From NCBI RefSeq assembly GCF_000003815.2, contig NC_049982.1:19256918-19320917 (forward strand): a stretch of 64,000 nucleotides of DNA, read 5' to 3'. The stretch is from Branchiostoma floridae. Its lineage: Eukaryota > Chordata > Leptocardii > Amphioxiformes > Branchiostomatidae. A program made the position numbers and the translations under genes. Shown one piece after another: positions 1-64,000 of this stretch; positions within the stretch are counted from its first letter, which is position 1, and every line of letters begins with the position of its first letter. A model generated the notes under the pieces. The model saw only the letters and a list, made by a program, of their open reading frames with translations. It ran no database searches and had not been told where the DNA came from.

Positions 1-228
1 GACTCTGGACCGAACAAAAGCACCGCGAGCCTCCTCAGCGGACAACTCGGACAAGGAAGACTTAGTACATTCATACCTAAATGACACGTCGAATGAGTTT
101 GGTCCCAGAGACTGAACAGCCTGAATGCTGCTCATGGGAGCCGAAACCTCGCTCAGCAAAGTAAACACTTGTTCATACGTTAACCGATCACGGTACACGG
201 CAACTTTTATTGAAAGAGGACGCTTCAT
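1..228 (-). CDS. Partial ORF, probable retroelement ORF1 N-terminus
   Basis: An open frame on the minus strand starts at an ATG (complement of 226-228) and stays open for 76 codons to the window edge, so its C-terminus lies outside. The peptide begins MKRPLSIKVAV and contains IQAVQSLGPNSFDVSFR, which resembles the first domain of gag/ORF1-like proteins of non-LTR elements and their domesticated zinc-knuckle relatives; this resemblance is from memory. The tandem repeats lying 5' of it (554-922), in the place of a retroelement 5' UTR, fit that reading. No zinc knuckle is visible because the frame is cut. It could instead be an exon of an unrelated gene. Confidence 0.4.
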   Translation of the reverse strand, partial: MKRPLSIKVAVYRDRLTYEQVFTLLSEVSAPMSSIQAVQSLGPNSFDVSFRYECTKSSLSELSAEEARGAFVRSRV

Positions 229-553
229 AATGCAGCTTTAACTAGAACCAAATAAAACTAAAAAGGAACCAAAATATGAGCAGACAGAGCTGCCAGAGAC
301 CCTGAAAAACACTACCTGTAAATCAGACAGCCTCCACGGACTCCACGGGCAGCAAGGGTTGAAAACGTAACGTAACTGAAGGCGTGTAACCAAACTGACA
401 CGCTTAAAGAACAACCAAGTACGAACCAATAAACTAGGCAGCCTCTCCGGGCGCTACTGGTTCTCAAACTAAATTGCTAAATTTGCCAAGGAGCAAGCCC
501 AAGTGGAAATTTCCACTCAGACAAAATGGACACCACTGTCTGTCTCAACCCTT

Positions 554-783
554 GAAATGCAAAACAGAGCAGCGTCCTACAATGGATGACCTCTGCCCCC
601 TCTCAGCCCAGTCTATATAATGGGCGGGGGACAGCAGAAACTACAATGCTGCAGCTAGATTTTGCAGATGCGAAACAGGGCGAACGCCCCACAATGGATG
701 GACCACCTCTGCCCCTCTCAGCCCAGTCAACGCAATGGGCGGGGGGCAGAAGTAAACCACAATGCTGCAACTAGATTCTGCAG
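554..783. repeat. Two tandem units of about 112 bp
   Basis: The segment with ACAATGGATG at 579 is repeated at 691, giving a period of 112 bp. Both units share CTCTCAGCCCAGT, ATGGGCGGGG, ACAATGCTGCA and CTAGATT in the same order, with scattered substitutions and small indels. The units lie 5' of the minus-strand ORF at 1-228, so they could be promoter monomers of a retroelement 5' UTR; that role is inferred from position only. Confidence 0.75.
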
Positions 784-786
784 TTT

Positions 787-922
787 TAGATCAACTCATT
801 AAAGCCCAGAGTTCAACCGACTTGCAAACCATTAGATCAACTCAATAAGTCCAGAGTTCAACCGACTTGCAAACCAATAGATCAACTCATCAAAGCCCAG
901 AGTTCGACCGACTTTCGAACCA
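787..922. repeat. Three tandem units of 45-46 bp
   Basis: TAGATCAACTCA starts at 787, 833 and 878, each followed by a version of CCAGAGTTCAACCGACTT. The units are close but not identical. They directly follow the 112-bp units, and no coding frame runs through them. Confidence 0.8.
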
Positions 923-2213
923 CAAACTTACGGGCAAAAACACATTGTCACAATGACGTCCTTTTTGGTTTGGGTCAAAACAAAACTTGATAAAAATTTG
1001 ACGTGACCAATTTTGCGGGACTGTCCGAAACGGAATAACATTCAAAACAGGTAAACTTGTACCCAGGCAGGGTGCATCAAACACTGGGGAGAACCAAGGG
1101 TTGCGAGCCCTCCTGCCACCAAGTTCACCAAATCAAATATAAACTGAAACTTAATAATATATAACTTGATGTCCCATGAACATGTACAGACAAAGACTTT
1201 TCCACTAGTCTTAATTATATACCCCCTACTGTTTGCATATCCAGAACAAAGTGGAGACCAGAACGAAACTCGCTGAGCTATCATAACACCACAATGCGAA
1301 CCCTTCCCAGGCCGGAACAAACATACTGTAAACACTGAGATATACTCAACGATAATCTCTCATCCGTCAAGCTAATTCGCCCAAATGGATGACCACACTG
1401 ATTAGCCAAAGTCAACCGGACAGATGTTTCGTTTTTGTTTCAAACCAATCAATATCGCCATTTCCAACCAGCAAATGAGCAAAACACAACGACTGATCCA
1501 CAATCACATGAACTATTCAAGATGGTGACCTAATCCACCCAGAAGGAAATCCACATGACTGCCACTATCTCCTCCATACCAACAAACAGGTCGTCCCAAA
1601 GTTCAAGACAAGCAAGCACATCAAACTCGGCGAAGAGAGAGCAGCTCCAACTAGTCAAGAACATTAAATCCTTGATAGTAGATCCTTGGATCACCCAACG
1701 TCCTTGGATCGACTAGGTCAAGCCCAAGGCTTCACTTGGTAAGAAAACCCAAGACAAGCCAGAAGAAACTAATCAGCGGAAACAAAGCGATGTGATGTGA
1801 TGGTCCATGGCGAATGGCCCCAGGACCAAACCTGGGCGAGCCCACAGGCTCCCCTGTAGGGAAAGCAAGATCTCCAAAAGAAACCAACAATCAAAACAAT
1901 TCCAGAACAACATCACTGTGCGATCAACTACTCAACAACATATGACCTACGTTCCACAGACATTGTACACATCTTCACGCCTCGGAAAACCCTCATTGGC
2001 ATGAATGACGCACAACAACATCCTCCCGTAAAGCCACAGGTGCAAGACCAGAGTCTTAGTCAAGAATGACCGAGAGATGATCACAGTAAGCACAAGCCTT
2101 TGCGCAGAGCTGACACCTTTTCCCAAAAAAGGCTGCCATACCAAAACAAGCATGGAATGACACTTGTCACAATGACGTCCCACGCCAACGCGATCAACGT
2201 GCCATCTCTGCCG
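923..2213. other. Non-coding, probable retroelement flank
   Basis: I see no supported gene here. A 17-bp direct repeat containing a CRE-like TGACGTC core occurs at 945-961 and 2164-2180. It might mark related parts of one element, but no clear terminal repeat or target-site duplication was found. Confidence 0.4.
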
Positions 2214-2470
2214 AGTTTCATGGCTTAGTTAGACAATGGTACATTCCAGGCGAGTATTAAAACTCTCTTCTAGACGCATGTTACTGTATGTGGTCCAGCG
2301 TAATAAATCTACGCTTTAACTCACCATGTTTAGATAAAGATATATCACAAATTGCATCAGAAGGAACTTATTTTGTAATGAAAAATAATGCATATTCATT
2401 GTGGGTCAAAAAGTTTTACACAACCTGTTTAATGTGCCAATAATTCATGTGACATAAATTATGATAATGA
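2214..2470 (+). repeat. Dispersed repeat, copy A
   Basis: This stretch of about 257 bp recurs in reverse complement at 42464-42724. Shared landmarks include AGTTTCATGGCTTAG, TTAGACAATGGTACATTCC, ACTGTATGTGGTCCAGCG, TGCATCAGAAGGAAC and CATAAATTATGATAATGAG, with small differences between. It is non-coding and most likely a short non-autonomous transposon family. I did not find convincing terminal inverted repeats. Confidence 0.85.
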
Positions 2471-3579
2471 GGTAAATTTCCAATATCCACTTTTGCTGCA
2501 TTTCCTACTGAAGTCGCTAGGTGTCGCTCTCAGCAGTTCAGTCATAAAATACGCGGCAATGCACAGCTTTTCTTAAAAGATTTCTTGTTTCATTGGTCGG
2601 CTGTTGTTGTGTGTCGGTTCGAATAAAGTTCCTAAACGGGGAACATGCGGCTCCAGCGTCTTTTCTGAAGATATGGCGTAAGTGTGAACGGTTGGCTGAG
2701 GTCTCCTTCTCCACATATATCGGCTGTTTTCTTAAGTTACAATTTGTCATGAAATATAAGTGTATTCAAAGCTAGTTACTTCAACAGTGTTGACCTGCTG
2801 TTTTACAGATAATGGCGCTGTCCGCCACTGGAGCTTGCTGCCGCTAGGGGGCGTGGCTGTGACGCTTCTCATACTCAACATGCCATAAATATAAAGGAAG
2901 ACGTATATTCCATTTTATGTGTGACCACACATTGCACAAAGAAGAGAGTCACATATCCCCATTATCTCATAGCATGGAGATCTCTTTCATTATTAAACCG
3001 TAGCGTATAGATTGTTAAATTGTAACACGACAACGGTCTATAGCTAGTAGCAAAGTTAGGCAAGCCATAAAGTGGGAACAATAGGAATTATATGAGATAA
3101 TGAACGATATAATAGCGCGTGAGGTCATTTGATAAGCTACTTCTTCACATGACGTCGTTGCTGTTTACAGAAGCTAAAGGTAGAAATACTGTATGTTAAG
3201 TTTGGAAATAAAGACATTTGACTCAAAATTGACTGTGCAGAAAGCCAATCTATGATGAAGAGCAACAATATACTTTTATGGGTGTGTGGATGTAAAGTTT
3301 AATGGATGGATGGATGGACAGTAGGACAGACGGATGAATATGAATCAAAAGAGGTATAGCCCGCTTCCTCCATTCCAAGGCCACAACCGCACGTAAAATG
3401 CCTGGGAATAACGTTGATAGTCCAAATGCCAGTGCAAGCATGTTGTAAGTTCCTATTCATTCAAAATTCGCGCCATCTACTTATGCATCATGGGATAGCA
3501 AAACACGGAAGTGGGTGGGTGACAATTTCTGTCAGACAACTTGTCAGCCGTCCCAAGTCCCAAACCCGATCTGTGGAAA
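2471..3579. other. Intergenic, upstream of C6orf89-like gene
   Basis: No gene was recognised. There is a short GGAT run near 3303-3316. The 5' UTR and promoter of the downstream gene presumably lie in the last few hundred bases, but no TATA box stands out. Confidence 0.4.
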
Positions 3580-6500
3580 ATGCCTCGTAACGAAGAGACC
3601 ACAGAGCCGGAATATGTCTACGAAAAGGTATCAGACAGTTTCCACAGTCTTCAGAAGAAGGGGAAAGACTGGGGGCTCTCTGACGAAGTCATCGAAAAGT
3701 GCATCCGCCAAGCCCTGGAGTCCGGCGGCAGCAGTGGGGAGGGGGGCCGTCCTGCTAGATCGTGCCAGTGTTTGGTGACGTTCCTGAAAGTTGTGATCCT
3801 GATCGGGTTTGTTCTCTCGGTGGGGACGGTGTTCGCGACGTACCACGACCCGACAGCCAGGCTGCTGTCCAAGCACACCCAGGCCTGGGCCTACCCCATC
3901 CTGAGGGCCACTAGGATCCTCACTCTCCCTCTCACCAAGTGGTTCAACCTACAGGGTGAGTTCATCAAAGGTCACAATCTTCCCCACCAACCTAGTTTTT
4001 TCATGGCAAGAACATGTATTATGTTAAACTAACTTATTTAAAGAGCACAGGAGCAGTATGAAGTACTTTGGTTCTTGTCATTTTCAACCACTGTAGAATA
4101 TGGAGGCACAACAATTCTTAGATTCAGAAAACAGAAGATATGTTGACACAGGTTAAATGCTGTTATTAGGTTTAATCAACCTACAGAATGTTATCCTACA
4201 TCCTACATGTGTGCGGGTCTGGGAACTGGGTGATTTACATTATGGTAACATTGGCTAATTTTTTCTGCCAGAAAAGTGCCCTATTTCATATTGAAATTGC
4301 ATAATTTGTGCCAACTGCAAAAATAGTGCTATATGTTAAACACTCATTTCCTTGCTATAATGACTACATTTGTGGTGCTTGGAATGGTTGAAAAGTTTAC
4401 TCTCCAAACAGAGGTTAAGTGGGCAAATTGTTACATTTTAACATATGATTATTAGTTGTCAAAAAATTTACCATTGAATTCATTGTCTCCACAACCAAAG
4501 CAGGAGGCTGCCCAGCAAGCAATTGTAGATTGACTTGTCCAAACTGTAAATTTGGGCATTAAATTTGTAGTAGCATATGCAGTATATACATATATTCAAA
4601 TCAAACTAATAGTACTGCCTTACACATTTGATGATATGAGCTTAAAATCAGTTATTTGTCCATTTTTTCTGAAGCTTTCTATGAAAAGGAATGCCTGGTG
4701 CCTAACTTCCTCAAGCCTGACGAACAACCAAACTGCTGGCAGTACAAGAAGGTGAAAGGAGTGCCCTCTATCAGACGTGCCAAGAACTTCACCAATGCCT
4801 ACTATGGCACAGCAAGACCTGTCATTATCAAGGTACACAGACAGCAATGGCATTTCAGAAGGTCGCTGGGTTTTAGGGAACCAAGGCCTGCATTATGGCC
4901 ATGTTTCTCAATCCCATGTTATTTTCCCTGACATGTGATATATCATATATAAGCCATGTACAGAAAGATTCCACTACCAGACCAGTGTTATAACCAGTAG
5001 TAGAGTTGGCTTTTAGACTAAAGTAGACATTTGCTATATCATTTTACACTGTTTTTACCCCTTTCGTGTTAGATGCAATCAGCCCATGGGCAAGAATTTG
5101 CAATAAAACTTACTTACTGTGAGGATTTTGTAAGGTTGATCCTGACGACTCTTAAGAAATTTTGACAATAGTTCCCAGATGATTTTACATCACTTGCAAG
5201 ATGCCTCAGGCATTTTATAACTCTCTTGTAACCTTTCATCTACACAGGATGCTCAGGAGAAAGAAGTGGATTTTTCTGTCCTCCAGTCTGTCTACAAGCA
5301 GCACAAAGCCAGCCTGGACAGTGGAGTGTACGACTTTCAGTCCTCCAACCCACACATACAGACTCTGGCAGATGTCTTCAGCATACAGACACCAGAGGAC
5401 ATACCTGACAACACCAGCATTATGTGGTACATCAATAGACTTAAAGTTTGTGGATTATCTCCGAGCAGGTGTAGAAAGAAAAAATTACAATATATATATT
5501 TCTCCCAATTCTTGCAGCATTGGGGCCCATGGATACTGTCTTGGCGCATGGGTATTGTCTTGGCGCATGGGTATTGTCTTGGCGCATGGGTATCATCTTG
5601 GCGCATGGGTATTGTCTTGGCCCATGGATACATTTGAATAGGACCATGACTCCTTTCCTAAGCTAAAGTGACTCCTTTTCGGAGCTGAATCATAAAAAAA
5701 AATGATAAATTCCACTTGCAAGTCACTTTTTACTTGAGGCATTGATACAAGTAGGCATGGTTTACAGAGAGGTAATGTAAGTAATGTTTCCCTTCACCCC
5801 AGGATGAGTAGAAAGGTGGTAGCTGGCAGCGTGATCAGGAAACTGTTCCCGCGACCCTACATCATCGAGCCTGAGTCGGAGGTCGGACTAGCCAAATACA
5901 TCTTCATCGATGCACCGGGAGCGCCTGTAAGGAACGCTGCCAAAGACATGGTGAGGACCAATGTCATATATATATTCCACCCAAATATGTACATGGGTAA
6001 CTGTAAACCTTAAAGTTTTACAGTGGTTTTATTTTTACTGTGAACACTTCCACCCAAATGCATTTGCAATATATATTACTGTACTACATGGTTGCTTAAA
6101 CCGCAAATAAAAACACAGCAAAAATCTCTTTCCTCCTGTTGTGATATAAAACCAGTGCTAATGTAAATGAGTTTACAGTAGCATGTTTGTTGTCCTGTAC
6201 CCAGGGTAGTCCAGACTATCCCAACACCTGGCTGACCCAGGGGGCCGGCACCAGGGAGGTGTGGCTGAAACCTGTTGCCGACTGCGCCCAGAAACAAGAT
6301 GAGATAATCGTCATCCTGTACCCTAGAGATGTCTGTAAGTATGGAGCAACTGTGCCCTGATATCTTAGGATGTCCCCTGTGTATTATACAGGAAAGCATG
6401 CTAAAACACACCTACACATATAAGCTTTCCATTCACCCCACACAAAGGGAAAGGGTATCATCATATGTTGCTATTTACCTCTGTTGTTAGGTTTTCATTC

Positions 6501-6985
6501 ATCTACTAAAGCAACTAATTTAGAATGGACTTAAGATCAATCAGGAACAATTCCCATGGGCTGAGGTACAGGAACCAGCCTTTACTAGTTCAGGCATGGT
6601 AGAGTTATTCAAAATCAAAGGGCATTACAAGCTATCAAGCATTTTAAGTTGATTAAATAACTTTAACTACAATAAATGTTTCTGACAAATTTGTGTCTGT
6701 AAGTCTGATTCATTGCAAGTGAAGCATAAAGAGAGTGAATATACATTTCATACATATGTAGTCAGGTTACAGGCCTTAGACCACCACTAATGAAAACATC
6801 AAATTATCACATAACCATTTCCTTCAGAATTAATTATACTTAGCTTTATGTTACTCCTAAAGCTCTGTAGGATAACCGGCATCTCCCCTTTCCTTACAGT
6901 GTACTACAACCAGTACTACTGGCAGCCCGAGTTCCACCATCATGGAGACAACATCAGCATCACCTTTAGCGGCTCCTTCTTCTGA
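3580..6985 (+). CDS. C6orf89: C6orf89-like (bombesin receptor-activated protein) membrane protein
   Basis: Six coding exons join in frame to 358 aa: 3580-3955, 4675-4832, 5248-5426, 5803-5950, 6205-6334 and 6900-6985 (TGA). All junctions are GT-AG with matching phases. The N-terminal segment YEKVSDSF...GLSDEVIEKCIRQALE matches the start of vertebrate C6orf89 in spacing and composition, and the length is close to that family (about 350 aa). One membrane segment lies at about residues 65-87, predicting a type II protein with a luminal C-terminal domain; C6orf89 is reported as a Golgi protein that influences histone deacetylase activity. The ATG at 3580 is the first in the frame. An AATAAA lies at 7004-7009 and another near 7680. 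The family call rests on remembered similarity and is firm mainly for the N-terminus. Confidence 0.75.
5522..5634. repeat. 19-bp minisatellite in intron 3
   Basis: About five head-to-tail units of TTGGCGCATGGGTATTGTC lie shortly after exon 3 of the C6orf89-like gene. The outermost units are degenerate and carry GGCCCATGGA at both ends. The array is intronic: the coding frame leaves at the GT at 5427. Confidence 0.9.
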
Positions 6986-8221
6986 AAATGATGAAGAAAA
7001 AGAAATAAATGTGTCTGTAGTACAACATAAATCTATGCAAAATATAAACAAGCCATTTTTGCTTCTGTGTAGTATGTTTTTTTGGGACAAGGTGTGCAAA
7101 GCTAGGCTCTTATAAACGTAGATGTCTTATTGGATTAAGGTAATATATCAGGTACCAGCTTTTTTTTCTTATCAGTGACACCTTTATGGTGACAATTATG
7201 CCTCAATCATTTAAGGTATCTTAGAGCAGATATGTGTAGTTTAAGATACTGTAGAGAAGCCTCGTGTAGATGGAGGATGAACAATAGAGAATTACTTAAG
7301 TTAAAACAACTGGTTTGATTTTGTAAATGGTCAGAAGTTTCAGATAGCACTCACTATCAATCAGTTACTGACTCGTTGATGAAAGACCATCGGTATCCCT
7401 GAGCTGTTTACAGAATCCATCCAGTTGCATGAGTAGCTTTTATATCATTCGTCTTATTACCTGAATGCCTTTAAATCGTCATCAATATTTCAAGCAAATT
7501 CAAGGGAAGGGTTAACGATGAGGAAGGGGGTGTTGTTAGGGGTAGTGCTGCACCTGTCAGATATCGTTTTTTTTTTCAATGTTGGCTTCAATAGTCATCT
7601 ATTTATGCTTTTCAAGCTTTGCTTATTTTGGAACAATGAGTGGAACATGTGTATGGATAACATTTTTTCTACATTCATGAAATAAAAGATGAATTTCATT
7701 GACACAATTTTGTCTTGTCTGCTGTCCTTGACATGTAAAAATATGCAATGATTGTAAGTTTGGGTCTCAACCAATGGTTGGCACATGATTGTTGATCTGT
7801 CCATGGTGCGATTACATAAACTACTGCAAGGCAATGTCTCATTATAATATTGATTATGATACATAGTCCAAAAACTTTTGTATGTTGTATCCACTCACCC
7901 AACAACAGCGGAGAGAAGTCTACACATTTTGAAGAATTATCAGCATTAACCAATAGAAGGTACATGTAATCTGGATAACACACCCATCAGGAGAGTGATA
8001 CATATTTTGATATAGTCCTCGATTAACAAGTGCTTAGTTTCCAGGACAAGAGTTCCTGCACTTAGTTTCCTAGTGATTCGTGTCGTCATTTTATCTTGGT
8101 TGAGAATAACATAGTGGTTTAAAGCACATTGCACGAGCAGGACTTTGTACACACCAGACTGTATTTCATACACAGTTTATAGGTTGTTTGCTAGAAAAGC
8201 TCATGTCTCCCCAGTCAAGAA
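6986..8221. other. Intergenic: 3' UTR and NOX upstream region
   Basis: This holds the 3' UTR of the C6orf89-like gene and the upstream region of the oxidase. I looked on the plus strand for calcium-binding EF-hand exons (DxDxDG loops) and saw none. A possible splice acceptor (CTCCCCAG, ending at 8214) sits just before the oxidase ATG and could join an unseen upstream exon. Confidence 0.4.
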
Positions 8222-11200
8222 ATGTTCTGCTTAAAGGCCCTAGTAAACAACATCGGTCCCGCCGTGGCCGTGCTGATATACCTTCTCTTAAACATTGCTG
8301 TCTTCGCGTCTGCTGCTTTGCCGTACATTGACGACAACGTCGCAGTTTTACTGGCCAGAGGATGCGGTAGGTTCATGGGGTAATCATGACGTGACGTACG
8401 AGCGTATATATGAACGACATTGAGTTGAAGTTAGTGATTTGTCTAGTGCTTGCTATGGATTGTCCGCTTCTTATTTATTTTCATGTTTGTTCGTTCACTG
8501 AGCAGTGTATTCTGTCGGAGGTATTGATGTATCACACACTGTGTGTAATGTTGTCGGCAACACAGTAAGGATACTAGTAATAGTTCAACATTTTCAACAT
8601 TTGTCACTTTTAACCAAAGAAAAGTTTTATCGTATCGGTTTTGAATATAACGAGCACGATTGTTAAAAACGATTGTGACATTTAGGGTAAAAAAAATAGT
8701 ATCCCAGTGGAATATTCATGATCAGTAAGATTGGAACCTCATGGCAGGCAAAATCATAAAACGATTTGGGGCTCTTTTTATCCCTCCCATGTTGTATTTT
8801 CCAGGTGCCTGCCTCAGTTTAAACAACAGTCTTATCATCCTCCTAGTGTTACGTAAACTCTTGTCGCGCATGCGCACCACAAGAATAGGAGCGTACCTTC
8901 CGTTGGACCACAGTTTGACCTTCCACATGACTGTGGGTGTCGCCATTGTGCTCCTCAGCCTTGCTCACGCCTCCGCTCACATCACCAACTTCGGTTTGTG
9001 CACCTTCTTATTGTTTTTCAATCATTGAAAGGCACATAGGGAGACCAAGTTCTGCGTAGGCTTAAATTGTCATGCTTCTTACAGAGATGTGTGTCTGTAT
9101 AAAAAGTGATTAACGTTACAGGATAAGTTATGTAACATTGAGATTTGCACTTCACTTTTTGTAGTGCTGCCATTTGAGGAATATGCGACCTAACACCGCC
9201 TTGCCCTCTGGGCTGCAAGTAAAAACAAAATAACAATACTGTATCAAACTTCCGTTAGTTATTTGAAATAAAGAAAACACAACCTTGCTTTAAAAAAATT
9301 AATATAATACAATAGAAGCCAGTTAATTGCTCAACGGTTACCGTACGCTTCTGTTAATTTCACGGAATCCTAAAATCTCAATCCGGTACGGTTCAGCTGG
9401 ATAACTTCGCATTGTTGCACAACCCGGATAATTGCACGAAATACCGTAAAGCTATCTTGTTTTTGTTATCTGCACTGTCATTACTGTTGATATAGGTCTT
9501 GTTATTCTGCTCTAAACTATATTTCTAATATAAAGTACCTAATGACTGTCCTACCCGCACAGTACACCTGGCGCGGACCACGCCCCCGACCCTACCCGAG
9601 TACCTGTTCGGGACACACCTGGGGATCGGCTGGGTTTCAGGCACCGCCTGTCTCACGGGCTGGGTACTGGCAGGGCTTCTCATCATCATCGCCACGTCAA
9701 GTCTGCATTACATCATCAATGGCGGACGGATGAAGGTCAAACTTTTGCCCTCATGACGATTAGAACAATTCCGATATATCCAGCTACTCAACTGCTGTGA
9801 CTAGAGCGGTGTCCGTCTTGTTCGGTCTAGGCGTACAGCCGTAGCCATGACTTTGGTCGGGGTTAGGAGTAATATTGCTAAAGCTTGAGACTGGATTGTG
9901 TAACGTAGATGTCTTTGGAAATACGACCATGCATCATTAAACAGAAACATTGTCTGTGCATTGCATACATCGTAAACCGACAGTATCTGAACTAAATATG
10001 AAATTGGTGGCGTTAGTTAGTAAGGTCTCTGAATGATGACACACATATGTAGACTGACTCATTCCTTTTTTCATGTAGTTGTGGATTTACGTTTTTTCCC
10101 ATTTTTCCACTCAAATTGACATGTTTTTCGTCATTGTTCAACACCGGACAATCACATACCGTACCTCACCCCTTGTGTTATGTGACGTGCAGGTATTCTT
10201 CTGGACTCACAAGCTGGTGACGTTGTGGTGGGTTACCCTGATCCTCCACTCCCCCTCCGCCTGGATGTGGTTACTGGGCCCGTTAGTGCTGTACTTTATC
10301 GGCAAGATTCTGCGGTCACAGTTCGCCAGACACCTGCTGTACGGAGACATGTTCATCCGGGAGATGGTCCTCCTGCCGTATGACGTATGTTAAGCCGGGT
10401 CCACACGTGCGTATTCGCAGCGCTACACCTGTTCACGCGCGCCAGTCAGGTGATTATCTAACCCAATTTTGAAAGGCAACCAATCAGAGGGATTATAGAA
10501 ATAAGCACGTATGCTAATCAGGGCAAGGGTATAAAAAAGGGAGCATCAAGGTAAAAGGCGCGCAGTTTGACTTTGGGGAAGGAAATCACGAGGTGGTTGG
10601 GAGAAGGTGGTTGGGAGAAGCAGGCGAAAGGTGAATGAAGTGTTCATGGTAACGCGGGGGTATGAAGTTGTATGAAGATGGGAGCTTTTCTTTTCCCCTG
10701 CCTCCCACCCTCTTTTCTTTAGGCCCATGGTAGGCATTTGCCTCGCTATCTGGTCAGAGACTTTATACTTTATACGCACTCCTTATAACTCCATCACCTG
10801 GCTGGGGGCGGGGATGGGTGTGGCGCTGTGAATTGTTCCAGTATACATTCAAGTCCGTGTGGAATCTTCAGCCTCCACCAGGCTCCATGGGTCGCCACAT
10901 CATGAATATAGACACATAACATCTCGGATGAGTTAGCTGTCCGAGGCCTATTGTTTGCGTCCAGCAAACTCCGCTGGCATGTTATTTGGCCATGTCCGAA
11001 GTTGCGACCTGTATACTTCCATACAGACCTCACGCGGACTTGAATATATAACGTTACGCATGTGCGAACCCACCAAAGACCCACATTCCACGAGACGGCG
11101 ATTGCGATGCGACCTTGTACAAATCCATTGCGATGGATTTGTACAAGGTTAACCATTCATGATTGGAATATCATGCGAAGTGTATAAGTATTTTTAAAGA

Positions 11201-14200
11201 GACATCAAGGCAGTCGACAAAGATGAAATTCGTTTAGCACTGTCAAATATGAAGTAACATTGCGGTCGCAGCGATGTGGTTCCCTAGTGGAGTATTGTGT
11301 GCTTGATCATGAATCAGCCCTTCTAATTCTGTCTCGTAAGCGCGCGGTCGTCGCCATTTGAAACGATTATCAATTTAAGGTTAGATATCCAGGTCCATAA
11401 TACCCTACCTAGAATAGATCAAACAAGAATTTGACGATCTCGTACCTCCGCTACTACTTAGAATTTTTGAGAATGCCATAACCCTAGCCTCATCATGCGC
11501 CATTACAGTTACGGTTGCTTGCTTTACGTACTTTGCATAATGATTTGCATAATTGATTTAAAACATGAAATATTTTCATCACGTTAAGTAAATTGTGATG
11601 TTCTATCCTACAGGTTACTCACCTGGTGGTGTCGCGACCTGAGAACTTCCGTTTCCGGGCTGGAGATTACGTCTACCTGAACATCCCGGTCCTGTCCAGC
11701 TTCGAGTGGCACCCTTTCACCATCAGTAGTGCTCCGGAGCAAACAGGTCTCACCACTCACTTCACAGTTATAGTATGTAAGACAGAGCTCCATCAACTTC
11801 CAACCTTTCATTGTTATTGTAGTCCACCTTGATTCAAGATGTTTCTGTCTCTGTTTTCCAAGCTGTAAATGTCTTTATAGTGTTGAGAAGAGGACGTACT
11901 GTACATCTGTTTGCCAACTTGGCTAATGATACAGGTTACAAAGACATGCAGACTGGCAAACACATGTTAATACGGGTTAATACGAGTATCGTAGCATACA
12001 GGGTAGGTTTCTTGTCGCTCCTTGAACTTGAAAATACTTAGTAGTAAAAATGTAGGATGATATTTGAGCGTACATGTAGCTATATGCTGTTTAACAAAAA
12101 GCTAGGGGAATATATATTTCCGTTCATGTATAAAACACTACTGAAAGTCCAGGGGTAAAAGTTGACTCTGCAGGCATAACGTTACATGTACATGGTGTCA
12201 TCTTCTGTTTCAGAGTCACATGGTTCCACATTCGTGCAGTGGGCCCATGGACAAAGCGACTAAGAGAGTTGTTAAATGGACATCCAGACCAGAATGACAA
12301 CAACAGGAAACAGAAAGAATCATTCCTTAATGATGATGGAGATGCCGTGTCCATGGAGGAAGGTCAGGTTCATGATGATGGGCGTGCCATGAAGAGGAGA
12401 GAATCGTGCGTGTCCATGGCACAGGACTTCTCTCACCTCACCGAGCCACCTGCCGTTATAGACGTCTGTAGGGAGGAGCTGTTCGGAGTGAATGGTATTA
12501 AGGTAACAATATGTTGACAACTAGTCTATCAGCAGTTTCATCAGCTATTTTCATCTTTTATTCTTTGCTATCGTGCTGTATATATGCACACTGTGTTATG
12601 ATGTTGGCAATTAGATTCTCTTAGTCTAAATTTGACTACCTAGCTCAGTTAGCAAACATCAAACAAAGCACCTGTTTGTCAAAACTGTCATTTTGCATAT
12701 TTTTGCATTAACCTCACGAAAGTTCAACTTTTTAAAATCTGTTTACACAGATAACTTATGGAGCGATCGGTTATGATCCTATCACTCTTGTACAAACTTG
12801 ATTCAGTTTATAATGTCAAATGCTCATTGTCCACTGACAAACGTTGAACATGTAATCATGTAACAGATAAGAGATAGTCCACAGTGTCTGTTGTAACTGT
12901 GAGAGGATAACCATCATTCCTGCCAGGTTTACGTGGATGGTCCGTACGGCGCCCCGGCCACACACGTGCTGCAAGCCGAGCACGCTGTGCTGATAGCTGC
13001 CGGGATCGGCGTGACACCGTTCGCCTCACTACTGCAGAGTATTATTCACCGTAAACTAGGCAAGTTTTCTGGACATCAATGGGCGAAACCAAGAGACACA
13101 CCCACCAGTCCGACAACTCTGAGGAAAGTAAGACACTTGGTCGTTTTACTTAATGGTCAATGAGATGGGTTGAATAAATCATGAACTTTGCTCCCAACCA
13201 ACTTTTGATTCAGTACACGTTTGATTCCAGAATGATGTCCGAAGCTTCAGAATATCGAGATCTTTTACTCATTTCTTGGCGTGAAAATAATCAACCATTG
13301 GGATGGATACATGTACCAAACTACTTATTTGAGTTTGTTCCATATGTGTTTATTTTGTAATTTGTTTTTCCTCCTTTTCTTGTTCCAACCAAAGGTGGAT
13401 TTTTTCTGGATCAACAGGGACCCTGGGGCCTTTCTGTGGTTCACCTCTCTACTGGGACAGATAGAGAGCGATCAGTCCGGCTTACAGAACAACTTCATCG
13501 ACATGCATTTGTGAGTCCCTGTCTTTATCATGGTCTTTAGCGATTTGTATGATATATGGATGTTATAGATACATCCATATATCATGTCAACAACAGATTC
13601 GTGGGTCATATATACAAATTACAACTCTACTATGCAATGTTTGTAAAAATGTGCTCCTCTAAAACTAGTTTTTGGAATGTTAGCATAGTTGTTTGACGCT
13701 ATCGTACATTTTCGTACAGGTACATGACGTCATCACAAGGGGCAGCCAATGGGGAGCCTACGGCCGTGTGGAAGGATATTCTTTCAGCGTACACGGAGAA
13801 CAGGCGCGACCTCATCACAAGGCTGGAAAAACGTACCATTCTTGGGCGTCCGGATTGGATAGCGGTAAAGAGACACACTTAGATGATATTTGTAACAGAT
13901 TTGTTGGTATTTTGAAGTACGTATGTTAGAAGGCAATAAAGATATTTTGAAAATTGAAGCAATTGCAGCATTAGGTTATCAATATTTACAGGCTATCGGC
14001 GGTAAAAAATTTAGATGGAACAAACGCTAAAAGGTTGTCCCTTTCTTAATGCATTATTGAAAAGGTTATCGGAAGAGAGGATATCTAATCATCTTTACAT
14101 TATTTTACATTATGCCCTCACTATGTCTAAAGAAATATTGATTGAAAAAATTTCTTTTTAGGTATTTAAGCGGTTAAAAGAAGAGGAAAAGGACCATGGA

Positions 14201-14299
14201 AAGGTGGCCGTTTTCTTCTGCGGGCCAAAGAAACTAGGATCCATTCTTCGCCGACACTGCATCGAGTACAATTTTCGGTTTCGCCAAGAGAGCTGCTGA
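8222..14299 (+). CDS. NOX5: NOX5-like NADPH oxidase, catalytic core
   Basis: Ten exons join in frame to 572 aa: 8222-8366, 8805-8993, 9563-9735, 10193-10384, 11614-11746, 12216-12502, 12927-13127, 13395-13510, 13720-13864, 14162-14299. The product would transfer electrons from NADPH through FAD and two haems across a membrane to make superoxide. Paired haem-ligand histidines lie at about H89/H103 and H175/H188. The FAD motif HPFTISSAPE starts at about 266, the NADPH motif GPYG at about 378, GIGVTPF at about 399, and FFCGP is near the C-terminus. Sequence and order match NOX5 best. Exon 6 encodes a hydrophilic insert with KRRES, in the place of the regulatory loop of NOX5. The N-terminal EF-hand domain of NOX5 is not seen. 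Poly(A) signal at 14536-14541. Confidence 0.85.
11112..11149. repeat. Perfect 17-bp inverted repeat, 4-nt loop
   Basis: ACCTTGTACAAATCCAT (11112-11128) and its exact reverse complement (11133-11149) flank TGCG. It lies in intron 4 of the oxidase gene. As RNA it would fold into a stable hairpin; it could also be a small mobile-element relic. Confidence 0.9.
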
Positions 14300-16296
14300 T
14301 ATCAATATGTTTCTTTCATTCAACTTTTTTTCTGAAAAGGTTCAAGTACAAATGTGTACTTTTGTGTTTTAAAAGTAGCCCTACAGAGGTGTGTAAGCGC
14401 TCAGAGACAGGTGTCAGATTAGAATTCGTGGGGAGCTTTGACTTGACATTTCTTAAATATGAAGTGGATTGCACAGAGCAGGATCTAGGTCATGTTATCT
14501 GGATCATTATTTAGCTGGTTTTATTTTATCCCATGAATAAAGGCTATCTGGTGTACGTGGGTCATGTCCCGAACTGTGCCATATGGGGGGGGGGGGGGGG
14601 GGGGGGTTCCCTAAAATGGTAAAACACACATACATTGGGATAAAATGCACGGAAGAAAAATACATTTCAAGAGCCTTTAAATTGATTTGTCAACTGTAAA
14701 AATAGACTAAGGTCAGAAGATAGCAGGCATATGCACTTTTAATATAAAATGGTAGCTGGCAATGGCATGTGGTATGTTACAGTACCTTATCCACGTCACA
14801 ATAAAAAAAAGTAACTTACAAACAACAACTCTGGTTGTGGCAAATCTTTTCACTCATCTTACGCATGTTATCCCAGACACATGTACTTCATAAGGTAGAG
14901 AAGAGTTTGAGATAACTAGTTCTTCCTATTGCGCATTTATGTTAGACAAAGATGTGCGAATACAAATGCACTTACAGTAAACTACATGTACATATTGTTT
15001 GATTATCCTAACACATAAACCAACAGTTGACAGCATTGCAGCAACACAGAGAGATTTAAAAACTTCCTATCTCTGCTACTGCAATGTATAACATGTTCAA
15101 TGTGACGCTTTCAATAGCTACATACGTATCCAAGACACTGACAGGATTGCTCAAGTGAACGACCAAGCACTTGGACGGGTAGCGGAAGTTGGCGAAGGGT
15201 CATCGAACTCTCGGGTGTTGACTCACAGCTTAACCATTGAAAAGATTAGGTCAGCACTAAGTGTTAATTAAGTTTGACCAATTCTGCAGGTGAACAAATC
15301 CGACACGGTTGGTTGATTATCTTATCCGGGTGTTGTCAGAATAAAACAGGAAATCTACAAAGTGCAAACAGGTAAAACTTTGAAAGGTGTTATATGTTTG
15401 ATTAATTGACCAAACATGGCTCTGTCAGCTTAGCGAAAGATGACACTTTGTATCGCCGATTGACATAGTTCTATATATAAGAAGGATTTATTTTGTATCA
15501 GGTATGAGATATTTGATAAAAAGATACCGGAAAAATCCATCGTTGGTGGCAAACAAACGCAGCTTTCTTGTTACAAAAAAATTGTCGTAGCAACATTCTG
15601 GTTTGTAATGAAGTTTGACCGGAAGTTAACCATTGGCACTGGTAACCTACCGGAAGTTCGGAACTTACGTTAGCAAAACATGTCTGCGCCCTGTTGAATC
15701 TGCCACAATTGCTTTTAATTGTTTTACAGTAAGCTCGCTGTTTGCAACATTGTGTTTGCGTATATGCCAAACATGTTTGATTAAGCGACTGCGACGAAAC
15801 CATAATTGATGGCCTACTTACTTTAGCCTTACATGTATTTGAGAAGTTGTCTTAGCAACATTCTGACTTTTTACACTTACATGCATTGTGACATTTACAT
15901 GTACAGCTTCATGACTACATTTCCGACTGCAAAATTATGGCAGTATTTTCTCATTGCTTTTACTATATAACGAATACGTACATATACTAAAGCTTCACTT
16001 AATATCAAAACAATCTTTAAAAGTTTGTCATTTGCAACTAAAGAGAGAAGAGAAGAAAGAAATAAATAGCAACATTCTGACATATTAAGTTTGACACTGT
16101 GCATCACAACATTGTGTTTACGTATACGACTGCGACGAACACCGGAAGTCAAATGTCAGGTCATTGACCTGTTCTAGCTCCGGTGTTACCGCAGTTTCCT
16201 TGAGATGACTGGGAGCTTCTTTAATCCACGCCCCACCGCTTGTTTAACCTCGCCAAGCGTTCTTAGAAAACCGAAAGAAATACAATAGGAGGCATG
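14300..16296. other. Intergenic, partly repetitive
   Basis: No gene was recognised. It contains a 22-G run and, at about 15585-16140, degenerate repeated motifs: AGCAACATTCTG three times, CAACATTGTGTTT followed by CGTATA twice (15745 and 16107), and CGACTGCGACGAA twice. This suggests an old local duplication upstream of the first dermatopontin gene. Confidence 0.5.
14585..14606. repeat. Poly-G tract, 22 nt
   Basis: An uninterrupted run of 22 G lies just downstream of the oxidase poly(A) signal. It could form a G-quadruplex on this strand. Its true length is uncertain because homopolymers are error-prone in draft assemblies. Confidence 0.9.
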
Positions 16297-16303
16297 TATA
16301 AAA
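16297..16303 (+). promoter_or_regulatory. TATA box of dermatopontin-like gene 1
   Basis: TATAAAA lies 44 bp before the ATG at 16347, so transcription would start about 15-20 bp before the ATG and leave a very short 5' UTR. The position and perfect match make it a likely core promoter. Confidence 0.7.
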
Positions 16304-16346
16304 GGGCGTTAATCAACTTCAGACTAACACCGCAGCTGAGCACACC

Positions 16347-17395
16347 ATGACTTCCACACTGTTCCGCGCGCTCCTCGCCGTACTCGTGGTCGGACTGTTG
16401 GTCGGCCAAAGTGACGCCTGGCGCCGCCGCCGCCGCCGTCGCCGCTGCCCGAACCCCACCGACGCACTCTCGGGTGCGCAGACCGCGTGGGACGCCACAT
16501 TCATGTTCGAGTGTCCGGGGGCTCAGGTCATTAGGCGCATCAGGAGCGCCCATTGTAACACGGTAGAAGATCGGGTCTGGCGGTTCGAGTGTGGCACTGT
16601 GCCCGGCGTCTCGCGCTTTGACGAGGCCTTCTGGTCGGCCTGGCTCAACGAGTACAACGGCGTCATGAACTTCCAGTGTCCGTTCAACGCCATCGTCACC
16701 GGCTTCAGGAGCGAGCACAGGGGCAATGACCGTAAATGGAAGGTGAGTCACTTCTTTCTTTTCTTGTTTCGCTTTTTTACGGGCCCACGTACATCAAACA
16801 TGAAAGCATGAAACATTCGTATTCTAGATCATACTTAAAAGAAGAATGTAAGGTCGTACTCACCTGGAATTAAAAACAAACACGGCATGAACTACATATG
16901 GCTGTTTCATGATGCATTTGATGATAAAGGAACAACACTGATAATGTATGATTCATGTGGCTCTTAGCTTGTCTCTCATGTCACCAATAATTCGTATATA
17001 ACGTTACTACATTCGTTACTTTCATCAAATAATCGATACTGATATCATTTCGACTCTCTTGTACAGCTGAAGTGCTCCAAGGTGAACGGCATGACGACAT
17101 TCAACCACGCCCAGTCCAACTATGCAAATGAGTTTGACCTTCCCGGTGACTACACCGTACCCAGCGGCTACTACCTCAGGGGCATGCACAGTTTCCATGA
17201 CGGCAGGCGCGGGTAAATAAACACAATAATTCCACATTACATGTCAACAGTTTCTTGACACCAGTGACGTTGAAATTCCCTTTCTTTGTTTGTTTGTTGT
17301 TTTGTTTGCGACCTTATCCTGACATTTTCTTGTTGTTCATTCTCCACAGGGACCGGCGTTACCAGTACCAGATCTGCTTGATCGACCTGCCCTAA
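16347..17395 (+). CDS. Dermatopontin-family secreted protein 1
   Basis: Three exons (16347-16742, 17067-17212, 17350-17395) join in frame to 195 aa. A hydrophobic signal peptide (about residues 1-25, LFRALLAVLVVGLLVGQSDA) is followed directly by eight consecutive arginines and then a cysteine-rich domain. Repeated RRIRSAHCNT...RVWRF and CPFNAIVTGF motifs are typical of dermatopontin and of amebocyte aggregation factor or hemagglutinin relatives. Length and exon phases match the paralogue at 18669. The family acts outside the cell in matrix assembly, or as a defence lectin in invertebrates; which applies here cannot be read from sequence. The antisense frames across exon 1 are shadows caused by high GC. 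Confidence 0.88.
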
Positions 17396-18616
17396 ATCCA
17401 GACGCCAGCTGCTGTAAAACGTAGCGAAAACGCTGCATTGCATGACCAACCTGTATTTTTGTATCACAATTTCTAAGAATTTGTTCGTATTTTATGTTTG
17501 TGCGGCGCTAACAACAAATGGCATTTTGTTTTGCCTTTCATGGTCCATGTACGGAATATTTGTATAATTGCGCAGGGCTCGTGGAAGTTCCTCCCTAAAA
17601 CTGAGGTGTGTAGACTAGCAGTAGTATTTCTGGCAATGAGCAAAGCAATCCTTACTAGTATGCTAGTAGTGTAAGTCATCAACTTTTCCGTGACTGTGCC
17701 ATCTCTCTCTAGTGTAAGCTTCCAATGATGTTAAATGCCATGACGTGAAGTTAATCTGATTAACGATTGCAATATATAGTCTTCCCATAAAGTGCACGCA
17801 TGATATATTGCAGGCATATTGTTATTTTGTGTAGAAAGTGTTGTTTTTAATTTGTTTTGACTGTTTATCGATATCGTTGTTCAGGACTTAAAGCCAGTAA
17901 ATTATACACTTCAGTGACACGTTTATAATTAGATCTAAGTTGTTATTAGTTGCCCCAGAGTGCGCCGTCCAGAGTTGCTAGCAGACACTTGTGAAACTGT
18001 ACCTTTTAGTGCAACCACCTGATTAATGTTACTGTGAATGCTTTATCAGTTTTGAATAAATTTTTTCTTTTAAAACATGGACTTGTGAAATGACTTTTTC
18101 TCGACATCCATTCTGGGAGCAAAATACATGTATGATGCTGATACCTGTATTTCCGTAAGAACGTTATTGTAAAAGAAATAGCTTACTTTGCCAAAGATCC
18201 TTTTTGCTTGAATTTCAACTATGACTATATTCGTCGTCCAATTGATTTGATATACATGTAGGATCATATAGACGGGTCCTTTGGTGAAAAATAGCGGAGG
18301 GTATTTCAAACTTCAGTCAGACTACTAGTATCAAACTGTCACCAATGATGATACAACAGAAAACACGAAGAACATCAAATAAATGTGCAATATAACGTTG
18401 CGGCAAAAGGTGACCACGTGCGCGTGACAAAGAGACTACTTTGCAAAGGCACCTCTAAGATTGACACCGGATGTGAGCTTTAGTGTCATTGAACTTATAG
18501 ACACTGCAAAAAAATGATAACCGCCGTTTCCGTATTGGCAGCCGTTTGTGAAAATTTACATACGCCTCCTTCTCAGAATGCGGAAAGAAATCTGGCAAGC
18601 CACGTGTTTAAATGGA
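17396..18616. other. 3' UTR of gene 1 and upstream region of gene 2
   Basis: An AATAAA at 18055-18060 marks a likely long 3' UTR for the first dermatopontin gene. The duplicated segment begins at 17628 in this 3' UTR, so the left junction of the repeat lies here. No other gene is seen. Confidence 0.6.
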
Positions 18617-18622
18617 TATAAA
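18617..18622 (+). promoter_or_regulatory. TATA box of dermatopontin-like gene 2
   Basis: TATAAA sits 47 bp before the preferred ATG at 18669. An in-frame ATG at 18612 lies upstream of this box and would not be in the mRNA, which is why the later ATG is chosen. Confidence 0.7.
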
Positions 18623-18668
18623 GCTAGGAAAGGTCCTGAAGAGATTTACTTTAGATTTTGCTCTTGAC

Positions 18669-20133
18669 ATGGCGTCTCTTCTCGTCCGCGCTATCCTGAC
18701 CATCGCCGTGGTGGGATTGTTGTTCGGGCAGGACGCCGCCTTTTGGCTCAGGCGAGGTTCTCGTCGCCCCCGTCCCCGTCCCCAGCCCCGCTGCCCGGAC
18801 CCCACCGCCGTCCTGCCGGGCGCACAGACCACCTGGGACGACACCTTCACGTTCATGTGCCCGGATTTCCAGGTCATCAGACGTATCCGGAGCGCTTACT
18901 GCAACACGGCTAGAGACAGGGTGTGGCGGTTCGACTGCGAGTCCATCCCCGGCGTGTCCGTGTTCCATGAGCTGTTCTGGTCCGGCTGGGTGAATAACTA
19001 TGGTGGCATCATGAACTACCAGTGTCCGTTTAACGCCATCATCACGGGGTTTAAGAGCCAGCACAACGATGGCAGGGAGGACCGCAGGTGGAATGTGAGT
19101 TTCTGACAGTCTGACGGTTTCTTCTTTTCTTAGATTTTAATAAATCGTAAAATATAATGATTTTTTTCTTTAGAGCATCTGCAATCTGATGTAAAATTGA
19201 TTGCGTTGTAAATTTCAAAACATCCTGAATATTTTTTTAAACAAAATTCTTTTCGGCTTTGTAGTAAACCAATGGCCTGTTGAGTAAGTTAGTCGAATTT
19301 TCCGAAGCTCGATGTTTCTGACTTAGGGAGACTTAAGAGATGCTGCTACTGTGGGCCAGTAGTTCAGTGCCTAGAAGTGGTTTTGCACTGAGCAAACTCC
19401 TTTAAGAAAATAGGCCGCTTTGCAACAGTGGCACTGACCAATGCCATACTTTTCGAGCAAATCGCTGTTAACACTGAAAGGGGAAGTTGAAAACCGCACA
19501 TGTTATCGAGGGCATTTTCACTTATCAGTTTTTGATAGAGGTAATTAAATAAGTGATACTTACTATGCCATTCTCCCCTATCAAAGGTCCGGTGCTCCAA
19601 GGTCTACGATATGGTCACGTTTAACAACGTCCTGTCCAACGTCACCAACGAACTTGGCCTGCCGGGCGACTACAACGTTTCTGATGGCTTCTACCTGAGG
19701 GGCATGCACAGTTACCATGACAACGACTACGGGTAAATAAACAAATTTCATCACGTGCACGTTACATACATCTCAGTTGTTAGGCTTATAAACACCGTAA
19801 AAGAAATAGAGGTAACGTTAAGTTACAGACGATGTGCAGAAAGTTAACCGAAGTAATCATTGGCTTTAATGTCCAAAATATTTCACTTATAGACTTTTGA
19901 ATGTAGCGGACACATTAACTTTTTGGCCTAGATGTGGACAGTATAACTCAAACAGTTTAGAATTTTTTTTTCTGTTGAAAATCTACGAAATAAAACTCGT
20001 GCTTTGCAAACTGCCATACTACATGATTCGACCTGTGATATTGATGTACCCTAATGTACGGTAACAGTTGTTGTTCCCCTCCGATAGGGACCGTCGCTAC
20101 CGTTATGACACCTGTCTGATCAGCCTGCCTTAG
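18669..20133 (+). CDS. Dermatopontin-family secreted protein 2
   Basis: Three exons (18669-19094, 19587-19732, 20088-20133) give 205 aa, with the same phases (0, then 2) and exon 2 and 3 lengths (146 and 46 nt) as the gene at 16347. It has a signal peptide (MASLLVRAILTIAVVGLLFG), a basic Arg/Pro linker (RRGSRRPRPRPQPR), then the dermatopontin-type domain with RRIRSAYCNT, CPFNAIITGF and LRGMHSYHD. The exact exon match shows a tandem gene duplication with divergence of the linker. An AATAAA near 20214 and another near 20231 are likely poly(A) signals. Role as for gene 1: extracellular matrix or humoral lectin, not resolved. Confidence 0.88.
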
Positions 20134-20504
20134 TCAACTTTGCTGATACTTCACCTGACAGTCTTCACAAGAAAAGCAGATGTGATAGTTTGTGTCAATG
20201 ATCTTACACTGAAAATAAATTTGGCGTCATAAATAAAGTACTGGGTGAATGTCCTCAATATTTTGTGTGTGTCCTCCACTAAACATAGCTTTTTATCTGT
20301 CGAATTATAACGTTACATTGATTCCACGAACTTATCTTTTTAGCAGAAAAACCAATGGCTTCAAAATGTAGTCCTTTCAGTCCGATTTGATTTAACAAGT
20401 ATTCCGCCAGGCGGGAGTCTGGTAGAGACTGGTAGAGACTAGCTAGGTCACATGGTGCCCCTAGGCGTGGTGATATATCCCAGAAGTCCCCGGGACAATC
20501 CAAG

Positions 20505-23500
20505 ATGGCTGCGCCCTGTAGAAGAAGCGCGTCTCTGTTTACATTTTCCGCACTTCGCTTTCATACCTGTCCCTCGCTGGTTCGCCCTTTCAAAACACTG
20601 CCTTCGATATCAGAACGACTCACAATCATTTCTAGTGTGACTAAAACAGAGATAGTGGGAAAACACCGGAAGGTTAGGCACAAAAGGGTGTCCGAAGGAA
20701 CCCCCTCCCACCGTCGGTGTTTCTCGTCTGCTATCCCCGACAGCGGCGGTGTCAACACCCGACCAAAGCCAAAGGTAAACGTGTTTCTGATGTTTCCTAG
20801 ATATTATCGGTTGTGCTGAAATAGCGACTGAGCATCACTGTTCGTAGGCGTGATACACAGTCTGAAAAGCTTGTTGTTGTTTGTTGAAACAAGGAGCTTG
20901 AAACAAGGATAAATAATGTTCCTTGTTTGAAAATGAAAGCATATAAAAATATGATACTAACTTTAATGGTGCACGGAAAGGGGGCGTGTATGTGTTAGAG
21001 CGGTCCTATTAAAATACAATGCAAATGCGTTGTATTGCAAAAGTAGGGGCAAGTTGATGAAAGCTAATTGGGGGGATAATAGCCACAAGGGAGGCTGCCT
21101 AAGAAACCACTGCTTGGAGAATAGGTCAAACTCTGACATTAACAGTTTACCATCTTACCATCTGTGTAGGGAATTGTGTACAGATCTACCTCAACAGATC
21201 CATTTGTAAATCTGGCTTTTGAAGACTGGTAAGTGGAACTCAGCCTTTTTCATTCAGTGAGTGAATGAGAGGTGATGAGTGTGTGAGTGAGTGAGTGAGA
21301 GAGTGAGAGAGTGAGTGAGTGAGTGGGTGGGTGAGTGAGTGAGTGAATGAGAGTAAATGGGTGGGTGTCAGGAAGTAAGTAAGTGTGAGTGAGTGAATGA
21401 AAGGGGATGAGTGAGTGAGTGAGTGAGTGAGTGGGTGAGTGAGTGAGTGAATGAGAGTAAATGGGTGGGTGTCAGGAAGTAAGTAAGTGTGAGTGAGTGA
21501 ATGAAAGGGGATGAGTGAGTGGGTGGAGTGAGTGAGTGAGTGAGTGAGTGAGTGAGTGAGTGAGTGAGTGAGTGAGTGAGTGGGTGAGTGAGTGAGTGAG
21601 TGAGTGAGTGAGTGAGTGAGTGAATGAGAGTAAATGGGTGGGTGTCAGGAAGTAAGTAAGTGTGAGTGAGTAAATGAAAGGGGATGAGGGATTGAGTGAG
21701 TGAGTGAGTGAGTGAGTGAGTGAGTGAGTGAGTGAGTGAGTGAGTGAGTGAGTGAGTGTAAGTAATTAGATTAACAGCATTTAACACATCTAGAATGATT
21801 TACTTGTAGATGGAAATCCAGCAAGTCTTTGCAAACTATAAATATAACAACAGTCCAACTACATTTCAGGTTATATGAGAACCAAGACTTCACAAACACA
21901 GATATTCTGCTACTCTGGAGAAATGAACCTACAGTAAGTACACTTCTGTCCAGGGAAGGCTAAGTAAGGAATCAAAAACATAGATAGCCATATCTCATAT
22001 TCATTTCATATCTTAATAAGCCATGTAGTCATTTTACTAATAATTCTACTGCAGTATTATCAATGGGAAATGAAGATTATAGAGTTAGACATAACTATTA
22101 TATTAACATGTTGACTGATGATAATACTTTCCAATGGTTTTGGGTAAAAGTTGTTCCCTGTGTGGTGATCCCCAGGTTGTGATTGGTCGCCATCAGAACC
22201 CGTGGTCTGAGTGTAAAGTGAAGAGACTGCAGGAGCTGGGGATCCACCTGGCCAGGAGGAGGAGTGGAGGGGGAACAGTCTACCATGTAAGGATGTCAGC
22301 TTATATGTTTTCAATTTTGAAATCATCTTTAATATGTGGTTCTTAAAGAAAGGAGGGTCCTATAATGCATAAAATTTTAATGCTGCCATGGACAAAGGAA
22401 AAAAAAATACCTCTTGTTAAGGAACAGCCATGTACTCTGATTTAAGCAAGAAAAATTCAAGACTTTAAGTTTCTTCCAGACAGCTGATTAAGATATTTTT
22501 CATCCCCAACAGGACTTGGGAAACCTGAATGTGACCTTCCTGACCTCCAGAGATACCTACAGAAGGAAGCAGAACCTACATGACCTGGTGACAGCACTAA
22601 AGGGGAGGTGGCCTAGTCTGGACCTGTCTGTCAACAAGAGGGATGACTTAGTACTCAATGATACATACAAGGTGCCACCTGTAGAAAATGATACACACAT
22701 TGTTAATGAATTTGTGATTGATTAGCTTATGATGGAAAGAGAAGAGACTTAGTTTCAGAAAGGAGTTAGAAGAAAATGCATTCCCTGAGATTAGTTTTTC
22801 AAACATCTGTGTCTAAAAGATTTTCGCTCTTTGCTGTGTAGCTGTCAGGAACTGCTGCAAAGCTGGGCCGTAAGACGGCCTACCATCACTGTACCTTACT
22901 GTGTGATGTCAATACACAGGCTCTGAAGGACGTCCTCGTGTCTGGATTTGTGAGTCATCCATCTATGTTGCTTTTCATTGCTTTTTCCAAACAACATTTA
23001 TGTAATGACAAGAATATTAGATTATCTTGTTTCTTCATATAGCATATGGCTTTCAGACCTCCTAAAATATAGCAAAGTAAAGTGACCACCAGACCAAGGT
23101 AACCACATTCTCAGTCCCTAGAAATTTCAACACAAGATTTAACTAAGGACAATCTGATTAATGTTACTGTGATAAGCATTGTTTGGCAACTCCATTTTAC
23201 CTTTTCATTGCCTGAAATGGTTACACAAGTTACCAGCGTGTGGTCACAATAATAATTGGGGGAAATTGTTTTTGCCAATTTGCATCTGTTTGTTTGCTGT
23301 GTCGTTTTTGCCATCTGCAATTGTTTACTCAATCGGAAGTAGGTAGAGTAATGTACAGTGTCATCACCGAGGGATAGTACTTTACAGTCTCAGATAAAGG
23401 ACATTTGAGAGGGACCCTTGGTCTGGTGGTAACCTGTCCAACGAGTTCACTTGTCTATAGTGACCAGTGGCACTGACCACTCTTGCTCAGTTCCTTTAGT

Positions 23501-25267
23501 GGTCGCCTTAGGCTAGTTTGACTACTAGTATATTATATAACACAGGTAATTTGTTGTCTATGATTCAGGATGGCTTGGAGACCACAGCCACTGCAAGTAT
23601 ACGCTCAGAGGTCATAAACCTAAAAGACGTGGACACTTCCATAGACACTAAGGTTTTAGGGGACACCATAGCAGAATATTTCATGACAAATCATCAAGGG
23701 CAGATGGAACAGGTGGGCTACAATTTCTTTGATCTGTTATTTTTACTTGCTTTTTTTTTAGAATCTTTTATGAAACAGTTTGGCTCAAAGTACACATGTA
23801 CCTTTGAATTAATTAATTTGAAGTAAAGCTTTAATAGTCAACATAACCAAATTAAGCATCAGTTCAAATGGTTTGAAAATAGAAAAAGGTATCATAATGT
23901 ACCAGCTGTACTGATATAAAATGTCCTTCTTGCCGAGATGGTGTTGAAGAAAAATATCATTTTCTATAACATTTTGTATCATGTACAACTGTCAAGCGAT
24001 AAAGTTTGTTCATTTATTCATCTCCAATCAACACAAAAGATTGCATGTCCATTTTTCCACAGGTATGTGATGTGGACCCCACCAGTGAGGCCTTATACCC
24101 AGGTGTTGGCAAAATTGCAGAAGAGCTGAAGGTAGGGTGATGTGGTGTGGAATGGGTTTAGCTAATCTCTTCCTTCAAAGCTATAGCCTAAAGTCTTAAC
24201 TGCTAAATGCTGATAATATTGTAAATATTGGTCAATTGGATCAGTCATGAACATTGTGATTCACACAAGATATTGTATAATGGACTGGAACTACATGTAT
24301 AACTTGCTCAGCTAATGAACAACTCCAGAATAAAGAACTTGGGGAGCATACTAAAGATGGGGTTTGTGTGAGGTAGAAGTGTTTTATATTAAAGTTTGCC
24401 AAGCATGGAAGTAATGTATCAATCTTTCTATTTCTGTTCCAGTCTTGGGAGTGGGTTTATGGGAAAACACCTCCTTTCAACATCTGTTTGAGAAAACCTG
24501 TCAATGGATTAGCTGTGGTAAGCTGCATGTGCACACTTTCCATTACATATATGTGTATATTTGACATTAACCTATATTGAATTTTGTCATATAAAGCAAG
24601 CCACTTACACATGTTGTTTCTCTTATTGATTTTATGTTACTCTCAGAAATGTAATAATTAATAACACATTTCCTTTATTGTTTTACCCCAGCCCCTAGGT
24701 GTGTACATGAAGGTAAAAAAGGGAGTCATAGTAGACTCTTACATGGAGTGTCCCTTACTGTGGGTGTCAGAGGGAGTCATCCAGGATATAGGGTATTCCA
24801 TGAGAGGTAGATTATGTTTTACATTTATCTGAAGGGTTCCACAAGGCAGCACTGGGGACCTGTACTGCTCACTATCATGGGGAATGTTATTTTACATTCA
24901 TGTTTCATTGTAGCACCCTTGCAAAGATTTGAAGGGAATGGTGGTTGTAATGTTGGATCCTAGATTTTCTTAGCTGTAAGTATTTGTGATTGGTAATATC
25001 TAAAACCCATGACTGCATGACATCTTCTTATAAAAATTTGCAATTGAAAATTGGTTGAAAGGTCCTTACATATAAATAAACAGTGCATTTAGTGAGTTCT
25101 GTCATCAACTACATGTATTGTATATTGCCCATACAGGAAGAAGATTCCGTGCAGTGGACGTTCAGGCAGGGCTGGAGAAGTCTTTACAATCTTACAGGAG
25201 AATGTCAGATGACGAGCGACAGTTTGCTGAGAGACTCGGTCAATTTATTGTTGACAAACTTGTATAA
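20505..25267 (+). CDS. LIPT1: Lipoyltransferase 1, mitochondrial
   Basis: Eleven exons join in frame to 434 aa: 20505-20774, 21170-21228, 21870-21933, 22176-22286, 22513-22671, 22842-22949, 23569-23712, 24063-24131, 24443-24517, 24692-24806, 25137-25267. The enzyme transfers lipoyl groups to E2 and H subunits of mitochondrial dehydrogenases and the glycine cleavage system. Visible family motifs are [21 protein letters not shown] (about 156-168), [19 protein letters not shown] with the putative lipoyl-AMP-binding Lys at about 228, and [11 protein letters not shown]. Exon 1 encodes an Arg/Ser/Thr-rich leader suited to mitochondrial import. The protein is longer than human LIPT1 (373 aa), mostly at the N-terminus. 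Vertebrate LIPT1 has its coding region in essentially one exon, whereas this gene is highly split. A second copy is at 48199. Confidence 0.92.
21255..21758. repeat. GTGA microsatellite with higher-order units
   Basis: The array of GTGA/GAGT tetramers lies in LIPT1 intron 2. It is interrupted at least three times by a longer unit that includes GAGAGTAAATGGGTGGGTG, TCAGGAAGTAAGTAAGTG and AATGAAAGGGGATGAG, so it is a tetramer array inside a longer repeating unit. The apparent Thr-His-Ser-Leu reading frame on the other strand is an artefact of the repeat. Confidence 0.95.
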
Positions 25268-26341
25268 CGATGAAAAATATCTGTGCTCAATTTTTGTAAA
25301 CTTGTAGATGATGGACTGTGACATGCTGAAAAATTAAAGGCAAGAAATTCAACACAATTTGGGAATGAATGGTGCCTTAATTCATGTGAATCTGTATGTT
25401 TCCTCTGGTGCCTAAGCTTGTTGCTGGCTTGGATTCCAGCCGCAATATAGCTCCCGAGTCTCTTCTCTCCTCTTCACAATTACGAAGAGGAGAGAAGAGA
25501 CTCGGGAGCTATATTATGGCTGGATACAAGGCTACCTGTTGCTATGTGGAGAAAGCATTTTTGAAACAAATCTTAATTCATTTTAAGGAAATAGCATTTG
25601 TTGCTATGATGCAATCAACTTCATGCACAGTGACTGAACAACATGAGGCTATGACCTACGTGGGCTGTTAGTTGAGCACGTAAAACTGCCCATAAAACAA
25701 AGTCAATCAGCCAACCCTCTAAATTATTTGGTACTGTATCTCTCAAATTATCTTCATGTGGTGACGTCAGCTAGTAAGTGCGTACATCAGCAGTCCTGAT
25801 CTGGATTGCACACTGTCTTTACAGTTACATTGTACTTATTCTGACTTACCCAGTTCCACCAATACAAAATACAGGTTCCTCCAGGCAATTCCAAATGACA
25901 AGATCTAGAGTGACCACTAACAATGGAACAACACAATCACTAGCACATTGTATTACAAGACAAGAAATGTTTCCGTGAACAGTTCATATGAAATACAATA
26001 ATGGCTGCAGTCTCATCACCAATCACAGATAACTTAATAATCGCAAAGGATATATTGGCCAGCACAAGGCTACTTGCTTCAAATGCAGTATAATATATAT
26101 ATATGGATTAACCAAATTACTGAAATATCGTGTACAGTGTACATTTTATGCTCAGCCTGGTATTAAACAATCAATACTTGATGACCATGATTAAACCATG
26201 AGATGCACGTCAATTGGTGAGAAAAATGCAAGCAAACACGTCATCATACCGGTGTATACTAACACATCAGGTGAGCGGCACACACTGACTGAGCTGACTG
26301 TATCAAGATTCATCCAAAAAGCCACGTTTCAACACACAATC
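25268..26341. other. Intergenic, LIPT1 3' end to small gene
   Basis: An ATTAAA near 25334 may serve LIPT1. The main structure is the long hairpin at 25434-25525. The rest is AT-rich and shows no supported gene. Confidence 0.5.
25434..25525. repeat. Long near-perfect hairpin, 32-bp perfect core
   Basis: The left arm 25444-25475 (from AATATAGCTCCCGAG to CCTCTTC) is the exact reverse complement of 25484-25515, with an 8-nt loop ACAATTAC. Beyond a 2-nt mismatch the arms continue to pair (CCAGCC with GGCTGG), for about 40 paired bases in all. One strand of the stem is almost pure pyrimidine in its loop-proximal half. It is about 170-260 bp past the LIPT1 stop, so it may be in the 3' UTR or just beyond. 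The second copy at 52721-52812 keeps both arms exactly. Confidence 0.95.
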
Positions 26342-27436
26342 ATGGCAGAGGTGGGTTCAACACAAAGTTTTTGACATTTGTTCATCAATAAGAATGTTGT
26401 TTTGCAAATTTCTTGAACAAGCAATCTCAAAACACTGGCTTTAACAAGCCAATAAGGACTTAAGTGGAAATGGGGAGGACAAAAAGGAGCTAAGATATAA
26501 CGTTATAAAGTGTTTCTTGTTTGATACTTAGATGTAGCAGTCTGCATTGTGTGGAAAAGTAGATTGTTCAAAAAAGGTACATTCGGTTGTGCTGTTCAAA
26601 AAAGCAAACTTATAGATACTGGAATCCTTCCATGGGCCTGTTTTTAACGACAGGCTGCAGAAACATCACAGGAAATACAGGTAGTGCCAGAAGAGCCATC
26701 TGCAGAAAAGCCAACAGACAATCCACAGGAAACATCCCAGGAGACGCAGCAGCAGCCAAAGGCCTCAGGAGGAGCCAGTGGTGGACTATTTGACCTGATA
26801 AAGATGCTCAAAGGCTCGGAGGGCAAGTCCAAGACCAAAGTGAGTACTAATGATAATGATTGCACAAAAAACAACCTTGACCTCAACGGGGTCTCAGCAT
26901 ATTTTCCTGTTGTCTATACCAAGAAATTGATGAATCTATTATACACAATTTATTTTTGAGAAGAAAGCAGCATGTCAACCAGAGAATGGCATGTATTCCA
27001 TTATCATAGTTTTCTACAGATGGAAAAATATGGTATGTTCTGAACCCTTAGGAAGCAAACGGAGAACCTGACAAGTACTCAAAGAAGATGCTTGAAAAGA
27101 GTCGGGCAAAGAAGAAGAAGCAAGAGAAAGTAGGTGCCTTTTTAGAATCATTTATCTATTGGGATTTTTCAGATCATTCTGTCCATATCTTCATTTTCAA
27201 AAAACTATATTTTTGCTTTGTTTTGAAGCAGTCGTTCCTAAAAATATTCTTCAAACTTTATGAACAGCTGAACACATAGATATCAGATGCTTCTTACATA
27301 TGACTGTTGTTTCTATTATTTGTTGGAATGTGAAGACAGAATTTTACTAAATATATGTTTGTTGTGGGTTCAGGCAGCTGCAGAGGCTGCAGCAGGAAAG
27401 ATTGACCATGGAGGTTGGGAGAGCATCTTGCGATGA
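26342..27436 (+). CDS. Small charged protein, 111 aa, unrecognised
   Basis: Four exons are proposed: 26342-26350 (MAE only), 26654-26839, 27052-27129 and 27374-27436 (TGA), all phase 0 with GT-AG junctions. The protein has an acidic Gln/Glu/Pro-rich N-terminus (to about residue 40), a Gly/Ser hinge, a short hydrophobic patch LFDLIKMLKG, a strongly basic helix (KKMLEKSRAKKKKQEK) and a C-terminus AAGKIDHGGWESILR. There is no signal peptide or membrane segment. The basic helix could bind nucleic acid or a coiled-coil partner. I do not recognise the family. All four exons stay in frame in the second copy at 53631. The 9-nt first exon is the weakest part of the model; the other three are well supported by phase and duplication. 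Confidence 0.65.
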
Positions 27437-29642
27437 GGCCCAGCTGGGCAGGACTGTTAGGTTTTTCGCCTGTCGCCATGAAGTCTTACAATAATATACG
27501 TACGATTCCCTCTTACGAGTCATTTTGGTAGACCTGCTCAAATCAACATTGTGTTAACTTTATGATTTGCACCAGCATATCTGGTTTCTGGTAGGCTGAA
27601 GGATTGCAAAATTGCACATAAATTCAAGATACATTGTATGTTGTAAGACACATATCATATCAGAGAGACAATATTATATGCTAGAACCAGTTTGATTCAA
27701 CATTTCCGCAGTGTTCATATCTCTGTAACAAAATTATTTTCTGTCCTCTCCGTTACAGCTACAAAATATTTTCAATCGAGTACTGTATGCATGGCCAGCA
27801 TTGTTCTCATTTTATCTTAGCTTTTATGACTGGAGCTGTGTAATGTGGCTGGCACACATGCATCGTAAAAAGAACACCAATGAATGAAACTAGTATATTG
27901 TTTTGTACATTGCATTAGTTTTTAAAGGACATCTTGTATGATAATGAACATTGAGTCTAACATAGCCTACTAAATTTCTTTTGTTGAGGGCTACTCATTC
28001 TTCCACACAGTTGTTCTGTGGCCTTAAATATACCTGCATGGGAGAATGAGGGCTTACTGTACATGTGATATTGTCAGGCACTGATGTCACATCCGTTCTT
28101 TAATTTTGCATGTTAACATATGATATACTAGTAGTAAAAATGTATCGCATTAATGGATCTTGAGTCATTTGATAGACAGAAATGAAAAGGCTCAGGTGTG
28201 AACTGCCCCGTTACCATACAATTGAGAGCTCAGTGCTGTCTCTACAGTGCTGGGAGTGTAACGTTAACCTGCCTGTCCAGTTCATTAGGGTAGGCAGGGG
28301 GATTTTTATGGGGTTGGATTAGGTAAACTCAAAAGTCCGACTGAAAAGAGAGGCTGACCATGTTAAGGTGTAAACTGTAAAGGATGAATTGGAAACCAAA
28401 ATTGTATTCAAGATGTGAAACAATGCAATTTGAAACGCCCCTCACACACATACATGTATCATATGGTCCTATAAAAAAACCTTGTAAGGCAAAATCAAAG
28501 AGAAGCTAAGCTTAAGCTTTTATTCCCAACTGTAAATTTCCACAATCCTCAAATTCTTAATGTATGGGCCATATATAGCTTGATTGACATATTTTACGAC
28601 AAGCCATGATATGAGTCAAGTTACATGTACATGTAAAAGCAGGTTTGGGCTACATTAAGGCACTTGTTGATTAAGTCCCCTCTTTAAGTCCTAGACATCC
28701 TTAATTCTAACACAATTGCTTCATCCCCACATTTTGCAACACAGCTGTATAAGAGTTATTTAACAAATTGGATATTCTTGGAGATGTGAACTTGGAGGTG
28801 CTCAAGGTCTGATAATGAGAGAGATGAGTGGAAAGCTTTGAATGTGATTTTGCTTTCAACTGTTATGCAAAATAAAAGAAATAAAAGGAAAATTGAGAAA
28901 GAATTTGCCTCTTCAGTGTGACAGACAGAAAATATGACAAGCTGTGCTGTTTTTTAAAACATTTTGTCCATGCTTTCAGCTGAGCTATCAGCATATTATT
29001 AAAGTTGGTCCAATAGAGATCTTTCTTGTGGTCTAATATTGACAACATTGCCATTTTGAGGTAATACATTGTATATCCAAAATGTATATCCTTTATGTGT
29101 TAAAAGAAATATCTGACAAATTTGTAGAATTTTATTGCTAAATAAATGTAATATTCTGATCTGATATTTCAACAAAATTTACAGAAAATTCACTGTAACT
29201 ATCATCATAAGGTTCAACTTTCAGAGCATTGCCAAACTCAATAACAAAAACAGAATAGAAAGCAGCATAATAAACTACCTCATAGATGACTTATTCTTGT
29301 ACACAAGAATCACTTTAAAGAAAGTATTCTTGATATCAAGGACATTATACAATGTCTATGATATTATATAATGTACTATCTGTATCTGTATCTATATGGC
29401 CGGTATAACCGTTGTTCGGCGTAACACACCAGCTTTGTAGATACGCAGCTGGTTATATTACACTGAACGATTAAGTCTTGCATATGCAGAACATGAAATT
29501 TTAATAATCTGTTCATCTTAACAAAAGAAGGCATTGATCAAGAAAGCAGAGCAGCTTGGTCATGTTTCTGTTGTAGTTCACCCAGTTGTGTTTGACTGTT
29601 GTAGTGGAAATGTTGTTTTGTGGCCAGGACAGTCTTTGGTCC
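27437..29642. other. Convergent 3' region
   Basis: The small gene (+) and CNDP2-like gene (-) converge here. TTTATT at 29131-29136 reads AATAAA on the minus strand, a plausible CNDP2 poly(A) signal with a 3' UTR of about 0.5 kb. No further gene is seen. Confidence 0.45.
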
Positions 29643-32600
29643 TCACTCCAGCTGGGCCACCTCGTGGAGGTAGGCAGCCAGCAGTTTGGTCTGTAGGAGG
29701 AAGTGTCGACATGTTAGTGCTTGTCCAAACAGCAAATCAAGTCTATGATCATAAAGAAAAGAAGCGAGAATCATTGTCCGTTTGAAATCATACAGGTAAA
29801 CATGATGTGGGGCTTTTTGTTTCAAAGGCAAACCTACATTACCAACTTAAGTAAAAATTAACAATTTCTGGTAAAGAACTGATCTCAGTTTTGGGGCAGA
29901 GGTTGAAATCTTGGTTTAAAAATCAATTCAAAAAAGCTATGATTACAACAAAGTAATACTTTCTTGAAATAGCAAACAAACAGATTTGTAAAAATCTACA
30001 ACATGTTTTTTTTTTAAGATTAAAAAACTGATGTACGTTAGTTGTACTATAACCTCAATAAGCAATAAGCAGCTCTGTATTATGATCTATTTGCCATGTA
30101 ACCTTTTAGACCTACCCCCATAATATAGTTTTTCTTGTTGAACTTTTCATTCTGGGAATGAGCCCCATCATCGCATGCACCCATTGGGAGAAGCATCACG
30201 TTTTTCCCCGTCACGTCCGCAAATGTCAACGTCACTGGAATACTACATCCATCCCGAGTCAAATCTGGCTCCATGCCCCAAACTAATAGATGAAATAGAG
30301 AACACACATATCAATAAAGGCATGACTACGTACCCCTTGGATGTAGTTCTTCCGATCAAATTTCTCGTTTTGGGAGTGTGCGCCGTCGTCACAGGCACCC
30401 ATGGGAAGAAGCATAACGTTCTTGCCAGTGACCTCTTGGAAGGTCAAGGTCACAGGGATACTCCCACCCTCGCGAGTCAAGTCAGGCTCACAGTTCCAAA
30501 CTGTTAACAGGGTGGATCAGAAGGTATTTCAAAATCTTCATTGAAATTGTGACCTGCATCTATGTACATTTCAAATCAGCATATTCTGAGAGCATTTGAG
30601 GACAAAGATTTCACTATATTGACATATCTGCATATTCTGAAATGTACCAACCAAAGTAAAAAATGTTATACAATGTATCACAAGATCAGGCCAAAAGTTT
30701 GTAACTAGAATTACTTGATCGTCTGTGGCACAGATGACCCACCTGCTGAAAAATACAGATTTAGGAATGTCCTCTAATTATAATGAGACCTCTATAATAT
30801 TTTGTTAAAATGTATGACGTGGTATGTAACTCACCAGTCTTGGTTGCCTTGCGCCCAGCGATGTAGTGAGGATGGTTGAAGTCACTCACCCACGGCTTAC
30901 CCCCATGCCCCATGGTGACACTGGAACCAAGACAAAACAGAAACTGAAAACTGCAACAGTTTTTATAGGAAGACAAGTTCATCCAGCAACAAATGTTATT
31001 AAAAAAATGGTTTTAATTGAAAAAAAAGAACAAACCTGACTGGGAAAAAATCCATACATTGTTGTATCAATATTCCTTACTTATTTCCAAACTGGAGCTT
31101 GGCCAGGCATTATAAAAGAGGGAACAAAAATGATATAAAAGATGACAAAACACACAAAACTTAGATGTTAAGAAAATTAGCTATATGACCATAGTTATGT
31201 GTATATTTCTTGAAAAAAAAACAAAATTTTTTTTCCTTTCGGTACTTTTTGTTCCTGCAAACAGTTGGCCAGGCCCCAATTTGGACATGTGACTGCAGCC
31301 GTACCTGATCTGGTTAGGGCTGCCGCTGTCCTTGTGCAGTTTGTTGAGGTAGTCCACTACACACTTCTCCACCTGGTCAGGCAGCATGTCAGGCACCAGG
31401 CGCAGGGAGAACTTCCCAATCACCTTCCGTGGGATCACAGTCTTGGCACCAGCACCGTCAAACGAACCCTCGATACCTGCAGTCAGGGGAAACAGAAATC
31501 CATCAACAATGTCAATGATTGGCTTGTGTAAACTCTACTCAAAACTTTTGTTCATCTTTAAGCATCAGATCCCTTTATTACAACATAATGATATATGTCA
31601 CCATGTACCATCTGCTCCACACTGCAGTAACTATTTACAGTAGTGTTGGCCGTATGGTCCATATACACAGAGTAACTCAATCAGAAAAGATCCAAATGTC
31701 ATTTTCTGTTTTTGTAAACATTTGTTATGCTTTCATTTACAATATAAGGAATTTGTATTCAATCTAACTGGACTGTACCATGCAGGGAGAGGGTGGGGAA
31801 CCTCCAGCGGTGCATGAGGATCTTTGCCTTGGTGTCGTGCAGGAGACGTTTGTGTCCCAGGTCTGCCCTGTACGTCTCCTGTTCAGAACATACAATGGAC
31901 AATCAAGGTCAAAGTACAGTCGTCAAAGCAAAATCAGATAGTACCATACATGAGAATAAGAATCATTCCTGCATGTTTTGCTTATAGTACATGTAGGCAT
32001 CAAAAGGTTTCTTAAGTTTAATATTGAGGTTTCATGTCAATGTCAAGCCAAGATATTTCAGCCTAGTGTCTTGGAAACTAAGAGGATAGAAAAAAAATGA
32101 TGCTAAATTTAGGGCCCATGAAACTAACATAAATGGGGATTCCAAAATACTGTCATCCATGTCTCCTGACACAAGCAATCAGGAAAGAAAGAGAAAAAAT
32201 GACAAAGGAAGAGTTCACAGAATATTATGTGAATAGATACAAGAGCCTGACCAAGTCAAAGTCGATGGGGTCATATGACGCCAACTCCTCGTCTGTTACT
32301 GGGGCGACCATCTCGTTGATACCTGGCACCTTGATGTTTCCCTTTGTGTCCACCAGACTGGACATCAGACCTATCAGGTCAGTCATGGCCTCATGGCTGG
32401 ACATGGGGGGAGAATAATTTCTTAGTAATGACATATCTGTGATAACATACAGTGGAATTGAAAATTGCATGGGTGTACGCAGAGGGCCTTAAAATGTCTG
32501 GACAAATCCTGCACTAACTGGCTTTTTTCCATTAAAAAGAATGACTTTGATGACAGCGATGACAGAGGAAGTGTTCTTTGTTGTTTGAAGGAATTTCACA

Positions 32601-35600
32601 GAGCACATGGGTGTCAGGTAGTGGCATGTCCAATGCTATGATGTTTTTTGAAACAGATAATACTTCACGAGCTTTGTATACTAGACAATGCTGTTACACT
32701 TACACAGATCCACCAAACACACCAGAGTGCAGGTCCTTAGAAGCACACTGCACCTCCAGGAAGAAGTAACAGATCCCCCTGTAGGAAAGAAAATGTTAAG
32801 AAAGAATGAAACAAAGGCTTTAATCTCCATACACCAATGGCCTATAAATTAGAAAAAAATTGATAAGCTACAAGTACTAGTCAAAAGCCAAACTTAAAAC
32901 ATGTCTATGAGGCTAATAATGTTTAAGCCACAGTAAAACACATTCCAGTTACATGTACATGACTGTACATGTACATTGTGTATTGGCTAGGTTTGTTGAG
33001 ATGCTCAATACCAGTTGTGACAATATAAAGCAGAGTATTTGAAGCATCAGTCTGACATTGCATTTGACATCGCACTCTGGAGCTGTGTTGACCCACCTGA
33101 GTCCATATGTGATGCAGGGCTTGTTCTTCCCCAGCCAGTAGTTGTCAGAGATGCACACATAGTCGACATCCTGGGGAAGATTAACATTGTAATCAATAAA
33201 GATGCAAGAGGAAGCAGTCACATTGAGGAAATATATATGCAGTCATTGAAATTGAAACCTGGAATACAATGCAAAACTAACACATGAGAAACTTCTTAAG
33301 CACATACATATCTGAAGGGAATAGAGTAACATTTTTTATGGATAGCCTTTGCCTGCTTGTCCGTACCTTCAGGAAGGTGTCTTTCTTAGAGATCAGAAGA
33401 TCATCCAGCCCCTCCGACCCTGACTCCTCCATCCCCTCGAAGATGAACTGATAATGGAAAGACATTCATACATCATTTGTGAATCAGTGTAAATGCAGAA
33501 ACTTTGGCGGTGGTTTGATGTTCGTGTTTTTTGCGGTAGCCGCTTCACCAGGAACTTAAAACCACCGCGAACATTTTTCTATGGCAATAAGGGACTACAG
33601 TAGCCCGGGTACCATCCGGAAAGTAGTTCGCTCCGACGTTCATTATATACTATATACAGTCGCTTCTAGCTCTGACATTCATTATACACTATATACAGTC
33701 GCTTCTCTGTGTTTCCGTCTGGGAACGCGGACCATCTTAACGTCTGGAATCGTCCAAATTTTGGAAGCAGGGGCTGATTGGTCCCCACATGAGCGAATTA
33801 TGGAATGGGTTCAAGTGATATTCGAACCGGTGTTCCAACACCGGAAAAGCCCCACGTCATCTAGCTCATGTGGGCGCCGGCCTGTTGACATAGAACGAGT
33901 GCTCTAGAACCCATTCCTTGATTCGTTCATCAACTGGCGTCACCACCAAACGCAAGTCTCCAGACGGATAGCAGAAGCGAACATAGGAGCAAACTACTAT
34001 CCGGATGGTACCCAGGCTAGGACTACAGTGCATGGTGCTACCATGAACTTAAAACCACCGCGAAAAGTCCTTTTACCCGCTACCGCAAAATCAAATCCCC
34101 GCGAACTTAAATGCATTTACAGTATATCATCAACACCTGGATCTGTCATGTTCAGATTTCAAAGTTTTTAAAAGAACTGTTTAAGTTCTGACTGCTGTCC
34201 GCTACACGTACAAACAGATACAACAAAATCAGCACTTCACACCTTGAGATTGACTGGTATTTCCTGTCCGATCTTCTGGTAAGCCTCGATACAGTTCAAC
34301 CAGCCGAGTACGGGACCCTGGAAGGGACATTTAAGGTACATTTTGTTAACGATATATATGTATTACACATTCTGCATAAAAAGGCAATGTAAAGGGCTAA
34401 TTTTCGATTCTAGGAGAGAGAGAGAAATGGTTTGTTGACATTATTGACTTTAAAAACTCTAGCAGCACAAGAGGCTGAATTGTCGTTTTTTTTAGTCAGC
34501 ATTTCAACCACTAACTTAGCTATATAAAGGGATAAGCTTTTAGCTGTTATTTATTTAACCCGAATGTATTTAGATAACTTTTGAATGTAAAATTACAAAG
34601 AAGCATTTCCTATTTTCAAGATACAAGGTGTACATGATAAACGAGGAGATTATTTCATGAGTATTACATATTTTCACACAGTACCTTGTCATCTGTGGAG
34701 CCCCTGCCGTACATTTTGCCATCGACCTCTGTCAGAACAAATGGTTCAGTATCCCAGCCATCCTCCTGGATAAAATAGTGGGAGATAAACCAGATTTGTT
34801 AGATATCTTGAGCCAGCATGCACTTATTTCAACAAAAATAAATGTATTTAACAATCCAATTTCTTTTTTTATTGACCTTGCACGTGATATTCATCACTTT
34901 ATTTCAGCATTACCAGAGAGAACTGTCAGAACAAGTCCATATTATACAAATGTAGCTATATAGGATATAACTGGAAAAAGCAGTTGTACACGATAAGGAC
35001 ACTAATTTACTTGTTATTGTCACAATGTAAAAGTAGTTAAGATGTAAGTCAATATAAGAAATAATCATAATAATGTAAGAATTTATCATATTAAGAATTG
35101 TTATTGACTTGATCTAATGATGAGAAATTATGATGCTGAGACTTTCACAAAACATGGTGGACAGGTGCAACATGTAGATCTGAGTTAGTGTATAAAGACA
35201 AAAAGTCACCTTATGGGCAGGCTGCACATCCAGATGTCCATACACAGCAACAGTCTTCTTCTTGGGGTCCTTACCGAGGTATCCCAGAATGCAAGGCGGC
35301 AGGGGGATCTCAGACCCATCCGGATGTTTCTGCATCCCGAGCTCACAGAGCTCTACTGTAGCACCCAGGGCTTCAAGTTCCTGCAAAGATTGTGGGATCA
35401 TATGTTATAGAGGTTACTTACTATACATGGCACAATGCATCCGGAATAGAAAAAAAAATATGTGATGTGGCAAGGTTTTAGAGCCATAGAACAGTGGGCT
35501 ATGCAGAAACAGCAAGCAGTACCAAAATCATATCCAGTTGCTTGAGTAATTTTGGAATAAGCATAAATTATGAATGGATAATATCTAAACATTTTACAGG

Positions 35601-37894
35601 GCTATGGTGCAAAAATTATCCACACCTTGGCTGTGTGCTTGACCATCCTGATGACCTCTCCCCTGACCTCCGGCCAGGCCGACACACTCTTGATGGCCAC
35701 CACATCTGACAGCCGCTTCACATACTCCTCCTGGTGGTCATCAATGTAACTGCAGGGAAGAGGAATAACTCATTTTACACAGTAAATACTGTAAATTACA
35801 GTACTGTTAATGTTGTGGCTATTGAATGTCATACATTTTGCAATAGAACTACCGTACAGAAACTTGCAATAAGACTTATAAGTTATATATTGCCATGATT
35901 ATAATTATTTCTTTATCATTCCTCGAAAGTGAAAGTTGTATCGATCAGCTTGGAATATGTCCAAGCCATGACATCATTCTTTTAGGCATCAATGGACCAG
36001 AACATATTGTATGCACTGAAACTGAAACATGTTTTCTCACTGCTTATCATTTGTTCAGATGAGCACCATATCATCAAGTGCTTTCAAATGAGCAAATGTT
36101 TACTGCTAAAGAAAATTTTTTGTCCAGCTAGCTTTAAACAGCCATCCCTGAGTATGTGTACAGTGGCCAAAATTGCATTTGTATGAGTAGTATAGATATT
36201 GATCATAATATAACAAAACACAGAAAATGTGAAAAAAAAATTGTTTTTATCTGAGAATGATAATTTTAAAAAATTATGATATGTTTACTCTGTGGTAGGT
36301 GGTGGATTTACTGTAGGGTGGTGTAAAAATGAAGGGAGAGGAAAATGTTTGTATTTTAAGAAACTTGAAAAGTTTAACATGTACTACTTCTTTCACCATA
36401 CTGACTCTTGTCCATAAGACCATATCAGCCTGTGTGTTTAGTCTTTTGTGTTTTACTGCACCAGTATAACAAACATCAGAGGTGCACAACAACATGATAA
36501 GACCAGTACCCAGTACACCATTGTGTTTGTTCTAGGTGAGGAAGTACACACCTGTGCAAACAGATACAAGTGTCTGCTTTTAACATATAATGTTAGAGTG
36601 TAAGTTGCCAACCTAAGCCAAGGTGTATTTTTTTATTAGATTTAGTCTAGATCCCTCCCCAAGTTCAAAAGTTATGGAGTGGAGAGATCAATTGATGGCA
36701 TTTACCTCAAGTGAGGGTATGAATTGCTAAATGAAAAGAAATAGGTGAAGTACATTTGTACATGTATTTACTACTTTGTCACCTCCTGCACAAAGACTGC
36801 TATGGCTTTGTGTGATGTAACAAAGACCACTAAACTCTAGTCACTAGACAAAAGGGTTGCTTGGTCATGTTGAAGCTGAGTCCAATCTAACTGAATGAAG
36901 CCCAGAGCTTTCTGAAGTCAGGACAAGAACCCTTCTGTGTTGGAGAAATATTGATGGGTTATATAGAGGGTCCGGACTCCCATTTTACCTGTCCATAGCT
37001 TACATCATTGGCACGCTGATATTGGCTGTTTGCCATGTCTTACATACACCAAATCAACAATGTGCAAGTGGTGAGGGGCCCAGACATCACCAAACCTGTC
37101 AAAGTAACCTACTGCACATCTGTACCTCACTCCTCTCATTCTTTTTGTTCCATCTTTTCCCCCTTAGTTAGAGATGTTTACCTGGCACAGCTGCCAGAAA
37201 TTCCTTAGCTGGGGAGGTGCCTTATGTATGTAGTGTTGCTAAAGACGGAAGATGGTTACATATTAACCACTGCACAACCTACAACATCTGTTGTATGCTG
37301 AAGTGGGTCCTGCTGGCTTACGTGTCATGTACTTTTGTTTCCCATTTGTCTTTAATCACCTGAATTCTCTGCGAAAGTTCCAAGTATGATGGTGGAGGAA
37401 CGGGGTGAATTTTATGGTAGGTTGTCTGACACCCTGACAAACGTACAAATTACATTTAATTTTTAAGATCAAAGAGCGCAAACAACAGTGAGAACTTAAG
37501 AGTAAACGAAAAGAAAAACAAAATTCCATCGAGGTTGGGTGGCGGAAAACAAATATTTGAGAAAGCATAGCAAAATTCTATTCTATTATTTTTCTCTAGC
37601 AGCCGTGACAGTTTCGGTGACATCATTTGCTTTCCTTTCACTTTCAGTACGAAGTACACTTTGTTTTTACCGAGCTCGCTGAGCGCCCCCCTCCCACATC
37701 ACCAGCTCCCGTGATATTCGCAGCTCTGATACGAGGCGAGCACACATTTTTCACTAACATTTCTCTTCCTACATACAAGTCATCTTCTCGTACACAACCA
37801 CACCGGCCTGATACCTTCAAGCAGTAAAGAAAGAGGTGAAAACAAGCCCGCAGACTGACCTGAAGATCTTCTGCAGGAACTCTGGGGCCGCCAT
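29643..37894 (-). CDS. CNDP2: CNDP2-like cytosolic metallodipeptidase (M20)
   Basis: Fourteen coding positions on the minus strand give 477 aa (human CNDP2 has 475): 37860-37894, 35626-35749, 35210-35380, 34685-34765, 34243-34317, 33367-33447, 33097-33170, 32704-32778, 32252-32396, 31779-31878, 31305-31476, 30835-30920, then either 30334-30500 or 30116-30282, then 29643-29690. All phases match. M20 metal and catalytic motifs are present: [32 protein letters not shown] and GAHSQNE. The enzyme hydrolyses dipeptides such as Cys-Gly with two metal ions in the cytosol. There is no signal peptide, which separates it from secreted CNDP1. A nested transposon sits in the intron between 33447 and 34243. 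Confidence 0.95.
30116..30282 (-). other. CNDP2: Alternative CNDP2 exon 13b
   Basis: The 167-nt exon enters in phase 1 and leaves in phase 0, exactly like exon 13a 51 bp away. Its acceptor is ATTAG and its donor GTAGGT. The encoded segment runs from [14 protein letters not shown] to KNYIMG and keeps the active-site GAHSQNE. Using both 13a and 13b would shift the frame, so they must be alternatives. Confidence 0.9.
30334..30500 (-). other. CNDP2: Alternative CNDP2 exon 13a
   Basis: The 167-nt exon has acceptor AACAG and donor GTACGT. It encodes a segment from [14 protein letters not shown] to KNYIQG. It differs from 13b at ten positions by my reading, among them NC/GM, E/D, G/C, QE/AD and DR/NK, and is identical through [23 protein letters not shown]. 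Confidence 0.9.
33488..34121. mobile_element. Outer MITE-like element interrupted by a second one
   Basis: TGTAAATGC at 33488 and GCATTTACA at 34113-34121 are inverted ends. Inside them, GGCGGTGGTTTGAT, TTGCGGTAGC and AAAACCACCGCGAA recur in inverted orientation around the inner element. It lies in a CNDP2 intron. Confidence 0.6.
33601..34019. mobile_element. Inner MITE, 9-bp TSD, Mutator-like
   Basis: The 419-bp element begins TAGCCCGGGTACCATCCGG and ends with a near-perfect reverse complement. The inverted repeats extend about 40 bp with a few mismatches. GGACTACAG at 33592-33600 and again at 34020-34028 is a 9-bp target-site duplication. Long TIRs with a 9-bp TSD are typical of Mutator-like MITEs; the superfamily is inferred. 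There is no transposase. A tandem duplication of about 42 bp (two TACAGTCGCTTCT units) lies at 33640-33702. Confidence 0.85.
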
Positions 37895-39175
37895 GTTGGA
37901 TCAAAGGATGTCACGAGGTGTGAGGCCGGGTCATCACAACAATATTTCTACATCGCTCCGTCAAACAAATTCATTCACCTCAAATCTCTCATCAGACTTT
38001 CCGAAACAGAATGATGAATTTTTCTTTTGTTAATTTATCTTTTTTATCTAATATTTCATTAGGTTCTGGTTCCTATCGTATTGATAGTTGAATGTGAATT
38101 TCGTGACCGTGATTTGAAATGGTACAGTCCATTGCCACGCCCCTCCGAAAACTGAGGCACGTGGGTCGCCGTGACCCTGGGCACCATCTAGTGTAGCTTT
38201 GATCGTAGATGATTCACCGACCACTATTCTCTTTCGGCCACTTGCATGAACAAAAAGAATTTGGATTTGCTGAATCTAGCTAACCGTTGTAGAATAACTG
38301 GACTGGTCAGGTCCAGGATACCGAAATCAGCACCACGGTCAGGCCTGTCGTATTTTTCACAAGGCATAGATATGATTTTAAATAATCCAACACTACAAAT
38401 ATAGAGGAAACATTTTGTAGCACTACATATATATTATGGAGCAAAATGTGCTCATTTAATGGCCATCGCGAATCAAACAGATATAGATAACAAACAACTA
38501 ATTTATGTATTGCAAATGACAAAGTAAGCCTTAAATATGCCAATTACATTCTAATTTGCATAACCATCAAATCATATCAAGCATCCCTTAAGCTATCTGC
38601 ATACCAAAAATCATGATGATACGTTTATCCCTTCTTGAATTATTCTCCTTCACATCTGAAACTAAACCGGATCCTGCAGTTCCAAAAAAGCCACTAGAGG
38701 ACCCAAACATACCCCACTTACTCTCTGCCCCAAGAGATATCAACCATTCAAAAATCACGACTGTAGCATTTCCAGAACTCGAGATATTAAACCCGGAAGT
38801 TCCTCTTAAGTACCATAGCAAGCCGCTAGAGAGCCCAAAATCTAATCAAGGTCAGCCAGACCTACCCACGTACCAAATTTAGATCCATCCAGGCATTCTG
38901 GAGTTACGCTGGTCAACTACACACAAACACACAAACACCACCGAAAATAAAACCTTCTAGCGAAGGTAACAATAATGAGATGTAGATCTATTTTTTACTC
39001 CAGTCAGAAATAACCTATCATGGCTGCACGGTAGACTGTGTAGACTCTGGTCGTGTGTAAACACTCACATGTTTTATTTGTTTATCAACCGTGCGGAACG
39101 TAGGTCGATCAAGTATGCTGACTGTGCCTTGGCATTTATCCAGCTGAACTACATTGTGTACATGAACGAAACAAA
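37895..39175. other. Divergent intergenic region, CNDP2 / GH1
   Basis: It contains the CNDP2 promoter side (GC-richer, no clear TATA) and the upstream region of the glycosidase. About 38546-38990 looks like a dispersed repeat: two related sub-blocks around AAGCC(A/G)CTAGAG and a 3' end rich in ACACAAACAC. The frame at 38613-38882 in it is not credible as a gene. Confidence 0.4.
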
Positions 39176-42100
39176 ATGCTGTTCTTTTTTACTTTTTTAA
39201 TCGCGTTGACCATGGTACACTGTGCTCATTACGACTATGGCGAGTACGACCGAACCAGGGACGATTTCAGACCAGGTACGTTTCCTGACGGCTTCATCTG
39301 GAGCACTGCCACGGCGTCCTACCAGATCGAGGGCGCCTGGAACGTGGACGGCAAAGGTGAGTCCATCTGGGACAGGTTCTCCCACACACCTGGTAAGGTA
39401 GACCGCGGGGACACTGGAGACGTGGCCTGTGACAGCCACAACAAGTACCGAGAAGACGTGCAGCTCATGAAGGCCATGGGTCTGAAGTACTACCGCTTCT
39501 CTCTGTCATGGCCGCGGATCTTTCCCGACGGTACTGTAGCGGGCGGTGTCAATCAAGCTGGAGTCGACTACTACAATAACGTCATAGACGAACTGCTCGC
39601 AAACGGCATCACCCCGATGGTGACACTTTACCACTGGGACCTCCCGCAGGCCCTACAGGACAGGTACGGAGGGTGGGTGAACGAGGAGATTGTCGAACAT
39701 TATGATAACTACGCCACCTTCGCGTTCCAGACCTTTGGCGACAGAGTCAAATATTGGTTAACTTTTAACGAACCGATGGTACTCTGCTCCTTGGGTTACA
39801 CGTCAGGCGAACACGCCCCCGGGATCCACGATCCAACATCAGTCTCAGGCTTGAGCTGTGGACATACACTTCTGAAGGTATTGTGTGATAATTGAAAATA
39901 CCTTTCTTATCTTCTAAGTTATAGTAGTGCAGGCCGGGCGTTAACAACTTTAACCAAATTCATTATTGTTCACTGACTTAATTTGAACCCTACCTGACCA
40001 TGGTATAGGCCAAGGCCGATCGTATAGCCCCACCTAGCGGCGGCCAGAAGAATCGTCGGCAAAGTTGTGTACTGTTCAGTACTAGTGCGTTTTGTATCTA
40101 AGAGCATATTTTCAATGTTTTACATTGTGGTAGACATGTCATTCGTACGATGCAGTTAGATAGTCTTCCATTCTCATTATACGTCATTGATATTTTACCG
40201 TAGGCCCATGCCAGAGCGTGGCACACATACAACACAACCTTCCGACAACTTCAGGGAGGAAAAGTCGGGATCGCTCTGAGTCTTTTGTGGGCGGAGCCTC
40301 GTGACCCTGACCTTCCAGCCGACGTCTCGGCAACAGACCGTGCAATGCAGATGATTAATGGCTGGTTTGCACAGCCCATCTTCGGAGACGGAGATTACCC
40401 TAACGTCATCAAAGAAACAGTGAGTAGAACGTCTGACTGCCATGATCTTGTTTGATTTTCTTTGGCAGGGTGAATCAGACAAGTGAGCTCCATAATCTAA
40501 CGTTGTATGTTATACGTAAAAAAGCAGTTACTGAAGCAACGTTAACTGGATATGATTTTGGAGACGGTCAGACGTTTCAGACAACCAATCGGTATCTTTC
40601 GTCAGTGACTAGAGAGATCTTGTTTGAGAGAGTAAAGGGGGGCTACGTATGGAACTTCTGCACTTGGGTCCTTGGGATCTCGTCTAACCGGAAAAAATCC
40701 GAAATCATATCCACTTGCTTGAGTAACTGCGTTTTGGCGTATCTTGTTACCTGGATGTCTAACCTTCATCGACGTGTTTGTATGTTAATTTTACAGGTAC
40801 AGAAACTGAAGTCGCAGTTGACAGAGGTTCCTGAATTCACCGACGAGGACAAATCTCTCATCCATGGGTCGGCGGATTTCTTGGGTGTGAACCATTATTC
40901 ATCAAGAATCACTTCTGACAAACCCATCGACATACAGGTAGGCCGGAGCAGGTATACATCTTGTTGCCAAAATTGAACTCATAAAAGATGTTTTCTGTGA
41001 AGCCGAAGTAAGGAAAAGGAACAATAGTACTTTTAACCGTATGAGAAAGATGGAAAGTGCCATTCAAAACAGAAATTGTCATTTATATGATAACATTTTG
41101 GGTTTTCTTTGACTACCGCGCGCGGTCATATACTGTTTGTACCTGTTTTACTTAGACACAGAGCGTCTTTGAGTCGTTTCAAATGACCACCGCCCCGGAG
41201 TGGCCACGTGGTCAGTCTGACTGGTTGTTTGCAGTACCATGGGGACTCCGCAGACTTCTCAAATATATCAAGGTACATTAATGTACGTACTGGGTATCCA
41301 GCACGTGTTTAGAGCGCTAGGAGACGCATAGATCCAAAAATACAAAGTTATAATACTTTACGCAGAGGGATTTTTTTTCGTAAACCATCGCGTTTAAGTC
41401 ATTTTCGATCTGCATGAACTTTTATGAAGTGGTCGCACATCTGATGGGAAGTCACTGTGCCCCTGCCATACATACAAACAAACCAGATTTTCAATAATAT
41501 TTATTTGCCATATGTTTCTGTTCTTTAATTTCTCCTGGCTGGAAGGAGCACTATGGAGATCCCGATGTGTACATCACGGAGAACGGTTGGTCTGACGGTG
41601 ACGTACAGCCGCCCGTCATGGAGGACACGGGCCGCATCTGTTACTACATGACGTATATCGATGAGGTACTAAAAGGTAAGCGGCATGGTTGGAAAGAAAA
41701 TAACCTAAAAATACGATAAGTCTTGTAAGCACGGTTAAGTGCTTTATATATCGACATCGAATCTCATCTGGCGATTTTCCCATTTTACTTCATCAGTTTA
41801 TGGCACAGATTCTGGCACAATTTTATTTTGGCTATTCATTATGATAGCTATTCGTTACCAAAATATGCATGAGACGAACTCTTATCTCCATAATTGTGTC
41901 GTCCTTGTTAGCAACCCTCTTGAAATTTTACTGTTATATCTCATGTCTGTTTTTGCCTTGTGGCAAAAATTACGCAGTATTAGGTAAATAGCTGATGTTG
42001 TGCTGATTTGAAGATAAAAATCAACTGCAATATCTTTCTGTGTTGTTCATATTTCTCTGTGTGTAGCGATTGAGGAGGACCAAGTCAAGGTTCGAGCCTA

Positions 42101-42338
42101 CACCGCTTGGTCTTTCATGGACAACTTTGAGTGGACCCGGGGCTACACCGAACGGTTTGGGCTGCACTATGTTAACTTCACCGACTCGAACCGGCCCAGA
42201 ACACCTAAACAGTCCGCAAGCTTCTACAAGGACGTCATCGCCAACAACGGCTTCCCCAAGGGGGCAGAGGTCACTAGAATTGTTCAGGACATGTGGGAGC
42301 AGTGCCGGGGCAGTGACACTGTAAAAGAGGAGCTATAG
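39176..42338 (+). CDS. Secreted GH1 beta-glycosidase (lactase/klotho-like)
   Basis: Six exons (39176-39877, 40204-40419, 40797-40937, 41156-41272, 41546-41675, 42067-42338) join to 525 aa. A signal peptide (LFFFTFLIALTMVHC) precedes one complete GH1 barrel: FPDGFIWSTATASYQIEGAW, then TFNEP with acid/base Glu at about 199, DFLGVNHYSS, and the nucleophile motif ITENG with Glu at about 404, then AWSFMDNFEW near the C-terminus. Both catalytic glutamates are present, so it should hydrolyse beta-glucosides or galactosides, unlike klotho domains that have lost one. It is single-domain, unlike vertebrate LPH. The natural substrate cannot be read; a digestive or lysosomal role is plausible. Confidence 0.92.
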
Positions 42339-42463
42339 AGCAAAAGCAACAAGAAATCTTTTTAAAAAAGCTGTGCCTTGCCGCGTATTTTATGTTATTT
42401 TGGTAAGTTAGACTAGATTCTACGCTTAAAAATCCCGAGTTCCACATGTCGCCCCCCTCCCCG

Positions 42464-42724
42464 CTCATTATCATAATTTATGTCAGATGAATTATTGGCA
42501 CATTAAACAGGTTTTGTAAAACTTTTTGACCCACAATGAATATGCATTATTTTTTATTACAAACTAAGTTCCTTCTGATGCAATTTGTGATATATATTTA
42601 TATAAACATGGTGAGTTAAAGCGTAGGTTTATTACGCTGGACCACATACAGTAACATGCGTCTAGAAGAGCGTTTTAATACTCGCCTGGAATGTACCATT
42701 GTCTAACTAAGCCATGAAACTGGG
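42464..42724 (-). repeat. Dispersed repeat, copy B
   Basis: Reverse complement of 2214-2470, about 125 bp past the glycosidase stop codon, so it may supply or sit in the 3' UTR. Confidence 0.85.
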
Positions 42725-44250
42725 CCGCGATTAGCCGCGAGTGAGCGAGCGAGCGATTAGCCGCGAGCGAGCGTGGTCCAGTGCATGGATTGGCTTGCGT
42801 CCCTAATGTTTGTGTACCCTTAGGGGTCAACTACATATGAGTATGGTCATTGTATCGAATGGTCATTACTAATTTTGAACTGTCACCTTCCAGCAAAAAG
42901 AAGGGCCTTTGGAAGGGGCTTTGGAAGGGCTGGGTTAACAGGTCCGTCCATCCATGGAACCATGGAAGAAAGCTGGCAATTTGAGCTATTGTGTTAGGGT
43001 GACCTTTGTGGCATTATGGCAGATGTAATCACTACAGAACGAATGAACGTCTATTATGTCGAGAATGAGTCGTGACATACAGATTTCGGAAAATCACCTT
43101 ATTACTTATGTAAGACATGTAATGTTGCGATGTTCATGAGTGGTTGTATTATATTATGAATACTTTGTACTTACAATATTGTCAATATTACATTTTTACG
43201 GATTACCGCACACTTCTGTTAATTGCACGAAATCAACAATGAACAAACTGAAATGTAATAGATGGCTAACGCTCAAAACGAAATACGTTTCGCTTCTAAT
43301 CAATCTTACTTCGCGCACGGTAATATTTGCCATGTGACATGTAATGTGTTCCGAACACAAAGATTGTTCACTTAAAGAGCGCAAGCAGACCTGTGACGAC
43401 GAACTTGAACATGTAGGAGTCTGTCTTAGCTCAACTGACAGACAATACATAGCTTGGAATAGAAATGCCTCCATCTAAACTTGGTGTTGAACACCATGCA
43501 CAAAAGGAAGAAAAAACGCACAACGTTACACTGTAGCATATAAATATGCCTGTCCCTGGTGCTGAAGGCTATATCCTCGTGTTATCGCCAAGTAGGACAG
43601 ATAGATTTTTGACATTCTATATTCCTTGCGCTGTGCCTTTTACGGAAAGAATAAGATTTCAACTCCTGTGTTGGTAGAATTGTGAGAAAGATTCTGTACC
43701 ATAAATAGTTGTCTTTGAAAAAATGGAAAAGTTTCAGACGTGAACGTACTTGTCCTTGGTGCTGAACAAAGATCTGTGCCCAGTTCTAAGGTTACAGTCG
43801 AATCGCCATGCACATAAGACACAAACTAGTCAATTGCGCTGTACTCTATAGACATAGCAGAAGCAGGAGGGGGAATACCAGGGATTGATGTCTGACATAT
43901 TAAATAGTTTAGAACCACCCGCTTGTTCACTTATATAACGATGCAGCTATATCATCAATATAGTGCCGAACTTTATTGAAAAAGTCCAGAACGTTGCAAT
44001 GAGGGACAAGTTGTCAAATCGACAAATCATGATTCAGTTGGTGATCATTGGATTCAATGATTCTGAGAAGAACGAAACAATTCCTTAATTCAGGCATTAT
44101 ATTAATTTGCATTGGCCACGCCTTTGCTGATCAGTCCTTTTGGTCAGGCACTTTTGTTGCTTCTCGCGGACAGTCCCAACATGGCCGTAGGCGGATTTCA
44201 TTACATTTATTGAACAGGTGAGGCGGGATCCGGTAACGTGTGAATAAAAC
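42725..44250. other. Intergenic, upstream of MOGS
   Basis: A short GC-rich patch at 42727-42776 repeats GATTAGCCGCGAG and GAGCGAGC. The rest shows no supported gene. The MOGS promoter presumably lies near 44100-44250; no TATA box was seen. Confidence 0.4.
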
Positions 44251-45126
44251 ATGAGTCTCACGGCTGACCAAACATCAATGGGCGCAGAAATAGCTCCGAA
44301 CGAGGGCGGGGATCCGGCGGAGCTGCCGGGGGACTCTGACGACAGCCAATCGGAGACAGAAGAGTCGGAATTCGGCGAAATCTTCGTGGCAGACGAGCCG
44401 AGCGAGACCGAACAAGATGGCGACCTCCATGAAGTGAAGCAGCTGTCAGCAGGGGAGGACCCGGAACACGCCGCCAAATGGGAACCAGATGACACGGAGT
44501 GTGTACTAAACGAGGACGAGGAAGGTATGGTTCGACATAGGAAACCACCGGCGGCAAAATCCAACGGAGCGACCGGTGACGAGAGTGAGAAGGGCTCGGA
44601 GGATGGGTACATACAGCAGGGCAGACGTACGGCGAGGAACCGGCAGATGTCATGGGGACAGATACTGAAGACTTGTGCCGGTATATTTCTCGTCCTGAGC
44701 GGAGCGGTTGGGTACGTGAAGTACCAGGAAGTTTTGCGGTCCCGTGTCAACACGCCTCTGGACGCGCCCAGAGTTGTGGAGGAGGGTGCTACCGGCGCGA
44801 CGCGCTCCCCGGACAGGTTCTGGGGTACGTACCGCTCCAATGTTTACTTCGGCATGAAGACGCGCAGCCCCCGCTCCCTGGTGACGGGGATGATGTGGAT
44901 GGTGCAGTACTCCCGAGCCGTGCCCAGGATCGTGCGGCCCGAGGTCAGGCACACCTGCGAGCAGGGGGACGGGCTGCCCCGCTACGGCTGGCTGCAGCAC
45001 GACGGCGTCAACTTCGGCATGCAGGAGATCATCGACAAGAACTTCAGCATGGTCACCGAGTTCGTCAAGCGGCCTGGTGGGGACCACGGTGGTGACTGGA
45101 CATGGAGGATCACCGCCAGTCCCAGG
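44251..45126 (+). CDS. MOGS: Mannosyl-oligosaccharide glucosidase, first exon only
   Basis: One exon of 292 codons ends at AGG|GTAGGT. The first 132 residues are cytosolic, highly acidic and Ser/Glu-rich. A membrane anchor follows at about 138-157, then the luminal GH63 start with RFWGTYRSNVYFGMKTRSP (from about 187), RHTCEQGDG, YGWLQHDG and TEFVKRPGGDHGGDW. These match human MOGS (glucosidase I), the ER enzyme that removes the first glucose from N-glycan precursors. The catalytic GH63 barrel should lie in later exons, which are absent: only 206 bases follow before the 100-N gap, and the sequence after it belongs to the duplicated block. The antisense frames in this exon are shadows of its high GC. 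Confidence 0.9.
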
Positions 45127-45332
45127 GTAGGTTTGTTTATGTTGGACATCGGTACAGCAACAACAACAACAACATGTGGGGAATGTGTACATGATTGATC
45201 ATCCAACGTTTTAGGAATTTAAATTATGTTATTTCTCAGCATATGGTAACTAGTTAGCATACCAGATGAATAGTTTTAAGATTAAGTATTCATAAGGTAT
45301 ATTCATGTAATTTCAATTTCTATGGAGAAAAT

Positions 45333-45432
45333 NNNNNNNNNNNNNNNNNNNNNNNNNNNNNNNNNNNNNNNNNNNNNNNNNNNNNNNNNNNNNNNNNNNN
45401 NNNNNNNNNNNNNNNNNNNNNNNNNNNNNNNN
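45333..45432. other. Assembly gap, exactly 100 N
   Basis: One hundred N is the usual placeholder for unknown size. It separates the truncated MOGS gene from the second copy of the duplicated block. Confidence 0.99.
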
Positions 45433-46415
45433 TTCTGGCATGAGCAAGCAATCCTTACTAGTATGCTAGTAGTGTAAGTCATCAACTTTTCCGTGACTGT
45501 GCCATCTCTCTCTAGTGTAAGCTTCCAATGATGTTAAATGCCAAGACGTGAAGTTAATCTGATTAGCGATTGCAATATATAGTCTTCCCATAAAGTGCAC
45601 GCATGATATATTGCAGGCATATTGTTATTTTGTGTAGAAAGTGTTGTTTTTAATTTGTTTTGACTGTTTATCGATATCGTTGTTCAGGACTTAAAGCCAG
45701 TAAATTATACACTCCAGTGACACGTTTATAATTAGATCTAAGTTGTTATTAGTTGCCCCAGCGTGCGCCGTCCAGAGTTGCTAGCAGACACTTGTGAAAC
45801 TGTACCTTTTAGTGCAACCACCTGATTTATGTTACTGTGAATGTTTTATCAGTTTTGAATAAATTTTTTCTTTAAAAACATGGACTTGTGAAATGACTTT
45901 TTCTCGACATCCATTCTGGGAGCAAGATACATATGTATGATGCTGATACCTGTATTTCCGTAAGAACGTTATTGTAAAAGAAATAACTTACTTTGCCAAA
46001 GATCCTTTTGCTTGAATTTCAACTATGACTATATTCGTCGGCCGATTGATTTGATATACATGTAGGATCATATAGACGGGTCCTTTGGTGAAAAATAGCG
46101 GAGGGTATTTCAAACTTCAGTCAGACTACTAGTATCAAACTGTCACCAATGATGATACAACAGAAAACACAAAGAACATCAAATAAATGTGCAATATAAC
46201 GTTGCGGCAAAAGGTGACCACGTGACAAAGAGACTACTTTGCAAAAGGCACCTCTAAGATTGACACCGGATGTGAGCTTTAGTGTCATTGAACTTATAGA
46301 CACTGCAAAAAAATGATAACCGCCGTTTCCGTATTGGCAGCCGTTTGTGAAAATTTACATACGCCTCCTTCTCAGAATGCGGAAAGAAATCTGGCAAGCC
46401 ACGTGTTTAAATGGA

Positions 46416-46421
46416 TATAAA
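46416..46421 (+). promoter_or_regulatory. TATA box, dermatopontin-2 copy
   Basis: Same TATAAA as at 18617, 47 bp before the ATG at 46468. Confidence 0.7.
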
Positions 46422-46467
46422 GCTAGGAAAGGTCCTGAAGAGATTTACTTTAGATTTTGCTCTTGAC

Positions 46468-47532
46468 ATGGCGTCTCTTCTCGTCCGCGCTATCCTGACC
46501 ATCGCCGTGGTGGGATTGTTGTTCGCGCAGGACGCCGCCTTTTGGCTCAGGCGAGGTTCTCGTCGCCCCCGTCCCCGTCCCCAGCCCCGCTGCCCGGACC
46601 CCACCGCCGTCCTGCCGGGCGCACAGACCACCTGGGACGACACCTTCACGTTCCTGTGCCCGGATTTCCAGGTCATCAGACGTATCCGGAGCGCTTACTG
46701 CAACACGGCTAGAGACAGGGTGTGGCGGTTCGACTGCGAGTCCATCCCCGGCGTGTCCGTGTTCCATGAGCTGTTCTGGTCCGGCTGGGTGAATAACTAT
46801 GGTGGCATCATGAACTACCAGTGTCCGTTTAACGCCATCATCACGGGGTTTAAGAGCCAGCACAACGATGGCAGGGAGGACCGCAGGTGGAATGTGAGTT
46901 TCTGACAGTCTGACGGTTTCTTCTTTTCTTAGATTTTAATAAATCGTAAAATATAATGATTTTTTTTCTTTAGAGCATCTGCAATCTGATGTAAAATTGA
47001 TTGCGTTGTAAATTTCAGAACATCCTGAATATTTTTTTAAACAAAATTCTTTTCGGCTTTGTAGTAAACCAATGGCCTGTTGAGTAAGTTAGTCGAATTT
47101 TCCGAAGCTCGATGTTTCTGACTTAGGGAGACTTAAGAGATGCTGCTACTGTGGGCCAGTAGTTCAGTGCCTAGAAGTGGTTTTGCACTGAGCAAACTCC
47201 TTTAAGAAAATAGGCCGCTTTGCAACAGTGGCACTGACCAATGCCATACTTTTCGAGCAAATCGCTGTTAACACTGAAAGGGGAAGTTGAAAACCGCACA
47301 TGTTATCGAGGGCATTTTCACTTATCAGTTTTTGATAGAGGTAATTAAATAAGTGATACTTACTATGCCATTCTCCCCTATCAAAGGTCCGGTGCTCCAA
47401 GGTCTACGATATGGTCACGTTTAACAACGTCCTGTCCAACGTCACCAACGAACTTGGCCTGCCGGGCGACTACAACGTTTCTGATGGCTTCTACCTGAGG
47501 GGCATGCACAGTTACCATGACAACGACTACGG
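46468..47532 (+). CDS. Dermatopontin-family protein 2, second copy, incomplete
   Basis: Exons 46468-46893 and 47387-47532 are in frame and nearly identical to the gene at 18669. Two changes alter the protein in exon 1: FGQ to FAQ in the signal peptide, and FMCP to FLCP. The expected 46-nt last exon would fall in the 414-N gap that starts at 47785, so the gene is incomplete in the assembly, not necessarily in the animal. Exon 2 shows no difference that I found. Confidence 0.85.
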
Positions 47533-47784
47533 GTAAATAAACAAATTTCATCACGTGCACGTTACATACATCTCAGTTGTTAGGCTTATAAACACCGTAA
47601 AAGAAATAGAGGTAACGTTAAGTTACAGACGATGTGCAGAAAGTAACCGAAGTAATCATTGGATTTAATGTCCAAAATATTTCACTTATAGACTTTTGAA
47701 TGTAGCGGACACATTAACTTTTTGGCCTAGATGTGGACAGTATAACTCAAACAGTTTAGAATATTTTTTTCTGTTGAAAATCTA

Positions 47785-48198
47785 NNNNNNNNNNNNNNNN
47801 NNNNNNNNNNNNNNNNNNNNNNNNNNNNNNNNNNNNNNNNNNNNNNNNNNNNNNNNNNNNNNNNNNNNNNNNNNNNNNNNNNNNNNNNNNNNNNNNNNNN
47901 NNNNNNNNNNNNNNNNNNNNNNNNNNNNNNNNNNNNNNNNNNNNNNNNNNNNNNNNNNNNNNNNNNNNNNNNNNNNNNNNNNNNNNNNNNNNNNNNNNNN
48001 NNNNNNNNNNNNNNNNNNNNNNNNNNNNNNNNNNNNNNNNNNNNNNNNNNNNNNNNNNNNNNNNNNNNNNNNNNNNNNNNNNNNNNNNNNNNNNNNNNNN
48101 NNNNNNNNNNNNNNNNNNNNNNNNNNNNNNNNNNNNNNNNNNNNNNNNNNNNNNNNNNNNNNNNNNNNNNNNNNNNNNNNNNNNNNNNNNNNNNNNNN
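47785..48198. other. Assembly gap, 414 N
   Basis: It removes the last exon of the dermatopontin-2 copy and the start of the LIPT1 copy. By homology the missing stretch in copy 1 is about 20005-20642, longer than the stated gap. Confidence 0.99.
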
Positions 48199-51100
48199 AA
48201 AACAGAGATAGTGGGAAACACCGGAAGGTAGGCACAAAAGGGTGTCCGAAGGAACCCCCTCCCACCGTCGGTGTTTCTCGTCTGCTATCCCCGACAGCGG
48301 CGGTGCCAACACCCGACCAAAGCCAAAGGTAAACGTGTTTCTGATGTTTCCTAGATATTATCGGTTGTGCTGAAATAGCGACTGAGCATCACTGTTCGTA
48401 GGAGTGCTGCACAGTCTGAAAAGCTTGTTGTAGTTTGTTCAAGGAGCTTTTATATCAAGGAGCTTTTATATCAGATGGATCTGATATAAAAGCTCCTTGG
48501 TTTGTTGAAACAAGGATAAATGTGCCTTGGTACGTTGAAAGTGAAAGCATATTATGATACTTATACTTTAATGGTGCAGGGAAAGGGGGAGTGTATGTGT
48601 TGGAGCGGTCCTATTAAAATACACTGCATATGTGCTGTATTGCAAAAGTAGGGGCATGTTGATGAAAGCTAAAATTATAGGGGGGATAAATTATAGCCGC
48701 AAGGGAGGCTGCCTAAAGAAATCACTGCTTGGAGATTAGGTCAAACTCTGACATTAACAGTTTACCATCTTACCATCTGTGTAGGGAATTGTGTACAGAT
48801 CTACCTCAACAGATCCATTTGTAAATCTGGCTTTTGAAGACTGGTAAGTAAAACTCTTTTAAAAGTCTTTTTCATTCAGTGAGTGAATGAGAGGTGATGA
48901 GTGAGCGAGAGAGTGAGTGAGTGAGTGAGTGAGCGAGCGAGTGAGCGGGTGAGTGAGCGAGTGAGCGAGTGTGTGACTGAGTGAGTGACTGAGTGAGTGA
49001 CTGAGTGAGTGACTGAGTGAGTGACTGAGTGAGTGACTGAGTGAGTGACTGAGTGAGTGACTGAGTGAGTGACTGAGTGAGTGAGTTAGAGTAAATGGGT
49101 GGGTGTCAGGAAGTAAGTAAGTGTGAGTGAGTGAATGAGAGGGGATTACTAAATATAACAACAGTCTAACCACATTTCAGGTTATATGAGAACCAAGACT
49201 TTACAGACACAGATATTCTGCTACTCTGGAGAAATGAGCCTACAGTAAGTACACTTCTGTTCAGGGAAGACTTAGTAAGGAATCAAAGACATATATGTAG
49301 CCATATCTCTTACATTTAATCTGTATGATTTCATATCTTTTTAATAAGCCATGTCATCATTCTACTTATAATTCTATTGAAGTATCAATTGAAAGTGAAG
49401 ATGATAGAATTAGACATAACTATTACATCAACATGTTAATTGGTGATAACACATTTCTCATCTTTCAAATGGTTTTCTGTACAAGATTTCCTCTGTGATC
49501 CCCAGGTTGTGATTGGTCGCCACCAGAACCCATGGTCTGAGTGTAAAGTGAAGAGACTGCAGGAGCTGGGGATCCACCTGGCCAGGAGGAGGAGTGGAGG
49601 GGGAACAGTCTACCATGTAAGCCTAAGGATGTCAGCTTATACATTTTCAATTTTGAAATCATCTTTAATATGTAGTTCTTAAAGAAAGGAGGGTTCTATA
49701 ATGTGTAAAATTTTAATGCTGCCATGGACAAAGAAAAAAAAAATACCTCTTGTTAAGGAACAGCCATGCTGAGTGTAAGATATTTTTCATCCCCAACAGG
49801 ACTTGGGAAACCTGAATGTGACCTTCCTGACCTCCAGAGATACCTACAGAAGGAAGCAGAACCTACAGGACCTGGTGACAGCACTAAAGGGGAGGTGGCC
49901 TAGTCTGGACCTGTCTGTCAACAAGAGGGATGACTTAGTACTCAATGATACATACAAGGTGCAACCTGTAGAAAATGATACACACATTGTTAATGAATTT
50001 GTGATTGATTAGCTTATGATGGAAAGAGAAGAGACTTAGTTTCAGAAAGGAGTTAGAAGAAAATGCATTCCCTGAGATTAGTTTTTCAAACATCTGTGTC
50101 TAAAAGATTTTCGCTCTTTGCTGTGTAGCTGTCAGGAACTGCTGCAAAGCTGGGCCGTAAGACGGCCTACCATCACTGTACCTTACTGTGTGATGTCAAC
50201 ACACAGGCTCTGAAGGACGTCCTCGTGTCTGGATTTGTGAGTCATCCATCTATGTTGCTTTTCATTGCTTTTTCCAAACAACATTTATGTAATGACAAGA
50301 ATATTAGATTATCTTGTTTCTTCATATAGCATATGGCTTTCAGACCTCCTAAAATATAGCAAAGTAAAGTGACCACCAGACCAAGGTAACCACATTCTCA
50401 GTCCCTAGAAATTTCAACACAAGATTTAACTAAGGACAATCTGATTAATGTTACTGTGATAAGCATTGTTTGGCAACTCCATTTTACCTTTTCATTGCCT
50501 GAAATGGTTACACAAGTTACCAGCGTGTGGTCACAATAATAATTGGGGGAAATTGTTTTTGCCAATTTGCGTCTGTTTGTTTGCTGTGTCGTTTTTGCCA
50601 TCTGCAATTGTTTACTCAATCGGAAGTAGGTAGAGTAATGTACAGTGTCATCACCGAGGGATAGTACTTTACAGTCTCAGATAAAGGACATTTGAGAGGG
50701 ACCCTTGGTCTGGTGGTAACCTGTCCAACGAGTTCACTTGTCTATAGTGACCAGTGGCACTGACCACTCTTGCTCAGTTCCTTTAGTGGTCGCCTTAGGC
50801 TAGTTTGACTACTAGTATATTATATAACACAGGTAATTTGTTGTCTATGATTCAGGATGGCTTGGAGACCACAGCCACTGCAAGTATACGCTCAGAGGTC
50901 ATAAACCTAAAAGACGTGGACACTTCCATTGACACTAAGGTTTTAGGGGACACCATAGCAGAATATTTCATGACAAATCATCAAGGGCAGATGGAACAGG
51001 TGGGCTACAATTTCTTTGATCTGTTATTTTTACTTGCTTTTTTTTTAGAATCTTTTATGAAACAGTTTGGCTCAAAGTACACATGTACCTTTGAATTAAT

Positions 51101-52554
51101 TAATTTGAAGTAAAGCTTTAATAGTCAACATAACCAAATTAAGCATCAGTTCAAATGGTTTGAAAATAGAAAAAGGTATCATAATGTACCAGCTGTACTG
51201 ATATAAAATGTCCTTCTTGCCGAGATGGTGTTGAAGAAAAATATCATTTTCTATAACATTTTGTATCATGTACAACTGTCAAGCGATAAAGTTTGTTCAT
51301 TTATTCATCTCCAATCAACACAAAAGATTGCATGTCCATTTTTCCACAGGTATGTGATGTGGACCCCACCAGTGAGGCCTTATACCCAGGTGTTGGCAAA
51401 ATTGCAGAAGAGCTGAAGGTAGGGTGATGTGGTGTGGAATGGGTTTAGCTAATCTCTTCCTTCAAAGCTATAGCCTAAAGTCTTAACTGCTAAATGCTGA
51501 TAATATTGTAAATATTGGTCAATTGGATCAGTCATGAACATTGTGATTCACACAAGATATTGTATAATGGACTGGAACTACATGTATAACTTGCTCAGCT
51601 AATGAACAACTCCAGAATAAAGAACTTGGGGAGCATACTAAAGATGGGGTTTGTGTGAGGTAGAAGTGTTTTATATTAAAGTTTGCCAAGCATGGAAGTA
51701 ATGTATCAATCTTTCTATTTCTGTTCCAGTCTTGGGAGTGGGTTTATGGGAAAACACCTCCTTTCAACATCTGTTTGAGAAAACCTGTCAATGGATTAGC
51801 TGTGGTAAGCTGCATGTGCACACTTTCCATTACATATATGTGTATATTTGACATTAACCTATATTGAATTTTGTCATATAAAGCAAGCCACTTACACATG
51901 TTGTTTCTCTTATTGATTTTATGTTACTCTCAGAAATGTAATAATTAATAACACATTTCCTTTATTGTTTTACCCCAGCCCCTAGGTGTGTACATGAAGG
52001 TAAAAAAGGGAGTCATAGTAGACTCTTACATGGAGTGTCCCTTACTGTGGGTGTCAGAGGGAGTCATCCAGGATATAGGGTATTCCATGAGAGGTAGATT
52101 ATGTTTTACATTTATCTGAAGGGTTCCACAAGGCAGCACTGGGGACCTGTACTGCTCACTATCATGGGGAATGTTATTTTACATTCATGTTTCATTGTAG
52201 CACCCTTGCAAAGATTTGAAGGGAATGGTGGTTGTAATGTTGGATCCTAGATTTTCTTAGCTGTAAGTATTTGTGATTGGTAATATCTAAAACCCATGAC
52301 TGCATGACATCTTCTTATAAAAATTTGCAATTGAAAATTGGTTGAAAGGTCCTTACATATAAATAAACAGTGCATTTAGTGAGTTCTGTCATCAACTACA
52401 TATATTGTATATTGCCCATACAGGAAGAAGATTCCGTGCAGTGGACGTTCAGGCAGGGCTGGAGAAGTCTTTACAATCTTACAGGAGAATGTCAGATGAC
52501 GAGCGACAGTTTGCTGAGAGACTCGGTCAATTTATTGTTGACAAACTTGTATAA
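48199..52554 (+). CDS. LIPT1: LIPT1, second copy, 5' end missing and frameshifted
   Basis: Exon 1 survives only as 48199-48328. Exons 2-11 are 48785-48843, 49181-49244, 49506-49616, 49800-49958, 50129-50236, 50856-50999, 51350-51418, 51730-51804, 51979-52093 and 52424-52554, all the same lengths as copy 1 and in frame. Protein changes noticed are Asn to Asp in exon 3 and His to Gln in exon 5. Exon 1 lacks one A and one T relative to copy 1 (GGGAAACACC for GGGAAAACACC, AAGGTAGG for AAGGTTAGG), so the downstream frame meets a TAG at 48209. The loss is in the predicted targeting leader and right beside a gap; both deletions are in homopolymers, so sequencing error is as likely as a real lesion. 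Confidence 0.85.
48457..48498. repeat. Perfect 20-bp inverted repeat, 2-nt spacer
   Basis: AAGGAGCTTTTATATCAGAT (48457-48476) is followed by GG and its exact reverse complement (48479-48498). A further direct copy of the first 16 bases lies at 48441-48456. It is in LIPT1 intron 1 of copy 2 only; copy 1 has just AAGGAGCTT there. Confidence 0.95.
48877..49140. repeat. GTGA microsatellite, second copy
   Basis: This is the counterpart of 21255-21758 but about half as long. Its core is a different 12-bp unit (GAGTGAGTGACT repeated about nine times), and only one higher-order block remains. Confidence 0.95.
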
Positions 52555-52720
52555 CGATGAAAAATATCTGTGCTCAATTTTTGTAAACTTGTAGATGATG
52601 GACTGTGACATGCTGAAAAATTAAAGGCAAGAAATTCAACACAATTTGGGAATGAATGGTGCCTTAATTCATGTGAATCTGTATGTTTCCTCTGGTGCCT
52701 AAGCTTGTTGCTGGCTTGGA

Positions 52721-52812
52721 TTCCAGCCGCAATATAGCTCCCGAGTCTCTTCTCTCCTCTTCACAATTACGAAGAGGAGAGAAGAGACTCGGGAGCTATA
52801 TTATGGCTGGAT
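52721..52812. repeat. Long hairpin, second copy
   Basis: Perfect arms at 52731-52762 and 52771-52802 with the same 8-nt loop as at 25434-25525. Both arms are unchanged between copies. Confidence 0.95.
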
Positions 52813-53630
52813 ACAAGGCTACCTGTTGCTATGTGGAGAAAGCATTTTTGAAACAAATCTTAATTCATTTTAAGGAAATAGCATTTGTTGCTATGATGCA
52901 ATCAACTTCATGCACAGTGACTGAACAACATGAGGCTACGACCTACGTGGGCTGTTAGTTGAGCACGTAAAACTGCCCATAAAACAAAGTCAATCAGCCA
53001 ACCCTCTAAATTATTTGGTACCGTATCTCTCAAATTATCTTCATGTGGTGACGTCAGCTAGTAAGTGCGTACATCAGCAGTCCTGATCTGGATTGCACAC
53101 TGTCTTTACAGTTACAATGTACTCATTCTGACTTACCCAGTTCCACCAATACAAAATACAAGTTTCTCCAGGCAATTCCAAATGACAAGATCTAGAGTGA
53201 CCACTAACAATGGAACAACACAATCACTAGCACATTGTATTACAAGACAAGAAATGTTTCCGTGAACAGTTCATATGAAATACAATAATGGCTGCAGTCT
53301 CATCACCAATCACAGATAACTTAATAATCGCAAAGGATATATTGGCCAGCACAAGGCTACTTGCTTCAAATGCAGTATAATATATATATATGGATTAACC
53401 AAATTACTGAAATATCGTGTACAGTGTACATTTTATGCTCAGCCTGGTATTAAACAATCAATACTTGATGACCATGATTAAACCATGAGATGCACGTCAA
53501 TTGGTGAGAAAAATGCAAGCAAACACGTCATCATACCGGTGTATACTAACACATCAGGTGAGCGGCACACACTGACTGAGCTGACTGTATCAAGATTCAT
53601 CCAAAAAGCCACGTTTCAACACACACAATC

Positions 53631-54725
53631 ATGGCAGAGGTGGGTTCAACACAAAGTTTTTGACATTTGTTCATCAATAAGAATGTTGTTTTGCAAATTT
53701 CTTGAACAAACAATCTCAAAACACTGGCTTTAACAAGCCAATAAGGACTTAAGTGGAAATGGGGAGGACAAAAAGAAGCTAAGATATAACGTTATAAAGT
53801 GTTTCTTGTTTGATACTTAGATGTAGCAGTCTGCATTGTGTGGAAAAGTAGATTGTTCAAGAAAGGTACATTCGGTTGTGCTGTTCAAAAAAGCAAACTT
53901 ATAGATACTGGAATCCTTCCATGGGCCTGTTTTTAACGACAGGCTGCAGAAACATCACAGGAAATACAGGTAGTGCCAGAAGAGCCATCTGCAGAAAAGC
54001 CAACAGACAATCCACAGGAAACATCCCAGGAGACGCAGCAGCAGCCAAAGGCCTCAGGAGGAGCCAGTGGTGGACTATTTGACCTGATAAAGATGCTCAA
54101 AGGCTCGGAGGGCAAGTCCAAGACCAAAGTGAGTACTAGTGATAATGATTGCACAAAAAACAACCTTGACCTCAACGGGGTCTCAGCATATTTTCCTGTT
54201 GTCTATACCAAGAAATTGATGAATCTATTATACACAATTTATTTTTGAGAAGAAAGCAGCATGTCAACCAGAGAATGGCATGTATTCCATTATCATAGTT
54301 TTCTACAGATGGAAAAATATGGTATGTTCTGAACCCTTAGGAAGCAAACGGAGAACCTGACAAGTACTCAAAGAAGATGCTTGAAAAGAGTCGGGCAAAG
54401 AAGAAGAAGCAAGAGAAAGTAGGTGCCTTTTTAGAATCATTTATCTATTGGGATTTTTCAGATCATTCTGTCCATATCTTCATTTTCAAAAAACTATATT
54501 TTTGCTTTGTTTTGAAGCAGTCGTTCCTAAAAATATTCTTCAAACTTTATGAACAGCTGAACACATAGATATCAGATGCTTCTTACATATGACTGTTGTT
54601 TCTATTATTTGTTGGAATGTGAAGACAGAATTTTACTAAATATATGTTTGTTGTGGGTTCAGGCAGCTGCAGAGGCTGCAGCAGGAAAGATTGACCATGG
54701 AGGTTGGGAGAGCATCTTGCGATGA
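53631..54725 (+). CDS. Small charged protein, second copy
   Basis: Exons 53631-53639, 53943-54128, 54341-54418 and 54663-54725 match copy 1 with no length change and no coding difference that I found. A CA insertion lies just before the ATG. Function unknown, as for 26342. Confidence 0.65.
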
Positions 54726-56906
54726 GGCCCAGCTGGGCAGGACTGTTAGGTTTTTCGCCTGTCGCCATGAAGTCTTACAATAATATACGTACGATTCCCT
54801 CTTACGAGTCATTTTGGTAGACCTGCTCAAATCAACATTGTGTTAACTTTATGATTTGCACCAGCATATCTGGTTTCTGGTAGGCTGAAGGATTGCAAAA
54901 TTGCACATAAATTCAAGATATGTTGTAAGACACATATCATATCAGAGAGACAATATTATATGCTAGAACCAGTTTGATTCAACATTTCCGCAGTGTTCAT
55001 ATCTCTGTAACAAAATTATTTTCTGTCCTCTCCGTTACAGCTACAAAATATTTTCAATCGAGTACTGTATGCATGGCCAACATTGTTCTCATTTTATCTT
55101 AGCTTTTATGACTGGAGCTGTGTAATGTGGCTGGCACACATGCATCGTAAAAAGAACACCAATGAATGAAACTAGTATATTGTTTTGTACATTGCATTAG
55201 TTTTTAAAGGACATCTTGTATGATAATGAACATTGAGTCTAACATAGCCTACTAAATTTCTTTTGTTGAGGGCTACTCATTCTTCCACACAGTTGTTCTG
55301 TGGCCTTAAATATACCTGCATGGGAGAATGAGGGCTTACTGTACATGTGATATTGTCAGGCACTGATGTCACATCCGTTCTTTAATTTTGCATGTTAACA
55401 TATGACATACTAGTAGTAAAAATGTATCGCATTAATGGATCTTGAGTCATTTGATAGACAGAAATGAAAAGGCTCAGGTGTGAACTGCCCCGTTACCATA
55501 CAATTGAGAGCTCAGTGCTGTCTCTACAGTGCTGGGAGTGTAACGTTAACCTGCCTGTCCAGTTCATTAGGGTAGGCAGGGGGATTTTTATGGGGTTGGA
55601 TTAGGTAAACTCAAAAGTCCGACTGAAAAGAGAGGCTGACCATGTTAAGGTGTAAACTGTAAAGGATGAATTGGAAACCAAAATTGTATTCAAGATGTGA
55701 AACAATGCAATTTGAAACGCCCCTCACACACATACATGTATCATATGGTCCTATAAAAAAACATCGTAAGGCAAAATCAAAGAGAAGCTAAGCTTAAGCT
55801 TTTATTCCCTACTGTAAATTTCCACAATCCTCAAATTCTTAATGTATGGGCCATATATAGCTTGATTGAAATATTTTACGACAAGCCATGATATGAGTCA
55901 ACTTACATGTACATCTAAAAGCAGGTTTGGGCTACATTAAGGCACTTGTTGATTAAGTCCCCTCTTTAAGTCCTAGCCATCCTTAATTCATTTAACACAA
56001 TTGCTTCATCCCCACATTTTGCAACACAGCTGTGTAAGAGTTATTCAACAAATTGGATATTCTTGGAGATGTGAACTTGGAGGTGCTCAAGGTCTGATGA
56101 TGAGAGAGATGAGCGGAAAGCTTTGAATGTGATTTTGCTTTCAACTGTAATGCAAAATAAAAGGAAAATTGAGAAAGAATTTGCCTCTTCAGTGTGACAG
56201 ACAGAAAATATGACAAGCTGTGCTGTTTTTTTTTAACATTTTATCCATGCTTTCAGCTGAGCTATCAGCATAAGTTGGTCCAATGGAGATCTTTCTAGTG
56301 ATCTAATATTGACAACATTGCCATTTTGAGGTAATACATTGTATATCCAAAATGTAGATCCTTTATGTGTTAAAAGAAATATCTGACAAATTTGTAGAAT
56401 TTTATTGCTAAATAAATGTAATTCTGATCTGATATTTCAACAACATTTACAGACAATTCACAGTAACTATCATCATAAGGTTTAACTTTCAAAGCATTGC
56501 CAAACTCAATAACAAAAACAGAATAGAAAGCAGCATAATAGACTACCTCATTGATGACTTATTCTTGTACACAAGAATCACTTTAAAGAAAATATTCTTT
56601 GTGTCAAGGACATAATACAATGTCTATGATATTATATAATGTACTATCTGTATCTGTATCTATATAGCCGGTATAACCGTTGTTCGGTGTAACACACCAG
56701 CTTTGTAGACACGCAGCTGGTTATACATGTATTACACCAAACGATTAAGTCTTGTAGAACATGAAATTTAATCTGTCCAACTTAACAAAAGACGGCATTG
56801 ATCAAGAAAGCAGAGCTGCTTGGTCATGTTTCTGTTGTAGTTCACCCAGTTGTGTTTGACTGTTGTAGTGGAAATGTTGTTTTGTGGCCTGGACAGTCTT
56901 TGGTCC
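54726..56906. other. Convergent 3' region, second copy
   Basis: Homologous to 27437-29642. Substitutions and indels are noticeably denser after about 55700 than in the LIPT1 part of the block. No extra gene is seen. Confidence 0.45.
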
Positions 56907-58455
56907 TCACTCCAGCTGGGCCACCTCGTGGAGGTAGGCAGCCAGCAGTTTGGTCTGTAGGAGGAAATGTCGACATGTTAGTGCTTGTCCAAACAGCAAA
57001 TCATGTCTATGATCATAAAGAAAAGAAGCGAGAATCATTGTCCGTTTGAAATCATACAGGTAAACATGATGTGGGGCTTTTTGTTTCAAATGCAAACCTA
57101 CATGACCAGCTCAGGTAAAAATAAACAATTTCTGGTAAAGAAATGATCTCAGTTTTGGGGCAGAGGTTGAAATCTTGGTTTGAAAATTAATGACAAAAAA
57201 GCTATGATTACAAAAAAGTAAATACTTTCTTGAAATAGCAAACAAACAGATTTGTAAAGACCTACAATATGTTGTTTTTCAAGATTAAAAATCTGATGTA
57301 CGTTAGTTGTACTATAACCATTTCAATTTATTTTTATTAAGCAGCTGTGTTTTATGATCTATTTGCCATGTAACCTTTACTTTAAGACCTACCCCCATAA
57401 TATAGTTTTTCTTGTTGAACTTTTCGTTCTGGGAATGAGCCCCATCATCGCATGCACCCATTGGGAGAAGCATCACGTTTTTCCCCGTCACGTCCGCAAA
57501 TGTCAACGTCACTGGAATACTACATCCATCCCGAGTCAAATCTGGCTCCATCCCCCAAACTAATAGATGAAATAGAGAACACACATATCAATAAAGGCAT
57601 GACTACGTACCCCTTGGATGTAGTTCTTCCGATCAAATTTCTCGTTTTGGGAGTGTGCGCCGTCGTCACAGGCACCCATGGGCAGAAGCATAACGTTCTT
57701 GCCAGTGACCTCTTGGAAGGTCAAGGTCACAGGGATACTCCCACCCTCGCGAGTCAAGTCAGGCTCACAGTTCCAAACTGTTCACAGGGTGGATCAGAAG
57801 GTATTTCAAAATCTTCATTGAAATTGTGACCTGCATCTATGTACATTTCAAATCAGCATATTCTGAGAGCACTTGAGGACAAAGATTTCACTATTTGACA
57901 TATCTGCATATTCTGAAATGAACCAACCAAGGTTAAAAATGTTATATGATAGGATCAGGCCAAAAGTTTGTAACTAGAATTACTTGATCATCTGTGGCAC
58001 AGATGCCCTACCTGCTGAAAAATACAGATTTAGGAATGACCTCTAATGAGACCCCTATGATATTTTGTTAAAATGTATGACGTGGTATGTAACTCACCAG
58101 TCTTGGTTGCCTTGCGCCCAGCGATGTAGTGAGGATGGTTGAAGTCACTCACCCACGGCTTACCCCCATGCCCCATGGTGACACTGGAACCAAGACAAAA
58201 TAGAAACTGAAAACTGCAACAGTTTTTATAAGAAGACAAGTTCATCCAGCAACAAATGTTATAAAAGAATGGTTTTAACTGAAACAACTGCTTTTAAAAA
58301 ACCTGGCATTTTGCCAATGTTTGCGTGTGTGACATTCTTTTCTAGTTATTAGAATGTCATATAAATAGAACAGAGTAACTAAACCTGATATTGGCGCATG
58401 GAGAGATTCACATATGTGCCTGAACTGAAAAAAGAAAAAAAAAAGTTGAAAAAAA

Positions 58456-58527
58456 TCTACCTCCCCGGATTCGAACCGGGTGCATTGGTTTAGAATGCGT
58501 AAACTTTACCACTGCGCTAGTGCGAAC
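58456..58527 (-). mobile_element. tRNA-derived SINE head or tRNA pseudogene
   Basis: On the minus strand there is an A box TAGCGCAGTGG, a T-arm CCCGG-TTCGAAT-CCGGG with B box GGTTCGAATCC, and a T run just after, as Pol III genes have. The anticodon arm GCATT-CTAAACC-AATGC pairs, but the acceptor ends do not, so this is not a working tRNA. It lies in a stretch of about 380 bp (58280-58662) present only in copy 2, which fits a SINE insertion. Confidence 0.6.
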
Positions 58528-58629
58528 ATGTTGAAGAAATGCCTGTTTTAACAGGTATACAAATGTTTGGCATGGATTGAACAGGTCCGTTCATCTCAAC
58601 ATCACAACGGCGACTACACTGGCCAGAAG

Positions 58630-58658
58630 GCATTTTGCGACTGCAAGTCGCAAAATGC
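58630..58658. repeat. Perfect 13-bp inverted repeat
   Basis: GCATTTTGCGACT, GCA, then AGTCGCAAAATGC, near the right end of the copy-2-specific insertion. It may be part of the mobile element. Confidence 0.9.
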
Positions 58659-59548
58659 AAAAAAGGACAAACCTGACTGGGAAAAAATCCATGCATTGCT
58701 GTATCAATATTCCTTACATATTTCCAAACTGGAGCTTGGCCTGGCATTATAAAAGAGGGGACAAAAATGATATACAAGTTAAAAAACAGCTATGACCATA
58801 GTTACGTGTATATTTCTTGAAATAACCACTGTTACGTTTCGTTCCCGCAAATAGCCTGGCCTGGCCCCAGTTTGGACATGTGACTGCAGCCGTACCTGAT
58901 CTGGTTAGGGCTGCCGCTGTCCTTGTGCAGCTTGTTGATGTAGTCCACTACACACTTCTCCACCTGGTCAGGCAGCATGTCTGGCACCAGGCGCAGGGAG
59001 AACTTCCCAATCACCTTCCGTGGGATCACAGTCTTGGCACCAGCACCGTCAAACGAACCCTCAATACCTGCAGTCATGGGAAACGGAAATCTGATCAACA
59101 ATGTCAATGATTGGCTCGTGTAAACTCTACTCAAAACTTTTGTTCATCTTTAAGCATCAGATCCCTTTATTACAACATAATGATACATGTATATGTCACC
59201 ATGTACCATCTTCTCCATACTGCAGTAATTACTATTTACAGTAGTGTTGGCCATATGGTCCACATACACAGAGTAACTCAATCAGAAAAGATCCAAATGT
59301 CATTTTCTGTTTTTGTAAACATTTGTTATGCTTTCATTTACAATATAAGGAATTTGTATTCAATCTAACTGGACTGTACCATGCAGGGAGAGGGTGGGGA
59401 ACCTCCAGCGGTGCATGAGGATCTTTGCCTTGGTGTCGTGCAGGAGACGTTTGTGTCCAAGGTCTGCCCTGTACGTCTCCTGTTCAGAACATACAAATTG
59501 TACAATTTAGGTCAAGGTACAGTCTTTAAAGCAAAGTCAGATGGTACC

Positions 59549-62323
59549 TAGTAAAGGCACTCGTCGGTCTCGCAGGACCATGAGTAGTACTAATTCTACA
59601 CAATGCACTTATTGTTTGTTTTTACGTTTTGAGCGTCTCTGTTCTGATGCAAGTCTCTGCTTTGCTTCCCCCCGTTTCAGTCCCTCCTTGACTTCCTGTC
59701 TCCAAAGAGTTCTGTTTGCTGCAAGTGACTCCCATGTGTTGATGCTCATGTCAAGGGCCTTTAAGTCCCGTTTGATAACATCCTTAAAACGTAGATGGGG
59801 ACGGCCACGTGTTCTTGTCCCAGTAGCCAGTTCACTGTACAATAAATCCTTTGGAATCCTCCCATCTGGCATACGGCACACATGCCCAATCCAGCGAAGT
59901 CTTCGCTGCGTCAGCAGTGTGTACATACTAGGAATATTAGCACGTGTGAGTACATCTACATTGGTGACATAATCACTCCACTTGATATGAAGGATTCTAC
60001 GCAAGCAACGCATGTGAAATGTGTTGAGTTTCCTTTCCTGACTTGTGTATAGGGACCATGTTTCGCTGCCATAAAGCAGAACACTGAGAACACACGCCCT
60101 ATAAACAGCAATCTTTGTGTGAATTGTGAGTTTCTGATTTCCCCAGACTCTCTTTTGTAGTCTGGCAAAAGTAGTTGCTGCTCGTCCTATTTTACAATTT
60201 ATTTCAGCTTCCAGGGAGAGGTTGTCTGTCACAGTGGACCCTAGGTAAGTAAACTTGGGAACTACTTCTAACTCATAATTGTTGATGGTGACTGCTGGGG
60301 GGTGATCCACTCCCTGGCACATCACTTGTGTTTTCTTTATACTTATGGTCAAGCTGAAGTCCTGACAGGCAGCAGAGAATTTGTCCAACAGTGTTTGTAG
60401 TTTGTTCACAGAGTGAGCTGCCAGTGCAGCATCATCTGCAAACAGAAGATCTCTGATAAGTACTTCACGGATTTTGGTTTTGGCTTTAAGCCTGGCCAAG
60501 TTGAAAAGTTTCCCATCTGATCTGGTATGGAGGTAAACTCCTTCGGCTGAAGAGCCGAAAGCATGTTTCAGCATGACTGCAAAGAAAATGCCGAACAAGG
60601 TAGGGGCCAATACGCAACCCTGCTTTACCCCGCTGCGGATGTCAAAAGCTTCAGAGGACGATCCATCAAACTGGACGATTCCTTTCATACCTGTGTGAAA
60701 GGACTGGATCATTCTGAGAAGTTTTGGAGGGCATCCAATCCTGGCAAGTATTTTGAATAGGCCATCTCTGCTGACAAGATCAAAAGCTTTTGTTAGATCT
60801 ATGAACGCAATATAAAGGGGTTGTCTCTGTTCTCTGCATTTTTCTTGTAACTGTCGGAGGGAGAATATCATGTCAATGGTGGAGCGCTCCGACCTGAAGC
60901 CGCATTGGGACTCCGGATACACTCTGTCAGCAAGTCGCTGCAGCCGACCTAGGACCACCCGTGCAAAGATTTTCCCCACAATACTGAGTAAGGAAATTCT
61001 GCGATAATTATTACAATCGCTTCTATCTCCTTTATTTTTGTATAATGTGACAATGTTTGAGTCTTTCATGTCCTGTGGTATCTCTCCCTCCTCCCAGCAT
61101 TGACACAGTATATCATGCAGTTCAGGCAGCAGTACACCTTTTGCATTCTTGATGACCTCAGGAGGTATTCCATCCATACCAGGTGCTTTACCTGAGCGCA
61201 GGCTGTCGACAGCTTTACTCATCTCCTCCACTGTTGGTACTGCATCCAGTTCCCACAAAACAGACAGAGTCTCGATGCTGTCCAGTGCTGTCTCATTTAT
61301 GGTATTTTCCCTTGCATACAGCTCTGAGTAATGTTCTAGCCACCTTTCCATCTGCTTCCCTCTGTCGGTAATTGTTTCACCAGACAGAGACTTTAGAGGT
61401 GCGGAGCCATTTTGTGTCGGTCCAATGGCTTTCTTAATCCCCTCGTACATACCACGGATGTTGCCTGTTTCGGCTGATGACTGAATGCTTTTGCAGAGAT
61501 CAAGCCAGAATTTGTTTGCGCACTGTCGAGCCATGCGCTGGACTTTGCTCCTGGCAGTTCCCAGGACTTGCAAGGTAAGCTGACTGGGTGAGCGTTTATG
61601 CTCCAGAAGTGCAGTACGCTTTTCTTCAATGACCACATTTAGTTCACTTGCATACTCCTCAAACCAATCTTGGGTCTTTCCCTGCTTTTTTCCAAAGACA
61701 CCTAATGCTGTACGGTGGAGTGTGTCTCTGAGGTAACTCCACCTCTGCTCAGCGTTTTCACTCGCAGGTTTCTTGAGGAGAGCGGCTTCTAGAGCCTCTG
61801 TGAATTCCTCTACTTTCTCTGGTATCTGTGTTTTCCTGGCATCTATACGGATTTTACCAGGTGGTTTGGAGCGATGGATCTTTTTTGGTGTAAGTCTGAT
61901 TGTACAGCAAACCAGGGAGTGGTCAGTGTCACAGTCAGCACTGTGATAGGAGCGGGTGAGTAAGACATCGCTTAAGTGACAGCGTCTCACAATAACCAGG
62001 TCTAGTTGGTGCCAATGTTTGGAGCGCGGGTGGCGCCAGGATACCTTGTGCTGTGGTTTTGTGTTGAAGAAGGAGTTTGTAATGCACAGATCATTGATAG
62101 TGCAGAACTCGAGCAGACGTTGCCCATTGTCATTTATGTTGCCAACACTGTGTTCACAAGAAGAAACTAAGGATGAGTTCTACTGCCAACTCCAGACTAC
62201 CATTCAAGGTATACCCAAGCAGGAAAAGCTCCTATTACTGGGCGACTTCAATGCCCGCGTGGGTGCTGATTATGACTCCTGGCCGAATTGCCTCGGAAAA
62301 TTTGGTGTTGGCAACATAAATGA
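59549..62323 (-). mobile_element. LINE insertion, 5'-truncated and 5'-inverted
   Basis: CAGATGGTACC flanks it on both sides (59538-59548 and 62324-62334). Copy 1 has a single CAGATAGTACC at 31935-31945, the empty site. The element runs on the minus strand, except that its 5' part (about 62145-62323) is flipped: the endonuclease motif GDFNARVG reads on the plus strand while the rest reads on the minus. The stretch encoding VGNIND occurs on both sides of the flip. Such inversions arise by twin priming. There is no poly(A) tail at the 3' end. Confidence 0.92.
59609..61990 (-). CDS. LINE reverse transcriptase, open frame
   Basis: A 793-codon open frame (open further upstream to about 62157, through the end of the endonuclease: NGQRLLEF, SWRHPRSKHWHQLDLVIV). 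RT motifs in order: GKAPGMDGIPPEVI, NYRRISLLS, CGFRSERSTIDMIF, AFIDLTKAFD, GVKQGCVLAP and the catalytic LLFADDAAL. A C-terminal segment (RRLRWIGHVCRMPDGRIPK, GRPHLRFKDVIKRDLK, LAANRTLWR) follows. It has no internal stop, so the insertion is young. The clade was not resolved (RTE-like or Jockey-group). It cannot retrotranspose alone because the endonuclease is cut and inverted. Confidence 0.93.
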   Translation of the reverse strand: MRRCHLSDVLLTRSYHSADCDTDHSLVCCTIRLTPKKIHRSKPPGKIRIDARKTQIPEKVEEFTEALEAALLKKPASENAEQRWSYLRDTLHRTALGVFGKKQGKTQDWFEEYASELNVVIEEKRTALLEHKRSPSQLTLQVLGTARSKVQRMARQCANKFWLDLCKSIQSSAETGNIRGMYEGIKKAIGPTQNGSAPLKSLSGETITDRGKQMERWLEHYSELYARENTINETALDSIETLSVLWELDAVPTVEEMSKAVDSLRSGKAPGMDGIPPEVIKNAKGVLLPELHDILCQCWEEGEIPQDMKDSNIVTLYKNKGDRSDCNNYRRISLLSIVGKIFARVVLGRLQRLADRVYPESQCGFRSERSTIDMIFSLRQLQEKCREQRQPLYIAFIDLTKAFDLVSRDGLFKILARIGCPPKLLRMIQSFHTGMKGIVQFDGSSSEAFDIRSGVKQGCVLAPTLFGIFFAVMLKHAFGSSAEGVYLHTRSDGKLFNLARLKAKTKIREVLIRDLLFADDAALAAHSVNKLQTLLDKFSAACQDFSLTISIKKTQVMCQGVDHPPAVTINNYELEVVPKFTYLGSTVTDNLSLEAEINCKIGRAATTFARLQKRVWGNQKLTIHTKIAVYRACVLSVLLYGSETWSLYTSQERKLNTFHMRCLRRILHIKWSDYVTNVDVLTRANIPSMYTLLTQRRLRWIGHVCRMPDGRIPKDLLYSELATGTRTRGRPHLRFKDVIKRDLKALDMSINTWESLAANRTLWRQEVKEGLKRGEAKQRLASEQRRSKRKNKQ

Positions 62324-63068
62324 CAGATGGTACCATTACCGCTCATAAGAATCATCCCCTGTATTTTTTACTTATAGTACATGTAGACATCAAAAGGTTT
62401 CTTAAGTTTAATATTGAGGTTACATGTCAATGTCAAGCCAAGATATTTCAGCCTAGTGTCTTGGAAACTAAGAGGATAGAAAAAAAAATCATGCTAAATT
62501 TAGGGCCCATGAAACTAACATAAATGGGGATTCCAAAATACTGTCATCCATGTCTCCTGACAAAAGCAATCAGGAAAGAAAGAGAAAAAATGACAAAGGA
62601 AGAGTTCACAGAATATTATGTGAATAGATACAAGAGCCTGACCAAGTCAAAATCGATGGGGTCGTATGATGCCAACTCCTCATCTGTTACCGGGGCGACC
62701 ATCTCGTTGATACCTGGCACCTTGATGTTTCCCTTTGTGTCCACCAGACTGGACATCAGACCTATCAGGTCAGTCATGGCCTCATGGCTGGACATGGGGG
62801 GAGAATAATTTCTTAGTAATGACATATCTGTGATAACATACAGTGGAATTGAAAATTGCATGGGTGTACGCAGAGGGCCTTAAAATGTCTGGACAAATCC
62901 TGCACTTACTGGCATTTTTCCATTAAAAAGAATGACTTTGATGACAGCAATGACAGAGAAAGTGTTCTTTGTTGTTTGAAGGAATTTCACAGAGCACATG
63001 GGTGTTGAAGTCAGGAAGTGGCATGTCCAATGCTATGATGTTTTTTGAGACAGATAATACTTCACGAG

Positions 63069-64000
63069 TAGTGGTGCGTACCGAAGCTCACATTCCGGTT
63101 CAGGTCCGGACTCGAGTCCAAAGATTCCGGTTCAGGTCCGGACTTATAAGTCCGGTTTTTGATGGTCGCTAATTTTCCCATATAGACACAAGCATAAAGC
63201 GACTTGCTCTAGGCGACCCATAATTCCGGCGCCTGCAACCACTTCTCGACCGGGCCGAATGCTATCAAAATATTGCCAAAGATGACTGCATCATTTTCAC
63301 ATGTGTAGAAACATCGATTTTTAATTATAACTATCGGGAAATCACGGCAAAATTCGACTTTTCCGCTTGCTTTTTGTGACGGCCCGAAATTTCAGTAGCG
63401 CTTGCGAGGTCATAGCGGTCAATGGGATAGCCTACTGTAATGCGGGTAGAAATGATGCGTGCGGTGTTTTTATACTCTACATTCAACCTTCCAAATTAAT
63501 TGTAAATTCATTCGTTACAGAGATAAACAAAAGAAGTATAAAATAACTTTATAAACTTAAATTTTTTTTTAAAATTAAAACGTGTCGGTGTTTCTTTTTA
63601 ACAAGCTGCTCGCCCATGCTTTCAGTGAAGTATCCCGGCAAGCGGCAAATGTCAACAGTCGCGGAGATTTGTTTTAGCTTGTTTATCTCGCAAATTTTCT
63701 TCATTTTCAGAAAATATGGGACTTAAAACCCATACCAGGAGATAAATAAATCCGCATACGTTATTTTCATAGGTAATACAGTCAAACCTGTATTAGCGGC
63801 CACCTTTGCATAACGGCCACCTGCCCATAGTGGCCACTTTTTGTCGGTCCCTTGGATTCGTAATGATTAAGAAATAGGCTTAGCGGCCACCTGTCCAACG
63901 CGGCCACGGCCACACGATTTCCGGTCCCGCAGGTACAAAAACACTGCCGATTACGGCCACGCGGACCGCTGATCTATGTTCGGCACGCGTTCGGCCATAT
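63069..64000. other. Transposon-like tail, no homology to copy 1
   Basis: Just past the breakpoint a GATTCCGGTTCAGGTCCGGAC-type unit is repeated twice (about 63094-63142). From 63780 a degenerate GCGGCCACC motif recurs many times after CAGTCAAACCTGTATTAGC, the layout of a DNA-transposon terminus with subterminal repeats. The middle is AT-rich. No coding frame is supported. Confidence 0.5.

Follow-up and report, generated by a model that had tools for sequence, protein, structure and literature searches.

A tandem pair of probably mutually exclusive exons encodes the metal-site segment of a CNDP2-type dipeptidase in Branchiostoma floridae

The gene for a CNDP2-type dipeptidase in Branchiostoma floridae contains two adjacent versions of one internal exon, 13a and 13b. 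Judged from the genomic sequence, these are likely to be tandemly duplicated, mutually exclusive exons, both of them functional. Tandem mutually exclusive exons are already well known, including in enzymes such as ACOX1, KHK and PKM (PMC9741552). The CNDP2 case places the switch in the substrate pocket, and it is the pocket-loop change that makes the case worth testing.

A CNDP2-type gene with one exon in two versions

The window, i.e., the whole stretch of DNA analysed (64,000 nucleotides), corresponds to C4:19256918-19320917. Relatives were sought in the assembly (513,431,437 bases, 431 contigs), and match counts are lower bounds. On the minus strand, a gene for CNDP2 (CN2, family M20) was built from eleven exons running from 35749 to 30835, followed by 13a/13b and exon 14. 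In the spliced model all 14 acceptors are AG and all 13 donors are GT. Candidates for the first coding exon were scored within 35750-39121; the putative exon chosen had the second-best donor score among the listed candidates, a fitting phase and likeness to the CN2 N-terminus, its peptide (37894-37860) presumably resembling CN2 N-termini. Residues are numbered as in human CN2, anchored at His445, and those of CN1 are anchored at His452. The features of the gene are as follows.

37860-37894, minus strand: likely first coding exon (putative)
35626-35749, minus strand: exon 2 (A)
35210-35380, minus strand: exon 3 (B), with metal ligand His99
34685-34765, minus strand: exon 4 (C), with metal-bridging Asp132
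34243-34317, minus strand: exon 5 (D)
33367-33447, minus strand: exon 6 (E), with Glu166 and Glu167
33097-33170, minus strand: exon 7 (F), with Asp195 and Tyr197
32704-32778, minus strand: exon 8 (G), with His228
32252-32396, minus strand: exon 9 (H)
31779-31878, minus strand: exon 10 (I)
31305-31476, minus strand: exon 11 (J), with Thr330 and Arg343
30835-30920, minus strand: exon 12 (K), joinable to 13a or 13b
30334-30500, minus strand: exon 13a, residues 405-459 (PDB match to mouse CN2, E 3e-25)
30283-30333, minus strand: GT-AG intron between 13a and 13b, 51 nt
30116-30282, minus strand: exon 13b, the alternative version (PDB match to mouse CN2, E 5.6e-23)
29643-29690, minus strand: exon 14, last coding exon, with stop codon TGA at the 29643 end

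The 13a isoform (465 residues without exon 1) matched the PDB chain of mouse CN2 over its whole length with E 1.8e-237, followed by human CN2 (1.5e-234), CN1 (4.8e-165) and yeast DUG1 (1.3e-146). The CN1 score is far below that of CN2, so the protein is not closest to CN1 overall. The 13b isoform matched the Pfam domains Peptidase_M20 and M20_dimer. Full-length similarity, with CN2 as the best match, places the predicted protein in the CNDP2/CN2 group of the M20 family. Adjoining the gene on the opposite (plus) strand, at 39122-39895 of the window, is an exon of a glycosyl hydrolase family 1 protein (Glyco_hydro_1, Pfam E 1e-93).

The initial annotation had described two 167-nt exons 51 bp apart, with entry phase 1 and exit phase 0, and we confirmed both on the minus strand; its exon numbers (12, 13a, 13b and 14) are correct once the putative exon 1 is counted. 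Each exon of the pair has its own splice sites, and the entry and exit phases are equal. The borders read aacag/TTTGG...AGGG/gtacgt for 13a and attag/TTTGG...GGGG/gtaggt for 13b. The last base of exon 12 opens a Val codon that either 13a or 13b completes, and both exons end on a codon boundary. Their 55-residue peptides found each other in a search within the window (E = 8e-30) and are identical at 46 of 55 positions; taken alone, the exon peptides fall below the Pfam cut-off (E 0.065 for 13a, no match for 13b). By adjacency, homology, equal length and phase, and possession of their own splice sites, 13a and 13b form a candidate tandem cluster of the mutually exclusive type.

Splicing of the exon pair

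If both exons are included, 13b is read out of frame and a stop appears at its codon 8, 143 nt before the last exon junction; the claim that joint inclusion shifts the frame is therefore correct. Skipping both exons also shifts the frame, and the reading ends in another frame. A premature stop well upstream of the last junction is a substrate for nonsense-mediated decay, and given the 143-nt distance, the joint-inclusion transcript would be a classical example. The frameshift and early stop form a barrier to joint inclusion, to which a steric barrier is predicted to add.

The steric argument concerns the intron between the two exons. Its 51 nt compare with 196-795 nt for the other twelve introns between exon 2 and exon 14. 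Among the branch-point-like adenines, which are sequence candidates, the best with a usable 3' distance lie at 18 and 22 nt, counted from the donor. A third strong one sits just 8 nt before the acceptor; another, weaker, has distances of 37 nt to the donor and 13 nt to the acceptor. Some animals splice introns as short as about 43-50 nt, which leaves steric exclusion less than certain. Scored with a rough matrix, which was used for splice sites and branch points alike, the splice sites of 13a and 13b fall below the gene median, the donors being the 5th and 6th lowest of 13 and the acceptors the 3rd and 5th lowest of 14. A 501-nt stretch surrounding the pair, folded as RNA, had z = -1.95; 4 of 100 shuffled sequences did as well or better, and the result was given no weight.

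A steric threshold of about 50 nt has been described, and the exclusivity of OGDH exons 4a/4b is enforced by branch points located 25-41 nt from the donor (PMC7969005). Of 377 human clusters whose exons are frame-incompatible, 83 (22%) were reported to have reads that join the two exons (PMC5740500). We propose that splicing would connect exon 12 with one of the two, 13a or 13b, and this one with exon 14; that joining of 13a to 13b would be hindered by an intron offering no branch point at a sufficient distance from the 13a donor; and that any transcript containing both exons would be removed by nonsense-mediated decay. Mutual exclusion is thus expected by two routes, frame and sterics, neither of them absolute. 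As the initial annotation anticipated, mutually exclusive splicing is well supported by the anatomy of the locus, i.e., by frame, phase, the 51-nt intron and apparent selection on both exons.

The two exons might instead be used together in some non-standard way, e.g., through a shifted donor that restores the frame. We consider this highly improbable. We found no evidence in its support, and the ends of the 51-nt intron are normal GT-AG; joining the exons at the given sites produces five stop codons, and the resulting protein would have two metal-site segments, unlike the PDB chains of CN2, CN1 and DUG1, which have one each.

A partial second copy of the locus

When the 13a peptide was searched against the assembly, at least four matches were obtained, corresponding to 13a and 13b in two copies. 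The second copy lies within the window, and both of its exons are where the initial annotation had placed them (57777-57611 and 57559-57393).

45333-45432, no strand: assembly gap, 100 N; the second-copy homology begins at 45433
57611-57777, minus strand: second copy of 13a, 1 synonymous difference
57393-57559, minus strand: second copy of 13b, 2 synonymous differences

The region 17628-32671 is homologous to 45433-63068, with gaps and insertions, and aligned blocks of more than 600 bases are 82-99% identical. The homology, which covers a stretch of about 15 kb in the first copy, breaks off within the intron that separates exons 8 and 9, and the second copy was found for exons 9-14 only. In the available data the 17,578 bases that follow the window read N, which may reflect a gap or withheld sequence. 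Close to the gap at 45333, a plus-strand frame of 316 residues (44248-45198) has a glycosyl hydrolase 63 N-terminal domain (Pfam E 4e-34). Imperfect repeats at 21256-21774, self-matching at offsets of about 150-310 bp, have matches at 48878-49146.

In both copies, each exon of the pair is preceded by AG and followed by GT. Over the seven shared exons (885 bases), 13 bases distinguish the copies, amounting to 12 synonymous codon changes and one amino-acid change. Among the non-coding stretches aligned near the pair, differences amount to 4.0-6.8%, gaps left out, in two introns and in two further stretches, one lying upstream of exon 12 and the other downstream of the stop. The 51-nt intron is identical (0 of 51 differences), an outcome with a probability of about 0.05 if it changed as fast as the two introns next to it. 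This pattern, in which all three differences in the pair are synonymous and the short intron is unchanged, lends mild support to constraint. The intron between exons 9 and 10 is 373 nt long in the first copy; in the second it holds a 2.6-kb reverse-transcriptase frame (minus strand, 59609-62179, 856 residues; Pfam RVT_1 E 6e-33).

The second copy may be an unmerged (misplaced) haplotype or a recent partial duplication, and both fit equally well. Since it was found for exons 9-14 only, starts right at an assembly gap and is possibly a haplotype, it does not provide independent support for conservation, nor is it shown to be a second working gene. A large second copy beside runs of N is suspicious, and might suggest that the exon pair itself is an assembly or haplotype artefact. 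We find this barely credible: no N occurs between 13a and 13b, the same arrangement is seen in both copies, and within one copy the two exons are saturated at synonymous sites (see below), so they are not alleles.

Age of the duplication and selection on both exons

Exons 13a and 13b differ at 50 of 167 bases, with 7, 5 and 38 differences at codon positions 1, 2 and 3. By the Nei-Gojobori method, 34.7 synonymous changes were counted over 34.0 synonymous sites (pS 1.02, saturated), and dN was 0.127. Saturation at synonymous sites together with the low dN indicates an old duplication after which the amino-acid sequence of both exons was retained; the substitution pattern shows strong amino-acid constraint on 13a and 13b since what appears to be an ancient event. 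Among 43 identical residues with degenerate codons, 31 use different codons in the two exons, versus 24.4 +/- 3.0 expected under randomised synonymous codons. With one-sided values of 0.02 by codons and 0.13 by bases, this excess is too weak to support any claim beyond saturation itself.

Six residues are common to 13a and 13b and absent from vertebrate CN2: Trp405, Val427, Ala439, Cys440, Phe451 and Lys454, of which Ala439 occurs in CN1 too. These common residues, the sole basis for dating, suggest that the exon was duplicated once this lineage and the vertebrates had parted. No branch was supported in a tree built from six rows of 55 residues.

An alternative is that 13a makes nearly all of the enzyme, whereas 13b, a spare that is seldom used, mainly lowers expression when included and has no enzyme function of its own. 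Several observations could be read this way. More vertebrate-CN2 residues are kept in 13a (414, 416, 425, 426 and 453) than in 13b (406 and 452), joint inclusion leads to a premature stop, and in the six-row tree, which has no supported fork, the branch lengths are 0.16 for 13b versus 0.032, the longer branch allowing for a minor role of 13b. Neither reading frame nor sequence would have to be maintained in a poison or spare exon, yet dN here is 0.127 against saturated synonymous change. The frame of 13b is unbroken and in phase, with Ser417 and His445 kept; its two copies differ by two synonymous changes and by no amino acid; and it keeps the common Gly406 that 13a lost. On these grounds a spare role for 13b seems improbable, and we favour two functional exons.

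Changes in the active site

Nine residues change from 13a to 13b: N406G, C407M, E414D, G416C, Q425A, E426D, D452N, R453K and Q458M. The pocket loop (413-417) reads REGGS in 13a and RDGCS in 13b, i.e., Glu414Asp and Gly416Cys, so that 13b gains Cys416 in this loop; it also loses Cys407. The changes had been described as clustering at the segment edges around an unchanged core. That description is inaccurate given the location of the most telling changes: two of the nine (E414D and G416C) fall inside the active-site loop, and Q425A and E426D are mid-segment. The accompanying proposal that substrate choice or dimer contacts are tuned is strengthened in its substrate-choice half by the two pocket-loop changes.

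The metal ligands His99, Asp132, Glu167, Asp195 and His445 and the catalytic Glu166, as listed for CN2 (PMC6271292), are all present in both isoforms. Tyr197, His228, Thr330, Arg343, His380, Ser417 and Ile418, which figure in ligand binding in docking and dynamics of CN2 (PMC12655758), also match CN2 in both. With the metal centre and Ser417 kept, both isoforms are predicted to be active.

In the CN2 docking study, Gly416 and Tyr197 form the bestatin pocket, and the Gly416 contact was lost from the bestatin complex in molecular dynamics (PMC12655758). Glu414 is called a hotspot for another inhibitor in the discussion of that paper, but the energy listed for it is a small penalty (PMC12655758). 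CN2 hydrolyses Cys-Gly, which returns cysteine to glutathione (PMC12655758).

The balance tips slightly towards the pocket-loop change in 13b shifting dipeptide preference or conferring an activity sensitive to thiol redox state. A related reading, compatible with mutually exclusive splicing, is that the isoforms differ in regulation (e.g., redox control via Cys416, loss of Cys407, dimer stability) and not in substrate choice. The gain of Cys416 and loss of Cys407 are in its favour, as is the report that CN1 activity is tuned through Cys102 (PMC6009930). Position 416 lies at the ligand in the CN2 docking and in models of CN1, which favours a direct effect on substrate, and we hold a purely regulatory difference to be possible but somewhat unlikely. 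If used as predicted, the pair would be a natural switch of exons in which two pocket-loop residues change and the metal centre is spared, a ready-made experiment on CN1/CN2 specificity.

Comparison with known exon pairs

The initial annotation knew of no such exon pair for CNDP2, and we likewise found no report of one among the papers searched. The main text of PMC9741552 has 0 occurrences of CNDP2, and a survey of human clusters (PMC5740500) does not mention "CNDP" in its main text.

OGDH, with exons 4a/4b, is likewise a metabolic enzyme with adjacent homologous exons; there, exclusion is enforced by branch points closer than about 50 nt to the donor of the intron that separates them (PMC7969005). 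The OGDH exons set calcium sensitivity, whereas the CNDP2 pair encodes the catalytic metal-site segment, and the OGDH branch points were mapped, whereas those of CNDP2 are predictions (the best at 18 and 22 nt). ACOX1, KHK and PKM, which belong to different families from CNDP2, are also enzymes with homologous exons at or beside a ligand site, 55 residues long in ACOX1 (PMC9741552). In this type, catalytic residues are kept and in most genes at most one or two ligand residues change (PMC9741552); CNDP2 is alike. The selectivity-filter exons of NALCN similarly swap specificity residues by exon choice (PMC3557258; PMC9741552), but NALCN is an ion channel and CNDP2 an enzyme.

Parallel with CN1 and relatives in the genome

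The corresponding loop of CN1 is Arg-Asp-Gly-Ser-Thr (RDGST), in which Asp421 and Ser423 stand where 13b has Asp414 and Cys416. Ser423 has been modelled at the peptide bond of carnosine (PMC11173852) and as bridging its amino and carboxyl groups (PMC6009930). The 13b loop is CN1-like in having Asp414 and, at the position of the CN1 Ser, a small side chain with a thiol (Cys416). In the vertebrate CNDP1/CNDP2 pair, CN2 (REGGS) and CN1 (RDGST) differ at the same two positions as 13a and 13b. Identity to CN1 is 30 of 55 residues for 13a and 30 of 55 for 13b, and 13b is identical to CN2 at 41 of 55. Overall, 13b is no closer to CN1 than 13a is; the parallel is confined to the two loop positions, and could be due to chance.

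Vertebrates have two genes, CNDP1 and CNDP2, whereas here there is one gene with two exons. A speculative reading, and on balance an unlikely one, is that a single CNDP2 gene achieves through its alternative exons what takes vertebrates two genes. The 13a isoform would be a CN2-like general dipeptidase, and the 13b isoform, with its CN1-like pocket loop, would prefer other dipeptides (e.g., Xaa-His, beta-alanyl) or favour the reverse reaction (in CN2, the synthesis of lactoyl-amino acids), the same two positions having changed independently. If this is true, one lineage altered these two pocket residues after duplicating a gene and the other after duplicating an exon, a possible parallel between the two kinds of duplication at shared sites.

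In the searches of the 513-Mb assembly, whose counts are lower bounds, a single full CN1/CN2-type gene was found and no CN1-like second gene was detected. The full protein had at least 25 matches. Nineteen were in the window, where exons 2-8 matched once and exons 9-12, 13a and 13b twice; exon 14 gave two matches by BLAST within the window. No relatives were found among viral contigs. Two distant bacterial loci on genome contigs (L001-L002) match query residues 2-164 only and were left out of further comparison. The remaining six matches (L029, L030 and L033-L036) were weak, are located on C14, C4 and C18, cover only residues between 77 and 196, and had no match in the exon-13 search. Their long frames resemble N-terminal parts of PM20D1-like M20 enzymes, which suggests a small expansion of that family in the genome.
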